A stretch of 64,000 nt of DNA, taken from assembly GCA_026706345.1 (NCBI GenBank), contig JAPOYX010000268.1:1-64000 (forward strand). Reading direction: 5' to 3'. The position numbers and the translations under genes were made by a program. Below, piece after piece: positions 1-64,000 of the stretch (within the stretch, counting starts at the first letter, position 1; the number at the start of each line of letters is the position of its first letter). The stretch comes from Gemmatimonadota bacterium (GTDB lineage: Bacteria > JAAXHH01). Under the pieces are notes generated by a model. It had not been told where the DNA came from, did not search any database, and saw only the letters and a list, made by a program, of their open reading frames with translations.

Positions 1-927
1 GTGCGCGCGAACTATCTGTTTCGTTCCGAGGATCTCGCTACCTGGACTTACCTGCATCCTTTCGTCGAGGACGACGCCTACACCCTGGTGGGAGACGACG
101 GCGCCTGTCCCTATTTCTGGCCCATCGGCGACCGCCACATCCTGCTTTTCTTCAGCCACATGAGCGGCCCCCAGTATCTGATCGGGGACTACGACACGGA
201 AAGGGACAAGTTCGTCGTGACCTACGGCGCCAAGTTCAATTTCGGCGCGTATAAGCCCTCCGGCCTCCACGCCCCTTCGGCCACGCCGGACGGCCAGGGC
301 GGTCTCGTCGCGATCTTCAACATGAACCACGGCAAGCCGACGAAGGACTGGAACCAGATCATGTCGCTGCCGCGACACCTGACCGTCGATGGCGACGACC
401 TGTACCAGGAGCCGGTCGAGGCCCTGAAGTCACTGCGCGAAGCGCCGGCCCGTTTCGACGTGATGACCCTTCCGGCCAACCAGGAAGTCGTGCTGCCCCG
501 GTTGGAGGGCGGCAACACCATGGAATTCGAGGTGGAAATCGATACCGGATCTTCGCCCATGGTGGAGATGAACGTGCTGCGGTCCCCGAACCGGGAGGAA
601 TTCACGCGCATCGCCTTCTACCGGGGCCGCGGGTTCCGGGGCAAGAGTCTCCTGTCCATCGATACTTCCTATGCGTCCATCGCGCCGGACGTCACGTCCC
701 GCGCCCCCGAAACCGCGCCGCTGGCGCTGGAGGAAGACGAAACGCTCAAACTGCGGGTGTTCGTGGACCGAAGCGTCGTGGAGGTTTTTGCCAACGGCCG
801 CCAGTGCGTTTCGCTGCGGGTCTACCCGGACCGGCCCGACAGCACGGGCGTGTCCTTCCGTTCCCAAGGGGTCGACAGCCGGGTCATTTCGCTCCAGGCC
901 TACCGAATGAAGTCGATCTGGACCTGA
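1..927 (+). CDS. GH32-like glycoside hydrolase, 5' part outside window
   Basis: The reading frame is open at the window edge, so this is probably the C-terminal 308 residues of a longer protein. The first part matches the later blades of a GH32 five-bladed propeller (SEDLATW, then a CP motif near residues 36-37, then VIGDYD-like text). Residues about 160-305 look like the GH32 C-terminal beta-sandwich, with the typical stretch LRVFVDRSVVEVFANGR. GH32 enzymes hydrolyse fructosides such as sucrose, levan or inulin. At the position where the family has Glu-Cys-Pro, whose Glu is the acid/base, this protein reads Ala35-Cys36-Pro37, so hydrolytic activity is doubtful. The nucleophile motif would lie upstream of the window. 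The GTG at base 1 may be an internal valine codon. Family assignment is fairly sure; the substrate is unknown. Confidence 0.75.
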   Translation: MRANYLFRSEDLATWTYLHPFVEDDAYTLVGDDGACPYFWPIGDRHILLFFSHMSGPQYLIGDYDTERDKFVVTYGAKFNFGAYKPSGLHAPSATPDGQGGLVAIFNMNHGKPTKDWNQIMSLPRHLTVDGDDLYQEPVEALKSLREAPARFDVMTLPANQEVVLPRLEGGNTMEFEVEIDTGSSPMVEMNVLRSPNREEFTRIAFYRGRGFRGKSLLSIDTSYASIAPDVTSRAPETAPLALEEDETLKLRVFVDRSVVEVFANGRQCVSLRVYPDRPDSTGVSFRSQGVDSRVISLQAYRMKSIWT

Positions 928-992
928 GCAATGAGCAACGCAGCGTCGAAAGGCAGCAAGGGATCATCGTGAAAGCGGCAAGGGAGGGAAGC

Positions 993-2041
993 ATGGCCAC
1001 AGTGGATGGCATCGAACTGCTGCAACTGGTCTGCAACAACGCCTTCGAGCCCCGCTGGGAATCCTACGCGCTCGATGACCTCGGTGCCGACGAGGTCCGC
1101 GTCCGCAGCGAGATCACCGCGGCGAAACACGGGACGGAAAAGGGCGAGATCACGGGGGAGTCCATTTATTCCAGCGTGCCCATGGACCGGGAAGGCCGGG
1201 TCTTCGACCGGTCGCGTACCCATCCCTACGACCCAACGACATGGAAGCCCGTGGGAAATACTACCGTGGGCACGGTCATGGCCGTCGGCAGGAAGTCGAG
1301 GATATCAAGGAGGGCGACCGCGTGTACGGCTATGGCGGATTCAGGACGGTCCACCAGGCCCGTCATTTCAAGCCATTGCTCCCGGGGTTGACCGAGGAAG
1401 CGGCCTGCTGCATGGATCCGGCCGATTTCGCCCTGGCGGCCGTGCGGGACGGACAGGTGCGGATCGGCGAGCGGGTCATCGTCTTCGGCATGGGCGCCAT
1501 CGGGCTCTTCACGGTCCAGCTGGCCCGACTGTCGGGTGCGGTCGACGTGGTGGCGGTCGATCCGATCGCGCACCGGCGTGAACTGGCCCTTCGGCACGGG
1601 GCTACCCTGGCGGTCGATCCGAGCGAGGTCGGCGACTTCGGCATGGCATCACGCGAGTGGCTCGATCTCGGCGCGGACGTCACCATCGAGGCGAGCGGAA
1701 GCTACCACGCCCTCAACCAGGCCATCCGGGCGACCCGGTACGCGGGCCGGGTGGTGCCCCTGGCGTTCTACCTGGGGGATGCGAAGGGACTGTACCTGGG
1801 CGAGGAGTTTCACTTCAACCAGATCGACATCGTCTCGGCCCGGGCGTGCAGCAGCCCGCAGCGGGGCCTGTTCTGGGAAGAGGACCGGATATTTCAGACG
1901 CTGATCCGGCTGTTCCGGGAAAGCACGCTGCATCCCCATGGCCTGCCCGACCCTGTCGTGACGCCGGACGAACTGCCCGAAGCCTATGGAAAGGTCCGGC
2001 ACGCGCCGGACGAGGTGATCAAGGTGGCCGTAAGGTACTGA
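993..2041 (+). pseudogene. Zinc-type (MDR) alcohol dehydrogenase, one-base frameshift
   Basis: The ATG at 993 follows a good ribosome site (AGGGAGGGA) and opens a frame encoding MATVDGIELL and on to GTVMAVG. It then loses homology-like sequence at about 1287-1290. The next frame continues at once with QEVEDIKEGDRVYGYGG and runs to the stop at 2039-2041, including the Rossmann motif VIVFGMGAIGLF. Adding one base after GTC GG near 1287-1289 would restore a single protein of about 349 residues. This is a medium-chain dehydrogenase/reductase (GroES-like N-terminus, NAD(P)-binding C-terminus). The usual catalytic zinc Cys/His-Glu set is not clear. It could be a real pseudogene or an assembly or sequencing error. 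It lies between the GH32 gene and the ankyrin gene, probably in one transcript. Confidence 0.7.
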
Positions 2042-2061
2042 GGAAACGGAGGACAAGGCCC

Positions 2062-3129
2062 ATGGCCGTGGAGAAAGAACTGACGAGTGCGGCGTGGTCC
2101 GGCGACCTGGACGCGACGAAAACCCTGTTGAAGGAAGACCCGGATGCCGCCCGGCACTGGCAGCCTATCATGACCGCCGCCTTTACGGGGAGTACGGAGA
2201 TCGTGCAGCTTCTCCTGGAACACGGCGCCGACCCCAACGTGCTGAGCAGGAACAACCACCGCCACCGGCCGCTTCACCGGGTGCTGGAACACAAGAAGAC
2301 GATACCCAAGGGTCCGAGCCACGTCGAGACCGTGCGCGTGCTTCTCGAGTTCGGCGCGCGCGTTGAACTCCGCGGCGGGCACGGCCGCATGACGGCGCCC
2401 TGTCTCGCCGCCGTGGGCGGGGAGATCCAGTTTCTGCCGGCGCTCCGGGAGCACATCGAAGAGTGGGACATCTTCACCAGCGTGGCGCTGGGCGAGGAGG
2501 AGCGGGTCCAGACGCTTCTCGACGGGGACGCGGCCCTGGTCGACGCGGTGGACGAGAACCGTTGGCGTCCCCTGAACTACGCCGCGGCTTCCAGGGCCGG
2601 AAGGGACGACGCCGCGATGGCGAAACGTCTCGAGCAGATCGTCGCGCTGCTCCTGGAACGGGGCGCCGAGGTCAACCGGCCTCCCCCGGCGCTGACCTCG
2701 GCCATTGGGAATCCATCCATGATGCGGGCGCTGCTGGACGCCGGGGCGAAACCCGATCCAGGCCTGATCAGCGCCCTGTGGAACGTGGACTATGATTCCG
2801 TGGAACTGCTGCTTTCGGCGGGGGCGGACATCCGGCATCCCGCGGTGGACGACACCCTGAGCGAACTGGTGCAGTACGGCACGTACAAAATGGCCCGGTT
2901 CCTGATCGACCGCGGCGCCAACGTGAACAGCCTTGACGATCACCGCGGACGCACCGTGTTGCACTGGACCGCCGTCCGGGGTGCCGGGAAGGAATTCGTC
3001 GCCTACCTGCTCGACCAGGGCGTCGACCCGTCGATCAGGGACCGGGACGGCGCTACGGCGCTGGACATCGCCAAAGCCAGGAAACGGAAGACGATTGTAT
3101 CGATGTTGCAGGAAAGAGGGGCGGGATGA
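2062..3129 (+). CDS. Ankyrin-repeat protein
   Basis: A 355-residue protein starting at ATG 2062, chosen because AACGGAGG lies 10-18 bases upstream and the protein then begins MAVEKELTSAAW. It has at least six ankyrin-like repeats spread along the chain, for example STEIVQLLLEHGADPN, ETVRVLLEFGARVE, QIVALLLERGAEVN, MMRALLDAGAKPD, SVELLLSAGADIR and MARFLIDRGANVN. There is no signal peptide, so it is probably cytoplasmic. Ankyrin repeats mediate protein-protein contacts and no catalytic domain is visible, so the partner is unknown. The stop overlaps the start of the GNAT gene by 4 bases, indicating translational coupling. Confidence 0.85.
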   Translation: MAVEKELTSAAWSGDLDATKTLLKEDPDAARHWQPIMTAAFTGSTEIVQLLLEHGADPNVLSRNNHRHRPLHRVLEHKKTIPKGPSHVETVRVLLEFGARVELRGGHGRMTAPCLAAVGGEIQFLPALREHIEEWDIFTSVALGEEERVQTLLDGDAALVDAVDENRWRPLNYAAASRAGRDDAAMAKRLEQIVALLLERGAEVNRPPPALTSAIGNPSMMRALLDAGAKPDPGLISALWNVDYDSVELLLSAGADIRHPAVDDTLSELVQYGTYKMARFLIDRGANVNSLDDHRGRTVLHWTAVRGAGKEFVAYLLDQGVDPSIRDRDGATALDIAKARKRKTIVSMLQERGAG

Positions 3130-3611
3130 TTCGGATTCGCCGTGCCGGGGAGGACGACTTCGACGCGATCTGGTCCATCTTTCACCGGGTCGTGCGAGCG
3201 GCCGACCCCTATCCCTATCCACCCGAGACGGACAGGCAGGAGGCGTACGCGATGTGGATGGCGCCGCCGAACCGGCCCTACGTGGCCCTGGACGGCGGTG
3301 AGGTGGCGGGCACCTACTATCTGCGGCCCAACCAGCCGGGGCAGGGCGCCCACGTGGCCAACGCCGGGTTCATGGTCGATCCGGACCGCCAGGGCCGCGG
3401 CGTGGGACGGGCGATGGGGGCGCACGCCGTCGAAGAGGCGCGCCGCGAGGGTTTCCTGGCCATGCAGTTCAACATGGTCGTCAGCACGAACCACCGGGCC
3501 GTGGCGCTGTGGCGGGACCTGGGGTTTACGGTGACCGCTACAATACCGGACGCGTTCAATCATCCTGAACACGGCCTCGTGGATGCCCACATCATGTACC
3601 GGAAGTTGTAG
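3126..3611 (+). CDS. GNAT-family N-acetyltransferase
   Basis: A 161-residue protein whose ATG overlaps the ankyrin stop codon (ATGA). The acetyl-CoA binding motif A is plain at about residues 80-105: GFMVDPDRQGRGVGRAMG matches the V-x-x-x-x-R/Q-x-x-G-x-G/A pattern. The later VVSTNHRAVALWRDLGF segment is the usual Asn and LW-GF region of GNAT enzymes. It transfers an acetyl group from acetyl-CoA to an amine; the substrate cannot be read from the sequence. The length is normal for a single-domain GNAT. It is coupled to the ankyrin gene and followed 10 bases later by the cyclotransferase gene. Confidence 0.9.
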   Translation: MIRIRRAGEDDFDAIWSIFHRVVRAADPYPYPPETDRQEAYAMWMAPPNRPYVALDGGEVAGTYYLRPNQPGQGAHVANAGFMVDPDRQGRGVGRAMGAHAVEEARREGFLAMQFNMVVSTNHRAVALWRDLGFTVTATIPDAFNHPEHGLVDAHIMYRKL

Positions 3612-3621
3612 GGAATACCCT

Positions 3622-4476
3622 ATGATCCGGAATGTCTGCACCGTTCTGATCTGCCTGGCGGGGCTGTTTGCCTTCGCTACCTGTTCCGAGCCGACGAATT
3701 CGAGCACCCTTCCCGACGTGACGCCGGACGAGACCGGTTCCACGGAGGGGACGGCCGCAAAGGCGTATACCTACGAAGTGGTCCGTTCGTTCCCCCACGA
3801 CACCCGCGCCTTCACCCAGGGCCTGGCTGTCGAGGGCGACATACTTTTCGAGAGCACCGGAAACTACGGCCAATCCACCTTGCGCCAAGTGGCGTTGCAG
3901 ACCGGCGCGGTGGAACGGATCCGTCGCCTCTCGTCGACGATCTTCGGAGAAGGACTCGCCCTCTACGACGGCAAGATCATCCAGCTGACCTGGAAGTCCG
4001 GTGTAGGCTTCATCTACGACAGGGATACCTTCGAGCTGCTGCGAAGCGTTAGCTATCCCGGCGAAGGATGGGGCATAACCTACGACGGGGAGCGGTTCAT
4101 CATGAGCGACGGATCGTCCACGCTGTACTTCCGCGACAAAGTGACCTTCGAAGAGACCGGCAGGGTATTCGTGCGGGACGGAGACGGCCAGGTGCGCAAT
4201 CTGAACGAACTGGAGTATGTAAAGGGCGAAATCTACGCCAATATCTGGCAAGAGGACCGTATCGCCCGCATCAATCCCGAAACCGGACGGGTGACCGGGT
4301 GGATCGACCTGGAGGGGCTGCTGGAGTCAGGCGGTAGTGAAGGGGCGAACGGCACGGAAGACGTACTCAACGGCATCGCCTACGACGCCGAGGGGGACCG
4401 GCTTTTCGTCACCGGGAAATGGTGGCCCCGGCTCTTCCAGATCAGGCTCATCGAAGAACAGGAACCTCCCCGGTGA
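3622..4476 (+). CDS. Glutaminyl-peptide cyclotransferase, secreted
   Basis: The start at ATG 3622 gives a 284-residue protein with a hydrophobic N-terminal signal (about residues 5-21, ending FATCS). A Cys there could be lipidated, but the lipobox is poor. The mature part is a beta-propeller of the plant/bacterial glutamine cyclotransferase family: FTQGLAVEGD, ESTGNYGQSTLR, GEGWGITYDG, NELEYV and DVLNGIAYD are family-typical blocks. The enzyme converts N-terminal Gln to pyroglutamate, here in the periplasm or at the outer membrane. It probably shares a transcript with the upstream GNAT gene. Confidence 0.85.
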   Translation: MIRNVCTVLICLAGLFAFATCSEPTNSSTLPDVTPDETGSTEGTAAKAYTYEVVRSFPHDTRAFTQGLAVEGDILFESTGNYGQSTLRQVALQTGAVERIRRLSSTIFGEGLALYDGKIIQLTWKSGVGFIYDRDTFELLRSVSYPGEGWGITYDGERFIMSDGSSTLYFRDKVTFEETGRVFVRDGDGQVRNLNELEYVKGEIYANIWQEDRIARINPETGRVTGWIDLEGLLESGGSEGANGTEDVLNGIAYDAEGDRLFVTGKWWPRLFQIRLIEEQEPPR

Positions 4477-4583
4477 TGCGTCGGCCTGACTGGCCCTGCG
4501 TTTCGCCCGCTGCCTGTGAAGTCAGGCACGTCCCGCAGGATTCCGCCCGCCTCCAGCAGGGTCGGGCCTGTCCCATCCGACCT

Positions 4584-5522
4584 TTAGAATCTGGCCGAAA
4601 CGGTAAACTTGGTGATGTCCTGGAGCGTCGAACTTGAGGTATAGCTGAAGTCGATGCGGTACATCTTCCACTGCAGGCCGCCGCCGAACGTGGGCGTGTT
4701 CACGTCGCCTTCCGAGTCGTGCACGTACCCGGTACGCAGCGCGATGAGATCCTGGTACCAGAATTCGGCCCCGACGTTCAGGACGTTCCCGCTGTCCTTC
4801 AGCAGCATTCGGTTCAGGTCAACGGCCAGCAGCAGACTGTTCGACTCGATTTCCAGCGCTTTCAGCGCGGCGCCTACCTTGAGGTTCCGGGACAGAGGAT
4901 CCCCCTGGTCCGGATTGACGTACTTGATCTCCGTTCCAAGATTCTGAAGCGCGCCGGCCACCGTGAAGCGAGGCGTGACATGGGCGGTGAAGCCGAAGTC
5001 CAGGGCGAAGCTCGTTCCCACCCCGTCGTCCTCGTCCGACAGGGCGCTTCGGACGAACTTCAGGTTTGCGCCGACCCCCAGCAACTCGTTGACCCTCGCG
5101 CCGTATGAAATGGAGACCGCCATGTCCGAACTGTTGAACGTGCCCTGGCTGTCCCCGGCCGCGTTCACCCTCTGTTGTTCCCCCAGCGAAAGATAGGGCA
5201 CACTGACGCCGAAAGTTCCAATACCTTCTACGGGTTGCACATAGGAAAAATGCAGGTAGTAGAGGTCGTCCGCCAGGTAGGGCAGCCATTTGAAGTAGGT
5301 TGCCGATGCGCCGCGGTTCTCAAGGAATCCCAGGCCGCCGGGATTCCACGCCGGCACCAGGGCGCCCCGCGCGTGGGCGACGCCCGTCTCGCCCATGGCC
5401 GTGGACCGGGCGTCAGGCGCGATCTGCAGGAACAGGCCGCCGGCCTGGCCGATACCCGCCTGGATACGCTGGGCTGGAAATACCAGCAGAATCGCGATGA
5501 GCAGGTAGCTTAAGTTCTTCAC
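4584..5522 (-). CDS. PorV/PorQ-family outer-membrane beta-barrel protein
   Basis: 312 residues, starting at GTG 5520-5522 with an excellent ribosome site (AAGGAGGGG, about 5532-5540). Residues 1-22 form a cleavable signal peptide (IQA/G). The mature N-terminus, AGGLFLQIAPDARSTAMGETGVA, carries the block typical of the PorV/PorQ family. Alternating hydrophobic strands follow and the chain ends in Phe, as outer-membrane barrels do. In Bacteroidota PorV shuttles type IX secretion substrates; in other FCB phyla the family is widespread and its role is less clear. No other type IX gene is in the window. Transcribed away from the Gfo/Idh gene's 3' end. Confidence 0.8.
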   Translation of the reverse strand: MKNLSYLLIAILLVFPAQRIQAGIGQAGGLFLQIAPDARSTAMGETGVAHARGALVPAWNPGGLGFLENRGASATYFKWLPYLADDLYYLHFSYVQPVEGIGTFGVSVPYLSLGEQQRVNAAGDSQGTFNSSDMAVSISYGARVNELLGVGANLKFVRSALSDEDDGVGTSFALDFGFTAHVTPRFTVAGALQNLGTEIKYVNPDQGDPLSRNLKVGAALKALEIESNSLLLAVDLNRMLLKDSGNVLNVGAEFWYQDLIALRTGYVHDSEGDVNTPTFGGGLQWKMYRIDFSYTSSSTLQDITKFTVSARF

Positions 5523-5751
5523 GATTGAACCCCTCCTTGTTCATTCCACCAGATCGATCACGCTCCGGTGTAACACGGACACCCTGCGGTTTCTGAAAGG
5601 CGAGTCAAGCGACTTATACCGGCATTATACGTCCAATCCCAAGATCAGTCGCAAGATAATGGCCCAGTATGACGAAACCATGACGACAACATGAAAATCC
5701 GGTAGTGCGCGAAGTAACACGGTCTGACACGCGAAACGTCCGGATTTCGGC

Positions 5752-6849
5752 TCACTCCGGCACGTCCACCCACCGCCGGGACGCCGCCGCTTCAAGGATG
5801 GCCTCTGCCACGACCTGGGCGCGCATGCCGTGGTAGAAGGAGGGCACGCAGTCCCGTCCCTCTCGGATGGCGCTGACAAACTCCCAGGCCTGGTCGAAAC
5901 GAAAGGTCTGAGCCGGGTCGCCCTCTTTCGGGTCGCGAGGGGAGCCGGGCAGGGCGAGGAAGCGCTTCGGTACGCTGCGTCGCCGGTATGTATCCCGGCG
6001 CGGACCGGCCAGGATGGCGCGGGGAGTATGAAGCTGGTAGGCGGCGGAACCATTGGTCCCGTTCAATTCGCAGATGTCGTGGTTGCCGCCGGGTCCGCGG
6101 CCCTTGGTCAGTTTACCCATTTCAAACACGCCGGTGGTTCCCGATTCAAACTCGGCGATCCACGCGACCCAATCCTCCACGTCCTGCGGTTCGCAGGGCC
6201 TGCCGTCCTCCGTGCGGTCCCGGGAAACGACCTGTTTAAGCGAGGCGCATACCGACCTGATCGGACCGAGCAGGTCTTCGGCGAAGTCGATACGGTGAAT
6301 GCCCATGTCCCCGAGTTCCCCCGTGGCCGCCATGCGCCTGTACTGGCGCCATCCCACGGAATGCTCGCCCCAGTCCTGCAGGCGCTGGAAGCGCGCGTGG
6401 CGTATCTCGCCGAGTCGGCCTTCGTCGACCAGGTGCTTCAGGTAGCGCATGCCCGGCACGAACCGGTAGGTGAAGGCGGTCATGTGCCGGACGCCGGCGT
6501 CCCGGGCGGACTCGTACATATCGACGGTCTCGGCGACGGTCATGCCGATCGGCTTCTCGCATAGCACGTGGCAACCCGCCCGGACGGCGCTCAGTACGAT
6601 CCCGTGGTGGTACACGTTCGGCACGGCGACGGCCACGGCGTCCGGCCTGACGGCGGCGAGGAACCGGTCCACGTCCGAGAAACCCGACGAAATGCCCCAC
6701 TGCGCCTGCCTGCGGGCCAGCAAGCCTTCATCCACTTCGCAGAGACCGGCGATCTCCACCCCGGGAATGCGGGAAAACCCCGGGTAATGCACGTATTCGC
6801 AGACCGTGCCGAGCCCGATGAGCCCGATGCGTATGTTGCCAGGCGACAT
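5752..6849 (-). CDS. Gfo/Idh/MocA-family oxidoreductase
   Basis: 365 residues. An N-terminal Rossmann fold (IRIGLIGLGTV) is followed by the conserved EKP motif (VLCEKPIG, about residues 95-101), whose Lys is catalytic in this family. The C-terminal alpha/beta domain contains GDMGIHRID, the usual location of the catalytic His. These NAD(P)-dependent enzymes oxidise or reduce sugars and inositols. The substrate cannot be told, but nearby glycoside-hydrolase-like genes would fit sugar catabolism. It starts at ATG 6847-6849, next to a spacer made of 23-bp repeats. Confidence 0.85.
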   Translation of the reverse strand: MSPGNIRIGLIGLGTVCEYVHYPGFSRIPGVEIAGLCEVDEGLLARRQAQWGISSGFSDVDRFLAAVRPDAVAVAVPNVYHHGIVLSAVRAGCHVLCEKPIGMTVAETVDMYESARDAGVRHMTAFTYRFVPGMRYLKHLVDEGRLGEIRHARFQRLQDWGEHSVGWRQYRRMAATGELGDMGIHRIDFAEDLLGPIRSVCASLKQVVSRDRTEDGRPCEPQDVEDWVAWIAEFESGTTGVFEMGKLTKGRGPGGNHDICELNGTNGSAAYQLHTPRAILAGPRRDTYRRRSVPKRFLALPGSPRDPKEGDPAQTFRFDQAWEFVSAIREGRDCVPSFYHGMRAQVVAEAILEAAASRRWVDVPE

Positions 6850-6870
6850 ATTGCTGCTCCAATCTGATCC

Positions 6871-6932
6871 GTGCTCCGTTCCGACTTTGGTCTGTGCTCC
6901 GTTCCGATTTTGGTCTGTGCTCCGTTCCGCGT
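6871..6932. repeat. 23-bp tandem repeat, nearly three copies
   Basis: The core GTGCTCCGTTCCG starts at 6871, 6894 and 6917, an exact 23-bp period. The intervening text (ACTTTGGTCT, ATTTTGGTCT) is nearly identical. It fills the spacer between the Gfo/Idh start and the ceramidase-like stop. There are no unique spacers between the units, so it is not a CRISPR array. Confidence 0.85.
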
Positions 6933-6989
6933 TCGACGCTCAGTTCGGATCCCGGGCTTTGGCACCCCGGCTCCGTCCCCGGACTTCGA

Positions 6990-8435
6990 CTACTTCAGGC
7001 CCCAGGCTTCCAACTGTCGTGTAATGCCTTCGGCCACCGCTTCGAGTCCGCCCGGACCGATCGCCGCGGCCTCTTCCTGGTAGAGCCCCTTGTCATAGTC
7101 GTCCCTGGGCAGCAGGTAGCCGCCCGTCCCCCGGTTGCACAGGACGACCACGACGATCGCGGTAGCGGGGAAGCGTGCCCGCAGCTCGCGCTGCAGCACA
7201 TTGTAGGGCTCGCCGCTCACCAGCACGAGGACGCCTTCGCCAATACGCCAGAGCGTGACGCCATAGGGAGCGCCCTTCCTGTCCGGCGGAAGCGTCTCGA
7301 TGCGCCGCATGGCCCGCCGGACCCGTTCTATCCGGGCGCGGCAGTCGGCGGCTTCGTGGTCCTGCCCTTCCCGCCTCGCCGCTTCTTCACCGGACGTCCA
7401 TTCGGCGAGTTGCCGGTCCAGTTCCGCCTGCGTAGGCAGATCCAGCAGGGGCAGGTCCAGGGTCATCACGGCGGAGTCGAAGGCTGCGAGCCGCTGCCCC
7501 CGCCCCGCATCCACTGGACTTTGGCGCCATACGCCGATGGTGGCGCCCGAGATCACGGGACCGTCGTAGCGCATCTCGATCCCATCGGGCAACAAGGCCT
7601 CCATGGCCGACAGCGCGGCATAGCCGAGTTGACGGCCGTTCCGGTCCGCCGCCTCCGTTTCGCCCACGAACCCGTACCGGGGGCCGAGATCACCGCTCGC
7701 GCCCAGCAGGAACACACAGGGTGCGCCGGTTTCCCGTTCCACGACCTCCCGCATGGCCCCGGGGTAGTCGGGACTGATGAGCGTATTGTCCCAGGCCAGG
7801 GTCGTCGGGTGGCAACTGTAGTTGACGAGGGTGGCGATTATCCCGCCCTCCCGGTCGCTGGCGCGCGTCACCACGACGGTATCGTCGGCGGCACGTTCTG
7901 GATTGGTCCCGCAGGCGTACAGCTGATGCGCTTCGTCCCAGTAGTCGCGGTTGCGGGCCAGGTCGCACCGTCCGTATCCGAAGGCCAGGTCGACCGGCTT
8001 CACGGCGGCCCGGGCCTTTTCTACCAGACCGACGAGTCCCTTTCCGAGGTCAGCCAGGTACCCCGGGATCAGCGAGCCGCCCTCGTGCTCCAGTCGATCG
8101 GGATCGTAGTTTCCGGCAGCGTGCGTATGCGAGAAAGTGAGGACGACACGCTCGGCGGGCAGGCCGGTTCCGGAGGAAACGGTATCCGAAAGGCGTCGCA
8201 GGTCGCCAGCCTGCAGCCAGCCCAGTTCGAGGGAGACGAGGGCGTGTTCCGCCCCGGAACCGGGATCCACGAATACGAGCGCAGATGCGGTCAGTTCCCG
8301 GTGCACGCCCGTCGACGCATCATGCTTCGCGGCGCCCCAGCTGCGGTGGTAGATGCCCGCGGGCGGGGTGATGTCGATCCGTGCGAAGCCCAGTTCGCAC
8401 CGGCCGGCCGGCATGGAGATTACCCGCTGGCTCAA
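6990..8435 (-). CDS. Neutral/alkaline ceramidase-like hydrolase
   Basis: 481 residues with no clear signal peptide. Family blocks of the neutral/alkaline non-lysosomal ceramidase N-terminal domain are visible: GFARIDITPPAG near the start, TFSHTHAAG (likely zinc His), LVNYSCHPTTLAWDN, and FLLGASGDLGPR. Characterised members hydrolyse the amide bond of ceramide. Many bacterial homologues have untested substrates, and this one lacks the C-terminal immunoglobulin-like domain of true ceramidases, so an alternative amide or sugar-linked substrate is possible. It is the last gene of a minus-strand run that includes the MOSC and SDR genes. Confidence 0.75.
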   Translation of the reverse strand: MSQRVISMPAGRCELGFARIDITPPAGIYHRSWGAAKHDASTGVHRELTASALVFVDPGSGAEHALVSLELGWLQAGDLRRLSDTVSSGTGLPAERVVLTFSHTHAAGNYDPDRLEHEGGSLIPGYLADLGKGLVGLVEKARAAVKPVDLAFGYGRCDLARNRDYWDEAHQLYACGTNPERAADDTVVVTRASDREGGIIATLVNYSCHPTTLAWDNTLISPDYPGAMREVVERETGAPCVFLLGASGDLGPRYGFVGETEAADRNGRQLGYAALSAMEALLPDGIEMRYDGPVISGATIGVWRQSPVDAGRGQRLAAFDSAVMTLDLPLLDLPTQAELDRQLAEWTSGEEAARREGQDHEAADCRARIERVRRAMRRIETLPPDRKGAPYGVTLWRIGEGVLVLVSGEPYNVLQRELRARFPATAIVVVVLCNRGTGGYLLPRDDYDKGLYQEEAAAIGPGGLEAVAEGITRQLEAWGLK

Positions 8436-8538
8436 ACGGTCCCCCTTCTTGATGGTCCATTCAGGAATACCCTTCTTCCGGGCATCCCGTCAGCTTCGAG
8501 CGGTCTGGCAAGATGGCCGGTTACGGCATCTGTCGTTG

Positions 8539-9351
8539 TCAAGCCGGGCCCCGCATGTCGAGGATCTGAATGGCCGAGCCCGCTTCCAGCGCGCCAGGGG
8601 ACCGGTGCACGGCGTTCTGGCCGAATGCCGGACTCGGACCACCGAGCCTGCGGTAGGTCGCCAGCGTTCTCAGCGGCTCCTTGCCCGGCGTTCCGGTCTC
8701 CTGCTCGACCAGGGTCGTGGCGCACCGGCCGCAGGGTTTCACCAGGTCGAGTTCCACCTCCCCGACGCGAACACGCTTCCACGTGTCTTCCGCGTAGGGC
8801 GGACAGTCGGCCACGACGACATTGGGCCGGAAGCGGTTCATGCGGATGGGTTCCGGCAGCCGCGCGTTCAGGTCCGCCAGGGAGGCTTCCGAGATCATCA
8901 GCAGAGGAAAGCCGTCCGCAAAACCCACCTGGTCGCCGGACCGGGGCGCATAATCCGGATCCACGGGCCGCACGAAATCCGGTTTGAAATACAGCAGGCG
9001 GCAGGATGTATCCAGGTACGTACCGAACCACTCCGCGGCATCGCTTCCCTGGTCGACCCCGTCGCAGGGATCTCCCCATACTTCCACGTTTCGGACGTCA
9101 CCCTCTTCCATACGCGGCACCGGCAGATCCTCCATTCCCGGCGCCGAAAGGGCCAGCCCTCCTTCTGCCAGGGTGGGCTGTACGAGGGCAAGGGCGGGCA
9201 TTTCACGCTGGGTGAGCATCCCGCCGCCGTCGCCGACGACGACCCACGACCGGTCGTCGCGGATTCCCCGGGCGTCGAGCTCCGCCCGCGACAGTTCGTG
9301 GCCGGCGCAGGACTTGATGGGATAGACGTGGAGGGAGGAAATGTAGGGCAT
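8539..9351 (-). CDS. MOSC-domain protein (YcbX/mARC-like)
   Basis: 270 residues: an N-terminal MOSC beta-barrel domain (ISSLHVYPIKSCAGHEL, LDARGIRDDRSWVVV) followed by a MOSC domain with the conserved KPCGRCATTLVE block. The Cys in this block binds the molybdenum cofactor in mARC-type enzymes. The family reduces N-hydroxylated compounds. The ferredoxin domain found at the C-terminus of E. coli YcbX is missing, so a separate electron donor would be needed. Ten bases separate it from the SDR stop upstream. Confidence 0.85.
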   Translation of the reverse strand: MPYISSLHVYPIKSCAGHELSRAELDARGIRDDRSWVVVGDGGGMLTQREMPALALVQPTLAEGGLALSAPGMEDLPVPRMEEGDVRNVEVWGDPCDGVDQGSDAAEWFGTYLDTSCRLLYFKPDFVRPVDPDYAPRSGDQVGFADGFPLLMISEASLADLNARLPEPIRMNRFRPNVVVADCPPYAEDTWKRVRVGEVELDLVKPCGRCATTLVEQETGTPGKEPLRTLATYRRLGGPSPAFGQNAVHRSPGALEAGSAIQILDMRGPA

Positions 9352-9361
9352 CGTAGTACCT

Positions 9362-10081
9362 TTATGATTGGTTGTTACGCGACGGACGCTTGTGGACGAT
9401 CTGCGTGCGCTGCGGTTTGATGACGATCTGCGTGATCACCGTCCCTTCCCGCTGCTCCACGGCCTGGGCGACGGCATCAGCCACGCATTCCGGCGTGATG
9501 TGGGCATCGGGCGCTTCGCCGGGCTCGAAGTCGGTTCCGTCATAGAAAGGTGTCCGGGTCATGTCGGGATACAGGGTTACCACCCGGACGCCGCTCTTCC
9601 GCACCTCGCTGAAGAGCGCCTGCCCGAACTGGTGGAGGCCGGCCTTCGTCGCGCCATAGGCGGCGCCAAAGGATCCCGGGTTCAGCGCCGCCGTTGAGGC
9701 GATGTTGACGATGTACCCCCGCGATCTCTCCAGGTGCCGCAGGGTCGCCCTGGCCAGGACCATGGGCGCGATCAGGTTGGTCTGCACCATGCGTTCGATC
9801 CGGTCGGGCGCCATGGCAGCGTGGGGACCGAAGTAACCGACACCGGCGTTGTTGACCAGGATCTTCAGGCCCCCGGCCGCTCTGAGCAGCGCCTCGGTAC
9901 TTTCCAGCAAGACCCGGGTGTCGGTGACGTCGCAGGTGACCGGGTGGTACCGGTCGTGGCGGAATGAGGCCTTCCCGTGGTCCCTGGCATATCCGTAGAC
10001 GGCATAGTCCAGTTCGACCAGGCGCCTGGCGATGGCCAGGCCGATTCCGGAGGAAGCGCCGGTTACCAGGGCTACGTCCAT
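9362..10081 (-). CDS. Short-chain dehydrogenase/reductase, photolyase-type operon
   Basis: 239 residues of a classical SDR: cofactor motif TGASSGIG (residues 7-14), NNAG, catalytic Ser in IVNIAST, and the YGATK catalytic Tyr-x-x-x-Lys. The start overlaps the stop of the radical SAM gene by 10 bases, so the two are probably translationally coupled. The C-terminus is basic (PQRTQIVHKRPSRNN). The substrate is unknown. Its position directly behind a spore-photoproduct-lyase homologue and a nucleosidase-like gene suggests a role in processing modified nucleosides or a related product, but that is inference. Confidence 0.85.
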   Translation of the reverse strand: MDVALVTGASSGIGLAIARRLVELDYAVYGYARDHGKASFRHDRYHPVTCDVTDTRVLLESTEALLRAAGGLKILVNNAGVGYFGPHAAMAPDRIERMVQTNLIAPMVLARATLRHLERSRGYIVNIASTAALNPGSFGAAYGATKAGLHQFGQALFSEVRKSGVRVVTLYPDMTRTPFYDGTDFEPGEAPDAHITPECVADAVAQAVEQREGTVITQIVIKPQRTQIVHKRPSRNNQS

Positions 10082-11112
10082 GCGGCGATTTGCTCCTCGT
10101 TGAAGTGGTCGCCCAGGCGTCGGCGCATGAAGGCGGTCATGGCCTCCCGGCGTTCGGCCGGATAGGTCACGGTCGTCCCCTCCTGTACGTATCCGTCGTA
10201 CAGAAGGGGCATATCCCGCCGCTGGCGCTTCATACGCTGGAAATGGTCCTTCGCCATGCGGAAGACGCCCACGGTCACGTCACGAACGGCGGCCGGATCG
10301 ATCCGCCGAAAGACCTCCTCGACCAGTTCTCCGTACATAGACTCCCACGACGGGACGGCCAGGACTGGGTCGAAGCAGAGACGGACCGGCCAGCCGTCCT
10401 CGATAGCCGCCTGAACGGCGTCCAGCCTCTGGCCGAGGGGTGCCGCCCCGTGCTCATAGCGTGCGGCGACCGGTTCGGGGGAGAGCGTCCACGCCAGGAT
10501 GACCCGGTCTGTAGGCGGCAGATCCTTTATCGTCCGGTACGCGGCGCTCTTGGTACGGATTTCGACGAGCAGGTCCGGCTCCTCGCGGGCGAATTCGATC
10601 CACGCGCGGCAATAGGGCACGACCGATTCGAATGCGAGCAGGTCGGTGTCGTACGAGATGCACAGGTAGAACGGCTGCGACGGGTTCGACCGGTCGCGCA
10701 TGCCCTCGCGCGTCGCCGTAAAATAGTCCTCCAGGTTCACGAAGACCACGATATTCGCCGATGGGTACATGCCTTGCAGATAACAGTAGTCGCAGTTGTA
10801 CACGCAGTTGAACATGAGCGTGTTGTAGTAGAAATCCTCGAGGCTGAAGTTCTGGCTGTTCCCCGACCCGTCGTACAGGAACCGGTCCTTCTTCACGGCC
10901 AAGATCAGTTTCATGCTCGCTTTTTGCGGCTGGAACCGCTGCCTCGGACGTGCGAAGACCGCCTTGTAGTCGTCGATTTCCACCACCCGGGCCTTCGCGA
11001 AGCGATCCCGGATGCGACGTGTGATCGGGTAGTCGGCCGCGCCGTGCTCGATGTAGATGTGGGAGAAACTACCCCACCGAGAGGATGTCCCGTAGCCGTT
11101 CAAATTGCGCAT
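10072..11112 (-). CDS. Spore photoproduct lyase-family radical SAM enzyme
   Basis: 346 residues, close to the length of Bacillus SplB. The radical SAM cluster is C-x3-C-x2-C at Cys103, Cys107 and Cys110 (NCVYNCDYCYLQ). A further Cys at 151 (FYLCISYDTD), 41 residues after the last cluster Cys, sits about where SplB has its H-atom donor Cys141 (by-eye alignment from memory). SplB repairs the thymine dimer 5-thyminyl-5,6-dihydrothymine in spore DNA. Nothing else in this window suggests sporulation, so the substrate here may differ. The start overlaps the nucleosidase-like gene by 44 bases and the end overlaps the SDR gene by 10. Confidence 0.85.
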   Translation of the reverse strand: MRNLNGYGTSSRWGSFSHIYIEHGAADYPITRRIRDRFAKARVVEIDDYKAVFARPRQRFQPQKASMKLILAVKKDRFLYDGSGNSQNFSLEDFYYNTLMFNCVYNCDYCYLQGMYPSANIVVFVNLEDYFTATREGMRDRSNPSQPFYLCISYDTDLLAFESVVPYCRAWIEFAREEPDLLVEIRTKSAAYRTIKDLPPTDRVILAWTLSPEPVAARYEHGAAPLGQRLDAVQAAIEDGWPVRLCFDPVLAVPSWESMYGELVEEVFRRIDPAAVRDVTVGVFRMAKDHFQRMKRQRRDMPLLYDGYVQEGTTVTYPAERREAMTAFMRRRLGDHFNEEQIAAWT

Positions 11113-11926
11113 CGCCTTCCTGTTTCGTCTTCACGGAGACGTGGGTAAACCGCGTCAGGTCAGGCATGTCCGACCCGGTGTGAAGCTTGTAGGACCGCAC
11201 CAGGTCGGCCAGCATCCTGTGCCGGCTGACCGTCAGACGCAGCCGGCTTCGTATCTGTTCGACGATCCGGACATCCGCATCGGTCAACACGTCCAGTCCG
11301 CCGTCGGAGACTTTCCTGTAGGCCGCGATGGCCGCTTCGACCTCATCCAGGGATCCCGCGATCAGGCCGGCCACCCTGTTCTTGTCGAATCGCCGCGTTT
11401 CCAGGTGGTCGGAAACGACTTTCACGCACCCGATCCGATGAGGTGGGAGGAAGGTCGCCGCCGCCTGGTAGAATCCGGCCGCCTCCATGTCGACCAAGCC
11501 CGGTTCCACGCCGTCGGCATCCGCCCGGTCCAGGGGGCGTTCCACGGTTGTGAGCGGAGATTCCGCCAGGGGCGTCCTCGCCAGCAGGTCGGGATAGAAG
11601 GACCGGCTCGTGCTCCTTTCCGTGATCTTGTTCGCGAGAAACCGGTCTCCCTCCGAGACGGGGCCTTCCCCCGCCTTCTGCGTATGGCCGGCGATGCCGA
11701 GGTTGAAAATGACCGCTCGCGCCCTGTCCTCAACCCGCGCGATGAGCAAGGTGGTCGCGATGGCGGACTTCATGCTTCCCGGGCCCGTGACGGTGAGCCA
11801 GGTATCGTCCCGCCGGAAAACGGGCAGGGCGAAGGAAGCGTCCTGCTTCAGGCGGAACCGCTCGATAGCCGGGCGCGCTTCAGGATGCAGGGCGACGGCG
11901 AGTAGGATCGGCATAGAAGGTTCCAT
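11069..11926 (-). CDS. Nucleosidase/phosphorylase-superfamily protein
   Basis: 285 residues from ATG 11926; a second ATG five codons on (MPILLAVAL) is also possible. The N-terminal two thirds resemble MTA/SAH nucleosidase and purine nucleoside phosphorylase folds: VTGPGSMKSA, IFNLGIAGH, and the signature VDMEAAGFYQAA with the catalytic-type Asp in VKVVSDHLE. Residues about 200-285 are an extra helical, basic segment (SRLRLTVSRHRMLADLVRSYK) not normal for the family. The reaction is probably cleavage of an N-glycosidic bond, but the substrate is unknown. It leads a three-gene overlapping set with the radical SAM and SDR genes. Confidence 0.75.
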   Translation of the reverse strand: MEPSMPILLAVALHPEARPAIERFRLKQDASFALPVFRRDDTWLTVTGPGSMKSAIATTLLIARVEDRARAVIFNLGIAGHTQKAGEGPVSEGDRFLANKITERSTSRSFYPDLLARTPLAESPLTTVERPLDRADADGVEPGLVDMEAAGFYQAAATFLPPHRIGCVKVVSDHLETRRFDKNRVAGLIAGSLDEVEAAIAAYRKVSDGGLDVLTDADVRIVEQIRSRLRLTVSRHRMLADLVRSYKLHTGSDMPDLTRFTHVSVKTKQEGDAQFERLRDILSVG

Positions 11927-11943
11927 TGCGTAAAGGTCAGGCC

Positions 11944-12567
11944 CTACCTGGGCTCGATGACGAGCCGGCCGTCTTCGATCTTCACGGACTTCACCAGCCG
12001 TAAGAACCGCTCCAGGAACGGATCCCGGTAAAGGGCGTCGACCAGGTTGTTCTTCCGGATTTCATGCATGAACTCATCGGGGAGGTTCCTGCCGGCCACC
12101 TCCAGCCGGTCGATGGTGACCTCCAGCCGATCGTCCTTCATCTCGACGGCGATTTCTCCGGTGCCGTTCAGGTACCTGCCCTCGAATCGATCGTTGAACA
12201 GGCCGAGTGGCACGCTGATCTCGGCCTGCAGCTTGTCGTCCCGGATGTCCACGCGGGCCATCCCGTGGAGTTCCCGGAACAGGTCTTCATACTCCAGGAG
12301 CGCATTGATATCCTCCGCCGACAGCGAAAAACTGCCGGTTTCCTCGCCCTGCTCGAGGGCGGCGACGTAATCCATGAACCGTTCGATGACCGACTGCGCT
12401 GCATCCCGGCCCTTCTCCGCGCGGGCGAACTCGCGGGGCTCCGGGCTCGTGTAGGTCTCGACCAGCTCATCGCTCGCCTGGAGCATGAAATAGTAGGCTG
12501 CGCCGGCGATTACGGCGAGCAGTATGATCGTGGACAGGCATCCGCCCACCCAGTATCTGGCTTTCAT
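11944..12567 (-). CDS. Membrane-anchored hypothetical protein
   Basis: 207 residues with one N-terminal membrane segment (about residues 9-29; a Cys at 10 lies within it but not in a convincing lipobox). The rest is predicted outside the cytoplasm and contains FSLSAEDINALLEYED, a block reminiscent of the YpmS/DUF2140-type lipid-binding-like family, then paired beta strands (AEISVPLGLF, GEIAVEMKDDRLEVTIDRLEV). The function is unknown. Its start overlaps the amidohydrolase stop by 4 bases, so the two are cotranslated. Confidence 0.7.
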   Translation of the reverse strand: MKARYWVGGCLSTIILLAVIAGAAYYFMLQASDELVETYTSPEPREFARAEKGRDAAQSVIERFMDYVAALEQGEETGSFSLSAEDINALLEYEDLFRELHGMARVDIRDDKLQAEISVPLGLFNDRFEGRYLNGTGEIAVEMKDDRLEVTIDRLEVAGRNLPDEFMHEIRKNNLVDALYRDPFLERFLRLVKSVKIEDGRLVIEPR

Positions 12568-13748
12568 AACGCTTCTTCCCGTGGTTGACGTTCAGCGGAC
12601 TTCCGCTCAAATACGATTCCTCCGTCCAGCAAGGTCATCACGCAGGTCAGGCGACGGGGCCACCTCCGGGTGTCTCCATGCGAATCGCTGAATTCGAAGT
12701 CGCCCTCCTCCAGTTCGAAGACCGCCACGTCGGCGGCTGCACCCGGACGAAGCGTGCCGAGTTCGCTTCTCCCGATCGCGGTGGCGGGTATAGCGGTGGT
12801 ACTCCGTACGATGTCCACGAGGGGCATGCCCAGGTTCAGCATCTTGGACATGGTGGTCGGCAGATCGAAAACCGGTCCGTTGACGTTTACGGTGTACAGG
12901 TCCGTGCTGATAGCGTCCGGGAAGAACCCCTGTTCGAAGGCCGCCTTGGCCACGTCGAAGCTGAAGCTTCCGGCGCCGTGGCCCACGTCCATCAGGATGC
13001 CCAGGGACCGCCCCTCGATGACGTCCTCCCAAACGGCCCGGTGGTCGTCCAGTATGCCATGGGGATGGCCGTGATAGGCGTGGGTGATGATGTCGCCCGG
13101 CCGAAGCAGATCCATGATGCCGCCCAGCGGACAGGGCGTATTGCCCACGTGGACCATGACGGGGACGTCCGCCTGATCCGCCGCCTCGACGGCGAGGCGC
13201 ATAGGTTCGATCCCGTTGTCACCGATGAGATGCCGGCCCATGCGCACCTTGATGCCGGTCATCAGGTCCCGGTTCCCCGCGACGGCGGCCACGGACCGGT
13301 CCACGTCCACGAACCGCAGGCTGGCCAGTTCAGGCGTGCCCGCCGTCGGGATGCCCACGCTGGAGATGTTAGAAAAACCGAAGACCCGGGTCCGGGATGG
13401 CTCCGCCACGTTGCGTCGGAATGCCTCCTGGCTGGGCCAGCTCGAGCTGCCGGCGTCTACGATGGCCGTTACCCCGGTGGAAGGACAGATGTCGTCCGGA
13501 ACCAGGCCGATGTCGGTGAATCCCCAGCATATGTGGGCGTGCAGGTCGACCAGGCCGGGGAAGACGTACCGGCCGGTTACGTCGACGACGCGGTGGCCTT
13601 CCGCGGGCAAGCCGTCGCCGACGGCCGAAATCGAACCGGCGCGAATCGCTACATCGCATACCCGGTACAGATCCTGCGACGGATCCACCACAATCCCGCC
13701 GCGGAGCAACAGGTCCCGGCGGTCTCCGGATCCGGATAAGGAGGACAT
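12564..13748 (-). CDS. Amidohydrolase/deacetylase-family metallohydrolase
   Basis: 394 residues of the amidohydrolase superfamily. The metal motif is VDLHAHICWG (His70, His72). A probable carboxylated or bridging Lys lies in TGIKVRMGRH, further His ligands in VMVHVGN and ITHAYHG, and the catalytic Asp in ISTDLYTVN. The N- and C-terminal strands form the usual small beta-sandwich, with LGTLRPGAAADVAVFE near the end. The family includes enamidases, dihydroorotase-like enzymes and D-amino-acid deacetylases. The exact substrate cannot be read. The stop overlaps the start of the anchored hypothetical gene (ATGA). Confidence 0.85.
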   Translation of the reverse strand: MSSLSGSGDRRDLLLRGGIVVDPSQDLYRVCDVAIRAGSISAVGDGLPAEGHRVVDVTGRYVFPGLVDLHAHICWGFTDIGLVPDDICPSTGVTAIVDAGSSSWPSQEAFRRNVAEPSRTRVFGFSNISSVGIPTAGTPELASLRFVDVDRSVAAVAGNRDLMTGIKVRMGRHLIGDNGIEPMRLAVEAADQADVPVMVHVGNTPCPLGGIMDLLRPGDIITHAYHGHPHGILDDHRAVWEDVIEGRSLGILMDVGHGAGSFSFDVAKAAFEQGFFPDAISTDLYTVNVNGPVFDLPTTMSKMLNLGMPLVDIVRSTTAIPATAIGRSELGTLRPGAAADVAVFELEEGDFEFSDSHGDTRRWPRRLTCVMTLLDGGIVFERKSAERQPREEAL

Positions 13749-13755
13749 GCGCGGA

Positions 13756-14661
13756 TCAGTGTTCGCGGACAGGTTGCTGTTCCTTTTCGTTTTTCAGGGG
13801 ATTGTCCTTAAGCGGCGGCAGCATGTTCTTAATCTGCCTGAACCGTTCCGAATCAGCGGTCAGCCCATCCAGGACCGGCAGAGCGGCGATCTGCTTACGG
13901 GTGTTTTCGACACGTTCCCTGCTCGGTGGATGGGTCGCGAACAGGGAAGCCAGCGCGCCGGGTTCGCGGTCATTGATCGCCAGGAGTTTCTCGAAAAACA
14001 CCGTGACGCCCCCGGGATCATAACCGGCCTCACGCAGGTTCACCACCGCCAGGGCGTCCGCTTCCCGTTCCGCCTGGCGGGAATAGTGCAACATGGAGAG
14101 AATGCCGCCGACACCCGCCAGTTGCGATGCGACACGCTGGACGCCCGTGGGGTTTCTACCCGATATCATGCCCAGGATGATCTCCAGCCCGAGTTGCCGG
14201 GTCAGAGCCTTGGCGCCGTGGCGCCCGGCCACGTGGCCGATCTCGTGGGCGATCACCCCCGCCAGTTCCGATTCGGTGCCAGCGATGGAAATGAGGCCGC
14301 GGTTGACGTAGAGATACCCGCCGGGCAGGGCAAAGGCGTTGACTTCATCGGTATCCACGACTTTTATGTAGTATGGTATGTTCGATCGCTTGCAATGCCG
14401 GACGAGGATCTGACCCAATTCGTCGACGTAGCGGACCACCTCCGGGTCCGTGTACAGCTTGACCTCTCTTTCGATCTCTTTCGAAAACTCGCGTCCGAGC
14501 GCGATTTCATCCGCGTCGGAGAGGATGTTGATGTTCTGAAAGGCACTCCCGCAGCCAGAGGTCGTCAGCAGCAGGAGGAAGATCGACGCTACGGCCGGTT
14601 TGAGCGACAGGGACCGGGGCAGGCCCATGAGTGCATGTCGAATCAGCGCGTGGAGTTTCAT
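13756..14661 (-). CDS. M48-family metalloprotease, lipoprotein
   Basis: 301 residues. The signal peptide has a good lipobox, TTSGC with Cys37, so it is likely anchored to a membrane facing the periplasm. The zinc motif HEIGH is at 139-143, and the third ligand is probably the Glu in RQAEREADALAV. VNAFALPGGYLYVNRGL is typical of the BepA/LoiP branch of M48. These proteases degrade misassembled outer-membrane proteins. Eight bases separate it from the amidohydrolase start downstream. Confidence 0.9.
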   Translation of the reverse strand: MKLHALIRHALMGLPRSLSLKPAVASIFLLLLTTSGCGSAFQNINILSDADEIALGREFSKEIEREVKLYTDPEVVRYVDELGQILVRHCKRSNIPYYIKVVDTDEVNAFALPGGYLYVNRGLISIAGTESELAGVIAHEIGHVAGRHGAKALTRQLGLEIILGMISGRNPTGVQRVASQLAGVGGILSMLHYSRQAEREADALAVVNLREAGYDPGGVTVFFEKLLAINDREPGALASLFATHPPSRERVENTRKQIAALPVLDGLTADSERFRQIKNMLPPLKDNPLKNEKEQQPVREH

Positions 14662-14847
14662 CGCGAATCACACCGGAATCCGGGACGTGCCGGGAACGGA
14701 ACGGGATACGGACTGACCACGGTTGCGGGGTGCAGAGACGGACGGTTTCTGCGCATTGAAGATACGAAACCTCGAACCCGCGAGCAATCGGAAAAGACCG
14801 AACGAAAACAGCCGGCCGCGTATCGACTCACGCACTTTTCAAAGGCG

Positions 14848-14885
14848 ATGGATTCGCAGAACGATTATGGATTCGCAGAACGATT
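14848..14885 (+). repeat. 19-bp tandem duplication over the kinase start codon
   Basis: Two identical 19-base copies, 14848-14866 and 14867-14885, each beginning ATGGATTCGCAG. The first copy's ATG lies behind AAAGGCG, a plausible ribosome site, but is out of frame with the kinase and ends after 21 codons. The second ATG is in frame but has no ribosome site of its own. Confidence 0.9.
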
Positions 14886-15925
14886 GGGAAGCGTCGCCGC
14901 GACGCGACGGTGAATCCCCGGACCTGGCTGCCATGGCGCGTTACCTCGCCCGGCTGGCCGGAGACGGACACGCGTTCGCCGCCGGGCAAAGCCATATACG
15001 GCCGCTGGGAGGCGGGTTCAACAACCGTATATACGAGGTAAATACCGACGGCGGCATCTACCTGGTCAAGGTATATCCGGCCGATCGCGGTCAGCGCCTG
15101 GAACGGGAATATGCCACGATGAAACGGCTCTCCTTCCTGGAAGCCGTGCCGGAAGCCGTAACCGGCGATCCGTGGGCCGTGGAGTTGAAAGCGCCCGTGC
15201 TTATCTACGAGAAACTACCCGGGGCAGCGGTGAAACCCGCAAGCATGACCCGGGAAGAGTTGAGCCTGCTCCTGGAAATCATGCACGCGGTGCACGGGAT
15301 TTCGGACCCTGGCGATTCCGCCCTGGGCCGGCCGGCCGGACCGGCCCGTCCCCGGGACTGTCTCGATTTCATGGACGAAACCATGCATGCCATGGCAACG
15401 AGCGCCGCCATGAGCGACCCGCCGTTCCGCGAGGCCCTGGACCGGCTGCGCGACCTGAGACGATGCCTGGACATGATGGATCTGAAGCCGGCGTTATGGG
15501 CGGATTGCCCGCCCTGTCTGTGTCATGGAGACTTCCGGCCGGCCAACGTGATCAGGGCTGGTGCGGAACGCATCGGCCTGGTCGACTGGGAGCACGCGGG
15601 GATCATGGACCCGCTCTTCGAGGTCGCCGGTTTTTTCTGGCATCCGGAAAGCGCGGTCCTGGAAGCGGGCTTGCGGGAAGAGGCCATCGGAGATTACTGT
15701 GAACGTAGTGCCGATCCCCACGCTATCGAGAAGATGGCGGTGTACCAGTCCATACTCCCCGTGCAGTGGTGCGTGCGGATCCTGTCTCTGATCGAAGGTT
15801 ACGACCGGGAGGCGGTCCAGCCCTGGAGCGAACGCCGGCCGCCGGAGTCGCTGTGGGACGACCTGGACCGGTACATCGGGCTGGCTGCCGAGAGACTGGG
15901 CGCAACGCTGCGGGGCCCGGCTTGA
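14867..15925 (+). CDS. APH-family phosphotransferase
   Basis: 352 residues from ATG 14867, the last Met before the conserved region. It has a protein-kinase-like fold: an N-lobe IRPLGGGFNNRIYEV glycine loop and YLVKVYP Lys, then Brenner's motif CHGDFRPANVI (His220) and VDWEHAGIMDP for metal binding. It is related to aminoglycoside and choline/homoserine kinases; the substrate is unknown. The start region carries a 19-bp tandem duplication that separates the likely ribosome site from the in-frame ATG, so expression may be reduced or the start may be further upstream. The 3' end faces era. Confidence 0.8.
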   Translation: MDSQNDWEASPRRDGESPDLAAMARYLARLAGDGHAFAAGQSHIRPLGGGFNNRIYEVNTDGGIYLVKVYPADRGQRLEREYATMKRLSFLEAVPEAVTGDPWAVELKAPVLIYEKLPGAAVKPASMTREELSLLLEIMHAVHGISDPGDSALGRPAGPARPRDCLDFMDETMHAMATSAAMSDPPFREALDRLRDLRRCLDMMDLKPALWADCPPCLCHGDFRPANVIRAGAERIGLVDWEHAGIMDPLFEVAGFFWHPESAVLEAGLREEAIGDYCERSADPHAIEKMAVYQSILPVQWCVRILSLIEGYDREAVQPWSERRPPESLWDDLDRYIGLAAERLGATLRGPA

Positions 15926-15970
15926 CACTCCGGCCCGCCAGACGCCTCTTTGTGTACCCGGGCGCACTCG

Positions 15971-16900
15971 TCACCTCCTCGTGTACCCCAGCCGCCTCAA
16001 CTCCTGCTCATTCTTTCGCCAGGAGGGCCGGACCCTGACCCGCAGGTCGAGATAGACGGGGCGGTCCAGGAAATCGACGACGGCCTTCCTCGCGGACGTG
16101 CCGATGTGTTTAAGCATGCGCCCGTTTTTTCCGATGACGATGCCCTTCTGGGAAGATCGCTCGATAATGATACTCGCCTGGATGAAGGCCGTACCATTGG
16201 GCCGGTCCGTAAAATCCTCCACGATCACGGCCGACGCGTAGGGCAGTTCTTCGCGGACGGCGAGGAACAGATGCTCCCGGATGATTTCTCCCACGAAAAA
16301 CCGTTCCGGCTGGTCGGTGAGCATGTCTTCGGGGTAGAGCGCCGGACCCGGCGGGAGCGCGCGGATGACGGCGGACAGCAGCGGTTCGAGGCCGTCACCC
16401 TCGAGGGCGGACACGGGCACGATTTCGGTGAAGGGGAAGCGGTTGGCGGCCTGGTCGATCAGGGGCAGCAGGGAAGTTCTGGACGTCCGGTCTATCTTGT
16501 TTATCGCCAGGATCACGGGACCGCGGCTCTGTTCGAGGAAGCCGACGACCCGGTCGTCGAGGTCGCGGGCGAACCGGGTGGCGTCCACGATGGCCACGGC
16601 GGTGTCCGAATCGTGCAGGGTATGGACCGCGGACTGCAGCATGTATTCCTGGAGCCGGTAGCCGGGTTCGAGCAGGCCGGGCGTATCCAGGAACAGGAGC
16701 TGGCAGGTCTCTTTCGTCAGAATGCCCAGTACCCGTTGGCGGGTGGTCTGGGGCCGTGGCGTCACGATGGACAGCCGATGCTGCAGCAACGCGTTCATCA
16801 GGGTGGATTTGCCCACGTTCGGTTTCCCGACCAGGGCCACAAACCCCGCGCGATGCGGTCCGTCGCCGACAGCGCCTGCCATCTGCCCGGTGGGTTCCAT
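15971..16900 (-). CDS. era: GTPase Era, ribosome assembly
   Basis: 309 residues from ATG 16898-16900, chosen for the AAAGGACA ribosome site just upstream and because the reading frame further upstream crosses a repeat spacer. G motifs: GKPNVGKS (25-32), DTPG, NKID, SAL. The C-terminal KH domain has the GKNGRMLKHIG loop. Era binds the 3' end of 16S rRNA and the 30S subunit during maturation. The length matches the family (about 300). Confidence 0.95.
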   Translation of the reverse strand: MEPTGQMAGAVGDGPHRAGFVALVGKPNVGKSTLMNALLQHRLSIVTPRPQTTRQRVLGILTKETCQLLFLDTPGLLEPGYRLQEYMLQSAVHTLHDSDTAVAIVDATRFARDLDDRVVGFLEQSRGPVILAINKIDRTSRTSLLPLIDQAANRFPFTEIVPVSALEGDGLEPLLSAVIRALPPGPALYPEDMLTDQPERFFVGEIIREHLFLAVREELPYASAVIVEDFTDRPNGTAFIQASIIIERSSQKGIVIGKNGRMLKHIGTSARKAVVDFLDRPVYLDLRVRVRPSWRKNEQELRRLGYTRR

Positions 16901-16945
16901 GAGATGCTGTCCTTTACGGTACCGCTTATTCACCTGTGTTTCAAT

Positions 16946-16981
16946 ACACCTGCATGTAACGCTACACCTATACGTAACGCT
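16946..16981. repeat. 18-bp direct repeat in the era/aminotransferase spacer
   Basis: Two imperfect 18-base units starting at 16946 and 16964, both of the form ACACCT-N6-TAACGCT. A degenerate third partial copy lies just before them. The repeat sits between the divergent era and aminotransferase genes. Confidence 0.65.
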
Positions 16982-17106
16982 TCGTCCGGAAAAGAAAAAG
17001 GACTGTTTCATTTCCCTCTGCCGGTTTTGCGGCCAATGGGTGTATATTGGAGCACGACTTCGGCATCCGTACGATGTTCGGCCTTATCACAGGAGAACAA
17101 CGCGCT

Positions 17107-18024
17107 ATGAAAGAACCGGTCGTCTATCTCAATGATGGCTTCGTCCCCGCTTCTCAGGCGCATATAAACATCTACGACCTGGGGATCGTCCTGGGCGCCA
17201 CCCTGACCGAGATGACCCGTACGTTCAGGCACGAGCCTTTCCGCCTGGAGGAGCACGTGAAGCGGCTTCTGCGGTCGTGCAAGTACGCCGGTATCGAGCT
17301 GGCCCTGGACCATGCCGGGTTGGTCGAACGCACGCGGACGCTGATCGAAACCAATAGCGGGCTGATCGGTCCCGAGCAGGACCTGGGCGTCGTCCACTTC
17401 GTTACGGCGGGGGAAAACCAGATCTACGCCGGCAGCGCCGGGAAACCGGCGCGCCTGGCGCCTACCCTGTGTATCCACTCCTTCCCGCTGCCCTTTGCCG
17501 TGTGGCGGTCCTACTTCGAAGAGGGCGTCCACGTGGTCACCCCCTCCATCCGCCACGTACCGCCCCAGTGCGTTGATCCCAAGATGAAAAACCGCTCGCG
17601 TCTGCACTACTGGATGGCCGACAGGCAGACCCAGGCCGTCGACCCCGCGGCCGCCTCGCTGCTGCTCGATCTGGACGGCAACCTCACCGAGTGCTCGGGA
17701 GCCAACTTCGTCGTAGTGGAAAACGATACGATCTTTACGCCCACCAGCCGCCACATACTGGAAGGGGTAAGTCTGGTCACGCTGCGGGAACTGGCGCCCG
17801 AATTGGGACTGGGCTGGGTGGAAAAGGACCTGCAGCCCTACGACGCCGTCAATGCCGACGAGGCCTGGCTGACCAGCACGCCCTACTGTATTGCGCCGTG
17901 CACGCGCATCAACAGTACGCCCATCGGAAACGGCAGGACCGGCCCGATGTTCGGGCGGGTGATGGAAGCGTGGAGCCGTAATGTGGGCATGGATATCATG
18001 GAGCAGTTGAGAAACGTGGACTAG
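17107..18024 (+). CDS. Class-IV PLP aminotransferase
   Basis: 305 residues from ATG 17107, which follows ACAGGAGAAC. The fold-type IV family is clear: VYLNDGFVPASQAHINIYDLG at the start, the PLP-Lys motif K159-x-x-N (DPKMKNRSRL), and LTECSGANFVVVENDTIFTP for phosphate binding. The family includes branched-chain and D-amino-acid aminotransferases and aminodeoxychorismate lyase. YFEEGVHVVTPSIRHVPP fits the BCAT/DAAT side better than PabC. It is divergent from era. Confidence 0.85.
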   Translation: MKEPVVYLNDGFVPASQAHINIYDLGIVLGATLTEMTRTFRHEPFRLEEHVKRLLRSCKYAGIELALDHAGLVERTRTLIETNSGLIGPEQDLGVVHFVTAGENQIYAGSAGKPARLAPTLCIHSFPLPFAVWRSYFEEGVHVVTPSIRHVPPQCVDPKMKNRSRLHYWMADRQTQAVDPAAASLLLDLDGNLTECSGANFVVVENDTIFTPTSRHILEGVSLVTLRELAPELGLGWVEKDLQPYDAVNADEAWLTSTPYCIAPCTRINSTPIGNGRTGPMFGRVMEAWSRNVGMDIMEQLRNVD

Positions 18025-18051
18025 ACGGCTTGCGCGCGTGCGCGCCTTCAT

Positions 18052-18160
18052 TACCAGAGTTCTGTACCAGACCAGCGTTCCATACCAGGGTTCTATGAAT
18101 CGAATCGGGGCAATCGAGGGTTCCATGAATCGGGTCCCGTGAATTACCATGAATCTCGAA
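18052..18160. repeat. Degenerate direct repeats in spacer
   Basis: AGGGTTCTATGAATCG at 18087 and AGGGTTCCATGAATCG at 18117 are 30 bases apart. Weaker relatives (ACCAGAGTTCTGTACC, ACCAGCGTTCCATACC, TACCATGAATC) flank them. The 18025-18300 spacer otherwise holds only the heme-operon promoter candidate. Confidence 0.55.
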
Positions 18161-18214
18161 CCGCTCCCACGACCAGGCCAGATCGCCGCGGCTGCTTCAC
18201 ACCCCCCATTAAAC

Positions 18215-18243
18215 TTGATAAATACATGATATGACGGTATTTT
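18215..18243 (+). promoter_or_regulatory. Candidate sigma-70 promoter of the heme operon
   Basis: TTGATA (18215-18220), a 17-base spacer, then TATTTT (18238-18243), about 58 bases before the HemX-like start codon. It is the only well-spaced pair I found in this spacer, and the following genes through HemL all run on the plus strand. Confidence 0.5.
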
Positions 18244-18300
18244 AGGGTATCTTGTCAGCCGTCGAGTTTTGAGCCGGAGCCGGGTCGAGGCCGGATCATC

Positions 18301-19122
18301 ATGGGTATCTACATTCTACACGGGTTGATTCTGGCGGGTTACGCGGTCGCCACAGTGATCTATTTCCGTCATTTCTGGACGAGACAGCCCCGGACCGGGT
18401 TCTACGCGAGCCTGTGCCTGGTGCTGGCGCTGGTTTTCCACAGCGCCTTTCTGATCGCCCGGGGCTTCGAATCCAGCCACGCGCCTTTCGTGGGCCTCCA
18501 CGAGTCGATGAGCTTCTTCGCCTGGCTCATCGCCGTGGTCTACCTGTTCCTGGAGCGCCGTTTCCACGACCGGTCGCTGGGCGTATTCGTCCTGCCTCTC
18601 GTCCTGGCGGCGCAGGCGGCGTCCACGGCGTTTATGAGTCCCGTCGACCCCCTGCCGCCCCTGCTGCAGAGTCCCTGGTTCAATTTCCACGTAACGGCCA
18701 GCTTCCTGGCGTACGCGGCGTTTTCCTTCTCCTTCATCACGGGGCTGCTGTACGTCATGCAGATGTATTACATCCACCACCGCCGCGTGGGCCTGGTGTT
18801 CTCGCGGCTGCCCGCGCTGGGCATGCTGGACGAGATGAACCTCAAGGCGACGCTTATAGGCTGGGTATTCCTCTCGGCGGGCATCGCCACGGGCATCTGG
18901 TGGGCGACGGCCGCGTGGGACTCGATCACGCCCTGGCTGCTGGACCCGAAAGTGCTGTGCGTGATGCTGACCTGGGTCATCTTCACTTCCCAGCTTGTAA
19001 CCCGCTATACCGTGGGATGGCAGGGCGAGCGGGCGGCAATCATCTCCATGGCCGGGTTCGCGTCCGTGCTGCTGGCCTATCTCGGCGCCGGACTCTGGAC
19101 GAACCTGCACATCTTCGACTGA
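18301..19122 (+). CDS. CcsA/HemX-type integral membrane protein
   Basis: 273 residues with eight hydrophobic segments (for example 4-22, 35-53, 70-84, 92-110, 127-150, 182-200, 212-232, 245-265). Histidines sit in membrane-edge positions as in the CcsA/CcmC heme-handling family (LVFHSAFL, GLHESMSFFAW, WFNFHVTASF). Its place ahead of hemA matches HemX, which affects HemA levels in Gram-positive bacteria. A cytochrome c assembly role is the alternative. It lacks the tryptophan-rich WxWD heme loop of true CcsA. First gene of the heme operon. Confidence 0.75.
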   Translation: MGIYILHGLILAGYAVATVIYFRHFWTRQPRTGFYASLCLVLALVFHSAFLIARGFESSHAPFVGLHESMSFFAWLIAVVYLFLERRFHDRSLGVFVLPLVLAAQAASTAFMSPVDPLPPLLQSPWFNFHVTASFLAYAAFSFSFITGLLYVMQMYYIHHRRVGLVFSRLPALGMLDEMNLKATLIGWVFLSAGIATGIWWATAAWDSITPWLLDPKVLCVMLTWVIFTSQLVTRYTVGWQGERAAIISMAGFASVLLAYLGAGLWTNLHIFD

Positions 19123-19174
19123 GGACGGCAACCAGACGACGGCGGTCAGGCAGCGGAGACTGGACGGCGGCGAT

Positions 19175-19207
19175 TGACGGTAATGCGACAACTGACGGTA
19201 ATGCGAC
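19175..19207. repeat. 18-bp direct repeat before the siroheme gene
   Basis: The 15-base word TGACGGTAATGCGAC starts at 19175 and again at 19193. The second copy ends two bases before the siroheme synthase ATG at 19209, replacing the position where a ribosome site would be expected. Confidence 0.75.
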
Positions 19208-19208
19208 C

Positions 19209-19853
19209 ATGAAGAAATACTATCCCGCGTTTGTAGACATCGAGGATCAGTCCTGCCTGGTCGTGGGCGGTGGCGGGATCTCTGAGGAAAAGGCGGCCGC
19301 GCTCCTCGATTGCGGGGCCGAAGTAACGGTAGTCAGTCCCGATTTGACGGAAGCGTTGCGCGACCGGGCGGACCGCGGTGAAATCCGTTGGATCGCAAGA
19401 CAGTACGAACCCGGCGACGTACGGGACTTCCGGCTGGTCATCTCCGCGACCGATTCGACGGAGGTCAACGAACGGGTCTACCGCGACGCCGAGGCGGAGG
19501 GCGTCATGGTCAACGTGGTGGACGTGCCCGCGCTGTGCCGGTTTATCGTACCTTCCATCGTCCGTCGGGGCGACCTGTGCATCGCCATATCCACGGGAGG
19601 CAAGAGTCCCGCGCTGGCGAAGAAGATCCGTGGGGAGCTGGAAGGAGCCTTCGGCACCGAGTACGCCGTCCTGCTCGACCTGCTGGGACAGTACCGTCCC
19701 CGGATGAAGGCCATGTACCCCGATGAAATCGAAACCCGGGCGAGGTTGTGGACGTCCCTGGTCGATTCCGATATCCTCGATCTGATACGCGAAGGCCGCG
19801 CGGACGAAGCGCGCGACCGGGTGGAGTCATGCATCTTACCCTCGTCGGACTGA
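19209..19853 (+). CDS. Precorrin-2 dehydrogenase/ferrochelatase (Met8/CysG-N type)
   Basis: 214 residues from ATG 19209. The NAD-binding N-terminus reads CLVVGGGGISEEKAAALLDCGAEVTVVSP, the block typical of siroheme synthase N-terminal domains. VVDVPALCRFIVPSIVRRGDLCIAISTGGKSPALAKKIR is the conserved middle. It oxidises precorrin-2 to sirohydrochlorin and may insert iron to give siroheme. The methyltransferase that makes precorrin-2 is encoded downstream in the HemC-CobA-HemD frame. It overlaps hemA by 25 bases. No ribosome site is visible before the ATG. Confidence 0.9.
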   Translation: MKKYYPAFVDIEDQSCLVVGGGGISEEKAAALLDCGAEVTVVSPDLTEALRDRADRGEIRWIARQYEPGDVRDFRLVISATDSTEVNERVYRDAEAEGVMVNVVDVPALCRFIVPSIVRRGDLCIAISTGGKSPALAKKIRGELEGAFGTEYAVLLDLLGQYRPRMKAMYPDEIETRARLWTSLVDSDILDLIREGRADEARDRVESCILPSSD

Positions 19854-21127
19854 GTCACCATACGGCGCCTATCGATGTGCGCGACCAGGCGGTGCTGACG
19901 AAGACGCTCCAGGAGAAGGCCCTTTCCTTCGTCAGGTCTTCGAGCGGCATCCTCGAAGCGGTGCTGCTGTCCACGTGCAACCGCAGCGAGATGTACGCGA
20001 CCACCGATGAAGAGCATACCGACCCCTGGCCCATCGAGGCGTGGTTTCACGAGATCCACGGCCTAGACGAAGGCGTATTGTCCCCCTATCTCTATCACCG
20101 GAAGGACGAGGCCGTCATCCGGCACCTGTTCCGGGTCGTCTCCAGCCTGGATTCCCTCGTCGTGGGCGAACAGCAGATCCTGGGCCAGGTCCGGGAGGCC
20201 TATATGCAGTCGCTGAACACGAAGACCACGGGCGTGGTGCTCAACAGGCTGTTTGAAAAGGCGCTGGCCGTGGGCAAGCAGGTACGGGAGACGACGGAGA
20301 TCGGGGCGGGCGCGGTGTCGGTCAGCTCCGTGGCGGTCGAACTGGCCAGGAAGATCTTCAAGGACCTGCGGCAGCATACCGCCATGCTGATCGGCGCGGG
20401 AGAAACCGGTGAACGGACCGCCGAGTATCTGGTCGAACAGGGCGTGAAACGGCTCATCGTGGCCAACAGGACCTACGACCGGGCCGCCGACCTCGCCCAT
20501 CGCTTCGACGGCATCGCCGTATCCCTGCACGACGGACTCCAGATGATCTCCGACGTCGATATCGTCATCAGTTCCACCGGCGCCACCGAACCCGTGCTGG
20601 ACAGGGACCGGATGGCGGAGATCATGCACGACCGGCGGAACCGGCCGATCTTCCTGATCGATATCGCCGCCCCGCGAGACATCGACCCGCGCGTGCGCAA
20701 CCTGTACAACGTCATCCTCTACGACATGGACGACCTGCAGTCGGTGGTGGACGACAACGCCGAGGCGCGGAAGATGGAAGCGCGGAAGGTGGAAGGGATC
20801 GTGGAAACGGAAGTGGACCGGTTCCTTGCGTGGTATCAGAACCTTGCCATTACGCCTACCATTACGCAGCTGCGGCACTTCGCGGACGGCGTCCGGCACC
20901 AGGAGGTCGACCGGGCCTTCGCCCAGCTCGGCCATCTTTCCGAGAAGGACCGGGAAACCGTGGACAAGATGAGCCGCGCCATCGTGAACAAGCTGCTGCA
21001 TCAACCGACGGTCCAGCTCAGAAACACTTCCGATCCGGAGCACAAGGACTACCACCTCTACAGCCTGCGCCATCTCTTCGGTCTCGATGAGCAAGGGAAC
21101 GACAGGAACGGCACCGGGGACGAATAG
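19829..21127 (+). CDS. hemA: Glutamyl-tRNA reductase
   Basis: 432 residues from ATG 19829, which lies inside the end of the siroheme gene. GLSHHTAPIDVR opens the catalytic domain and STCNRSE carries the catalytic Cys50. SLVVGEQQILGQVREAY is family-typical, MLIGAGETGERTAEYL is the NADPH site, and a C-terminal dimerisation helix follows. It reduces Glu-tRNA to glutamate-1-semialdehyde, the first committed step of C5-pathway tetrapyrrole synthesis. HemL, the next enzyme, is the last gene of this cluster. Confidence 0.97.
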   Translation: MHLTLVGLSHHTAPIDVRDQAVLTKTLQEKALSFVRSSSGILEAVLLSTCNRSEMYATTDEEHTDPWPIEAWFHEIHGLDEGVLSPYLYHRKDEAVIRHLFRVVSSLDSLVVGEQQILGQVREAYMQSLNTKTTGVVLNRLFEKALAVGKQVRETTEIGAGAVSVSSVAVELARKIFKDLRQHTAMLIGAGETGERTAEYLVEQGVKRLIVANRTYDRAADLAHRFDGIAVSLHDGLQMISDVDIVISSTGATEPVLDRDRMAEIMHDRRNRPIFLIDIAAPRDIDPRVRNLYNVILYDMDDLQSVVDDNAEARKMEARKVEGIVETEVDRFLAWYQNLAITPTITQLRHFADGVRHQEVDRAFAQLGHLSEKDRETVDKMSRAIVNKLLHQPTVQLRNTSDPEHKDYHLYSLRHLFGLDEQGNDRNGTGDE

Positions 21128-21174
21128 CCCGGCAAGCCCGGGCCGGGCCGACGCGTCATCAATCTTCCATATCC

Positions 21175-23697
21175 ATGTCTTCCTCAATCACCATAGGCAC
21201 CCGCGGCAGCCGGCTGGCCCTTGTTCAGGCACGGTCCGTGGCCAAAGACATCGAGACGGTCAACCGGGACCTGACCGTCCACGTGCGCATCCTCAAGACC
21301 AAAGGCGACACGGACAGGAATGCCTCCCTGGACACTTTCGCCGGCGAGGGCGTCTTCGTCAAAGAACTGGAACGGGCCCTGGTCTCGGGAGAGATCGACG
21401 CGGCCGTGCACAGCCTGAAGGACCTCCCGACGATCCTGCCTGACGGCCTGGTGATCGCCGCGGTGCCGGAACGCGTGGACGTGCGGGACGCGTTGATCAG
21501 CCGGTCCGGGACCGGGCTGGACGATCTGCCCGAGGGCGCCGTGATCGCCACGGGCAGCCCGAGGCGGCGGGCGTTCCTGCAACACTACCGGCCGGATCTG
21601 CGTTTCACGGGTATCCGCGGGAACATCGATACCAGGTTGAAGAAGCTGGACGAAGCGGGCGGTCCGCAGGGACCGCAGGCACCGGATGCCATCGTACTCG
21701 CAGTGGCGGGCCTGCAGCGGCTGGGCTGGTCGGACCGCATCTCCGAACCGCTGGCCCCCGATCTTTGCATGCCGGCCGTCGGCCAGGCGGCGCTCGCGAT
21801 AGAAACCCGGCTGGACGACAAGCGGACCCTGGCGGCCGCGCGGAACATCGAGCATCTTCCGTCGAGGCAGGCGGTGATGGCTGAACGGGCCTTTCTCCAC
21901 GGGATCGGCGGCGGTTGCCACACCCCGGTCGGCGCCTGGGGAAGAATCGAAGGGGGCGTCCTCCGGCTGGACGGCATGCTTGCCGCGGCCGACGGCAGCT
22001 GGATCGTGCGCCATGCCCTCCATGGGGATCCTGAAGACGGTCCCGGGCTGGGGCGCAGACTGGCGGAGGCCGTAATGGCGCGGGCCCCAGGCGGACCAGG
22101 CGGACCGGCGGACCGGCGGAACACGGCGAGTGAAGGAAACCAAGGTATGAGCGCGACAACTCCACGGCCGTCGGGTATCGTTTACCTGGTAGGCGCGGGG
22201 CCCGGCGACCCCGGACTGATTACCGTGAAAGGCCTGGCCTGTGTGCGGAAGGCCGACGTCGTGATCGCGGACTACCTGGCCGACGAGCGGCTGGTGGCGG
22301 AGGCGCCCGCCCACGCCGAGCGCATCCACGTGCCGTGGCGTCCGGGGCGGCAGGATGAGATCAACGACCTGCTGGTGCGTCACAGCCAGGCCGGGAAGAC
22401 CGTGGTCCGGTTGAAGGGCGGCGATCCTTTCGTATTCGGCCGGGGAGGCGAAGAAGGGCTGCATCTTCAACGCCATGGGATTCCCTTCGAGGTCGTTCCC
22501 GGCATCACGGCGGCCGTCGCGGTACCGGCCTATGCCGGCATACCGGTGACCCATAGAGAGATTACTTCGACGATGACCGTCGTCACCGGCCACGAATCGC
22601 CGGACAAAGCCGGGACGGATCTCGACTGGGAAGCCTTCGCCAAGCGGATCGGCACCCTCATCTTTTACATGGGCGCGCGCAACCTGTCCATCATCGTGGA
22701 GAGACTGATCGATCACGGACGCCCGACGGACACGCCCGTCGCCCTGATCCGGTGGGGCACCACGCCGGAGCAACGGACCCTTGTCGGCACCCTGGAAGAT
22801 ATCGTGTCGAAGGCCCGGGCCGCCGCCTTCAAGCCGCCCGTGCTGATCATCGTCGGTGAGGTGGTGGCGCTGCGGCGGCAACTCGACTGGTTCGAATCGA
22901 AACCGCTCTTCGGTGTACGGGTCCTGGTCACCCGCGCCAGGGACCAGGCCGGCGAACTGTCGGAATCGCTCGTCCGGATGGGCGCGGAGCCGGTCGAAGC
23001 GCCCCTGATACGGATCGAAGCGCCGGACGACTGGTCGAGCGTGGACGCCGCGCTGGCCGATCTTTCCGGATTCGACCACGTGGTGTACACCAGCGGGAAC
23101 GCCGTAGAGGCTTTCTTCTCGCGGTTAATCGCAAGCGGGCTGGACGCCCGGGCGCTGGGCGGAGTACGCGTTGCCGCGGTAGGGCGCGCCACGGCCGACG
23201 CGCTGCGAAAACACGGGATCGAAGCGGACTACCAACCCCATGAGTTCCGGGCTGAAAAGCTGGTGGAGACCCTGGTCGGAAACTGCGACCTGCGAGACGC
23301 GCGAATCCTCTTCCCCGCGGCGGACATCGCGGGGCCCGCCGTGGTCGAGGGACTGACCGCCGGCGGCGCGAGCGTGACGCGGGTGACGGTCTACCGGACG
23401 GCCCTGGAAGAGGTCCTGCCGGAAGACGTCGTTTCCATGTTGGAGGACCGGAAGATCCACATAGCCGTATTCGCGAGTTCTTCGGCCGCTGAGGCTTTCG
23501 CGAAGGCCGTGGGGCCGGACCGCCTGCGACGGTTCACCGAGGCCGTCCGCATAGCCTGTATAGGTCCCGCCACGGCGGAGACCGCCGCAGAGACGGGGAT
23601 GAGCGTGGACATCATGCCGGATCAGGCTACGGTCCCCGCACTCGTGGACGCGATCTTATGTGATCGGGTTTCCGCGGCGGCGCGACAGACGGAATAA
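21175..23697 (+). CDS. hemC-cobA-hemD: HemC-CobA-HemD in one reading frame
   Basis: An 840-codon frame with no internal stop. Residues 1-305 are porphobilinogen deaminase (ITIGTRGSRLALVQA, AVHSLKDLPT, cofactor Cys248 in GGGCHTPVGAW). About 335-570 are uroporphyrinogen-III C-methyltransferase (VGAGPGDPGLITVKG, RLKGGDPFVFGRGGEE, VVPGITAA). About 575-835 are uroporphyrinogen-III synthase (VLVTRARDQAGEL, YTSGNAVEAF, FASSSAAEAF). CobA-HemD fusions are known; HemC in front as well is unusual. The link at 306-325 is Gly/Pro-rich and ends at an in-frame ATG (22147) preceded by GAAGGAAACCAAGG, so separate translation of CobA-HemD remains possible. The product makes uroporphyrinogen III and diverts part of it to precorrin-2. 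Confidence 0.9.
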   Translation: MSSSITIGTRGSRLALVQARSVAKDIETVNRDLTVHVRILKTKGDTDRNASLDTFAGEGVFVKELERALVSGEIDAAVHSLKDLPTILPDGLVIAAVPERVDVRDALISRSGTGLDDLPEGAVIATGSPRRRAFLQHYRPDLRFTGIRGNIDTRLKKLDEAGGPQGPQAPDAIVLAVAGLQRLGWSDRISEPLAPDLCMPAVGQAALAIETRLDDKRTLAAARNIEHLPSRQAVMAERAFLHGIGGGCHTPVGAWGRIEGGVLRLDGMLAAADGSWIVRHALHGDPEDGPGLGRRLAEAVMARAPGGPGGPADRRNTASEGNQGMSATTPRPSGIVYLVGAGPGDPGLITVKGLACVRKADVVIADYLADERLVAEAPAHAERIHVPWRPGRQDEINDLLVRHSQAGKTVVRLKGGDPFVFGRGGEEGLHLQRHGIPFEVVPGITAAVAVPAYAGIPVTHREITSTMTVVTGHESPDKAGTDLDWEAFAKRIGTLIFYMGARNLSIIVERLIDHGRPTDTPVALIRWGTTPEQRTLVGTLEDIVSKARAAAFKPPVLIIVGEVVALRRQLDWFESKPLFGVRVLVTRARDQAGELSESLVRMGAEPVEAPLIRIEAPDDWSSVDAALADLSGFDHVVYTSGNAVEAFFSRLIASGLDARALGGVRVAAVGRATADALRKHGIEADYQPHEFRAEKLVETLVGNCDLRDARILFPAADIAGPAVVEGLTAGGASVTRVTVYRTALEEVLPEDVVSMLEDRKIHIAVFASSSAAEAFAKAVGPDRLRRFTEAVRIACIGPATAETAAETGMSVDIMPDQATVPALVDAILCDRVSAAARQTE

Positions 23698-23869
23698 CGA
23701 TTGCCATGAGAAGACGCCCCGGTGTATATTTCCCGGGCTTGCGTTCTACTGACGTGCCGTCGTGGATTACGTTACGCGACAGACGAAAGGCCGGTTCACG
23801 ATTCGGTAGGAGGCGGGCGGCCGAGCCGTGCGCGGGCTTGCGGCGTCCTGTTGATTTGAGCGGTTTTCT

Positions 23870-24487
23870 ATGCCTTTCTGTCCGGAATGCGAATGTGAAT
23901 ACGCCACAGGCGTAAAAAAATGCCCAATCTGCGCGACATCCCTGGTCGACGCGCTGAATGAGGAGTCGACGTGGGTTTGCGATGACTGCAAAACGGAGAT
24001 CCCGGCCGACGCGCCGTCCTGCCCGGTCTGCGGGACGGTATTCATCGACGATCTTCGCTGTCTGACCCATCCGGACGGACCCGCCCACGGACGGTGCGTC
24101 GTCTGCGGACAGCACGTGTGCGCGGACTGCGGGGTTCGCCGGCTGGGGCGGTATTTCTGTGAAAGACATGGATTGGAGGAAGAGCCCGCAGAGGAGGAGA
24201 TTCTCTATCGGGCCGAAGACCGGGAGGCACTGAACTACCGGCGCTACCTCGCGCAGCAGGGCGTGGAGTGCCGGGTATTCTCGACCGATCAGGATACCGG
24301 CCTGCTCATCGGAAAGGTTCCGATCGAAGCAGCCAGGATCATCGTGCCTTCGAAACACCGGGAGCCGGCGCGGAAGTGGATGGCGTCACGATCCATCGAC
24401 GACGGTCATGTCTTATTCCAGTGTGAACGCTGCAGCGCCTTGAACGGATTCGACACCGGCGGATGCGCCAACTGCGGCGGGTCCTGA
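23870..24487 (+). CDS. Zinc-ribbon protein in the heme operon
   Basis: 205 residues with several zinc-binding pairs: CPECECEYATGVKKCPIC (residues 4-21), CDDCKTEIPADAPSCPVC, a B-box-like run CLTH to CERH, and a last CERC to CANC pair at the C-terminus. Between them, EDREALNYRRYLAQQGVECRV through IIVPSKHREPARKWM resembles the small DUF2007 'putative signal transducing' fold. There is no known catalytic motif. Its position between HemD and HemB suggests metal sensing, regulation or a scaffold role, which is inference only. The ribosome site is weak. Confidence 0.75.
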   Translation: MPFCPECECEYATGVKKCPICATSLVDALNEESTWVCDDCKTEIPADAPSCPVCGTVFIDDLRCLTHPDGPAHGRCVVCGQHVCADCGVRRLGRYFCERHGLEEEPAEEEILYRAEDREALNYRRYLAQQGVECRVFSTDQDTGLLIGKVPIEAARIIVPSKHREPARKWMASRSIDDGHVLFQCERCSALNGFDTGGCANCGGS

Positions 24488-24514
24488 TGCTCCGATAGCG
24501 GGCAGGGGAATCTC

Positions 24515-25483
24515 ATGGCATTTCCCGTACATCGGCTGCGGCGCCTGCGCCGAACCGAGAGTCTGCGCAGGATGGCCGGCGAGACCCGGCTTTCCGTGGA
24601 CGACCTGATCTATCCCCTGTTCATCTGTCCGGGAGAAGGCGTCCGTTCCCCGGTGGATTCGATGCCCGGCGTGGACCGGCTGTCGGTGGACCTGGGCGTG
24701 GAGGTCTGCCGCGAAGTTTCCGATCTGGGCATCCCGGCCGTCATGCTCTTCGGTATTCCGGAGAGCAAGGACGCCTACGGTTCCGGCGCTTACGCGGACG
24801 ACGGTATCGTCCAACGGGCCATACGGGCGATCAAGCAGGCGACGCCGGGACTCACCGTCATCGGCGACGTGTGCCTCTGCGAGTACACCGATCATGGACA
24901 CTGCGGTGTCATTAAAGAAAATGACGTGGAGAACGACGCCACGCTTCGGCTGCTCGTCAGGACGGCGCTGTCGCAGGCAAACGCCGGCGCGGACCTGGTC
25001 GCGCCATCGGACATGATGGACGGCCGCGTGGGTGCGATACGGGAGGGCCTCGACGGCGGGCGCCTCACGCATATCCCGATCATGGCCTATTCCGCCAAGT
25101 ACGCTTCGGCCTATTACGGGCCCTTTCGCGACGCCGCGGACTCGGTCCCGCAATTCGGCGACCGCCGTTCCTACCAGATGGACCCGGCGAATTCCAACGA
25201 GGCGCTTCGGGAAGTGGAGCTGGATCTTGAAGAGGGCGCCGATATCGTCATGGTCAAGCCGGCCCTGGCCTATCTCGACGTGATACAAAGGGTGAAATCG
25301 ACCTTTGAGGTGCCGGTGGCCGCCTACAACGTGAGCGGGGAATACGCCATGATCAAGGCGGCGGGACAGATGGGATGGATCGATGAAGAACGGATCGTCC
25401 TGGAGTCGCTGACCGCCATAAAACGCGCCGGCGCCGACATGATCCTCACCTATTTCGCCCGGGATGTCGCGCGTGCGCTTTGA
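24515..25483 (+). CDS. hemB: Delta-aminolevulinic acid dehydratase
   Basis: 322 residues. The two Schiff-base lysines are clear: Lys195 in [15 protein letters not shown] and Lys248 in [24 protein letters not shown] has the three cysteines of the zinc-dependent subfamily. It condenses two 5-aminolevulinates to porphobilinogen, the substrate of HemC upstream. The length and all core motifs are normal. A gap of 27 bases follows the zinc-ribbon gene. Confidence 0.97.
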
Positions 25484-25594
25484 GCAGACGCTGAGCAGAC
25501 GCGGAAATCCCGCCTCCGCACGCGCCGATTACCCGAAGGCCGGGCGGCGAACGTGTCACGACGCGTAACAGGAAACCGACATGGAACAAGGTGC

Positions 25595-26884
25595 ATGAAC
25601 CGTTCCCGATCCAGTACCCTCTTCGACCAGGCCCTGCGATCCATGCCCGGCGGGGTGAACAGCCCGGTGCGCAATTTCGGACGGGTCGGAGGCCGTCCCG
25701 TCTTCATGGACCGGGGCGCGGGTTCGAAAGTCTACGACGTGGACGGCAACGAGTACATCGACTACCTGGGTTCCTGGGGCCCGCTGATCCTGGGCCACGG
25801 AAACCCCGCCGTGGTCGAAGCCCTGAAGAAGGCCTGTGAACGGGGCACGAGTTTCGGCACGCCCACCGAAGCCGAGATCAGGCTGGCGGAACTGGTCAAG
25901 ACCGCCTTTCCATCCATCGAACTGATTCGCATGGTCAACTCCGGCACGGAAGCGGCCATGAGCGCCCTGCGCGCGGCCCGCGGATACACGGGACGCGACC
26001 TGGCGGTCAAGTTCGAGGCGGGATACCACGGCCACGGAGACAGCTTTCTCATCCAGGCCGGATCGGGCGCCGCGACGTTCGGCATCCCCGACAGCCCCGG
26101 CGTGCCCGCGGACCTGGCGAAGATGACCATCAACCTGCCGTACAACGACAGCGGGGCCGTCCGGCGCACCCTGTCGGAGCGGGGCGAAGACATCGCCTGC
26201 GTGATCGTGGAGCCCGTCGCCGGCAACATGGGCATGATCCCGCCCGCCGAAGGCTTTCTCGAAACCATCCGCGAAGAGACGGAGAAGCGGGGGATCATCC
26301 TGATTTTCGACGAGATCATCACGGGATTCAGGATCGCCTTCGGCGGCGCGCAGGAACGATTCGGCATCTCGGCCGACATGACCTGCCTGGGCAAGATCAT
26401 CGGTGGAGGGCTTCCCGTCGGCGCCTATGGCGGGCGCAGGGAAATCATGGAAACCGTGGCGCCCGTCGGCGCGGTTTACCAGGCCGGCACGCTTTCGGGC
26501 AACCCGCTGGCCATGACCGCGGGGTATGAAACGGTGCGCCAGCTTCAGGAGCCCGGGGTCTACGAACGGCTCGAAAACCTGGCTTCCCGGCTTGGCGACG
26601 GCCTCCGCGCCGCGGCGGCAGAGGCGCGCGTCTCCGCGTACCTGACGCGGGTAGGGTCCATGATGTGTACCTTCTTCACCGACCAACCTGTCGCCGATTT
26701 CGATTCCGCTTCCACTTCCGACGCGGATACATACGGGCGGTACTTCTGGAACATGCTGGACCGGGGCGTCTACCTGGCGCCTTCGCGCCTTGAAACGGGC
26801 TTGGTGTCTCTGGCCCACACCGAAGACGACATCGACCGGACCCTCGAAGCAGCCCGGGAGAGCATGAGTATTTTAAAAATATAG
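25595..26884 (+). CDS. hemL: Glutamate-1-semialdehyde 2,1-aminomutase
   Basis: 429 residues from ATG 25595 (MNRSRSSTLFDQALRSMPGG); AACAAGG lies just upstream. SMPGGVNSPVR is the family N-terminus. PLP-binding blocks are VNSGTEAAMSALRAAR, IFDEIITGFR and Lys267 in CLGKIIGGGLP. It converts glutamate-1-semialdehyde, made by HemA, to 5-aminolevulinate for HemB. It is the final gene of the operon. Confidence 0.96.
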   Translation: MNRSRSSTLFDQALRSMPGGVNSPVRNFGRVGGRPVFMDRGAGSKVYDVDGNEYIDYLGSWGPLILGHGNPAVVEALKKACERGTSFGTPTEAEIRLAELVKTAFPSIELIRMVNSGTEAAMSALRAARGYTGRDLAVKFEAGYHGHGDSFLIQAGSGAATFGIPDSPGVPADLAKMTINLPYNDSGAVRRTLSERGEDIACVIVEPVAGNMGMIPPAEGFLETIREETEKRGIILIFDEIITGFRIAFGGAQERFGISADMTCLGKIIGGGLPVGAYGGRREIMETVAPVGAVYQAGTLSGNPLAMTAGYETVRQLQEPGVYERLENLASRLGDGLRAAAAEARVSAYLTRVGSMMCTFFTDQPVADFDSASTSDADTYGRYFWNMLDRGVYLAPSRLETGLVSLAHTEDDIDRTLEAARESMSILKI

Positions 26885-26967
26885 ACTATGCATATCCAGT
26901 GCATTAAGATCACTTGCGGAAGATGAACACAAACCGCTTTTCAGTCCTTATCCGAGAGGAGTCCAAC

Positions 26968-28506
26968 GTGATTCGCCCATATAGCCGCGCGTTCGCCATG
27001 ATCACGGCTTCCGTGTACTTCATGATCCTGGCAGGGTGCGGCGGCGGGGACAGCAGCCCGACGAGCCCCACGCCGTCCACACCGACGCCGCCACCGGCTC
27101 CACCGCCGGCGCCCGTGGCGACAGGCATCACCGTTACGCCTTCTTCGCACACCCTGGCGACGATCGGCGCGACGGTGCAACTGACGGCAACGGTGAGGGA
27201 CCAGAACAACAACCCGATGTCCGGTCAGACCGTGACCTGGACGAGCGCAAACACGGCCGTGGCGACGGTCAGCGGCAATGGCCTGGTGACGGCGGTGAGC
27301 AACGGAACGTCCCAGATTACGGCGCATTCCGGCAACGCGTCGGGAACGGCGTCGATCACGGTGGCCGAGCCGGTGCCGACCCGGATTACGGTCGCGCCTT
27401 CGTCCCATACGCTGGAGGCGATTGGGTCGACCGTTCAACTAACGGCAACGGTACGGGATCAGCGGAACAACATCATGTCGGGCCAGTCCGTTACCTGGTC
27501 GAGTGGGGACGAAGCCGTGGCGACCGTGAGCGGGGCGGGCCTGGTGACGGCGGTCGGCAACGGCATGGTTGAGATTACGGCCAAGTCCGGCAGTCTGTCC
27601 GCCAGCGCGTCAATTACCGTTACGACCCCCGTGGCGACGAGCATCACAATCGAGCCCGCGTCACATACACTCGAAGCGATCGGCGCGACGGTACAGTTGA
27701 TGGCTACCGTGCGGGATCAGAGCAACAACGTGATGACGGACGTGGCCGTGACGTGGTCGAGCAGTGACGAGACCGTTGCGACCGTAGACGACCAGGGACT
27801 GGTAACGGCCGTGGGCAACGGCATGGCGGAGATCACGGCCCAGGCCGGTGATGCCATGGGGACCGCAGCGATCATCGTTTCCCAGGTTCCGGCGAACATC
27901 AGCATCGAGGTTGACGCCGAAGCCACCACGTTGACCGAGATCGGCCAGACCCTGCAACTCATGGTTTCTGTCAGCGACGCGAATGATGAGGCCATTGCGG
28001 AGCCAGTCGTCTCGTGGATGAGCAGTGATGAAACCGTGGTTACCGTGGACGAGGATGGATTGGTAGAAGCGGTGGGCGACGGGACGGCTGAAATCACGGC
28101 CGCATCTGGCGACGTGTCCGATATGGTGAGCATAACGGTGATGGTGCCGGACCCGGAGATAGTATATGTCCCGTGGACCGGTGTGGGGGTCGCTCCCGGC
28201 CAGTTGATTTTCACGTTGCCAGGAACAAGCATTGGACTTCCGATAACTGGCTGTGCCAGTACATTATTGGGTGGCGAGTTGAAAGACCGTCCGGCTTTAG
28301 GTTTCACCATCACTGTCCATTACTCCATCTGGCAGCGAAGAACCGATTTGGACAGTCCATGGGTAGACATCGAGGAAACGCGGAAGACCTTTGATGCTTG
28401 CCCTTACAATCCCACAAAACCCGGCGAATATAGACTGGTTGGTGATATTACTATCGACGATGAACGAAGTTTCCGCGCCAGCGAAAACACGTTCGTGGTT
28501 CCCTGA
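26968..28506 (+). CDS. Lipoprotein with four Ig-like (Big_2) repeats
   Basis: I place the start at GTG 26968 because AGAGGAG stands 7 bases before it and a lipoprotein signal follows directly (lipobox LAGC, Cys24). An upstream Met at 26914 or 26923 is possible but less likely. After a Pro/Thr-rich linker, four repeats of about 86 residues follow, each with the pattern SHTL-AIGATVQLTATVRDQ, then VTWSS-ETVATV, GLVTAVGNG and EITA. This is the Big_2 fold. The last 120 residues are unique and have visibly lower GC. It is probably a cell-surface adhesion or stalk protein. A terminator follows. Confidence 0.85.
   Translation: MIRPYSRAFAMITASVYFMILAGCGGGDSSPTSPTPSTPTPPPAPPPAPVATGITVTPSSHTLATIGATVQLTATVRDQNNNPMSGQTVTWTSANTAVATVSGNGLVTAVSNGTSQITAHSGNASGTASITVAEPVPTRITVAPSSHTLEAIGSTVQLTATVRDQRNNIMSGQSVTWSSGDEAVATVSGAGLVTAVGNGMVEITAKSGSLSASASITVTTPVATSITIEPASHTLEAIGATVQLMATVRDQSNNVMTDVAVTWSSSDETVATVDDQGLVTAVGNGMAEITAQAGDAMGTAAIIVSQVPANISIEVDAEATTLTEIGQTLQLMVSVSDANDEAIAEPVVSWMSSDETVVTVDEDGLVEAVGDGTAEITAASGDVSDMVSITVMVPDPEIVYVPWTGVGVAPGQLIFTLPGTSIGLPITGCASTLLGGELKDRPALGFTITVHYSIWQRRTDLDSPWVDIEETRKTFDACPYNPTKPGEYRLVGDITIDDERSFRASENTFVVP
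27118..28146. repeat. Four tandem Big_2-coding units
   Basis: Four in-frame units of about 258 bases, starting near 27118, 27376, 27634 and 27892. They share blocks such as CAACTGACGGCAACGGT and CTGGTGACGGCGGT. Units 1-3 are close to each other at DNA level and the fourth is more diverged. Confidence 0.7.
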
Positions 28507-28564
28507 TCGCCGGGAACGTGTAACATAAGTTCTGAATCGTAACAGTTTCCAACATGCAACCTTC

Positions 28565-28601
28565 AAGGGGATCGGCGGGTCGAAACCGTAGATCCCCTTT
28601 T
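28565..28601 (+). terminator. Rho-independent terminator after the Ig-like gene
   Basis: AAGGGGATC (28565-28573) pairs with GATCCCCTT (28591-28599) and is followed by TT. The 17-base loop contains an inner GGT/ACC pairing closed by CGAA. It lies 59 bases after the stop. Confidence 0.7.
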
Positions 28602-28674
28602 AAGCCTCGAGGATCGTGTTGCCTCAGTGAGGTCTGCTGTCATGTAGTCGTACGTCGCGGGGGGCATAACGGCC

Positions 28675-31044
28675 ATGCTGAAAAACCACCTCGTCATCGT
28701 GCTGCGGCACCTGTTCGCCAACAAGGGCTACTTCTTCATCAACACGATGGGGTTGTCCATCGGCATCGCGAGTTGCCTCCTCATCTTCCTGTTCGTCCGG
28801 CATGAATGGTCGTACGATGCCTTTCACGAGAAGTCCGATCGGTTGTACCGGGTTGTCGCCGCGGGATTTGGCGCCGCCGATAACCCGTACACCACCGCGG
28901 CAACGCCCCTTCCGCTCGCCTCCGCACTGAAACAGCAGTATCCCGACGTGGTCCGGACCGTTCGCGTTCTGGATAGAGAACTGGAAATACGTATCGGTGA
29001 AGATCAGTACCGGAAGGAGGAAGCGCTGTTCTGCGACGCGTCCTTCCTCGAGATGTTCTCCTTTCCGATGATCGAAGGCGATCGATCCACGGCGCTGAAC
29101 GACGTGAATTCCGCGGTGATCAGCCGGTTCGCCGCGGAGAAGTACTTTGGCGGGGACAGCCCGTTGGGAAGACAACTCCTCGCCGGAGGCGCGCTGTTAA
29201 CCGTGGCCGGCGTCATGGAGAACGCTCCGGCCAATTCCAGTATCCAATTCGACCTGGTCATTCCCTTCGACAAAGCACCTGAAATAGATCCCCAGGTTGC
29301 TAACTCTATCGGGAAGTGGAATTATTCGTCCACATCCACCTTCGTCGAACTATCGGACCCGGAACAGACCGGATCGCTTCAAGAGCAACTGCCGGATTTC
29401 GTGAAGACACACTACCCCGCGTACATGTTGCCGCAACTGATCCTCCAGCCCATCACCGAGATGTACCTGGACCAGGAAGTGCGTTTCGGCCTAGGACCCA
29501 CCAGCGATCCCAACCTGTCCTATATCCTGATCTGCACGGCGCTGCTCGTGCTCTTCATCGCCTGCGTAAACTTCATGAACCTGGCCGTCTGCCGCTCGTC
29601 TTCGCGGGCCAAGGAGGTAGGCCTGCGGAAGGTCTTCGGTGCGAAACAGGCCCAGGTCATGGGGCAGTACATGGGCGAGACCGCGGTCCAGTGCGGCTTC
29701 GCCCTGGTCCTGGGCGTCTTGTTGGCCCACCTGTTCCTGCCCATGTTCAACATGCTGGCGGGGAGAACGCTGGTCCTCGATTATCTCTCCAGCGGCTCCA
29801 CGATCGTGGCGCTGCTGGTCCTGACCGGCCTGGTCGCCCTGGTGTCCGGCAGCTATCCTTCCCTGGTGCTCTCCCGTTTCAATCCCGTTGCCATCTTCAG
29901 GAAACAGGTCCAGATCGGCGGCCCCAACCTCTTCGTCCGGGGCCTCATGGTCGTGCAGTTCGGGTTGTCCGCCTTGCTCGTCGTTTCCATCCTCGTCATG
30001 ACCCGGCAACTGGACTTCGTCCGGACCGGCGACACGGGATTCAACCCCGAAAACGTCGTCGTCATCGAACCCGGACCCGGTTCAGCCTATTACGAGGTCT
30101 TTCGCAACAGGATCGCCTCGTACGAAGAGGTCCTCCAGGTGGCCGGCGCATCCAACACCTTCGGTGCGGGAAGGGGCCTTGGGCAATCGGCGTATTCCAA
30201 CGATGACGGCCAACTCGAGGCTTACATGTTCACCGTGGACTACGACTACGTGAACACCCTCCAGCTGCGCCTGGCCACCGGACGCGATTTCTCCTCAGAG
30301 TTCGGAGGCGACGAAACCGGGTCGTGCATCATCAACGAGGCGGCGGCACGGGAGATGGAGTGGGAAGATCCCGTGGGCCGCAAACTGCCCCATGGCTATA
30401 CGGTGATCGGCGTGGTCAGGGACTACAACTTCCAGTCCAAGCACCAGGAAATCGAACCGGCGATTCTCTCTCTCGCATCGGAATCCATGGGTGAGATCAC
30501 GAACCAGTTCAATTACATCCTGATCCGGATTGACGGCAGGAACGTGCCCGCCACGCTATCGTTGCTCGGGGACGCGTGGAGAGAAACCGTGCCCGAAGTA
30601 CCCTTCGAATTCGCCTTCCTGGAGGACGATATCGCCAGGTACTACCAGGATGAGCACAACCTGGCGCGCATCTTCAGCTATTCAGCGGCCTTCGCCCTGC
30701 TGATCGCCTGCCTCGGTGTCTACGGACTCGTGTCGCTGGATGCCGCGCGCCGGACGCGAGAGGTCGGCATACGCAAGGTGATGGGCGCCGCGGCAGGCGA
30801 TATCGTCACCCTGCTTTCAAGGCAGTTCGTCGTCCTCGTGGTGATCGGCAACGTCCTGGCCTGGCCGGCGGCCTGGTGGCTCATGAACGCGTGGCTGGCG
30901 GACTTCGCCTTCCGCACCGAAATCGATGCCGTCCCCTTCGTCCTGGCGGGACTGGTCGTAATGGCGACCGCTCTGCTTACCGTCAGCGTACATGCCTTCC
31001 GAAGCGCCATGCTCAATCCCGCGGACGCCCTGCGGCGCGAGTAG
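28675..31044 (+). CDS. FtsX/MacB-type ABC transporter permease
   Basis: 789 residues of the large FtsX-domain permease type with two FtsX modules. It has an N-terminal helix (FFINTMGLSIGIASCLLIFLF), a periplasmic MacB-like core domain, a first FtsX block with three helices (about 285-405, including VGLRKVFGAKQAQVM), a second periplasmic domain, and a final FtsX block (about 665-785, including VGIRKVMGAAAGDIV). These permeases work with a MacB/LolD-type ATPase in lipoprotein, peptide or drug handling. No ATPase gene is next to it, so the partner must be elsewhere. It is followed by the GWxTD gene 116 bases later. Confidence 0.9.
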   Translation: MLKNHLVIVLRHLFANKGYFFINTMGLSIGIASCLLIFLFVRHEWSYDAFHEKSDRLYRVVAAGFGAADNPYTTAATPLPLASALKQQYPDVVRTVRVLDRELEIRIGEDQYRKEEALFCDASFLEMFSFPMIEGDRSTALNDVNSAVISRFAAEKYFGGDSPLGRQLLAGGALLTVAGVMENAPANSSIQFDLVIPFDKAPEIDPQVANSIGKWNYSSTSTFVELSDPEQTGSLQEQLPDFVKTHYPAYMLPQLILQPITEMYLDQEVRFGLGPTSDPNLSYILICTALLVLFIACVNFMNLAVCRSSSRAKEVGLRKVFGAKQAQVMGQYMGETAVQCGFALVLGVLLAHLFLPMFNMLAGRTLVLDYLSSGSTIVALLVLTGLVALVSGSYPSLVLSRFNPVAIFRKQVQIGGPNLFVRGLMVVQFGLSALLVVSILVMTRQLDFVRTGDTGFNPENVVVIEPGPGSAYYEVFRNRIASYEEVLQVAGASNTFGAGRGLGQSAYSNDDGQLEAYMFTVDYDYVNTLQLRLATGRDFSSEFGGDETGSCIINEAAAREMEWEDPVGRKLPHGYTVIGVVRDYNFQSKHQEIEPAILSLASESMGEITNQFNYILIRIDGRNVPATLSLLGDAWRETVPEVPFEFAFLEDDIARYYQDEHNLARIFSYSAAFALLIACLGVYGLVSLDAARRTREVGIRKVMGAAAGDIVTLLSRQFVVLVVIGNVLAWPAAWWLMNAWLADFAFRTEIDAVPFVLAGLVVMATALLTVSVHAFRSAMLNPADALRRE

Positions 31045-31160
31045 GCGGAAGCCGATTGACTGTTGCCGGGACTGCAAGTAGTTTAACGACATTCACGGTT
31101 TTATCGAACACATGACATGTACCATCGCAAAAAGGCCCACCCCCAAAGGGTTGATTGATC

Positions 31161-33581
31161 ATGATCGCATACCGCGTCCTCCTGGTGGCGATCCTGTTGA
31201 TCATTCCCCTGCGGGGTCCGCTCCCGGCACAATCCCCTGATACTGGCGAAATCTCCCAGGCAAGTCCGCGGACAGCCTTGGAAGCTGGGACGGCGCTTTT
31301 CCGTCAGGAGGCGTTCGAAGAAGCGCTGCCGTATTTCCAACAGGCCGTTCAGGCTGATGGGAGTTCGGCGCCCGCTCACTACTGGCTCGGCATGGCTCAG
31401 TATGAGTTGGGCGGCTACCGGGAGGCGTTGAGTTCGTTCAGGAGAGCGGCGCGCCAGGACAAGAGTTGGGCGGCGGGCCATATCGGCATGGGAAACACCT
31501 ACCTCAAGCTGAAAAACAGAAAGCTGGATGCCCGCAACGCCCTGCGAACCGCGGTCCGCCTGGAACCGGACAACCCGGATGCGCAGTACTACCTGGGCAT
31601 GTCCTTCATGAATGATAAAAAGGTGGATGCCATCGTGGGCAGCGACCGGGATGGCAGGACGTATTTCCTCGAGGCCGTGGCGCTGAATCCATCCCATCCG
31701 GACGCCTTCTATCAACTGGGCCGATGCTATGACAGTTTTCCAGAGCCGGAATACGGGAATGCGATGCATGCCTATTTCAACCAGTACAGGGTAAACCCTG
31801 AACACCGCCGGGCCTTCGAGCGATTTGCCAATGTATGTCTTCGTACCGAAGCGTTCGAAAAAGGCGCTGAACTTCTGGATCAGTTGGTCGAAGAAGCGGG
31901 AGACGCCGCAACAGACGAGGTCCGAAACCTGCAGTTCCAGTTCAGCCTGCTCTCTGATTCGACGGAACGGCAGTTCGATCGATTGCAGGAAGCCCTCGAG
32001 ACCTATATATCGGGTCTTGATCCGGATGAGCAGGCGGTGTACCGGGACCTGAGCCATGTCGCGCCTCCCGATGAACTGGATGCCTGGATGGATGCGGAAG
32101 GACCGGAACGCGATGCGCTGTGGCAGGCCTTCTGGAACGCCCGGGATTCAAATCCGGCCACCGTCGAAAACGAACGCCTCGTAGAGCATTACCGTCGTGT
32201 AATATATGCCCTGTACCATTTTTCACAGGGACAGCACCCCTACGACCGCCGCGGCGAGATATACGTCCGTTACGGTGAACCGGAAAACCGCCGCGGCGAC
32301 GTCTATATCGCAGATCGGAATGCCTATCAGGGGGCTACGTTTTCCGATGATGCGGCAGTGGATGCGGTCCGCGAGCAGAACGCCCGGTACGGTTATCAAT
32401 TGCGTGTCGACAGCGGCTACTTGACGATAGTTCCGCCCGAAGAGATTACCGAGGAAGAAATTAACGAGGTTGGCGGATTGCTGGCCGACGGGATCGTCGC
32501 ATCAAGATCGGACCTGGGAAGACAGGGGGAGAGAAAGTTGATGGGGCATGGATACGCCACCGAAAGCTGGGTATACGCCCGGTATGGCCTGGAACTGTTC
32601 TTCGTCGACCAGTTCGGCGGGGGGAGGTTCGATTACCCCTGGGGAAATCTCCTGACCAACCAGCAGGAAGCGGTTCGGCAGGAACGGTTCAGCCCCCGGC
32701 GGCTCGCCGAGGAACTGATCGCGAAAGCTCCCGAGGAATACCTTCACGACTTCGGCGGGGACCGGCTGGAGTACGCTTTCGACGCGGTAAGCTTCAGGTC
32801 GGATGACGGATACACGGAATTGGACCTGTCCTTCAGCATACCCGTCTGGCAGTTCGGTGACGTGTCAGACGGTAGAGGGACCAGGACCAGGCTCGAACAC
32901 CAGGTCACCCTGCGCGATTCGGTCATGAGCCCGCAGCTCACGCACGAGTTCGATTTCGGTCCCTTCCACCGGCCGAAGCGAAAGATGGCTGAAAGCCATG
33001 TTAAAGTTCCTGTATATACCTTGCCCGCGAGTGTCGTAGCGCCGCCGGGAAGTTTCACGATGGCGGTCCAGGTGCGGGACGAGACGTCGCGGCGGATCGG
33101 GGTGTATCGCAAGCCGGTCACGCTGTCCGATTACAGCGGCGAGGAGCTGCTCATCAGCGATCTCAAGCTGGCCACCCTGATCGCGCCATCAGGGGTACAG
33201 GGTCCCTTTGTACGCAAGGGATTGAACATCACGCCCAACCCCGGACGGCTCTACATTAGGGGGAATCCCGTTTACGTTTACTACGAATTGTACAATCTGG
33301 CATTGGATCAGGATGGCAAGACCGCGTACGAGATCCTCTACGAAATCAGCCCCCTGGACGGCAATGGGCCGCGGGGCTGGTCGGCCCGCAGGCAAAGAGA
33401 CATGCAGACGGTGATGATGGCTTTCTCGGGAGAAGGATACGCGACCGAGGACCGTGAGTACACGTCGTTGGATACCCGGGACCTGCCGGCGGGCGAATAC
33501 GTGCTTACCGTCACGTTGACCGACCTGAATGCGGGAAGCACCGTATCCAAACCGGTCAACTTCCTGGTCATGGAACGGTAG
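31161..33581 (+). CDS. Secreted TPR protein with GWxTD-type domain
   Basis: About 806 residues from ATG 31161 (a TTG two codons upstream is possible). It has a signal peptide ending LPAQS. At least four TPR-like units lie at about 35-215 (EEALPYFQQAVQADGSSAPAHYWLGMAQYELGGYREAL). A GWxTD-type domain follows at about 290-520, recognised by FWNARDSNPATVENERLVEHYRRVIYA and GEIYVRYGEPENRR. The last 250 residues are beta-rich. GWxTD proteins are frequent in FCB and Acidobacteria genomes; their function is unknown. It ends 31 bases from a convergent aminopeptidase gene. Confidence 0.8.
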   Translation: MIAYRVLLVAILLIIPLRGPLPAQSPDTGEISQASPRTALEAGTALFRQEAFEEALPYFQQAVQADGSSAPAHYWLGMAQYELGGYREALSSFRRAARQDKSWAAGHIGMGNTYLKLKNRKLDARNALRTAVRLEPDNPDAQYYLGMSFMNDKKVDAIVGSDRDGRTYFLEAVALNPSHPDAFYQLGRCYDSFPEPEYGNAMHAYFNQYRVNPEHRRAFERFANVCLRTEAFEKGAELLDQLVEEAGDAATDEVRNLQFQFSLLSDSTERQFDRLQEALETYISGLDPDEQAVYRDLSHVAPPDELDAWMDAEGPERDALWQAFWNARDSNPATVENERLVEHYRRVIYALYHFSQGQHPYDRRGEIYVRYGEPENRRGDVYIADRNAYQGATFSDDAAVDAVREQNARYGYQLRVDSGYLTIVPPEEITEEEINEVGGLLADGIVASRSDLGRQGERKLMGHGYATESWVYARYGLELFFVDQFGGGRFDYPWGNLLTNQQEAVRQERFSPRRLAEELIAKAPEEYLHDFGGDRLEYAFDAVSFRSDDGYTELDLSFSIPVWQFGDVSDGRGTRTRLEHQVTLRDSVMSPQLTHEFDFGPFHRPKRKMAESHVKVPVYTLPASVVAPPGSFTMAVQVRDETSRRIGVYRKPVTLSDYSGEELLISDLKLATLIAPSGVQGPFVRKGLNITPNPGRLYIRGNPVYVYYELYNLALDQDGKTAYEILYEISPLDGNGPRGWSARRQRDMQTVMMAFSGEGYATEDREYTSLDTRDLPAGEYVLTVTLTDLNAGSTVSKPVNFLVMER

Positions 33582-33611
33582 TCGTCGAAAGGTCTTCCGC
33601 GGCACGCTCCG

Positions 33612-34727
33612 TCACTTCAGCCGTTCCGGGTTCAGGTCCTCCAGTTCCGGCACGACGAACCTCCCGTCCCTCCGGATCACTTCCCCGTCGAACTCGATGG
33701 TCCCGCCGCCGAATTCCGGCGTCTGGATCATGACCATGTCCCAGTGGACGGCGGACCGGTTGCCGTTGTCGGCCTCCTCGTAGGCCTGCCCGGGCGTGAA
33801 GTGGTAGGACCCGGCGATCTTCTCGTCGAAGAGGATGTCCAGCATGGGCGCGGTGATGTGGGGGTTGAAACCGATGGCGAATTCGCCGATGTAGCGCGCC
33901 CCCTCGTCGGTGTCGAAGATCTCGTTGAGCTTCTCGGTCCGGTTGCCCGTGGCCCCGGTGATCCTGCCCTCCTCGAACCTCAACTCCACGTCCGTGAACG
34001 TCACGCCGTGATAGAGCGTGGGCGTGTTGAACGTAATGACGCCGTTGACCGAATCTCGCACCGGCGCGGTAAAGCACTCGCCGTCGGGGATGTTGCGGTC
34101 GCCCGAGCATCCCACGGTGGGGATGTCCCGGATGCTGAAAGCCAGGTCAGTACCCGGACCCGTGAGCCGGACCCGGTCGGTGCGGTCCATGAGGTCCTTC
34201 AGCGGTGCGATGGCACGCTCCATCTTCCCGTAATCGAGGGTGCACACGTCGAAGAAGAAGTCCTCGAAGGCCTCGGTGCTCATGCCCGCCTGCTGCGCCA
34301 TGGACGGGGTCGGCCACCGCAGCACCACCCACCGGGTCTTCGGCACCCGGATATCGAAGTGCACGGGCTTCATCCAGCGTTGCTCGTAGAGCCGCATGGC
34401 CTCGCCCGGCACGTCCGACATTTCCATCACGTTCCGGCTGCCGCGCAGGGCCATGTAGGCCTGCACCCGCTCCATGCGATGGGATTCATAGGCCCCGGCG
34501 GCTTCCATTGCGTCCTCGTCCCCGGCGTGAATCAGTTCCCGCATGACGCGCTGGTGCTTGATGGAGACCAGCGGCACGCCGCCCGCCTCCCGGATCGCCC
34601 GGATGAGCGAAACGACCATTTCATCGGGCACGTCGAAGGCCTCGATGAGCACCCGGTCCCCCGGCTGGATCTTCGTCGAATGACCGGTGAGCACATTCGC
34701 CAGGTCGCCGTATCGTGGGTCGCGCAT
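33612..34727 (-). CDS. M29-type aminopeptidase
   Basis: 371 residues if started at ATG 34725-34727 (MRDPRYGDLANVL); a GTG 19 codons upstream is the alternative. Family blocks: GCSGDRNIPDGECFTAPV, IGEFAIGFNP (Glu ligand), a His in SYHFTPGQAYE and a C-terminal HWDMVMIQ. M29 enzymes are cytoplasmic two-metal aminopeptidases of broad specificity. Residues in GEF, H and HWD fit the metal ligands. It faces the GWxTD gene's stop. Confidence 0.85.
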   Translation of the reverse strand: MRDPRYGDLANVLTGHSTKIQPGDRVLIEAFDVPDEMVVSLIRAIREAGGVPLVSIKHQRVMRELIHAGDEDAMEAAGAYESHRMERVQAYMALRGSRNVMEMSDVPGEAMRLYEQRWMKPVHFDIRVPKTRWVVLRWPTPSMAQQAGMSTEAFEDFFFDVCTLDYGKMERAIAPLKDLMDRTDRVRLTGPGTDLAFSIRDIPTVGCSGDRNIPDGECFTAPVRDSVNGVITFNTPTLYHGVTFTDVELRFEEGRITGATGNRTEKLNEIFDTDEGARYIGEFAIGFNPHITAPMLDILFDEKIAGSYHFTPGQAYEEADNGNRSAVHWDMVMIQTPEFGGGTIEFDGEVIRRDGRFVVPELEDLNPERLK

Positions 34728-34841
34728 GGGTTTCTGATCTCCGTGGGTTGAGTTCGGTCGTTTTACATGGGCAATGTCGGGCACGCGAGTAGCGGTCCAT
34801 CGTTCTCGGTCGGGATCGTCGTCGCCCGCGCCATCGCTACT

Positions 34842-36686
34842 TTACGCATCGATCCGCCCCGGTCGCACGTCCACCGCCCCAGTGGACGATATCCTGACCA
34901 GCATGGCGTCTTCGGGTTCGAAGGTCAGGCGCACCATCCGCTCCCGGCCGTTGACGTGGAGGATCGCCTCCCGCTCGACCCGGCTGGTGGAACGCCAGCC
35001 ATCGTAGGCCATGGGGTACCGGATGCGCTTCGTATCGGGATGGGCGAAGAAGACGTGGTAGTCGCCATCGACTCCCCGGCACCAGAACTCCGGCGCGTCC
35101 CGGCCGCTGACGAGCGGGGGATGGCGTAGCGCGGCGACCGGATCCGCCGTGACCGAGGGTTGGCTCATCAGTTCCCCCAGCCGATCCGCGTAATCCGCCG
35201 GCGGGCGGTGGCCCGGCGCGGCGGGCCGGTGCGGAAGGCAGATCCGGGCGCCCTCCCTGGCAAGGCGAAGCAGGGCCGAAAGGCCTTCGCCGTCTAGCCA
35301 GGCCACGTCCACGTAGATCATGGAAAACGCGGCCTCGCCGTACCGGACGCGCCCGTCCACCACCACCGCATTCGCCAGGAAGGGCGTCGAGATCCACAGG
35401 GGATGGTAGCCGAGCAGACCGGGCGGCCGTTCAACGGTCCGCAGCTCCCAGTAGTAGTTGGCGGCCGGTCCGCGCCGGTCCTCGGGCAGCATGTGGCGCA
35501 TCCAGTGGTCTTCCAGCGGGAGGTATACCGCCACGTCCGTGTAGGTCCTGCCCTGCTTGACGAAGTCGGCGGCCTCCGTCAGGTAGGCGTTAAAGGCCGG
35601 AAGGCGGCCGGCGAACCCGCTGTCCGGACCGACGTGCGTGGTCGCGTAGAAGGTGTTGGACCCGCCCGGCGCGTTGTAGGGCATGCCGTGCCAGACGATG
35701 TGGTTGACGCCGTTGGCGAATACCGCGTCCGCCATGAGCTTCATGTCCTCCACCTTCTCCTCGCCGTGATGGGGCGACGGCGCGGGCCACGGCTCGTAGC
35801 CGTAGATACAGGTAAAGGTCTCGCAGGTCACGACGGGCCGCGCGCCCAGGGCCGCCGCCGAACCGGGGATGGCCGAGAAGAAGGTCTCGAACAGCAGGGC
35901 CTCGGATTCCGGGACGTCCACGAGCGCGAAGGCAGCCAGCAGGTCGGCCGGCGCCCCGTGGCACTGCACGCGGCTCACGGTGCCGAGACGGCGGCAGATG
36001 TCGGCGTAGGGCCTGAAGAAACCCTCGATCGCCGCTTCCGACAGGATCTTCCGGTAGTCGTACCGCACGTCGGGATGCTGGTCGATCGATACCTTGAAGG
36101 GTTCCAGTTCGTACCCGAAGCGATCCCGGAAGATCGGGTCCAGATGGGCGCTCCAGAGTCCCTCCGGGTACACCTCCCATGAATCGGAGAACAGCGCCGA
36201 AGTGGTGCCCCGCAGGGCCGGCTCCAACGCGCCGCCGACGTGGCCGGCGTACCGCTTCAGCGCGTCCGGGTCCAGGTGGTTCAGAATCCGGCCCCGGCCG
36301 TAATAGGACAGCTCCCACGACTTCTCCAGCCGCTGGTCCGAAGGTCCGTCGAATACCTGTCCCGCGTCCTCCTCTGGTACGATCGACCCGCCGAAGGGCC
36401 AGGAGGTGCTGAAGGTGAAGTCGCACCCGATGCCCAGCCGGTCCGCTTCCTCCTTAGCGCCGGCGACCAGGCCAGACCACGCCTCGCTCAGCCAGTGGGG
36501 TCCTTCCCCGGCCCCGGGCTGGGGATACATGAAGGCGATCTCCACCCCGCCGAACCCCTGGTCCCGCACCCATCGCAATTGGCTCTGGACGTCTTCTTCC
36601 CGGATGTCGTCGTAGAACCACCACCAGCGCGTGTAGGGACGGGAATCCGAAAAGGGCCGGTAGGTCCTGGTCAGTTCGTTCGACAT
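34842..36686 (-). CDS. GH106-like glycoside hydrolase
   Basis: 614 residues from ATG 36684-36686, preceded by AAAGGG. The N-terminus (RPYTRWWWFYDDI, then LRWVRDQGFGGVEIAFMYP) and SDSWEVYPEGLW match the TIM-barrel part of GH106-type alpha-L-rhamnosidases and related hypothetical hydrolases. Characterised GH106 members are often over 1000 residues, so this is a short form lacking the C-terminal beta domains, or a related unclassified family. There is no signal peptide, so it would act in the cytoplasm. It is divergent from the 260-residue unknown gene. Confidence 0.65.
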   Translation of the reverse strand: MSNELTRTYRPFSDSRPYTRWWWFYDDIREEDVQSQLRWVRDQGFGGVEIAFMYPQPGAGEGPHWLSEAWSGLVAGAKEEADRLGIGCDFTFSTSWPFGGSIVPEEDAGQVFDGPSDQRLEKSWELSYYGRGRILNHLDPDALKRYAGHVGGALEPALRGTTSALFSDSWEVYPEGLWSAHLDPIFRDRFGYELEPFKVSIDQHPDVRYDYRKILSEAAIEGFFRPYADICRRLGTVSRVQCHGAPADLLAAFALVDVPESEALLFETFFSAIPGSAAALGARPVVTCETFTCIYGYEPWPAPSPHHGEEKVEDMKLMADAVFANGVNHIVWHGMPYNAPGGSNTFYATTHVGPDSGFAGRLPAFNAYLTEAADFVKQGRTYTDVAVYLPLEDHWMRHMLPEDRRGPAANYYWELRTVERPPGLLGYHPLWISTPFLANAVVVDGRVRYGEAAFSMIYVDVAWLDGEGLSALLRLAREGARICLPHRPAAPGHRPPADYADRLGELMSQPSVTADPVAALRHPPLVSGRDAPEFWCRGVDGDYHVFFAHPDTKRIRYPMAYDGWRSTSRVEREAILHVNGRERMVRLTFEPEDAMLVRISSTGAVDVRPGRIDA

Positions 36687-36852
36687 GACGGCCCTTTCGA
36701 CGTGACTGCGCTTTCGACAAGACTGCTGTTTCGACAAGACCGCTCCGATCATCGGCGATTTCGCCTTGCATAATCTATACCGGAATCCCGCGGGGAACAC
36801 TATATTATCCCGAACCCGGACAGGCTGTTTTCCGTTCATTACAGGAGTTCAC

Positions 36853-37635
36853 ATGGAGACCATCGATTTCGCGCGTTCAACCTTTACTTTCCGGGTGGAT
36901 TGCGAGAAGAAGCCGCCGAAGACCGTGACCCGGAAGGTGCCGTACTCCCTGAACAACGCCCGCATACCCATAGAGGCCGCCCTGATCGTGACCGCGAAAG
37001 ACGGCGGATTCCGGGAAGAGTACGTCCTCGGAGTGAGTTGCAAGACCGAACAGGTCGGGGTGGAGCGGGATATCTGGCACATCCCCAACGCGGACTTCAA
37101 GCCCATCTTCTCGTCGGACACCTTCATGGCCATCAAGACCTACGAGGTGGCTGACCGGGGCGCCACGCTCTACCCGCCCACGCTGGGCGAGCAGCCCGAA
37201 CGGCAGATCGTCGCCATCGAGGAGACCTTCGAGGACGTCCGGATCGACCTGTCCCGCATCGACGGCCGCGTCCTGGAGACGCCGCGGGCCATCGTGGAGG
37301 CCGTCCTCGGCAACGTTCCCCTGAACGCCCGGACGACCATCGGGAACGAGCGCTACGCCGCGGTGCTCGAGTACCCGGTCAAGACGATCAATGCCAACGA
37401 GCGGGACTGGATCTACCAGCCGGACACGGGTCCGGTGCTGCTGCCGGATCTGTCCCGCGACCCGGAAGAAATGATGGACGGGATCGAACTGGCCTTCGCG
37501 GCGTTCAATACACCGGACTGGGTGGAGTTCATCGTCCGGGTTCCCACGCCGGTCGCAGAGGGCGTCAACGTGTACCACTATGCGGAACCCGTGCGGATGG
37601 ACTGCGTCAACGAAATGGTGGTGCCTCGGCACTGA
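36853..37635 (+). CDS. Conserved-looking hypothetical protein
   Basis: I do not recognise this 260-residue protein. The start at ATG 36853 has a strong ribosome site (ACAGGAGT). It has no signal peptide or membrane segment, is acidic and mixed alpha/beta, and contains a notable run IWHIPNADFKPIFSSDTF and two IDLSRIDGR-like stretches. It is divergent from the GH106-like gene, so it may be coregulated with sugar breakdown. The stop codon is the first element of a 9-bp repeat array. Confidence 0.7.
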   Translation: METIDFARSTFTFRVDCEKKPPKTVTRKVPYSLNNARIPIEAALIVTAKDGGFREEYVLGVSCKTEQVGVERDIWHIPNADFKPIFSSDTFMAIKTYEVADRGATLYPPTLGEQPERQIVAIEETFEDVRIDLSRIDGRVLETPRAIVEAVLGNVPLNARTTIGNERYAAVLEYPVKTINANERDWIYQPDTGPVLLPDLSRDPEEMMDGIELAFAAFNTPDWVEFIVRVPTPVAEGVNVYHYAEPVRMDCVNEMVVPRH

Positions 37636-37732
37636 GCGCGCTGGGCGCACTGAATGTGCCGAGCGCACGGAGTGTATTGAGTGCGCCGAGCGCACGGAGC
37701 GCATCAGGCACACCAAGCACACTGGGAGTAGG
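37634..37732. repeat. 9-bp degenerate tandem repeat, ten to eleven units
   Basis: From the stop codon on, the spacer can be cut into consecutive nine-base units with consensus GAGCGCACN (for example GAGCGCGCT, GGGCGCACT, GAGCGCACG, GAGTGTATT, GAGCGCATC, AAGCACACT). Ten units fit without a phase slip. An eleventh, GGGAGTAGG, supplies the purine-rich sequence in front of the next start codon at 37741. Confidence 0.85.
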
Positions 37733-37740
37733 TCGGCGTA

Positions 37741-39393
37741 ATGCGGTTTTCCTCGAACTTTTCTATCACCTGGCTGTTTTATTCCGGCATCCTGGTTTTG
37801 CTCGCCGCGTCGACGGTGACGTTCGCACAGGGGACGGCGCACGCGCAGGGCACAGCGTTTGCGCAGGGCTCGCGGGGCAATGTGTCCGGCGTCGCGGGAA
37901 GCCCCGGCGCGGATGAGGCCGAGGAAGAGGATCCCGTACAGCGCGTGCTGCGGGAGCGCGTCGATGAATACGGCCAGTCCGTTGGCATCGTCGCCGGCAT
38001 CATCCGCGGCATCAACCGGTACGCGTATGCCCACGGAACGCTCAACCGCGGCACGATACGGCGCGTGAGCGCCATGACGGTTTTCGAGATCGGCCAGCTC
38101 AGCAGCCTGTACACGTCGGCCATGCTGTCCCTCATGGTCCAGCGGGGCGACGTGAGCCTGACCGATCGGGTGTCCGCCTATCTTCCGGAGACGATGACCG
38201 TCCCGAACACGCCCTCCGGACACCCCATCCTCATCGCGCACCTCGCCACCCACACCTCGGGCCTGCCCCGCCTGCCGGACAACCTGGTTTCGGATGATCC
38301 GGATGATCCGCTGAAGGGGTACTCGGTGGAGTTGATGTACGCATTCCTCGACCGGTACGCGGAAGCGCAGCGCGACGGGCACGAGTTCCCGTTCGATTTC
38401 GAAGATCCCGATGGCGAAGATCCCCTGAATCGGGATGACGAAGATCGTTCAGATTCGCCAGGCCGTTATGAACCGGACGCCCGCAACGATGTGTCAAGTC
38501 CCTTTGGGACGGAAGACCTCTACGCCTACTCCGATCTCGGCATGGGACTTCTGGGACACGTGCTCGAACAGGCCGCCGGCGAAACCTATGACAATCTGAT
38601 CCGGGAATTGCTTGGCGATCCCCTCAAGCTGGCCAACACGGCCAACAAACCTACGCCGTCCATGCGGACGTACCTGGCGACCGGACACGACGACGCCCGC
38701 CGGCCCGCGCCCGCCTGGTCCGACACGACCCTCGTGGGCGGTACGGGGCTGCGGTCCAATCTCCTGGACATGATGACCCTGGTATCGGCGAGCATGGGGA
38801 TCATCTACGCCCTGCCGGAGGACTTCACCGAAGACGATTCGACCCGCTACCACGCGTCCTTCGACAGTCTCATCGTGGCCCGGAATCCAGCGGACGAGGA
38901 AGGCGTCCAAACCGCGCTGGGCTGGAAGGTGCGCCAGGACGCGCGAGGCCGCGACATCCACTGGCTCAACGGCCGGACCAACGGGTTCTACGCCTTCGCC
39001 GCCTTCCTCAAGGAGTGGCGCAAGGGCGTCGTGGTCCTGTCCAACAGCTCGGCCAGCGTCGAGGACATCGGGTTCCACCTGCTGAGCGCCCGGAACCCCC
39101 TGGCGCCGCCCCCGAGGAAGGTCGTGCAAATGACCGAGGCCGCCTACGTGGCCTGCACGGGCACCTACGCCTTCTCCCCCGAATTCACCGTGGAAATCAC
39201 CTACAGCGACGGCAGGCTCTTCGGCCAGCCGCCCGGCCAGCCCATGAGCGAGCTCATCCTCGAATCGTCAGGGGATTTCTACCTTGAAGAAGAGGACGCC
39301 CGGATCACCTTCGTCCCGGACGAAGAGGGAAACGTCGACCACTTCCTCTTTCTCCAGGACGGACAGACTCACCGGGCGGAAAAGGTGAGGTAG
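37741..39393 (+). CDS. Beta-lactamase-fold protein without SxxK
   Basis: 550 residues: a signal peptide (ending TFAQ), a low-complexity linker (GTAHAQGTAFAQG), a class-C beta-lactamase/PBP4*-like domain (about 65-435) and a C-terminal lipocalin-like domain. The fold is recognisable from IAHLATHTSGLPRLP, YSDLGMGLLGHVLE and LVGGTGLRSNLLDMM. The nucleophile motif, normally G-S-x-S-K, reads Gly118-Gln119-Leu-Ser121-Ser122, so both the catalytic Ser and Lys are replaced, and YxN reads YSD. It is probably a binding protein or pseudoenzyme. An acidic insert of about 40 residues (DFEDPDGEDPLNRDDEDRSD) precedes the Tyr motif. Confidence 0.8.
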   Translation: MRFSSNFSITWLFYSGILVLLAASTVTFAQGTAHAQGTAFAQGSRGNVSGVAGSPGADEAEEEDPVQRVLRERVDEYGQSVGIVAGIIRGINRYAYAHGTLNRGTIRRVSAMTVFEIGQLSSLYTSAMLSLMVQRGDVSLTDRVSAYLPETMTVPNTPSGHPILIAHLATHTSGLPRLPDNLVSDDPDDPLKGYSVELMYAFLDRYAEAQRDGHEFPFDFEDPDGEDPLNRDDEDRSDSPGRYEPDARNDVSSPFGTEDLYAYSDLGMGLLGHVLEQAAGETYDNLIRELLGDPLKLANTANKPTPSMRTYLATGHDDARRPAPAWSDTTLVGGTGLRSNLLDMMTLVSASMGIIYALPEDFTEDDSTRYHASFDSLIVARNPADEEGVQTALGWKVRQDARGRDIHWLNGRTNGFYAFAAFLKEWRKGVVVLSNSSASVEDIGFHLLSARNPLAPPPRKVVQMTEAAYVACTGTYAFSPEFTVEITYSDGRLFGQPPGQPMSELILESSGDFYLEEEDARITFVPDEEGNVDHFLFLQDGQTHRAEKVR

Positions 39394-39460
39394 GGGAGGA
39401 GGCACACCATGACGTTGACGGGCGGCCACACCCAGATGATTCAATCCGAGAGGTGCGAAC

Positions 39461-40747
39461 ATGAGGCATAGATGGCCTGGCGTACCGGCACTGGCACCGT
39501 TGCTGGCCATGGCGATGGCACTCGTGACGGCTGTAGCGATGGCACTGGCGGTGGCCGCGTGCGGCAACGAAGATCCGACGGGGCCTGATCCGACGCCGAT
39601 GCCGGAACCGAAACCCATCGTGCTCGGGACGGCCGTGGCGGAGACCGGTCGCCTCAGCACGCCCGGGTCGGAGGTCAGCCGCGGATATAGGCTTGCCGTC
39701 GAAATGCTGAACGAGCAGGGCGGCATCGGCGGGCGGAAGGTGCAGTTGGTGATTCACGATGATGGGAGCGACGCGGACGCGAGCGTTCGCCTCTATCAGG
39801 AGATGATCGCCTCGGATTCCATCACCGCCTTTCTGGGGCCCTACGGCAGCGGGATCACCGAACCCGTGATCGGCGTGACGGAACCGGCCGGCATCCCGCT
39901 CGTTTCCGCGGCGGCAGCGGCTCCCGAGATCTGGGCGAATCGAGGTCGGCAGTGGAGCGTACAGATGTCGAATCCGGGCCCGACTTATCTCGAGGGTTCC
40001 GTGGAACTGGCTGCGCAGGCCGGCGCGCGCACGGTGGCCCTGGTGTGGGAAGATACGGCCTTTCCTGCGGCGGTGGCCCAGGGTATTCGCGATGCGGCCC
40101 GGACCCGGGGGCTCGACCTCGTGATGGAGCAAGCCTACGCGCCGGGCGGCGCGGACCACGAGGCACTGGCGGCCATGGCGCGGGATGCGGGCGCCGATCT
40201 GTTCATCGGCGGAGGGTATTCCGACGACGCGATCGCGTTCGCAAGGGCGGTGACTGCTGTGCAATACAGTCCGCTCCTGACGTCCCTCCTCCTGGCGAGC
40301 GGAGCATCCTTCATAAACGAGGTGGGCACGGCCGGCCGTTGCGTCATCGGAAACGCGGCCTGGGATCCATCGATCCGCACGGAGGGGTATATCGCCACGA
40401 ACGAGACCTTCGTAAGACGCTACGAAGCGGCCTACAACAAGATGCCGGACTACCAGGCCGCCGGTGGTTTCGGCGCCGTGGAACTCCTCGCGGAAGGCAT
40501 AAACCGGGCCGCCACGCCCACCGGGGAAATCGACCGCGCGTCCATACGCGACTTTTTGTTCGCGACCTCCAAACTGACCGTACTGGGACCCTTTGGCGTC
40601 TATCCGCTGGGAGACGCCCAGGCCGGAGCTCAGCGCGATCTGAAGGGCATTCAGATCCAGTGGCAGGACGACGGGGCGGGCGGCCTGGTCAGTCGCATCG
40701 TACATCCGCCGGAGGTCAGTCAGTCGTCGTTGTGCTTCGCGCGCTGA
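39461..40747 (+). CDS. Branched-chain-amino-acid-type solute-binding lipoprotein
   Basis: 428 residues. The signal peptide ends in the lipobox AVAAC and is followed by a Pro-rich linker. The mature part is a type-I periplasmic binding fold of the LivJ family: VLGTAVAETGRLSTPG, GYRLAVEMLNEQGGIGGRKVQLVIHDDGSD and AFLGPYGSGITEPVIGVTE are characteristic. These proteins bind amino acids, amides or other small ligands for an ABC importer. No permease or ATPase gene is adjacent, so it is an orphan here. It starts 67 bases after the beta-lactamase-fold gene. Confidence 0.88.
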   Translation: MRHRWPGVPALAPLLAMAMALVTAVAMALAVAACGNEDPTGPDPTPMPEPKPIVLGTAVAETGRLSTPGSEVSRGYRLAVEMLNEQGGIGGRKVQLVIHDDGSDADASVRLYQEMIASDSITAFLGPYGSGITEPVIGVTEPAGIPLVSAAAAAPEIWANRGRQWSVQMSNPGPTYLEGSVELAAQAGARTVALVWEDTAFPAAVAQGIRDAARTRGLDLVMEQAYAPGGADHEALAAMARDAGADLFIGGGYSDDAIAFARAVTAVQYSPLLTSLLLASGASFINEVGTAGRCVIGNAAWDPSIRTEGYIATNETFVRRYEAAYNKMPDYQAAGGFGAVELLAEGINRAATPTGEIDRASIRDFLFATSKLTVLGPFGVYPLGDAQAGAQRDLKGIQIQWQDDGAGGLVSRIVHPPEVSQSSLCFAR

Positions 40748-40783
40748 ATCTAATTTCCCTCGCCTTAGCAGATCTCCCGCCAA

Positions 40784-40876
40784 CGGACGCCTTCGATCGA
40801 CGCACGCAATCGCCTGCCCCCTTCGATCGACGCACATTTACACCGGACGCCTTCGAATGACGCCCGCTTTCGCCGG
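40784..40876. repeat. 30-bp tandem repeat, three copies
   Basis: CTTCGATCGACGCAC starts at 40791 and 40821, and CTTCGAATGACGCCC at 40851, an exact 30-bp period. The bases between the cores differ more than the cores. The array fills the spacer before the DUF1330 gene. Confidence 0.8.
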
Positions 40877-40924
40877 ATCACATCATTTGCCAGTTCATAC
40901 CAACCAGACAGGGGAGCGCCTACA

Positions 40925-41245
40925 ATGCCTGCTTATGTCATCTCCATGATGTCCGTCCACGATCCCGATACCTACCGGAAATACACCGACCGGACGCCGC
41001 CCATCGTCAAGAAGCACGGGGGGAGGTTCCTGACGCGGGGCGAGGAAATCGCCTGTGTCGAGGGAAAGGATTACGACGGCCGGATGGTGATCCTGGAGTT
41101 TCCCAGCAAGGCGCACGCAGAGGCGTGGTACAACGATCCGGCCTACCAGGAGGCGATGAAGTTCCGCCAGGCCGCGTCGACGATGAACTATCTGTTGATT
41201 CAGGCGGGCGGCGAGAATACGCGTGATCCGGATCCGAAGCTGTGA
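40925..41245 (+). CDS. DUF1330-family protein
   Basis: 106 residues from ATG 40925, 7-13 bases after GGGGAGCG. The ferredoxin-like alpha/beta fold of DUF1330 is clear: MPAYVISMMSVHDPDTYRKY, VKKHGGRFLTRG, VILEFPSKAHAEAWYNDPAYQEA. The family is dimeric and of unknown function, possibly in small-molecule or oxidative metabolism. It is the last high-GC gene before the low-GC island. Confidence 0.92.
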   Translation: MPAYVISMMSVHDPDTYRKYTDRTPPIVKKHGGRFLTRGEEIACVEGKDYDGRMVILEFPSKAHAEAWYNDPAYQEAMKFRQAASTMNYLLIQAGGENTRDPDPKL

Positions 41246-41292
41246 CGGGGCAATCGTGGGTGGTCGCTACAGGCGGGTAAGGTCACTTCTTA

Positions 41293-41478
41293 CTACAGGG
41301 TTGCTCCGCAGAGACCCTCTTCCCTACGATCCTCTAGTACAAGGGTGATGGCCTCCGACAAACTCTCGCGGGCCTCTTCCTTGGTCGTCCCTTGACCATT
41401 TGCTTCCGGAATTTCGGGACAAAGGGCTATGAATAGGTTTTCGTCCCGTACGATAATCGCCCTGAACTTGTTTTTCAT
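41293..41478 (-). CDS. HicB-like antitoxin-fold protein, solitary
   Basis: 61 residues with the HicB/UPF0150 pattern: FRAIIVRDENLFIALCPEIPE, then GTTKEEARESLSEAITLVLED. Full HicB antitoxins usually pair with a HicA mRNA interferase and often have a DNA-binding tail. Here there is no HicA-like gene on either side and no tail. It may be a stand-alone regulator or an antitoxin remnant at the island edge. Confidence 0.75.
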   Translation of the reverse strand: MKNKFRAIIVRDENLFIALCPEIPEANGQGTTKEEARESLSEAITLVLEDRREEGLCGATL

Positions 41479-41509
41479 ACAGGGTTTCCCCCGATTTCTC
41501 TATTTCATT

Positions 41510-41803
41510 TTAAAACGATACTCCTTGATGCAATAGGTATTCGTACTCAGCTCTGGTATAGACCAGGAGATCATTGGGAATCTCCTTGTTGATCTTCTAA
41601 ATTCAGTGCTTCGTCGAAATTCTCTTGTGTACTCTCTCTTCGTAAGTCTGCGACATAACTTCAAATTCCAGTATAATCAGAAGGTCGACATCACTCTCCA
41701 GATGCTCTCTATCCAGCGCATGAGATCCAAAAAGTACAATCCGGTACGGGTCGAGTGACAGCAGACAGGTAACGATGCTATGCACAGTATTGGTTTGAGT
41801 CAC
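41510..41803 (-). pseudogene. MNT-type nucleotidyltransferase, two in-frame stops
   Basis: The first 66 codons encode the minimal nucleotidyltransferase motif GSHALDREHLESDVDLLI (G-S-x(9-12)-D-x-D). The frame then meets TGA at 41603-41605 and TAG at 41597-41599. In the same frame, and without a shift, it goes on to encode KINKEIPNDLLVYT and YEYLLHQGV before TAA at 41510-41512. This tail is what the family normally has. MNT proteins usually pair with a HEPN toxin, and none is present here. It is therefore a decayed or two-codon-mutated gene of about 97 codons. Confidence 0.75.
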
Positions 41804-41893
41804 TGTGATTCCCGGGAACGCTATACAGTTTGGTGGTCAGCATCCTATTGGCTATCCTGTCTTCATCCAAGTACTACCACATCAAATTCATGA

Positions 41894-44833
41894 TCACTCG
41901 TCCAAATCCAAAAACTCGAGTTGTCCTCCCCGAAGTAGATCGTCTCGAGTACGTTCCACAGTTTTGCGTACGTTTTCGTCTGCTTGGTTGCGACCAGCTT
42001 TCAGAATAGCCTTTGCATCGTCAGACGGGATGTAGATCAGGCCCTCTTCCGGCATGGAACTGATCAACTTGGCGAAACAATCTACAACTTTCGCAGTATA
42101 CTGGGGAATCATCTTACGTAGCGCCCTAGTATGCAGAGAAGCATGTCGGGGTTCACCGAATTTCGAATCAAGAACTTTGGGTACTTCTAGAATCCTTGAA
42201 TAGGCATCCAATCTCCAATCGGCGTCCAGGCATTCGGCCTCCAGCCAAAAAGTGAACTCGCGGAGTTCTCTCGGTTCTCCTGTATTCAGGCGCCATTCGT
42301 AAAAGGTGTATACCTTATCCTTGAGCGTTTCGTCAAGTTGCTGTTTGCCTGTACTACGCAATCTACGACCCACATGGTCGAATAAAGTCGCCCACCGCTT
42401 AGATTCACTCGCGACTTGGCGATAGAATCGTTCCAGCAAACTACCAGTTCCCGTCATTGGAAACACGCCTTGTACGTAGTAGATAAACAGGTGTTCTCCT
42501 AGTGCATCGGGTACCTCTCGGCCGATTTTGGTCTGTTGACTCATGCCATCTACGTGGTTCAGAGCAAACTCGTAGTCGTCGCGAACGTATTCAAAGATCG
42601 GCATGTAGGGTCCATTTCCACACAGAAACTGTCCAAAGCCTGCCTGCCAAGCAGGTAGATTGTCTTTAGGGAAAAAGTCTGATATGTTCTTAACTGCCAC
42701 AGATTCGTGCAGTTCGTAAATATGCGGGAAGTACTGACCTAGAAGGGCGTATTCTGGAATTGTCAATGGATGACCGACTTCCGAACTAAATCTTTGTTCG
42801 AGAATAGACTCAATTTCCTTAATCTCCGATTCTTGATCATTTCTGCGGATCCACCAGCCAAATTCGACCATACTTCTTAAAGCACGCCCCCGAATACTGT
42901 TTACCGCTTCATCGTAAGGTTCGTTTTCTAGCGTACGTCGGTCTAGGGCCCAGTCAAACTGTGTGCAGATTGCTTTAAGTAAACTGGCAAGTCCTTCCCT
43001 AGCTGAAATCGGGACATTGACTTCCTCCTTCAGACAGGTTTCGACGAAATCACTGACGGCGCGTCTTGAAGAATGCCAACTCAAATCTTCTCTCAATTGA
43101 TCGGCGTAACGAATTGGAGTCTCAAGGTCTTTGTCCTGATGGGAAATCACCCACTGACAGAATTCGCACCATTGTCCAAGTCGTTCAATGTGCCCCTGTT
43201 CGATTTGCGCTTGTATCGCTTGAATCATGTGTTGGACAAAAATCGGCCGCTTGATCAGTATTCGTTTTTCACCTAACCAGAACGCGAGCTTGTTATCGTC
43301 CGGTATTATCGAACTGGTGAATACGGACTGAAACGCACAAGCCAAGGCTGGTACGTTGACTTTAATCGTCCAGTCATCCTTGTCCGAGTGTTCATCCTGC
43401 CATTCGTTTATGAACTCCAGCAAATCCTCATCTGAGAATGCTGATAGTTCTTCTGGGGACTTTGGACTTCGATAGGTAAACATACCGCCATCCGATGCAC
43501 GAAATGACAAGTACGTGTCATCCGTAACATCGTTTTCGGTCTCATCGTCGAGGAGACTCTGGTAGTAGGTGGCATACTTCCCGAATAGGCACGTAGAAAA
43601 CGGTCTGAGTTGCAGTCGATGGTACTCCAACGTCCACCGTTCGTAGTCCGCTTCCCTAAACTGGTCTCCGACCCATTCACGATATGCTTCCCTTTCAGGT
43701 CCGCTGAGGATCAATTCGAAAATCCTGGTTCGTTCTTCTTCTGTGAGTAATGCGTCCCCGAAATGATCACAGGACAGATTAATCATCCGCTGTAATTCGT
43801 AAGGGTATCTCCAGTATTTCGCGTAATCACTGTAGCCAAGAATCAGTTCACGAATCCAAGGCTTTGTCTGATCATTTGGATATAGAGCGTACAGGTGTAG
43901 CCTGATCCGTTCGAATACGAGCCACCGTTGATTTCTTAAAACGCTGTCTAAGCATGCAATCGAGTCGTTTGATAGCTGAGCATAAACTCCTTTACAGGCA
44001 TTGACCAACGTGTTTACAAGAGTTTCTTTTGACTCTGCGCTGTCTCGGCGTTGTTCTTCTAGTTTTGGACACCATATTTCTGAAGAGTCGTACCGTAACC
44101 CTCTTTCGAACTCGTCCTGATGGGATTCAAGGCTAATCATATTCGCTGTAGCATCAACCAACATACAGGCGACCTCAAAAGGCTTTTCCAATGCCAATGA
44201 ACGAACCCCTATGTCCATGATTTGTTGATAGTTCCAGTCATCAAATTGGGGGGAAGGTTCAAGCAGTGAGTCTATTGACGCTATTTCATCATTCTGTTTG
44301 TTCGTCGAATGTCGCCTGCGCTTCTCTTCATCCCGAGGATCGGGGTGAAATTGGACGAGAATCTTTGCAAGTTCTAATGCAGCTTGCATTTGATTCTCGG
44401 AAGTCCAATGAACTAGTAGGTCTGCAAATTTGTGAGGTAAGAGATGGTATTGAAGACCGGCATAATTTGTTATTTTTGCTTTAAGTTGAACGGATTGTTC
44501 ACCTTTAAGCATAAGGACTATGTCTAAAATGTCATCGTAGACTCTAGGATTGTCGGTCTGAGGAAGCTTGGCAACTATGTCGACTACTTCACCCGGTGCT
44601 TTTTCAGTAACATTCTTGAGGTATTGCAGTTCCGGCCACGGAGGATATTGGACGAAACCATCGGGCAAATGTCTTACACCCGGTGGGGACGTGAAAGAGT
44701 CACGCTCGAATAGCGGCTGAATCCAATGAGGGTTTTTTAACTGAGAGAAGAACTGTTGACGGTCGGTTTGTCTCTCAAACATCCCCAGCGTTCTGTCTAC
44801 TAATTCATCTGTTGGTTTCTTCCAGGATTTCAT
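41894..44833 (-). CDS. Large uncharacterised protein of the defence operon
   Basis: 979 residues that I do not recognise. There is no signal peptide, membrane segment, Walker motif, PLD or PD-(D/E)xK motif that I can see. The chain appears mostly helical with many Trp/Tyr/Phe residues (DDWNYQQIMDIG, YSDYAKYWRYPYELQRMINL, REWVGDQFREADYERWTLEY), suggesting a helical-repeat or scaffold protein. The ATG at 44833 lies 29 bases inside the preceding gene, so it is translated together with the 209-residue protein and the methylase. GC content is clearly lower than in the flanking core. A structural or effector role in an antiphage system is inferred only from its neighbours. Confidence 0.85.
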   Translation of the reverse strand: MKSWKKPTDELVDRTLGMFERQTDRQQFFSQLKNPHWIQPLFERDSFTSPPGVRHLPDGFVQYPPWPELQYLKNVTEKAPGEVVDIVAKLPQTDNPRVYDDILDIVLMLKGEQSVQLKAKITNYAGLQYHLLPHKFADLLVHWTSENQMQAALELAKILVQFHPDPRDEEKRRRHSTNKQNDEIASIDSLLEPSPQFDDWNYQQIMDIGVRSLALEKPFEVACMLVDATANMISLESHQDEFERGLRYDSSEIWCPKLEEQRRDSAESKETLVNTLVNACKGVYAQLSNDSIACLDSVLRNQRWLVFERIRLHLYALYPNDQTKPWIRELILGYSDYAKYWRYPYELQRMINLSCDHFGDALLTEEERTRIFELILSGPEREAYREWVGDQFREADYERWTLEYHRLQLRPFSTCLFGKYATYYQSLLDDETENDVTDDTYLSFRASDGGMFTYRSPKSPEELSAFSDEDLLEFINEWQDEHSDKDDWTIKVNVPALACAFQSVFTSSIIPDDNKLAFWLGEKRILIKRPIFVQHMIQAIQAQIEQGHIERLGQWCEFCQWVISHQDKDLETPIRYADQLREDLSWHSSRRAVSDFVETCLKEEVNVPISAREGLASLLKAICTQFDWALDRRTLENEPYDEAVNSIRGRALRSMVEFGWWIRRNDQESEIKEIESILEQRFSSEVGHPLTIPEYALLGQYFPHIYELHESVAVKNISDFFPKDNLPAWQAGFGQFLCGNGPYMPIFEYVRDDYEFALNHVDGMSQQTKIGREVPDALGEHLFIYYVQGVFPMTGTGSLLERFYRQVASESKRWATLFDHVGRRLRSTGKQQLDETLKDKVYTFYEWRLNTGEPRELREFTFWLEAECLDADWRLDAYSRILEVPKVLDSKFGEPRHASLHTRALRKMIPQYTAKVVDCFAKLISSMPEEGLIYIPSDDAKAILKAGRNQADENVRKTVERTRDDLLRGGQLEFLDLDE

Positions 44834-45434
44834 TTAGGCTCCGTGCTCGACTATATGCGCTCGTTGCGGCAATATGTAGGAATTCTTCGAGAACCTTAAA
44901 ACAATATTCAACTTTGGAAAAGGTTTCAGGAGGGAACTTCTTTTCGCGTAAGTGAGCACATTCTACGAAGAATCCCCTCGCTTCATTCCATTTTCTGAGA
45001 TTAGTGATTCTGTCTATATCTGATTCTCCCAAAAACGTGTTTAAGAAGAATTCACCTTTCCCCTGACTCCTCTTACGTCCCCCCTCATGCTCCTTTATTA
45101 GCTTTGTAACCAATTCACATACATCGAATGGGATCATATGGCTTTTTTCATCATGTTGAGAGGAAGTAAGGCCTTTGCCACGCCATTCATCTTGCCACTT
45201 ATTCTGTAGTCTATTCACCAAATCGACATACTGGACTTGCGGGTTCGTGATTCCGGCTACGGTTTGGGGTAATGAGTTTAGGATATCTCTACCGGTGTGC
45301 GATACAAAAGTCACGTATCCTGGTGCTTTCAGTTTTAGTAAACATACCGCACCTTTGTAAGCATCCGCATAAACCGGCAAGTGCAGAATGTCATTCATCC
45401 ACGCGAATATCTGATGCTGATTTTCTTTTAGCAT
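44805..45434 (-). CDS. Uncharacterised 209-residue protein of the defence operon
   Basis: It starts at ATG 45432-45434, in a TGATG overlap with the methylase stop, which is typical of reinitiation. The N-terminal half is mixed (YADAYKGAVCLLKLKAPGYVTFVSHTGRDILNSLP). The C-terminal half is helical (KVEYCFKVLEEFLHIAATSAYSRARSLNEILEE). A conserved-looking stretch WNEARGFFVECAHLREKK has an Arg and His in helical register, but the spacing does not match the HEPN Rx4-6H motif. No function can be assigned. It overlaps the 979-residue gene by 29 bases. Confidence 0.8.
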   Translation of the reverse strand: MLKENQHQIFAWMNDILHLPVYADAYKGAVCLLKLKAPGYVTFVSHTGRDILNSLPQTVAGITNPQVQYVDLVNRLQNKWQDEWRGKGLTSSQHDEKSHMIPFDVCELVTKLIKEHEGGRKRSQGKGEFFLNTFLGESDIDRITNLRKWNEARGFFVECAHLREKKFPPETFSKVEYCFKVLEEFLHIAATSAYSRARSLNEILEETNR

Positions 45435-48400
45435 CAACGTCCCAAACGGTACTTGATGTCGTAATTGATGATGAAATCCAATTCCTCATCAGTGAAGTCA
45501 TAATGTTGGGCAAGTATGCGATCGATTTCGTCTATTATCGGTTTAGATTTTCTTGGATAGTATTCGTCGTATTCGACTAACCCAGTCGCTTTGTATATTG
45601 CTTTCTTTCTCCCACTATGTCGCTTGTAATCCAACATTAGTCGTGTTGATTGAACTGAGAGGCTTTCAGTGATCTCGTGTACAAACTCCCGAACGCCGGC
45701 AGGAAAAGACATTATCTCATGTCGACCACAGTGATAACCCTCAAACATAGAATACCACCACCAGAAGTAAAGATTCGAATTCAGCACGGCCAACAAAGAG
45801 CGGTTTGCTTCCGATGTGTCTAATTGATACGGTTTATAATCTGCGGACTTTTTCTGGCCGTCCACCTCACTATAAAAATAGGGAACAAAATCAAGTGCCT
45901 TAACAAAGTTGTACGGAATACGATGGACATAGAATGAAGGGGACATAGTCGATTTTGTTCTATACATTACCAAGCTAAACTTGCTTAGTTTTTCCAATAT
46001 CTCTTTCGCTGTTCTGTGCCCTAACTTTGGAATCAGATTACGCCTCTCGTCCCATAATGATGCGTGAAAAAGGAGAGTTGGGAAAAGTATGCTTCTTTCC
46101 TCAGGCTTCCACCGATTGTAACATGTTGTGAATATCCTAGATTCGTTAGTACATTCAGATAGCACGAGTATACAGAGTCGCTGTTTGGCGCCTTCGAATA
46201 ACTTGCTTGGATAGACATCAAACGTGCTTAGAAATGTATCCCGTTTTTCGTTAATCAGTAGTTGCTGGAGCTTTTTCATTCTGGTTGTAGCCTGTAAGCT
46301 GAGCGGAACGATAAACCCGAATCTAGCCTGCTCATGCATAAGTTTGAGTGAGTTTTCGATACAGTAGGCGTAAATATTGCCACACTTTTGAGTCTGCATT
46401 CCATTTACTCGATAAACCTTTTTGATCTTGCTATACTCCACATACGGAGGATTCCCGATAATCACATCAAACCCCCCACCTTGAGTAATCCCAAAGAACT
46501 CAACGAACCAGTGAAAAGGCTGATGGCTATCTCGCCATTGGTCATATGCTTCTTGATCTTCGGTTTCTACACCGTATTCGCCTGCCAGATATCCGTCTAA
46601 CTCCACGCGAAGATCATTTAGTCGTTCTCGAAGGATCAATTTCGTTTGTGCGAAATCGCTCGCGTTTAGTTCGTGCTGAGTCTGCATGCTCTGGAATCGC
46701 CGAAACGCTTCGTCTGCGTCTCCGGCGCGTGCTTCGATCTTCGGGATCTCTAACTGCTTGATCAGGTTGGACCCGAGTACCCTCTTAACCTCTTCCAGCG
46801 ACGCAAATCCGACGAGCGTGTTGCCGGCGCGTATGTTGAAATCAACGTCCGGTAGCGGCTCAATCTGATCGTAGTTCTCCAACTGGGCGACAAGTTTCAG
46901 GAAGAGCCGCAACTTGCAAATCTCCACGGCTTCTTCCATGATGTCAACGCCATAGAGATTGTTGACGATGATGGACTTCAGGATGAAGTATGTTTCGTTC
47001 TCGTGGCTGGCCACCTCATCGAGCACTCTGCGGAAGTCGTTTAGGCTTTCAGGGTGGTGTTTTCTTTTCGAGGTTTTTTGGTCTTCGAGGAACTGCCGCA
47101 TCGCATCCAGACAAGCGGAGTAAATGGGTTCCAAGATGTTGAGCGCAGCGAACAGGAAAGCTCCGGACCCACATGTTGGGTCAAGTACGGAAACCTTTGC
47201 AATACCCTCCCAAAACGCCCGGACCAACTCCGGTCCTTCGCTCCAACTGATTACGTCCTGCGTGAACTTCTCAATGTCCAGATTGTAGGTGATAAGGTCG
47301 TTGATTGAAGTGACTTCACCGCTTGCGAGTTTAGCACGGATTTCCTCATAACGTTCTCGTCTGGCGACATGCTCGCGCCAGGTCTCGGTGGGGAGGGCAT
47401 ATTGGGCAGGCGCAGCTTTGTTCCAGTTAACCCTTTTAGACACGTCTTCTAGGCCAGCGTCAATATCCGGTGGCAATTGACGTTTCTCGTCTAACGGTAC
47501 GCCGTTATGGACGTCATATGTAGTCCCGTGACGCATGGCCTCATAGAAGTACCTGTCCGGCTCATCCTGTAACAAGCGCCATACACCGCGCCCGGGCGCG
47601 AAAAGCGATGGGCAGTGATTCTCTGCTTCGTCGAAGAGATAGGGCAGTATGGTATTGCGGCTGATGTACCCAGTGATGTCCTCTTTGGTATAGTAAGCGC
47701 CCATCTGCTTCTGGTTGATGTACTTCTCGAAGATGTAACCGAGCACGTCGGGGTTTATCTCGTTGTCATTATGCAGGGGCCGGTCGTCAAGGTGCCACTG
47801 ATAGGCGTCGAAGAAATCAAATGTGCGTGTGAACGCTTCATCTGGGATCTCGATCTGCGGTTCGTCTCGTTCCAGGTCATGCACGTCGAAGAGACCACCG
47901 TTGAGATACGGGACGTTGCCGATCAACGCCGTTAGATCCGGTGAGCGGTTGGACTCGGGTTGACCGAGGCCTTCATGGAAGAGACGCAGAAGAAACTGTC
48001 GATAGAAACTGTGGAATTTGCCGTGGCCTTCCGCGTCTTGTACTGTGCTTAATTTGTTACGGAGATAGTCCGAGTCGCCGTCGAGGAATCCGCGCTTCTG
48101 GATGAAGTAGATGAACATCATCCGGTTCAGCATGATCGAAGCGTACCACTCACGGTCGGCCATCTCCAGGATGCCTTCGATGAATCGCAGGAAAGTCTGG
48201 TGTTCGGTCTTAAATCGGTCGTAGAATCTCTTAGTTACCCTCTCCACATCAAATGCGGCACGAACACGACCCGATACATCGACAATGGACAGATCTTCTT
48301 CCTCTTCAATACTAAAAACCAGACGCTCCAATTTCTGGATCAACGCTTCGCCTGACTGTTCTCGATTGTAGAGATGTGACCGGGATTGGCCCGGTTGCCC

Positions 48401-48729
48401 TGGCTCGCGTTTCACCCACTGCCAGCGTTGCGTGGAATGGTCCTGAGGTGTGTAGACTATTATATGTTCGCGTACGGCCTTAGTAACCTGCTTCTCGATC
48501 TTCTGACGAGTTGGATAGTCGGGTAATTCGACATCTGACGATGCCACCTGCTGATACGCGACCATGCCGCGTTTATGTGCGATGGCATCGAGACGATAAG
48601 CACGTTCATCTACCGTTACCTCCAGGTTCTCTCCACCATGATCCAACCTAGATCCTCAATGAAGAGTGGCTGTAGATCGAATTCCTCAAGACGTTCTCGA
48701 ACCTGATCTCTGTTTATCTGTGTAGGCAT
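45434..48729 (-). CDS. Eco57I/DrmMI-like adenine methylase, frameshifted near start
   Basis: The uninterrupted frame 45434-48646 encodes 1070 residues with the class I methylase motifs DPTCGSGAFLF (motif I, about residue 485) and NPPYVEY (motif IV, about 730). A TaqI-like target-recognition region follows. The natural start is probably the ATG at 48727-48729 (ribosome site GGAAAG), giving MPTQINRDQVRERLEEFDLQ through FIEDLGW. One base is then missing at about 48643 (TGG-GAT became TGGAT), and the long frame carries on as DHGGENLEV. It would methylate adenine to mark self DNA, perhaps with restriction activity. First gene of a coupled three-gene operon. TTG 48646 could serve as a poor alternative start. 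Confidence 0.82.
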
Positions 48730-48877
48730 AGATCTTTCCAGGAACACGCGTTGCGTGAAGAATCATGCAATCCCGTCGATTAACTCAACCTGATTGCAAC
48801 GTTAGGAATCATATCAGACGACAACTTAATGTAGCACAATTTCGATAAACCTACGGTTGCAGAGACATAAAATGTTA

Positions 48878-48906
48878 TTGACAACGAAAGAATCAATCCG
48901 TATTCT
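48878..48906 (+). promoter_or_regulatory. Promoter candidate for the AbiE pair
   Basis: TTGACA (48878-48883), 17 bases, TATTCT (48901-48906), 51 bases before the AbiEi ATG. Downstream, TTCTC (48934-48938) and GAGAA (48946-48950) form a short inverted repeat where an autoregulator such as AbiEi could bind. Confidence 0.55.
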
Positions 48907-48956
48907 CTAACTAGTATAACTTGCTTACTATAATTCTCGTTATAAGAGAAATAAAG

Positions 48957-49760
48957 ATGACAAATACTAGTATCGATAACAAACGATCATACCCGATTGG
49001 AAGACTAAGGCTTTCAACGGTATTACAAGACGCGAACGAAGTCATCGAAACCGAGGATGTGGTTAAGGCACTATCGGTGACACGTATCGAAGCCTCCAAG
49101 CTATTATCCAGATGGACAGGTCAAGGATGGTTGCGACGCGTAGGGCGTGGGGCGTACGTACCTGTTCCCTTGGATTTACTTGGCAACCGTTATGTTTTGG
49201 ACGATCACTGGGTACTTGTGCCATCACTTTACGGATCATCCTACATTGGAGGATGGACCGCTGCGGAGTACTGGGACCTGACGGAACAATTGTTTAATGA
49301 CACAGTCGTGATTACGTCGAATCCAGTTCGACGAAAGCAGCAGATTCGACACGGAGCGCGGTTTCTGTTGTTCCATGTTCACAAGCGCAAGGTGTTCGGC
49401 ACTAAGACGGTTTGGCGAGGAAGCACAAGAGTGACCCTCTCGGACATTCACCGAACCATTATCGACATGTTGCATAATCCAAAGCTAGGTGGTGGCATAC
49501 AACATGTGTCGGATTGCCTGGGTGAATACTTGAAGAAGCCCGAACGAAGTGATGAATCGCTGATTGCTTATGCTGAGAAACTGGGAAATGGAGCAGTAAT
49601 GAAGCGCTTGGGCTTCTTGACAGAAAGGCTTTCCGGTCCATCACAACTCACGAAATGGTGTCAAGAACAAATGACCACAGGTAATGCAAGGCTTGATTCC
49701 GCGCTACAATGTACGCGTCTGGTTACAAGGTGGCGGCTGTGGATTCCACCAAGTTGGTAG
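48957..49760 (+). CDS. AbiEi-type antitoxin/transcription regulator
   Basis: 267 residues from ATG 48957. The N-terminal winged helix (VVKALSVTRIEASKLLSRWTGQGWLRRVGRGAYVPVP) is the AbiEi pattern. The following domain, GGWTAAEYWDLTEQLFNDTVVIT and RVTLSDIHRTIIDML, matches the AbiEi C-terminal half. In type IV toxin-antitoxin systems AbiEi represses its own promoter and counters AbiEii. It lies on the plus strand, against the direction of the surrounding island genes, and is followed 15 bases later by the AbiEii-like gene. Confidence 0.88.
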   Translation: MTNTSIDNKRSYPIGRLRLSTVLQDANEVIETEDVVKALSVTRIEASKLLSRWTGQGWLRRVGRGAYVPVPLDLLGNRYVLDDHWVLVPSLYGSSYIGGWTAAEYWDLTEQLFNDTVVITSNPVRRKQQIRHGARFLLFHVHKRKVFGTKTVWRGSTRVTLSDIHRTIIDMLHNPKLGGGIQHVSDCLGEYLKKPERSDESLIAYAEKLGNGAVMKRLGFLTERLSGPSQLTKWCQEQMTTGNARLDSALQCTRLVTRWRLWIPPSW

Positions 49761-49775
49761 GTAAATCAAACTGGT

Positions 49776-51173
49776 ATGATCGATAGACGAGAGATCCTGA
49801 ATGCTGCTGAAGTATCTAATGTCGGCCCCCAAATCGCCGAGAAGGACTACGTCTTGGGGTGGGTACTGTGGGGTATATTCGGGAACGAAGAGCTTGCTGG
49901 AAACTGGGTGTTTAAGGGCGGTACTTGCCTTAAGAAGTGTTTCTTCGAGACCTACCGTTTTTCCGAAGATCTGGATTTCACAGTTAAAGATCCGTCTCAG
50001 TTGAACGCCAGGTTTCTCGAATCGGTATTCGCCGAGGTTAGCGAAAAGGTCCACGAAGAAACCGGGATTGCGCTGCCGGTTGAATTCAGGCGATTCAAGA
50101 TCTACGAAAACCAACGTGGTGAGAAAGCCTGTCAGGGGCGTGTCGGATATCGAGGACCGGTATCGCCACGAGGGAACAACGCGCCGAGGATCAAACTCGA
50201 TCTAATCTCAGACGAACGTATCGCCTTACCTCCTGTTCAAACCCGTATATTCCATCCATTCAGTGACGATCCTGAAAACGGAATCGTTGTGCAGTGTTAT
50301 GCCTATGAGGAGGTCTTTGCCGAGAAAGTACGTGCCCTGGGTGAGAGAACCCGGCCGCGAGACCTATACGATGTAATCAACCTCTACCGAAATGAGGGTA
50401 TTCGTCCTGCGGCGAGAGTGCTACTCGATGTGCTACGTTCCAAATGCGAATTCAAAGGAATCGACGTACCAACTTTGGAAATGCTGGAGCCATTCAGACC
50501 GGAGCTGGAGGGCTCATGGGAGTCAATGTTGGGACATCAATTACCGGCACTACTCCCAGTGCAACACTTTTGGGATCAACTCGAAGAGTTCTTTCTCTGG
50601 TTGTTCGGTGAGCTAATTCCTGAAAGACCTGCTCCGTACACGGGTGAGGAAGGGGAGGAATTGATTCGGGACAGGTATATCTTTAATGCAGTTCCAAGGA
50701 GGGCGCGAGCACATCTCGAGGTTATTCGATTTGCTGCCGCCAATCGGATATGTGCTGAATTAGATTACCTGGGTAGGACACGAACAATCGAACCGTATTC
50801 GTTGCGACTATCCAGGGCGGGCAACGTTGTACTTCACGCGCATAACGTTGACAAGAATGCCCACAGGAGTTACAGGGTTGATCAGATTGAACGTGCTCGA
50901 TTGACCAGTACGGCCTTCGTGCCGCGGCACGAGATTGAGTTAACGCCGACCGGGCCATACAAGATAAAACCTACAGCAATGCGCAGGAGTCTATTAGGGT
51001 GGCCACGCACCAACTACGAAACCCACGGACCGGTATTCATTCTGGAATGTCCTATGTGCGATCGGCATTTCAAACGTCAGAGGAGGAGGACAACAAAACT
51101 CAATCGACATAACGACGAATGGGGTGATCCGTGTCCCGGCCGGTATGGTCACTGGGTTGATACGGAGTATTGA
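49776..51173 (+). CDS. AbiEii-type nucleotidyltransferase with WYL-like tail
   Basis: 465 residues. The N-terminal 290 are an AbiEii/AbiGii nucleotidyltransferase: FKGGTCLKKCFFETYRFSEDLDFTV holds the G-G and D-x-D (Asp65, Asp67) motifs, and AEKVRALGERTRPRDLYDV is the usual helical part. Toxins of this class modify tRNA ends. AbiEii proteins are normally about 270-300 residues. Here residues about 315-390 add a WYL-like fold (AELDYLGRTRTIEPYSLRLS, HRSYRVDQIERARLT), and the last 40 hold a Cys/His cluster (CPMC, later H, CPG, H) that may bind zinc. WYL domains sense ligands in several defence regulators. Confidence 0.85.
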   Translation: MIDRREILNAAEVSNVGPQIAEKDYVLGWVLWGIFGNEELAGNWVFKGGTCLKKCFFETYRFSEDLDFTVKDPSQLNARFLESVFAEVSEKVHEETGIALPVEFRRFKIYENQRGEKACQGRVGYRGPVSPRGNNAPRIKLDLISDERIALPPVQTRIFHPFSDDPENGIVVQCYAYEEVFAEKVRALGERTRPRDLYDVINLYRNEGIRPAARVLLDVLRSKCEFKGIDVPTLEMLEPFRPELEGSWESMLGHQLPALLPVQHFWDQLEEFFLWLFGELIPERPAPYTGEEGEELIRDRYIFNAVPRRARAHLEVIRFAAANRICAELDYLGRTRTIEPYSLRLSRAGNVVLHAHNVDKNAHRSYRVDQIERARLTSTAFVPRHEIELTPTGPYKIKPTAMRRSLLGWPRTNYETHGPVFILECPMCDRHFKRQRRRTTKLNRHNDEWGDPCPGRYGHWVDTEY

Positions 51174-51217
51174 GGGGAACTTTCGAGACCACCGAGGTTC
51201 GTACTCAGGACATCTGA

Positions 51218-54200
51218 TTAGTCTTCCGAAATCAACCCCATCGAGCAGATGATCCTTGGCTCAAGTTCTTCGTCGTCTTCCTGTACGATGCAGAGCCGGC
51301 CTTCGTCTCGGAGCGCAATAACCAGTTCGGACAGGATTTCGTCTGAAACCCCACTACGTAGTTGTCTGTTTAACGTATCCACCGCAGCCTGCCGCAAGGG
51401 ATGGCGGTAGATCTCGTCAATCGCTTTGTGTAAAGCGTCAGACTCGAACAAAGTTCCCTGGATGTTGTCGGCGTAGCTCTTAAGCCTTTCGTATGTTCTA
51501 AACCTTGCGCCTGACGGCCGACCCAACTGCCCGCCGACACGTTTTTCCGACCTTCGTATATGTTTCGCGGCCTGAGTCACTAGTTCGTGGTGTGTATTGT
51601 GACGAACCATCGCCGGTGTATTCGGATCGCATTCGGCTGCACGAAGGATCTCGAACTGACTCTCCGAGATACTTTCACCGTTCCTGTTTACCCACGACAG
51701 GGCGTCGTTACCTTGACCAGTCCGCATATGAACAAGTACACCCTCCGGTCGATTCGGGCGTTCATTGTAAGCTTTCGATGAATGAACACCTGACGGAAGA
51801 TCCTCGATGGTTTTTTTGAGCGACGAATCTGCATCGGTCGCATTGCGCCATATCTGGTACGCATACGAAGATAGATCGACATCCGATTCGTCGTCATCGT
51901 CGAGAATACCGGATTTCTCATTGTAAAGGTCGACCACTGTTTTCGTATCCTCATCCTCGAAGAACGCCTCGTCTGTTCCCACGACCTCGGCGTTCTCCTT
52001 CAGACGTGTACGTACCCGCGCTCTAAGGCGTATCAAGCGCTCAACACCCTCGACCGGGAGGAATGAATAACAGAGGATTTCTGCTGCCTTCTGGCCAATA
52101 CGGTCTACTCGGCCTGCCCGTTGAATCAACCGTATGATAGCCCACGGTAGATCGTAGTTTACGACGATAGCACAGTCCTGTAGATTCTGTCCTTCACTGA
52201 GCACATCGGTGGAGACAAGGACTCGAATCTCGCCGTGGTCGGTCGCATACTGTCGTTTTTCGTTGCAATCCGGGCTGAATCGCCACGCCAGCGCGGTTGG
52301 ATCTGCTGAATCGCCTGTGACCGGGGAAGATTCAGAAACGCCACGGACCTTGAGCTGGTTGTCCAGGTATTGCACCGTGTCAGCAAATTGTGAAAAGACC
52401 ACGACCTTGTGATTCGGGTGTTTCTCCTTCAGGACCTTCTCCAGCGCATCCAGTTTTGCATCCTGCGTCGGTTGCCATGGTCCGGATCTATTGATGAGGT
52501 TCGTCAGTGTTTTGGTGTCAGTTGTGAGAACGCTTTTAAGCTCCGTTACGAATAAGTGTGATGGCAACCACCGAAACCGGTTCTTGAACCGACCGGAGTA
52601 AAGCTCGTAAATCTCGGCTGCTCTTGTTTTAAAGTCCTCTTCGATATTAAGCCCGGTCACACTGCTTGGGACCTCGTTTTCATCTTCTTCGTCCATATCG
52701 AAGATGTTGCCTGTCGCCGAATCCGAATCTTCGTCGTATGACTGTGTATCCAGGATTCCGGTATCCGTTGTCCCAATCGGTAACGGCAGTCCTTGTTCGA
52801 TGGCGTGAAGAAACACGTAGTTGCGCAGAACATGACGTTCGACCGACAGCATGAAGGAATGGCCACTGCTCTCGAGGCGTTTGAACAGGTTGGTTCGGCA
52901 AAATCCCATGAGTCTCTTGCCAGCCCGTGACAGATCTTCGATGATCTTCTTTTCTTCCTGCGAAGGTGCTACGGTCGGTTCCTCCGCAACGTAGTTTCCT
53001 AGACCATAGCGAGGAAGTTCAAGGCTGTTGATGGCATCGACCACATCGTCCGAGAATAACCGGGCGTACTGGCTGTCTATTTCGAACTGGACCGTCCTGG
53101 GTATACGTGTTGGAAAATAGGATCGACTCCCGTCCTCGAAGGTAAGGTACTTACGGCCATCATTATCGTCAGTGGCAGCATAGTTGTCCTGTATGAAGCT
53201 GCGTGTTCTTCGAACGAGGTACAGCCGCATCAGTTCGCGCCAATCGTCCGCGAAGTTGGACTGTTCAAAGGCGGCCAGTGATCGGGCGGGAGCTTGATGA
53301 CGGCGTATGAATTCCGTTTCGCCGATTTCGCGAAGCATGCGCTCCGGTGATATTCCGAGGTCTTCATGTTCCGGAACGAAGAGTCGTAGCTGGTTGGACA
53401 GATCGACGTACGTCTTGTTGTATGGGGTTGCCGACAGCAGGATACACTTACTCTCGTTTTCACTGATGTATTCCCGAATAGCCCTGTATCGCCTACCTTC
53501 GCGGTTCCTGAGATTGTGACTTTCATCAATGATTACTACACGATATCGGCGCATCCCGGGCAGTTCGTTTATAGCACGACTGATCGATAACACCCTGGCG
53601 CGCAATCGGAATTGCTCCCGGTAATCTTTCCACATGGCCTCCAGATTCTTGGGACAAATGATTAAGGTTTCGAGATTGTGATCGTCCTCGAAAATCCGCG
53701 CCAGCGCCGTGGCCATGAGCGTCTTGCCCAATCCAACAACGTCTCCGATGATAACTCCGCCGCGCTTATTCAAATGATGCGCCGCGATCTTTACGGCTGC
53801 CGTTTGAAATTCCAGCAGCTTATTTTCGAAATCGTGGGGAATGCGGAATTCGGCGAGTCCCGCCCTGGCTTCCTGCGAAAGATGATACGCCATCTTGAGG
53901 TAGATTTGATAGGGAGGTATCAGTTCTTCCCTTGCCCAGCTTGCTTCGATGATCTCAACAAGCTCTTTGGATATATCGATGCACCAGCGATCTTCCCAGC
54001 GTGCTTCGAACCACTGAGCTAGTTTCTCGCTGGCATCGTGTTCCATAACATCGACATTTAGTTCTCCCTGTTTGGAGAGTCCGGACAGTGTGAGGTTGCT
54101 GCTTCCCAGGTACCCGACGATCGGGTTTATAGGGTCCGGACGAAACAACAGGTAGAGTTTTGCATGCAGCGTGTGCCTGAGGAACAACCTAACGACGACT

Positions 54201-54580
54201 TTCTTCTCCTTTATCTGTTTGGCAAGCCTTCGTAGTCCCTGTTCATCCGCGTTGCTTGGTGCTCCTGTGGCCAATTGATCTTTGAACTCTTCAGCGAGTT
54301 GTTTCTTAAGTTGAATTACCTTCCGGTTGTCCAAGTCCGACTGGCTTTCGGCCAGGCTGCTGGCTGCCCGAAACTCCTCGTGGGGAAGTTGGTGCATTCC
54401 CACCAGCAATCGGCAGCAGTGGCCTTCTCCACCACTCCATTTCTCCACGTATTGGTCGATGGATCTCCAGCCACGCAAGTTAAGGTATCCCACGCAGAAG
54501 TCTGCACGGTCAGACAACTTCATGGTTTGTGCAAGTGCCGGCAGAAGGGACTGTTCTATGTTATCGAATATCTGAGGCAT
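51218..54580 (-). CDS. PLD-nuclease-like SNF2 helicase
   Basis: 1120 residues. The N-terminal 200 form a phospholipase-D-like domain with HAKLYLL (His139, Lys141) and YLGSSNLTLSG. The helicase core has Walker A GDVVGLGKT (279-287), DESH (352-355), LLSATPYNKT, VVFSQFADT, STDVLSEGQNLQD and QRAGRVDRIGQ, all as in SNF2 proteins. The C-terminal 250 residues are of unknown fold. It would couple ATP-driven translocation on DNA to cleavage or recognition. In DISARM, a SNF2 helicase (DrmD), a PLD protein (DrmC) and a methylase are separate genes. Here the first two are fused. It ends 44 bases from the convergent AbiEii gene. Confidence 0.93.
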   Translation of the reverse strand: MPQIFDNIEQSLLPALAQTMKLSDRADFCVGYLNLRGWRSIDQYVEKWSGGEGHCCRLLVGMHQLPHEEFRAASSLAESQSDLDNRKVIQLKKQLAEEFKDQLATGAPSNADEQGLRRLAKQIKEKKVVVRLFLRHTLHAKLYLLFRPDPINPIVGYLGSSNLTLSGLSKQGELNVDVMEHDASEKLAQWFEARWEDRWCIDISKELVEIIEASWAREELIPPYQIYLKMAYHLSQEARAGLAEFRIPHDFENKLLEFQTAAVKIAAHHLNKRGGVIIGDVVGLGKTLMATALARIFEDDHNLETLIICPKNLEAMWKDYREQFRLRARVLSISRAINELPGMRRYRVVIIDESHNLRNREGRRYRAIREYISENESKCILLSATPYNKTYVDLSNQLRLFVPEHEDLGISPERMLREIGETEFIRRHQAPARSLAAFEQSNFADDWRELMRLYLVRRTRSFIQDNYAATDDNDGRKYLTFEDGSRSYFPTRIPRTVQFEIDSQYARLFSDDVVDAINSLELPRYGLGNYVAEEPTVAPSQEEKKIIEDLSRAGKRLMGFCRTNLFKRLESSGHSFMLSVERHVLRNYVFLHAIEQGLPLPIGTTDTGILDTQSYDEDSDSATGNIFDMDEEDENEVPSSVTGLNIEEDFKTRAAEIYELYSGRFKNRFRWLPSHLFVTELKSVLTTDTKTLTNLINRSGPWQPTQDAKLDALEKVLKEKHPNHKVVVFSQFADTVQYLDNQLKVRGVSESSPVTGDSADPTALAWRFSPDCNEKRQYATDHGEIRVLVSTDVLSEGQNLQDCAIVVNYDLPWAIIRLIQRAGRVDRIGQKAAEILCYSFLPVEGVERLIRLRARVRTRLKENAEVVGTDEAFFEDEDTKTVVDLYNEKSGILDDDDESDVDLSSYAYQIWRNATDADSSLKKTIEDLPSGVHSSKAYNERPNRPEGVLVHMRTGQGNDALSWVNRNGESISESQFEILRAAECDPNTPAMVRHNTHHELVTQAAKHIRRSEKRVGGQLGRPSGARFRTYERLKSYADNIQGTLFESDALHKAIDEIYRHPLRQAAVDTLNRQLRSGVSDEILSELVIALRDEGRLCIVQEDDEELEPRIICSMGLISED

Positions 54581-54666
54581 GTCGGTGTTCCCGAAGAGTT
54601 GCTAAAGTCGATTTACAACAGGCAAATTGACCACATTTCGATCAGCAGTCTGAGAGTATGGACGTG

Positions 54667-54909
54667 TCAGTCCCTAAGCGACGGATCGTAGGGTTGCTTC
54701 CGGAACGATTCGAGATCGAACGGAGGGTGATCGGGAGGAATCTTGTCTCTGAGCGAACCAAGGCGGGAGTAATCGATCCGAAAGGGCTTCAGGATGAAAC
54801 CATCGGGGCTTTCTTTGATTTCAAGTTGGTCGCCCGGACCCACGCCTAGGGCGTCCAGTACGCTAGCCGGGAGTGTGACCTGGCGCTTTGACGAGATTTT
54901 CACGATCAT
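54667..54909 (-). CDS. AbrB/SpoVT-type DNA-binding protein, solitary
   Basis: 80 residues. The swapped-hairpin motif is plain: MIVKISSKRQVTLPASVLDALGVGPGDQLEI. The C-terminus (residues 45-80) is of the short acidic type that binds a toxin in VapB/MazE antitoxins. No toxin gene follows; the PLD-SNF2 gene starts 86 bases downstream on the same strand, so it could be a local repressor of that gene. It marks the right edge of the low-GC island. Confidence 0.85.
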   Translation of the reverse strand: MIVKISSKRQVTLPASVLDALGVGPGDQLEIKESPDGFILKPFRIDYSRLGSLRDKIPPDHPPFDLESFRKQPYDPSLRD

Positions 54910-54931
54910 TTCAACCTTCTTACCGTACTAC

Positions 54932-56167
54932 CTAGTACTCCCATCCGCACAACCCCGGCACGGGCAGGCGCAGGGTCCGGTCCAGCGCGGACAGCAGTTC
55001 GGGGGGACCGTCCAGGTCGTCGGTGACGGCCAGGCCGGTGGCGGGACGGACGCCGAGCCACATACGGGTGAAGGCGCCCACCGAGGCGGTCAGCGTGGGC
55101 AGGGCGGGATCGGCGCCGGATTCGGCGCTCGATTCCGGACCGAGCGTGATCACGTACTCCCCACTCAGTCCGCGCCAGGGCGCGTCCGCGTCCAGGTGCT
55201 TCTCGATCGGGTCCTTCAGCACGAGGTTGAACCGCGCCGGCGGCCCGTCCAGGCGGGTCTTGGCCATGCAGGCTTCCAGGTCGCAGATCCGGGCCTGCCA
55301 GTATCCATCACCCCGGATCAGGGTGTTGAAGGATCCCTTTTCGGACACCATCCTGGCCCGGAAGGGCTGCCTGATCAGGTCCTGGAGTTGCACGTCGGGG
55401 GGTTCGACTATTTGAAAAAGCCGGATCTGGTCGCCGAGTGATTTCATGAGCGCGAGCAGTTCCAGGAGCTGGTCCTGGTCCTGGTAGGCGATCATGTAGA
55501 TATAGCTGGGACCGTGTTCTTCATGGTCGCTGGCCCAGAAGAAGTGGGTCAGTTCGCCGCCGGGACCATCGCAATACCCCAGGAGGAAGGATTTCTCCGC
55601 ATGATTCAGCTCGACCTGCAGCAACTCCGCGGGATATAACCTGCAGCCGCCGTGGGTAAGCCTGCGGTTCATCATGGCGGCGTGGATCATCTCCCAGTCA
55701 TCGGCCTTCAGGCGCCTGGGCACGCGGAAGGGACGGTCTACCGTGAGGTCGGCAGGATCGAATCGTACCCTGTGGCCGTAGGGACCCGTGCCGAAGCCCA
55801 TCAAGTCGTAGAATCCCTGTTCGAACATGGTCAGCGTGCAGATCTCGACGCCGTCCGCGGCGTCCCGGGCGATGCGGTGCGCGGTGACCCGCTGGGCAAG
55901 GCGCTGTTTCCGGGCGATGCGGCTGGTCGTTACGCCGACTATGGCGGACATGGAGAGGTCTTCGTCCAGGTACCGGAACGTGCCGCCGGTCGAAGAGGCC
56001 TGGCACTCCGCTTCGCCGTTCACTTCGGCCACGTCGGTCCGGGTTTTCTCGAAGAACTGGGGCGCCCACTTGGCCTGTTCGTCGCTGGTGATCCAGTGCA
56101 CTTCGCGCCAGACCCGGATCATCGCGTCGCGGTCGCGGTCGGCGTCATATGGCCTGATTATCGCCAT
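54932..56167 (-). CDS. Eis-like GNAT acetyltransferase
   Basis: 411 residues from ATG 56165-56167 (MAIIRPYDADRDRD), preceded by GGAAGAGGA. The architecture is that of the Eis family: an N-terminal GNAT (SAIVGVTTSRIARKQRLAQRVTAHRIARDAADG is motif A), a second GNAT-like domain, and a C-terminal sterol-carrier-like domain ending in a free carboxylate (LCGWEY). Eis enzymes acetylate amines on aminoglycosides or proteins. The substrate is not predictable. GC content is back to core level. Confidence 0.85.
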   Translation of the reverse strand: MAIIRPYDADRDRDAMIRVWREVHWITSDEQAKWAPQFFEKTRTDVAEVNGEAECQASSTGGTFRYLDEDLSMSAIVGVTTSRIARKQRLAQRVTAHRIARDAADGVEICTLTMFEQGFYDLMGFGTGPYGHRVRFDPADLTVDRPFRVPRRLKADDWEMIHAAMMNRRLTHGGCRLYPAELLQVELNHAEKSFLLGYCDGPGGELTHFFWASDHEEHGPSYIYMIAYQDQDQLLELLALMKSLGDQIRLFQIVEPPDVQLQDLIRQPFRARMVSEKGSFNTLIRGDGYWQARICDLEACMAKTRLDGPPARFNLVLKDPIEKHLDADAPWRGLSGEYVITLGPESSAESGADPALPTLTASVGAFTRMWLGVRPATGLAVTDDLDGPPELLSALDRTLRLPVPGLCGWEY

Positions 56168-56197
56168 TCCTCTTCCTTCTACGCTTCGCCGGTGCAT

Positions 56198-56265
56198 TAC
56201 CTCATGCCCTGAGCTACTCCTCGCCCCGAAGCGTCCGGTGGAGGGCCTCGTTGTCTCTGGCGCCT
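56198..56265 (-). repeat. Diverged copy of the VOC gene's 3' end
   Basis: 56198-56265 is about 80 percent alike to 56286-56353 (88 bases further), which holds the last codons and stop of the VOC gene. On the minus strand the copy still reads RDNEALHRTLRGEE and a stop, against PDNVTLHRMLRGEE in the gene. Confidence 0.75.
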
Positions 56266-56301
56266 TCTATTCCTCGCCCGTGATCTACCTCGCGTCCTGA
56301 G

Positions 56302-57282
56302 CTACTCCTCACCCCGAAGCATACGGTGGAGGGTCACGTTGTCGGGCGCGTCCTTGAAGACGTTCCACTCGAGGTAGTAGCCTTCCGGATCGTAGGCGAC
56401 GAAGGCGCGGTACCGGTCCGTTTCCTCGACCTTCTCCGAGCGCATTTCAAAGGAGCCGTGGCCGCTGACATAGGCGTACCAGTCGTCGATCCGATCCGTC
56501 CAGAAAGACATGGTGACGGCCTTCTTCTCCGTGAAGTTGTGCATGCCGCGCGTTTCGTCCACGAGACCCATGTAGCCCGAGGGCGATATGCGGTAGATCT
56601 TGGTCCACCCCTGGTCCACGATCAGGTCGAAGCCCATGACTTCTTCGTAGAAGGCCTGGATCGCCGGCATGTCCTTGTAGTAGAACCACACCACGGTCGC
56701 CTTGAAACCCAGGCCCGGAGGCACATTGGACGCCCCTTCGGCGGGATAGATGGTCTCGGTCTCGTTCAGCACCGGGATCAGCATCTCGTTCTCGGCGTGC
56801 TCGTTGAACCGCTCGAACTCCAGGAGATAACCTTCCGGGTCGATGGCGACGAAACCGTGATGGGGACGCCCCTCGACCGGGTTGTAGGGGAAGCGCATCT
56901 CCACGTCCTGGTCCTTCATGTACTCCCACCACTCGTCCAGTTGGTCGGTAATGAGGGCGATGGCGACGGTCTTGGGATCGCTGGCACTGTGCATGCCCAT
57001 CTCTTCGTCGACGAGAGTGATGAAGGAACTCGGCGCGACGCGGAGGATCTTGGCGAACCCGTAATCGGCCGCCACGGCGAAGCCCAGGGTCTGCGTGTAG
57101 AACGTCGTCGCCGCTTCCACGTCGGCGTAGTACAGGAAGACGTTGCTGGCCGTCATGCCGAAATCGTTCATGGGATTCACGGGTGTGGACTCCTCCTCGG
57201 GCGGCGCGGGCGTTTCGGACTGGCCGCACGCCGCGGCTATGAGCGCCGCGCAGGCCAGCGCGGCGGTTATCTGACGAACCAT
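56302..57282 (-). CDS. Two-domain VOC-family lipoprotein
   Basis: 326 residues. A signal peptide has the lipobox IAAAC, with Cys19. Two VOC (glyoxalase/bleomycin-resistance) modules follow: residues about 44-160 (VFLYYADVEAATTFYTQTLGFAVAADYG to GYLLEFERF) and about 195-310 (VVWFYYKDMPAIQAFYEEVMGFDLIVDQG to GYYLEWNVF). VOC pairs bind a metal and act as lyases, dioxygenases or binding proteins. A lipid-anchored periplasmic form is unusual. The substrate is unknown. The 3' end is partly duplicated just downstream. Confidence 0.85.
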   Translation of the reverse strand: MVRQITAALACAALIAAACGQSETPAPPEEESTPVNPMNDFGMTASNVFLYYADVEAATTFYTQTLGFAVAADYGFAKILRVAPSSFITLVDEEMGMHSASDPKTVAIALITDQLDEWWEYMKDQDVEMRFPYNPVEGRPHHGFVAIDPEGYLLEFERFNEHAENEMLIPVLNETETIYPAEGASNVPPGLGFKATVVWFYYKDMPAIQAFYEEVMGFDLIVDQGWTKIYRISPSGYMGLVDETRGMHNFTEKKAVTMSFWTDRIDDWYAYVSGHGSFEMRSEKVEETDRYRAFVAYDPEGYYLEWNVFKDAPDNVTLHRMLRGEE

Positions 57283-57298
57283 GATTCCTCCTTGCGGG

Positions 57299-57401
57299 GA
57301 TTTACGGATCGGCCGGGAACTTGCAGTTGCAATATCCGTAACTGCATCTCATTGCGCGTCCACGACGCGGGATTTACGGATCGGCCGGGAACTTGCAGTT
57401 G
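57299..57401 (-). repeat. 31-bp repeat of the cytochrome gene's 3' end
   Basis: The 31 bases at 57299-57329 recur at 57371-57401, where they encode the last residues of the cytochrome (NCKFPADP and stop). The first copy, in the spacer, still reads CNCKFPADP and stop on the minus strand. Confidence 0.85.
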
Positions 57402-57844
57402 TAATGGCAAACACCGCAAGTGATGGTCAGGTCCTGAAACGCCGAGTCGGCCTCGGCGGCGGAACCGGTCTCCGCGGCGGCAATCAGCGTCTCGGCGCGG
57501 ATCTGGAAGTCGGAGGCGTAGAACCCGTACCTCGAGGAGTCATACCGCGGCGGCATCGTCGAAATCTCTTCCATGATTTCCTTGAGATGCACTACATCGG
57601 CTCCGATCGTCCCCACGGAACTTTCCTCGACCGCCCTGGCGATGCCTTCACAGAGCCGGGCGATCTCTCTCATGTGCTCCTGGCGCGCCTCGGTGTTCGG
57701 ATCGGGCGGTTCGTTTTCGGCCGGTTCGGCGCCATGACCCTGGCTTTCGCCGCCGCTTTCACCGCCGCAACCCGCCATGGCCAATCCCGAGATTAAAAAG
57801 CACGTCAGCGCGGTCATCATGATCCGATAGGAAGGACTCTTCAT
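57374..57844 (-). CDS. Monoheme cytochrome c lipoprotein
   Basis: 156 residues from ATG 57842-57844, behind AGAGGAA. The lipobox is LAMAGC. After a Gly/Glu-rich linker the chain is helical and ends with a single heme c motif CGVCH ten residues before the C-terminus, the arrangement of cytochrome c' -type four-helix proteins. It would carry electrons or bind small ligands at the outer face of a membrane. A VOC lipoprotein gene follows. Its last 31 bases are duplicated in the downstream spacer. Confidence 0.8.
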   Translation of the reverse strand: MKSPSYRIMMTALTCFLISGLAMAGCGGESGGESQGHGAEPAENEPPDPNTEARQEHMREIARLCEGIARAVEESSVGTIGADVVHLKEIMEEISTMPPRYDSSRYGFYASDFQIRAETLIAAAETGSAAEADSAFQDLTITCGVCHYNCKFPADP

Positions 57845-58073
57845 ATAGGTATTCCTCTTCTGAAGAAAGGGAGTTTCCTCGGCGATTCCCGCCGGGAACA
57901 CACATACATTCCCGGTGGGCATTACGCGTGGGTTCACGCTGGAGCAGACTAAAAGACAGTTCGTTTAACGCACGGATACCGCGTGGACATACGAGCCGAT
58001 GCGTCCCGTCATGGTAACGCGACCCACTGAATTGTCAACCTGTTTCGATGGAAGATGTGTGGTGCGCCTTATC

Positions 58074-58118
58074 TGCCAAATTGGCAGTTTTTCGAATCCG
58101 AAATATGCCATTTTGTCA
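58074..58118. promoter_or_regulatory. Paired palindromic operator sites before lon
   Basis: TGCCAAATTGGCA (58074-58086; arms extend to CTGCCAA/TTGGCAG at 58073-58087) and TGCCATTTTGTCA (58106-58118) share the form TGCCA-N3-TGRCA. They start 32 bases apart, about three helical turns, so both face the same side of the DNA. Confidence 0.6.
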
Positions 58119-58139
58119 TATTCAGGCCCGTAATCATCG

Positions 58140-58155
58140 TGGCATGATGTTTGCA
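58140..58155 (+). promoter_or_regulatory. Sigma-54-type promoter of lon
   Basis: TGGCATGATGTTTGCA fits the -24/-12 consensus TGGCACGN4TTGCW with a single mismatch (C to T) and the required 10 bases between GG and GC. Transcription would start near 58166, leaving a leader of about 180 bases. Confidence 0.5.
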
Positions 58156-58345
58156 TATTACTGTTTTCCAGTACGGAAGAAGTTCAGGCCAATTGAAGCG
58201 TACAGGCCGGTTCGTGCGTATAAAGAGGTAAGCAGCCGCGAGACACGGCCGATCGCCCGCCGAATTTGTAGCATTACGCAGGCGCGGCAACCGAACGGCC
58301 GCCGCTCGCGGACGCGGAACAAAGGCAGGGAAAGCGAGGTAGAAC

Positions 58346-60814
58346 ATGGCTGAAGTCAAGGCACTCCAGGAAATTCAGACGAACCTGCAGGGGGACTCGG
58401 TGATCGAGTCCATCGCCGTGTTGCCCGTGCGCAACCTGGTCGTGTATCCTCACATGGCCGCGGCACTGGTGGCCGACCGGCCGGGTTCCGTCAAGGCGCT
58501 GGACGAAGCGCTGCAGCAGGACAAGATGGTCATGATCCTGGCGCAGCGGGACCCGGAGACGGATCAGCCCGCGCCTGACGATCTCTACAAATACGGTACG
58601 CTGGTCCGGATCTACAAGATGATGAAGCTGCCGGAGGACAGTCTCCACGCGGTTGTCCACGGGGTCTCGCGCGCCCGGGTGACGGAGGTGCTTGAAACGG
58701 AGCCCGTCATGCGCGTCCGGGTGAAGCTCCAGGCGGAGCGCCAGGACGAATCCATGGAGGGCAAGGCCCTGGCTCACAACCTGGCGGAGCAGTTCCAGCG
58801 GCTTATAGAACTGGTCCCGACCATGTCCGAAGAGTTGCGGATACCCCTGCTCAACCTGGAAGACCAGCCGTCCAAGATGGCCGATTTCATTGCCTTCAAC
58901 CTGAAGCTGTCCCTTGAAGACCAGCAGGCCATGCTGGAGCTGAGCGACGTCGGGGACAGGCTGAAGGCGCTGACTTTCCTGATCGCCCGGGAGATCGAGG
59001 TGGCGGAGACGGGCAGCCGCATACAGTCCCAGGTCGAGGACAAGATGGGGAAGACCCAGCGCGAATACTATCTCCGCGAGCAGATGAAGGCCATTCAGCG
59101 GGAACTCGGCGAAGACGGAGACGCCCACGGCGAGGAACTAAAGGATCTGCGCGGGAAGATCGAAGAGGCCGGCATGCCGGACGAAGCGCGGACTGAGGCG
59201 GAACGCGAGCTCAAGCGGCTGGAGCGCATCCCGGCCATCTCTCCGGAGTATTCGACGCTGCGGACCTACCTCGAATGGCTGTCGGAGCTGCCCTGGTCCG
59301 TTTCATCGGATGATCAGCTGGACATCGAACGGGCCCGGGAGATCCTGGACGAAGACCACTACGGCCTCGAGAAGATCAAGGACCGCATCCTCGAGCACCT
59401 GGCCGTGCGCAGCCTGAAGCCGGACCTGAAGGGTTCCATCCTGTGCTTCGTCGGACCGCCGGGGGTGGGCAAGACCTCGCTGGGCAAATCCATCGCCCGC
59501 GCCCTGGGCCGCCGGTTCGTGCGCATTTCGCTGGGCGGCGTGCACGACGAGGCGGAGATCAGGGGCCACCGCAGGACCTATATCGGCGCGCTGCCTGGCC
59601 GCATCATCCAGAGCATCCGCAAGGCGGGCACCAACAACCCGGTCTTCATGCTGGACGAAATCGACAAGCTCGGGCGGGATTTCCGGGGAGATCCTTCCTC
59701 GGCCCTGCTCGAAGTGCTCGACCCGGAGCAGAACGACACCTTCACCGATCACTACATCGATCTGCCCTTCGACCTGTCCAACGTCATGTTCGTGACCACG
59801 GCCAACATGCTGGCCGGCATCCCGGAGCCGCTGCGCGACCGCATGGAAGTCATCGAGCTGTCGGGATACACGGAAGAGGAGAAGATCGAGATCGCCCGGC
59901 GCTACCTCGTCCCGAGGGAACTGGATACGCACGGGCTCTCCACCGAGGACGTGGTTTTCGACGATCGCGCGATCGGCCGGATCATTGCCGACTATACCCG
60001 GGAGGCGGGTCTGCGCAATCTGGAACGCAAGATACGCACGGTGGCACGCAAGTCGGCCCGTTCGGTCGCCGAAGGGCAGGCTCCCCCCTTCCCGGTCTCC
60101 GAAGATGAGCTTCACCGGTACCTGGGCCCGCCCGAGTACTTCTCCGAGACCGCGGAGCGCACCGGAGACCCCGGCGTGGCGATCGGCCTGGCCTGGACCC
60201 CGGCCGGTGGCGAAATCATGTTCGTCGAAGCCAGCAAGATGGCCGGCGGCAAGGGCCTGACGCTTACGGGCCAACTGGGCGACGTGATGAAGGAATCCGC
60301 CCGGGCCGCCCTGACCTATGTCCGGTCGCACGCCGCGGACTGGCAAATCGATCCGGCGTTCTTCGACAGGCACGACATTCACATCCATCTGCCCGTGGGC
60401 GCCATTCCCAAGGACGGACCTTCCGCCGGCGTAGCGCTCGTGACGGTGCTGACCTCCCTGCTCACGGGACGGCCGGTCCGGAACGACCTGGCCATGACCG
60501 GTGAGGTCACCCTCCGCGGCAAGGTCATGCCCGTCGGCGGCATCAAGGAGAAGGTCCTCGGGGCGATGCGGGCCGGCATCACCACCATCATACTGCCCCG
60601 CAGGAACGAGAAAGACCTGGACGACGTGCCCGCGGCCGTAAAGGAGAAGCTCGGCTTCTGCCTGGTCGACCGCATCGACCAGGTCCTGGAACTGGCGCTC
60701 ATGGACGAACCCGTCGACGATGAGCCCGTCGACACACCGGAAAGCGACGGGACATGGGCGGAGAGCCTGGAAGGCGGGGTAACGGTTGCGACCCGGGACG
60801 CGAATCTGAACTGA
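58346..60814 (+). CDS. lon: ATP-dependent protease Lon
   Basis: 822 residues with the complete LonA layout: an N-terminal substrate-binding domain (SIAVLPVRNLVVYPHM), an AAA+ module with Walker A GPPGVGKTS (about 370) and Walker B VFMLDEIDK (about 436), and a protease domain with the catalytic Ser in KDGPSAGVAL (about 691) and Lys in GGIKEK (about 733). Lon degrades damaged and regulatory proteins in the cytoplasm. It ends in an acidic tail. A do-type protease gene follows on the same strand, so two proteolysis genes lie side by side. Confidence 0.97.
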   Translation: MAEVKALQEIQTNLQGDSVIESIAVLPVRNLVVYPHMAAALVADRPGSVKALDEALQQDKMVMILAQRDPETDQPAPDDLYKYGTLVRIYKMMKLPEDSLHAVVHGVSRARVTEVLETEPVMRVRVKLQAERQDESMEGKALAHNLAEQFQRLIELVPTMSEELRIPLLNLEDQPSKMADFIAFNLKLSLEDQQAMLELSDVGDRLKALTFLIAREIEVAETGSRIQSQVEDKMGKTQREYYLREQMKAIQRELGEDGDAHGEELKDLRGKIEEAGMPDEARTEAERELKRLERIPAISPEYSTLRTYLEWLSELPWSVSSDDQLDIERAREILDEDHYGLEKIKDRILEHLAVRSLKPDLKGSILCFVGPPGVGKTSLGKSIARALGRRFVRISLGGVHDEAEIRGHRRTYIGALPGRIIQSIRKAGTNNPVFMLDEIDKLGRDFRGDPSSALLEVLDPEQNDTFTDHYIDLPFDLSNVMFVTTANMLAGIPEPLRDRMEVIELSGYTEEEKIEIARRYLVPRELDTHGLSTEDVVFDDRAIGRIIADYTREAGLRNLERKIRTVARKSARSVAEGQAPPFPVSEDELHRYLGPPEYFSETAERTGDPGVAIGLAWTPAGGEIMFVEASKMAGGKGLTLTGQLGDVMKESARAALTYVRSHAADWQIDPAFFDRHDIHIHLPVGAIPKDGPSAGVALVTVLTSLLTGRPVRNDLAMTGEVTLRGKVMPVGGIKEKVLGAMRAGITTIILPRRNEKDLDDVPAAVKEKLGFCLVDRIDQVLELALMDEPVDDEPVDTPESDGTWAESLEGGVTVATRDANLN

Positions 60815-60820
60815 GCGGCC

Positions 60821-60864
60821 ACGGCGGGCGCATGGCGACGGCGGGCGCATGGCGACGGCGAGCG
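60821..60864. repeat. 17-bp tandem repeat after lon
   Basis: ACGGCGGGCGCATGGCG starts at 60821 and 60838. A shorter third copy, ACGGCGAGCG, starts at 60855. The array lies in the lon-protease spacer. Confidence 0.85.
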
Positions 60865-61048
60865 AAAACCGGGAAGGTGAGGGGCGAATCCAGCCGGTAA
60901 CCGTCCTGTGTTCGATGCGGGCATGGCTCAAGACGCGGGGAAGAGGCAGGTCTCAGGAAGGCTTAAACGATTGACGCCGGGAAGCGCGCCCGGTATTATG
61001 CATAGTCGAATCATGCAGGACTCTGATCGTATAGAAAGGGAGATTGGC

Positions 61049-62536
61049 ATGACGGAGAAAAGAAAGTTCGGCGGCCTCACCGGCGCGGCACTGCTCATCA
61101 CGGGCATGGTGCTCGGTGGGCTGTTCATATCAAACTGGGACGCTTCCGTCGTCGAACGGGACGAATACCGGTCGATCACGCCGGTCGTGGCCGCGGATCA
61201 GCGGTCGCTTCAGGAATTCAGCGAGACTTTCGCGGGTATCGCTGAAAAGGTAAAGCCTTCGGTGGTGCTGATACGGAGCAAACGCGTGGCCAGACAGGCG
61301 CAGCAACGGTTCTGGAACCCCTGGGAAGAGTTTTTCGGCGGCGGACCGCAGCGCGATAGCCAACCCCGACCTTTCCGGGGCCTGGGATCCGGCGTCATCG
61401 TATCGGAAGACGGCTACATCCTGACGAACAACCACGTGGTGGAGGGGGCTGACGAACTGACGATTCAGTTGTCTGACGAGCGCGAGGTGGAAGCGGAGAT
61501 CGTCGGCCTGGACCCCCGCACCGATCTTGCCGTCATCAAGGTCGGTTTAGGCGATCTTCCCGTGTTGCCCTTCGGGGACTCCGACAAGCTGCGCGTGGGC
61601 GAATGGGTCATGGCCGTGGGCAATCCCTTCGGGTATAACCACACTGTCACGGCGGGCATCGTCAGCGCCAAGGGCCGGAGCAGGGTGCTTCCGCGGGACC
61701 AGAACACCTACGAGAACTTCATCCAGACCGACGCGGCCATCAATCCCGGGAACAGCGGCGGCGCCCTGGTCGACCTCGACGGTAATCTCATGGGCGTCAA
61801 CACGGCCATCGCTACCAGGACGGGCGGATACCAGGGCATCGGTTTTGCGATTCCGGCCAACATGGCCCGGAAGATCATGACCCGGCTGGTCGAGGACGGG
61901 CGCGTCACGCGCGGTTACCTGGGTGTAATGATCAGGAACCTCGATGAGGTCGTGGCGGAGTCCATGGGGATCGAAAGCACAGTCGGTGTGCTCATCGAAG
62001 GAATCACGGACGACGGACCGGCGAAAGATTCCGATCTCCAGCGGGAAGACGTGGTCATTGCCCTGAACGGGAAGGAAGTGGAGGATACGGACGACCTTCG
62101 CAACCGGATCGCGGATATGGCACCGGGCACGGAAGTCGAACTCGATGTGATCCGCGACGGAGCGCCGAAGAATGTTACCATAAAACTGGGCGAGTTGCCC
62201 GATGGCGATCCCACGCGCACCGCGTCGAGAGAGGGTTCGCCGAAGAGTCCTGCGTCCAATCTCGGCATCGACGTAATGGATGTTGCCCGGGAATGGACCC
62301 GCTATTACGAATCGGGGTCGGGTGTGGTGATTGCACAGGTACGCTCGGGCAGCGTAGCCGAGGACAAGGGGCTTCGCCGGGGCGACCTGATTCGCGAGGT
62401 GAACGGCGGTCCGGTGTCCAGCGTACAGGAATTCCTGGCCGTTGTCCGGGAGTTCGATGCCGGGCAGGCCATCCGGTTCCGGATACAGCGCGGCAGCGCG
62501 CAATTCCTGGTGGGCCTGCGGATCCCCGAAGAATAA
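61049..62536 (+). CDS. Do/DegQ-type periplasmic serine protease
   Basis: 495 residues from ATG 61049, behind AAGGGAGA. An N-terminal hydrophobic segment (about 10-30) directs export. The trypsin-like domain has the triad His in TNNHVVEGAD (about 128), Asp in RTDLAVIKV (about 159) and Ser in INPGNSGGALV (about 234). Two PDZ domains follow (about 285-380 and 405-495, the second with VVIAQVRSGSVAEDKGLRRGDLI). It is an envelope quality-control protease and chaperone. A strong terminator stands after it. Confidence 0.95.
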   Translation: MTEKRKFGGLTGAALLITGMVLGGLFISNWDASVVERDEYRSITPVVAADQRSLQEFSETFAGIAEKVKPSVVLIRSKRVARQAQQRFWNPWEEFFGGGPQRDSQPRPFRGLGSGVIVSEDGYILTNNHVVEGADELTIQLSDEREVEAEIVGLDPRTDLAVIKVGLGDLPVLPFGDSDKLRVGEWVMAVGNPFGYNHTVTAGIVSAKGRSRVLPRDQNTYENFIQTDAAINPGNSGGALVDLDGNLMGVNTAIATRTGGYQGIGFAIPANMARKIMTRLVEDGRVTRGYLGVMIRNLDEVVAESMGIESTVGVLIEGITDDGPAKDSDLQREDVVIALNGKEVEDTDDLRNRIADMAPGTEVELDVIRDGAPKNVTIKLGELPDGDPTRTASREGSPKSPASNLGIDVMDVAREWTRYYESGSGVVIAQVRSGSVAEDKGLRRGDLIREVNGGPVSSVQEFLAVVREFDAGQAIRFRIQRGSAQFLVGLRIPEE

Positions 62537-62604
62537 CACAGGGGCGGCGTGTCCTGCTTGCACGCCACGCGTCCCACATCAGCGGAATATCGATCGACAC
62601 TTCA

Positions 62605-62636
62605 GAAAACGCGGAGCGCCTTCCGCGTTTTCTTCA
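62605..62636 (+). terminator. Strong hairpin terminator after the Do protease
   Basis: GAAAACGCGGA (62605-62615) pairs perfectly with TCCGCGTTTTC (62622-62632) around a six-base loop, an 11-bp stem with T-rich sequence on the 3' side. The A/T ends also allow it to work in the opposite direction. Confidence 0.85.
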
Positions 62637-62701
62637 TAATGGGCCTTTCACCCGACGGGTATGGGTACCCGAATCGGTACGGCCGGGGTACGTACTTCCA
62701 G

Positions 62702-64000
62702 ATGAAACCTCCCGTAGCGCTCGTAATCCTGGACGGCTGGGGCATGGGTCCCCGAAGCGATGCCAACGCCGTCCTGCTGGCGGATACGCCGAACTTCGAC
62801 AGGCTGTGGCGACGGTATCCCCGCACCCTGCTGAGCGCGTCAGGCGAAGACGTGGGGCTGCCGCCGGGGATCATGGGAAACTCGGAAGTCGGCCACCTCA
62901 ACCTGGGCGCCGGAAGAGTGGTGCGGCAGGAAGTAAGCCGGATCAACGGAGCCATCGATGACGGCTCCTTCTTCGAGAACGCCGCGTTTATCGAAATGCT
63001 GAAGTGGCTTCGGGAAACAGGAGGCCGGCTTAACCTGCTCGGCCTCACGTCGGACGGCCTGGTCCACAGCGCCGAAAGGCATTACCTGGCGCTGCTCGAA
63101 CTGGCCGGGCGCCAGGGTGTGACAGGCGACCGCGTCCTGGTGCACGCTGTCCTGGACGGGCGGGACACGCCGCCGCAGAGCGCACCGGGCTACCTCCGGA
63201 CGCTCCAGGAAGCCGTCGACCGGCTGGGCGTGGGACGCATCGCGACCGTGACCGGGCGATACTACGCCATGGACCGGGACAACCGGTGGGAGCGCGTGCG
63301 CAGGGCCTACGAACTCTTCACAGAGGGCAGGGGCAGCCGGGCCGGCACCGCGGAGGAAGCCGTCCGGGCGGCCTACGCCCGGGGCGAAACAGACGAGTTC
63401 GTCGCACCCACCGTCGTGGCACCGACGGAAGACAGTTCCACGAGCGTGATCGCGGACGGCGACGGACTGATCGTGTTCAATTTCCGGGCCGACCGCGGCC
63501 GGCAGATCGTTCGACCCTTTATCGAGCCGGCCTTCGACGGATTTCACCGCGGGACCGTGCCGGATGTGCGCGTCGTCACCATGACGCCCTACGATGCGCG
63601 TTTCGACGTACCCTGCGCCTTTCGCCCCCCGGAGCGCATGCGCGGGATCCTGGGCGAGACGATCAGCCTGGCCGGCCAGCGGCAGCTGCGCGTGGCGGAA
63701 ACCGAAAAGTACCCCCACGTCACCTATTTCTTCAACGGCGGCGACGAACAACCCTTCCAGGGCGAAGACCGGATCCTGGTTCCCTCGCCGCGGGACGTCG
63801 CCACCTACGACGAAAAACCCGAAATGAGCGCGCCCGAGGTCGCGGCGCAGGTTTCCCGGGCCCTCCGCGGCGGAGAATACGACTTCGTCCTGGTGAATTT
63901 CGCCAACCCGGACATGGTGGGGCACACGGGCTCGCTCCCGGCGGCTGTCGCCGCGGTGGAGACGGTGGACCGTTGCCTCGGCGAGGTGATGGATGCGATC
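62702..64000 (+). CDS. gpmI: Cofactor-independent phosphoglycerate mutase, 3' end outside window
   Basis: The ATG at 62702 opens a frame that runs off the window, giving 433 of the usual 510 or so residues. PVALVILDGWGMGP holds the first metal ligands. MGNSEVGHLNLGAGRVV carries the phosphorylated Ser, and HAVLDGRDTPPQSAPGYL, FNFRADRGRQI and TEKYPHVTYFFNGG are all hallmark blocks. It interconverts 3- and 2-phosphoglycerate in glycolysis and needs divalent metal. It is separated from the Do protease by the terminator, so it has its own promoter in 62637-62701. Confidence 0.96.
   Translation, partial: MKPPVALVILDGWGMGPRSDANAVLLADTPNFDRLWRRYPRTLLSASGEDVGLPPGIMGNSEVGHLNLGAGRVVRQEVSRINGAIDDGSFFENAAFIEMLKWLRETGGRLNLLGLTSDGLVHSAERHYLALLELAGRQGVTGDRVLVHAVLDGRDTPPQSAPGYLRTLQEAVDRLGVGRIATVTGRYYAMDRDNRWERVRRAYELFTEGRGSRAGTAEEAVRAAYARGETDEFVAPTVVAPTEDSSTSVIADGDGLIVFNFRADRGRQIVRPFIEPAFDGFHRGTVPDVRVVTMTPYDARFDVPCAFRPPERMRGILGETISLAGQRQLRVAETEKYPHVTYFFNGGDEQPFQGEDRILVPSPRDVATYDEKPEMSAPEVAAQVSRALRGGEYDFVLVNFANPDMVGHTGSLPAAVAAVETVDRCLGEVMDAI

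Follow-up and report, generated by a model that had tools for sequence, protein, structure and literature searches.

A nucleosidase gene and a divergent spore-photoproduct-lyase-like radical SAM gene, often accompanied by a short-chain dehydrogenase/reductase gene, form a conserved module

The closest described relatives of the radical SAM protein considered here are the spore photoproduct lyases. In Bacillus subtilis SplB, the H atom is returned by C141, with Y99 closing the relay, and the C141A and Y99F mutants show around one 5'-dA per repair (PMC3742179); in the SplB of C. acetobutylicum, C74 serves instead of C141 (PMC5368176). Of the ten SplBs that we read (loci L111-L118, L120, and L147), nine have Ala or Ser in the C141 column and one has Cys, which agrees with the use of another H donor by the C. 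acetobutylicum enzyme. Moreover, radical SAM enzymes are known to be inhibited by 5'-dAdo (PMC8102628). Here, we describe a trio of genes in the window (i.e., the whole stretch of 64,000 nucleotides that was analysed), in which a spore-photoproduct-lyase-like gene (SPL) lies between genes for a nucleosidase (NUC) and a short-chain dehydrogenase/reductase (SDR). A description of this module was not found in the open-access subset of the literature that was searched, which is no proof of absence.

A first, sequence-only reading of the window had reported three genes overlapping head to tail by 44 and 10 bases, and they are confirmed as three minus-strand open reading frames. The features to which we refer below are the following:

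9362..10081, minus strand: SDR, classical short-chain dehydrogenase/reductase, 239 aa
9644..9658, minus strand: SDR catalytic motif Y142-x3-K146 (YGATK)
10072-10081: overlap of the SPL and SDR frames, 10 nt
10072..11112, minus strand: SPL, divergent spore-photoproduct-lyase-like radical SAM protein, 346 aa
10375..10377, minus strand: SPL Cys246, characteristic of the trio SPL family (75/75), on the same protein strand as Arg244 and Asp248
10783..10806, minus strand: SPL cluster motif C103-x3-C107-x2-C110 with Tyr109 (equivalent of B. subtilis Y97), invariant in 75/75
11069..11112: overlap of the NUC and SPL frames, 44 nt, with the SPL start inside NUC
11069..11926, minus strand: NUC, MTAN/futalosine-hydrolase-type nucleosidase with a helical C-terminal extension, 285 aa
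11113..11121, minus strand: Shine-Dalgarno-like sequence AGGAAGGCG, directly 5' of the SPL ATG and within the NUC coding sequence
11408..11410, minus strand: NUC Asp173, VSD motif, equivalent of MTAN Asp197, in 70/70 members
11483..11485, minus strand: NUC Glu148, D-M-E motif, equivalent of MTAN Glu174, in 70/70 members
11879..11881, minus strand: NUC Glu16, aligned with MTAN Glu12, Glu in 69/69 readable members

The SPL ATG at 11112 is preceded by AGGAAGGCG, and an alternative in-frame TTG lies downstream, so that the NUC/SPL overlap measures 44 or 35 nt depending on the start. Of the 16 genomes in the small group to which the window belongs, 15 carry the trio. Assemblies of high contiguity (7 and 9 contigs) contain it, hence it is no binning artefact. 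The named close relatives of the window's genome are mostly Candidatus Latescibacterota, others being labelled Gemmatimonadetes, Zixiibacteriota, or uncultured bacterium. That no sporulation gene is visible fits with the Spo0A_C profile, which finds no match in the window's genome or in 10 relatives and is matched in all four Clostridia tested. Downstream of the SDR gene, the window carries a MOSC-domain protein (PF03476/PF03473, 8539-9351), a gene that also follows the SDR in most other genus members, and then a protein weakly resembling neutral ceramidase (6990-8435). Within the short flanks examined, the MOSC gene was not found outside the genus, and the second flanking gene was found there in only one family-level relative, while NUC-SPL-SDR persists. 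On another contig (locus L002, G000 contig C169, 48651-49136), the window's genome encodes a second radical SAM protein that is distantly related to SPL (32% identity over around 153 residues) and is found across the window's phylum.

The assignment of the first gene to the nucleosidase/phosphorylase superfamily holds. The NUC family profile matches MTA/SAH nucleosidase structures in the PDB (E 1.2e-12), PF01048 is matched by 62 of the 70 family members, and the structural model (pLDDT 95) has MTAN as its best PDB folds (TM 0.47-0.58, normalised by query). Taken alone, the window NUC gives only sub-threshold PNP/futalosine-hydrolase matches: it scores 21.5 bits against the futalosine hydrolase model, below the cut-off of 124.7, and the MTAN model does not match it at E 0.001. 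Futalosine hydrolase is the NCBIfam model matching most NUC members (61/70). Glu16, Glu148, and Asp173 align with the catalytic residues of MTAN, and our best guess is that NUC hydrolyses 5'-modified adenine nucleosides. The third gene is likewise what it had been called, its product matching PF00106 with 144 bits and displaying the GxxxGxG, NNAG, and YxxxK motifs.

The gene order was surveyed across phyla by scanning a genome collection with the SPL alignment, which retrieved 222 relatives, and the neighbourhood counts use the best 80 of these. The latter span Latescibacterota, Verrucomicrobiota, Lentisphaerota, Neomarinimicrobiota, Spirochaetota, Bacillota, Planctomycetota, Bacteroidota, and unplaced MAGs, and most phyla carrying the NUC-SPL module form no spores. 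The NUC-SPL order proved to be conserved in several phyla: among these best 80 of 222, NUC adjoins SPL in 75 loci and the two frames overlap in 69, a count that depends on the start codon chosen. In 65 of these 69 overlaps, the length equals 2 modulo 3. SDR lies 3' of SPL in 37 of the same 80 loci, some contigs ending early, and the widest-spread neighbour family after NUC and SDR is found in 14, mostly from Neomarinimicrobiota. Co-occurrence follows adjacency. Indeed, in 148 Clostridia genomes (thresholds of at least 326 bits for SPL of the trio type and at least 80 bits for NUC; a few genomes in common with the 80-locus sample), NUC is present in 23, SPL in 23, and both in 22, adjacent every time. 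The single genome without SPL in the window's phylum also has no NUC, its completeness being only 83%, and a further draw of Opitutales, partly repeating genomes of the other samples, shows NUC adjoining SPL in 20 of the 20 loci read. Moreover, NUC and SPL are fused into one protein in five genomes: in Fusobacterium vincentii, a 624-aa frame carries NUC at residues 2-273 and SPL at 289-624 and is followed by SDR, and in four Clostridia, fusions of 617-675 aa have the same domain order. On the other hand, several Leptospiraceae loci (including L055, L078, and L089) keep SPL without NUC, and one locus (L182) has SPL-SDR without NUC.

SPL starts within the 3' end of NUC at most loci, often behind a purine-rich stretch when inspected by eye. 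We considered a programmed frameshift between NUC and SPL, given the conserved phase, and rejected it: translation is explained by a start codon preceded, inside NUC, by purine-rich sequence, and by eye the overlaps share no slippery motif. An anti-phage defence system was also considered and rejected, since the module is chromosomal and near-universal in its phylum and no PADLOC model matches NUC, SPL, or SDR; in one scan of viral contigs, no relative was found that would indicate phage spread. From these comparisons, NUC, SPL, and often SDR are shown to form a conserved module, the first two members being co-encoded and sometimes joined in a single polypeptide. The functional link proposed in the sequence-only reading now has good support from gene order, co-occurrence, overlaps, and five fusions, and the coupling of NUC to SPL is about as firmly supported as genome comparison allows. 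SDR is an optional third member.

The placement of SPL is more subtle. The window protein presents the C-x3-C-x2-C motif expected of an SplB-type radical SAM enzyme (C103-C107-C110) and matches PF20903, the Pfam SPL family (70.7 bits, gathering score 27). It scores far under the two curated families, i.e., 77 bits against TIGR04070 (spore photoproduct lyase, cut-off 400) and 58.2 bits against TIGR03886 (SPL family protein, cut-off 437.55). In a quick tree, a branch with SH-aLRT 85 (not starred) separates the trio-type SPLs from SplB and TIGR03886, and the model (pLDDT 93.7) resembles spore photoproduct lyase structures (PDB 4fhc, TM 0.80), nothing else being comparable. Hence, the protein belongs to the SPL superfamily, as had been read from its sequence, and not to another radical SAM family, but it stands outside the SplB and TIGR03886 clades. 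When 30 genomes with the trio were tested, 10, every one from Clostridia, also contained a true SplB (438-549 bits); the two proteins are therefore paralogues, most likely with separate roles, and it is unlikely that trio SPL is a spore photoproduct lyase.

The comparison of residues leads in the same direction. By profile comparison, eight positions are swapped between trio SPL and SplB: 184 (E/R), 186 (R/V), 208 (W/F), 244 (R/G), 246 (C/I), 248 (D/A), 282 (G/E), and 284 (F/H). From their location on barrel strands, we infer that these positions face the pocket. Geobacillus SPL has a WGRYGI hairpin segment, which presumably carries lesion-contacting residues; in the trio SPL alignment it corresponds to a gap, so the hairpin is shortened. 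The SAM-cleaving half is thus kept and the remainder is different from SplB, and the altered pocket suggests that the enzyme does something else than repair UV damage in spores. The Cys previously assigned to the H-donor position is not borne out by closer alignment: an ungapped profile-profile alignment places Tyr154 at B. subtilis C141, and the C74-type column, i.e., the alternative donor of C. acetobutylicum, holds Phe89, so that no H-donor Cys is found there either. C151 lies 3 residues upstream of Tyr154, in a column that contains Cys in 49, Ser in 19, and Ala, Pro, or Gly in 7 of 75 members; it may still reach the substrate in the SPLs that have Cys there. The tyrosines matching B. subtilis Y97 and Y99 are present in the window SPL (Y109 and Y111), the second being Phe in 17 of 75 family members. 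Cys246 was considered as a universal replacement H donor and rejected: it is invariant in the 75 rows and Ala in one divergent fused protein (G179), the SplB column holding Ile or Leu in ten proteins. With the H-donor clue lost and the operon link strengthened, the earlier mechanistic clue fails and the association stands.

The reading that we favor, with a probability of about 0.42, is that NUC hydrolyses the adenosyl product of SPL chemistry, most likely 5'-deoxyadenosine. SPL would cleave SAM to initiate radical chemistry on some substrate that is not the spore photoproduct, and, having no full Cys/Tyr return path, it would consume SAM and release one adenosyl product per turnover. Indeed, a weaker return path makes both SAM consumption and a need to clear 5'-deoxyadenosine plausible. 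NUC, held beside SPL, would then hydrolyse this product to adenine and a 5-deoxysugar, relieving product inhibition and rendering the step irreversible. In most lineages, SDR would probably act as an oxidoreductase, as a partner that is optional. Several points weigh against this scheme. SDR is missing from about half of the loci. Other PF01048 proteins are present in most of these genomes and a canonical MTAN scores above cut-off in 11 of 26, and because most genomes hold such PNP/MTAN-type enzymes, there is no obvious need for a dedicated 5'-dAdo nucleosidase. Since most SPL members keep both Y109 and Y111, SAM recycling may occur, and NUC is not indispensable, because several Leptospiraceae retain SPL without it.

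The SDR of one lineage behaves differently. YxxxK is kept in the Latescibacterota and Clostridia SDRs and lost in most Opitutales SDRs, seven of which (L042, L045, L057, L184, L185, L191, and L199) combine this loss with a tail rich in Lys, Arg, Ala, and Pro; the exception, L198, retains YxxxK and has no basic tail. In this set, L187 repeats L042, further genome repeats are possible, and L192 and L190 are incomplete because their stretches end there. The tails resemble histone H1 (L184 2400-3875, L042 9029-10192, L045 8987-10453, and L057 9616-10932). Such basic ends are rare: in 13 Verrucomicrobiota loci, only 3 of 134 open reading frames have at least 30% K+R in their last 100 residues, and all are SDR homologues with readable ends. 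This composition suggests that the Opitutales SDR homologue may be a structural subunit near nucleic acid. In our scheme, most Opitutales would thus have a catalytically dead SDR subunit, its basic tail tethering the complex to nucleic acid, which weakly points to a nucleic-acid substrate of the module. In a Spirochaetota locus without NUC (L180, G292), a gene of the uracil-DNA-glycosylase (UDG) superfamily (2353-3000; PF03167, 90.9 bits; a single case) stands directly upstream of SPL (3000-3986).

These observations bear on a different reading, in which the module serves nucleic-acid lesion repair or damaged-nucleoside removal in non-sporulators, UV thymine dimers not being required: SPL would reverse a C-C or other DNA or RNA lesion, and NUC and SDR would process the product. 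SPL is folded like a DNA repair enzyme, and both the basic tail of the Opitutales SDR and the UDG neighbour in one Spirochaetota genome speak for it. It is, with the futalosine-like route below, one of the two main rivals of the favored scheme and about as likely as that route. We nevertheless hold it to be improbable, since the SplB pocket residues are lost and the hairpin is shortened, the module occurs in anaerobes of the gut and mouth, which see no UV, and the relatives of NUC work on free nucleosides. As for the earlier proposal of repair or salvage of a damaged nucleoside, its salvage part may hold, but NUC looks rather like a remover of the adenosyl product. A more adventurous reading, i.e., an undescribed radical SAM system that would adenosylate or otherwise modify nucleic acid or a nucleotide, the coupled nucleosidase completing the reaction and the SDR-derived subunit tethering it, seems quite doubtful to us. 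The nucleic-acid hint in the favored scheme comes from one lineage (Opitutales) and one UDG-SPL neighbour pair.

The pathway could also be built like that of futalosine, SPL C-adenosylating a substrate as MqnE does, NUC removing adenine as futalosine hydrolase does, and SDR oxidising or reducing the rest. Futalosine hydrolase being the model that matches more NUC members than any other, MqnE appearing among the weaker fold matches of SPL, and the tight coupling and fusions, which suit a NUC acting on the actual product of SPL, all fit this pathway. We consider it unlikely, however, because the MqnE match is weak (TM around 0.45) and similar to that of many radical SAM enzymes, the Leptospiraceae SPLs do without NUC, SDR is often missing, and no adenosylated metabolite is known that would account for the distribution. 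The simplest reading, in which SPL performs the job of SplB in organisms without spores, would account for the fold, the cluster Cys, Tyr109, and the other conserved residues common to both. It is nonetheless highly improbable: the scores fall far under both curated families, the branch is separate, the H-donor position is not Cys, and ten trio-bearing Clostridia have SplB as well. UV-photoproduct repair is indeed made unlikely by the clade, the pocket, this co-existence with SplB, and the presence of the module in gut Lachnospiraceae and Fusobacterium.

What emerges is a separate branch of the spore-photoproduct-lyase family whose pocket residues are unlike those of SplB and whose members, found in several phyla and also in anaerobes that are in culture, have a physical tie to a nucleosidase. 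The SPL name alone gives no ground for reading trio-type members as UV repair enzymes, and the fused Clostridia and Fusobacterium proteins are a ready single-gene construct for learning the coupled chemistry. A second SPL-like group, of around 390 aa and with a GTGELSDSLA motif (L167 3194-4438, L168, L169, L170, L173, L174, and L179), is common in the phylum of the genome of L066 and in Spirochaetota; its scores lie between SplB and the trio type, and several members come after an unannotated protein of around 315 aa without Pfam match.

Among the related systems, SplB (TIGR04070; PDB 4FHC/4FHD) has its whole-length fold in common with trio SPL (TM 0.80, around 19% identity in the fold alignment), together with CxxxCxxC, Tyr109, Asp157, Glu162, Lys188, Glu220, Arg229, Tyr260, and Arg285. 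The TIGR03886 SPLs of non-sporulating bacteria belong to the same superfamily as trio SPL and likewise occur in non-sporulators, but they are placed with SplB in the tree and have no NUC or SDR beside them in the records read. The group of around 390 aa shares PF20903 (one member tested) and, by eye, the Glu184- and Asp248-type positions with trio SPL, scores roughly 75-177 bits to its profile, and shows no NUC, by profile, at the loci read. Finally, MTA/SAH nucleosidase (TIGR01704) and futalosine hydrolase (TIGR03664) share their fold and catalytic Glu, Glu, and Asp with NUC, whereas the window NUC falls under all curated cut-offs, adds a helical C-terminal part, and is coupled to SPL.

Follow-up and report, generated by a model that had tools for sequence, protein, structure and literature searches.

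Several described systems share components with the locus analyzed here. CglI and NgoAVII combine a PLD-type nuclease with a helicase-like ATPase and a methylase, encoded by three genes, R, H and M (PMC4267653, PMC5737866). The Type-2 BR (Hma) systems carry an N-terminal HKD/PLD nuclease on a SNF2 helicase together with an N6-adenine methylase; the defining component of BR is a DUF499 ATPase, to which Type-2 adds DUF3780 (PMC12839542). A coupling of restriction to suicide was proposed in 2012, with PrrC-PrrI as the one well-studied case (PMC3506569), in which prrC lies inside hsd and PrrC is silenced by EcoprrI (PMC3506569, PMC2610378).

The island studied here belongs to a Gemmatimonadetes-type bacterium and lies in the window (the whole 64,000-nucleotide stretch that was analyzed). 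Comparison with empty sites at the matching flanks of three congeners (G006, G007 and G009) placed the insertion borders at about 41479-54666. The open reading frames were found where an initial annotation had put them, with a PLD-SNF2 helicase and a coupled methylase/209-aa/979-aa operon on one strand and an AbiE pair between them on the opposite strand, and its domain calls (PLD, SNF2, Helicase_C, Eco57I/IIG methylase, AbiEi and AbiEii) were borne out by Pfam and PADLOC. The low GC content that it reported was also confirmed, the island genes having 42-53% GC vs about 60-69% across most of the flanking DNA. The features are as follows:

41469..41893, minus strand: remains of an MNT nucleotidyltransferase gene with in-frame stops, from what was once an MNT/HEPN toxin-antitoxin pair
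41894..44833, minus strand: proposed sensor, an all-helical 979-aa protein with homology to the part of DSR1 that follows SIR2
44805..44833, minus strand: 29-nt dual-coding overlap of the 210-aa gene end and the 979-aa gene start
44805..45437, minus strand: partner gene of the 979-aa gene, encoding a helical protein of 210 aa (209 counted from the ATG) that is put forward as the exchangeable effector
45434..48646, minus strand: IIG/Eco57I-type N6-adenine methylase, 1070 aa from TTG, core gene 2 (PADLOC, Pfam, motifs)
48646..48729, minus strand: out-of-frame start of the methylase (~29 codons), reading MPTQINRDQVRERLEEFDLQPLFIEDLGW, which matches the methylase N-termini in G003 and G011
48921..49760, plus strand: AbiEi antitoxin, variable-slot cargo (PADLOC AbiEi, 387 bits)
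49776..51173, plus strand: AbiEii nucleotidyltransferase toxin with a C-terminal WYL domain, also carried in that slot (PADLOC AbiEii, 590 bits; Pfam AbiEii and WYL)
51218..54580, minus strand: PLD-SNF2 helicase-nuclease, 1120 aa, core gene 1 (Pfam PLDc_2, SNF2-rel_dom, Helicase_C)

The island consists of three layers, a restriction-like core, an independent module and a variable AbiE slot, and is not one unit.

The functions of class 1 DISARM (SNF2 helicase, PLD nuclease, adenine methylase) are represented, but the PLD domain is fused to the helicase and DrmA and DrmB are missing; here the earlier description, which linked the defence island to methylation and noted both the PLD-SNF2 fusion and the absence of these two proteins, held up. 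Among the six intact island genes, Pfam and PADLOC gave no match to DrmB/DUF1998 and a single weak match to DrmA, confined to the helicase C-lobe. The helicase scored 137 bits against NCBIfam DrmD (cutoff 610), while the methylase scored 1087 bits, over its full length, with its best PADLOC model, REase_MTase_IIG, vs 88 bits with DrmMI; with BREX_1_MTaseX it scored 59 bits (cutoff 500), and neither PglZ nor BrxC of BREX was present among the island proteins. The PLD-SNF2 fusion and the adenine methylase are shared with BR/Hma, but the island proteins gave no PADLOC or Pfam match to the DUF499 AAA+ ATPase, and DUF3780 is likewise absent. Membership in DISARM, BREX or Hma was rejected because the required genes are missing. 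Like CglI and NgoAVII, the island has, by domains and motifs, a PLD nuclease, a helicase-like ATPase and a methylase, but nuclease and helicase form one protein, and a large IIG-type enzyme serves as methylase. We propose that the island pair, as in those systems, would cleave unmethylated DNA in an NTP-dependent reaction. A named system matching the pair was not found in PADLOC, NCBIfam or the literature searched.

The helicase motifs are present (HAK at 139, GSSNLT at 159, Walker A at 279, DESH at 352 and QRAGRVDR at 820), and the RE_NgoFVII PLD domain was detected at 27.5 bits (cutoff 23.8). Among ~368 bacterial genomes that were sampled outside the phylum, 17 (roughly 5%) have a full-length ortholog. 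The initial annotation would have been refuted had the helicase and the methylase never been neighbours elsewhere, but in all 15 readable loci from unrelated genomes the helicase is followed by the methylase as next major gene, and the two are also adjacent on most of the plasmids examined (Cyanobacteria, Actinomycetota, Pelobacter). For the ortholog on Synechocystis pSYSX, no methylation data were found in a search of the open literature. The methylase matches PF07669 (98 bits) and carries motifs I and IV (DPTCGSGAF at 489 and NPPY at 732), with no Pfam nuclease domain in its N-terminal region, where the first ~29 codons sit in a separate frame. The ORF starts at TTG because these codons lie just upstream in that other frame, which points to a one-base frameshift in the gene or else to a mistake in the assembly; the core may accordingly have lost its activity in this strain. 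Among sister genomes the target-recognition region of the methylase (aa ~800-1000) is 25-30% identical, vs 80-96% for most of aa 1-600, while the helicase is 92-95% identical, comparable to the flanking genes (91-93%). Sequence recognition probably resides in the IIG-type methylase. Helicase and methylase form a conserved two-gene core that resembles an ATP-dependent restriction-modification (RM) system, a widespread restriction-like pair that apparently has no name so far.

Both of the remaining operon proteins had been called unrecognized, which stands for the 210-aa protein, for which no confident family was found, but not for the 979-aa protein, which matches PADLOC Dsr1 (6e-17). Its relatives align, down to 1e-55, with Dsr1 positions ~302-1217, the model being aligned only beyond ~302, and phylogeny is a further line of evidence for the homology. 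A true DSR1 has SIR2_2 at residues 128-265, and the true DSR1 homologs L089 and L091 carry SIR2_2, whereas Pfam detected no SIR2 in the 979-aa family. The family resembles DSR1 in being a large all-helical protein that aligns with the whole region behind SIR2, and differs in its N-terminal slot, which holds the 210-aa gene, a fused domain or PIN_12, and in its embedding in RM operons. In 18 loci the 979-aa gene has the 210-aa gene as a conserved partner; the two genes share exactly 29 nt at 17 of 19 loci, and the residues encoded there (EILEETN*/MKSWKKPT) are kept in most. In the sister genome G011 a PIN_12 nuclease domain occupies the position of the 210-aa gene, and some relatives have a fused N-terminal domain that hhalign relates to the 210-aa protein at E 1e-8, the link to the Type I-fused domain being weak (hhalign probability 7). 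Where DSR1 has its SIR2, the module has the 210-aa protein, a fused domain related to it or, in G011, a PIN nuclease. The 979-aa genes are mosaic, with aa 1-200 tracking the effector type and the remainder recombining separately.

R50, W81 and H162 of the 210-aa protein are invariant in a six-member alignment. A canonical HEPN assignment was rejected since the conserved R-x4-6-H is missing and there is just a distant Arg...His pair. The fused forms match at most ~35 residues of PF18165, mostly under the cutoff. AlphaFold models, each from two sequences, were poor (pLDDT 46 for the 210-aa and 39 for the 979-aa protein), too poor for a fold search, so that an effector fold for the former and the sensor fold for the latter are putative. 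A PDB sequence search with the 979-aa profile returned a repeat protein as the sole match. Scans for the two genes gave no match in viral contigs and a sister MAG as the sole match among genome contigs; on plasmids there were no matches to the 210-aa protein and two remote ones to the 979-aa protein.

The reading that we favor, with a probability of roughly 60%, is that the island combines first-line restriction with an RM-embedded, DSR1-like abortive-infection module with an exchangeable effector. In the first tier, the fast-changing target-recognition region of the methylase would define the site at which this enzyme marks host DNA, and unmarked DNA would be cut by the PLD nuclease of the PLD-SNF2 protein, which would act as an ATP-driven translocase. 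In the second, the 210-aa and 979-aa genes would constitute the abortive-infection module; the 979-aa protein, a DSR1 sensor arm minus the NADase, would detect a phage cue and activate an effector supplied as the separate 210-aa protein, a fused domain or a PIN nuclease, and the cell would be killed. Gene content, conservation of the pair, homology to DSR1, swaps in the effector slot and embedding in RM operons are seen in the sequences, whereas the cutting of DNA, the sensing of phage, the killing of the cell and the effector role of the 210-aa protein are inferred. PrrC/EcoprrI is a precedent for such coupling of RM to suicide. Weighing against this reading are the poor protein models, the failure to place the 210-aa protein in a confident family, its weak link to the Type I-fused domain, the frameshift in the methylase and the loci with no RM genes in view. 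The phage cue of DSR2, the better-studied namesake of DSR1, is the tail tube protein. The module would travel in operons of several kinds (Type III, Type I, DISARM-like and PLD-SNF2), standing by for cases in which restriction fails. Whether the pair and its fused forms are an unnamed RM-embedded abortive-infection module, with a NADase-free DSR1-type sensor and an exchangeable effector, that spans at least four restriction classes is in our estimate evenly balanced.

Possible, though rather unlikely, is that the module is a guard of the PrrC kind, silenced by contact with the restriction complex and freed by a phage inhibitor of restriction, with no phage-protein sensing of its own. As with prrC inside hsd, a putative suicide module is nested in an RM operon, and the 29-nt overlap and a 4-nt overlap of the methylase stop with the 210-aa gene start would couple the translation of module and methylase genes; the Arg-x3-Glu and later His of the fused forms loosely recall the PrrC/RloC triad. 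However, PrrC is an ABC-ATPase/HEPN anticodon nuclease, and Pfam found neither an ABC ATPase nor HEPN in the 210-aa and 979-aa proteins; moreover, about a third of the 979-like loci have no RM genes in view. The island module also differs from PrrC-EcoprrI in occurring in several RM classes, and since its partners are unrelated (IIG plus PLD-SNF2, HsdMSR, Mod/Res, DrmD/DrmMI), one conserved contact surface is unlikely.

Passive clustering, in which unrelated defence genes gathered at a hotspot and module and restriction genes were co-acquired without functional coupling, is improbable. The site is indeed a hotspot, with DRT1a, AbiE, Pycsar and MNT/HEPN between the same flanks and empty in the three congeners, and helicase-methylase pairs elsewhere have varied neighbours (VapBC, zeta toxin, DarTG, HEC-01, DRT). 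Yet the module is found exactly between mod and res in Type III operons, right behind hsdS in Type I operons (HsdM/HsdS-module) and in the order DrmD-DrmMI-module in DISARM-like operons, as well as beside one unlinked methylase and, here, beside the PLD-SNF2 pair; the mod/res and hsdS insertions share the strand of the surrounding genes and, at several loci, adjoin them within a few nt. A Type III Mod lies within 11 kb of the module at 12 of 28 loci vs 0.12 expected. Inside the G331 phylum the association with RM genes lacks phylogenetic independence. Random clustering is not readily a source of operon embedding in four RM classes. The recurrence of the module in several unrelated kinds of restriction operon suggests, as the favored reading holds, a reusable backup alarm for restriction systems.

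The AbiE slot varies. Both AbiE proteins are full-length PADLOC matches with the GGTCL and DLDF motifs, and the AbiEi is 90% identical to the G011 copy, but G002 has AbiEi alone at the same site and the sister species G003 has a DRT1a reverse transcriptase in the slot. AbiE is ordinary extra cargo, and its earlier interpretation as a dedicated nested guard was rejected because the slot is swapped for other genes. At the site of the decayed MNT, G002 has intact MNT and HEPN-like genes, the remnant retaining 82% DNA identity to its counterpart. One dedicated four-gene DISARM-like system, with the 210-aa and 979-aa proteins standing in for DrmA and DrmB as essential partners of the helicase-methylase machine and AbiE as its guard, would accord with the operon-like linkage of the genes, seen both in the window and in G003, and with all parts lying within one insertion, but is very improbable, as neither gene was found at any of the 15 unrelated helicase-methylase loci, all outside the genus, the module accompanies other RM types, and DRT1a replaces AbiE in G003.

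Because architecture and 29-nt overlap persist while the module moves among Type I, Type III, DISARM-like and PLD-SNF2 operons, it offers a natural experiment on restriction-suicide coupling. If one sensor does serve unrelated restriction machines, dependence on contact with one particular subunit is unlikely. DSR1 emerges as a modular sensor with a swappable effector (SIR2, PIN or the 210-aa domain), which makes sensor-effector coupling open to chimera tests, and the helicase-methylase pair, given its frequency in the sampled bacterial genomes, merits biochemical attention.

All of the ORFs reported in the initial annotation were found at the same coordinates, and the low-GC segment it described was confirmed, with 42-53% GC inside and ~60-69% in most of the DNA around it. 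The source genome falls in a small group of phylum rank close to Gemmatimonadota. In three congeners (G006, G007 and G009) the same genes flanked the site but no comparable DNA separated them, which set the limits of the insertion at ~41479-54666 in the window:

41469-41893, decayed MNT, left over from an MNT/HEPN-like pair of the type in G002
41894-44833, minus strand, 979-aa protein, proposed DSR1-like sensor
44805-45437, minus strand, 210-aa protein, proposed effector
45434-48646, minus strand, IIG/Eco57I-type adenine methylase, 1070 aa
48921-49760, plus strand, AbiEi
49776-51173, plus strand, AbiEii
51218-54580, minus strand, PLD-SNF2 helicase, 1120 aa

Solitary HicB-like and AbrB-like antitoxin genes at the two edges of the island (41300-41480 and 54690-54900) were also seen at the empty sites of the congeners and are possible landing marks of a hotspot. 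In the sister genome G011, this island had at its left edge a Pycsar effector (cNMP-binding and TIR domains) with its cyclase (L019:8628-10252).

The helicase had PLDc_2, SNF2 and Helicase_C domains with intact motifs, and orthologs, full-length or split, were present in 20 of 384 sampled genomes, 17 of them outside the phylum (identity 48-75%). The pairing of helicase and methylase extended beyond this genome: at all 15 helicase loci outside the phylum whose downstream side was not broken by a contig end, the first major gene to follow in the same orientation was a methylase homolog, with one or two small genes intervening in three. The pair was found on plasmids of Synechocystis, Picosynechococcus, Anabaena, Pelobacter, Rhodococcus, Pseudarthrobacter, Gordonia and others; Dolichospermum and Leptolyngbya plasmids were exceptions to the pairing. 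The slot between or behind the core genes, here and elsewhere, held VapBC, zeta toxin, Uma2, DarTG, a DRT-type reverse transcriptase, AbiE, a HEC-01-like ATPase with DUF4276, or HNH with MTaX1. Neither the 210-aa nor the 979-aa gene occurred at any of these helicase-methylase loci, so the four genes do not constitute one system as originally proposed, and the core is a two-gene restriction-like unit.

The first ~29 methylase codons (MPTQINRDQVRERLEEFDLQPLFIEDLGW) were in another frame just upstream of the ORF, which consequently starts at TTG; the break comes from either a frameshift of one base or a mistake in the assembly. The helicase was 92-95% identical to those of the two sisters and the flanking genes 91-93%, while methylase identity fell to 25-30% only in residues ~800-1000, the pattern that would be expected from an exchange of sequence specificity.

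Both the window and G011 had AbiE between the helicase and the methylase gene. The suggestion that it is a guard nested in the system was not sustained, because a DRT1a reverse transcriptase-nitrilase occupied the slot in sister G003 and a lone AbiEi with an MNT/HEPN-like pair was at the same site in G002, indicating exchangeable cargo. In an unrelated genome (G194, L063) the same core was followed by a 23S rRNA-IVP-like gene and, behind it, an AbiE pair, so AbiE and this core have met at least twice. In the AbiEii toxin of the window the nucleotidyltransferase was followed by a C-terminal WYL domain, a fusion that may be uncommon.

A HMM search of the 979-aa protein against defence genes, as suggested initially, matched PADLOC Dsr1 (6e-17), and its relatives matched down to 1e-55, with the alignment starting at approximately model position 302. 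In a true DSR1 homolog (L089, 1792 bits), SIR2_2 occupied residues 128-265, and the family therefore corresponds to the DSR1 region behind SIR2. The sensor part is thus homologous, but the island module lacks the SIR2 that is DSR1's own feature and is not a DSR1 system.

The 210-aa and 979-aa genes overlapped by 29 nt in 17 of 19 loci, and the dual coding (EILEETN*/MKSWKKPT) was kept in most. At other loci a domain akin to the 210-aa protein (hhalign E 1e-8) was fused at the N-terminus, and the fused forms gave short PF18165 matches; in Type I-linked fused forms this domain was more diverged and only possibly related to the 210-aa protein. G011 had an N-terminal PIN_12 nuclease domain and no 210-aa gene. 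Compared to G003, which has the 210-aa gene, the 979-aa protein of the window was 77-78% identical over residues 1-200 and 40-63% beyond, whereas compared to the PIN form the values were 41-48% and 56-70%. The simplest reading is that residues 1-200 engage the effector and everything after them does the sensing. A 627-aa protein with no Pfam match, absent from the window, followed the 990-aa gene in G003 (L018:7812-9695).

The module, separate or fused, lay between Type III mod and res at nine loci (L092, L097, L098, L100, L103, L107, L109, L112, L113), with partial mod/res cases at L099, L102, L105, L110 and L111; after hsdM/hsdS of Type I systems (L086, L115, L119); behind DrmD-like and DrmMI-like genes (L088, L116); and beside a divergent methylase (L085). 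No RM genes were in view at about ten module loci. In the phylum of G331, a Type III Mod lay <=11 kb from the module in 12 of 28 copies compared to 0.12 expected (binomial 1e-21, indicative only because the copies are related). In the module tree the Type III/PLD-SNF2 copies and the Type I/DISARM-like copies formed separate clades, so switching between RM partners has been rare over evolution but does occur. L098 (G410, 12832-19500) had several partial module copies interleaved with repeated mod genes, which suggests a recombining array.

By analogy with CglI/NgoAVII (PMC4267653, PMC5737866), the core would most likely carry out ATP-dependent restriction of unmethylated DNA. The module would most likely be a backup that detects a phage product, in the way that DSR2 senses the tail tube protein (PMC11087589), and then fires the effector. 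The general idea that suicide genes are coupled to RM systems, Sir2 and HEPN domains in Type I/III loci among them, was published in 2012 (PMC3506569). The main rival reading is a PrrC-like guard that the restriction enzyme keeps silent (PMC3506569, PMC2610378); the range of unrelated RM partners speaks against its binding one particular RM subunit. DISARM, BREX and BR/Hma (as defined in PMC12839542) were ruled out, as their defining genes are missing. A search of the open-access literature yielded no account of the module and no name for the helicase-methylase pair.

The Synechocystis plasmid pSYSX (L024, 43696-51129) carries the core pair with VapBC in between, and its host, the model cyanobacterium PCC 6803, offers a tractable place to test the helicase-methylase core.
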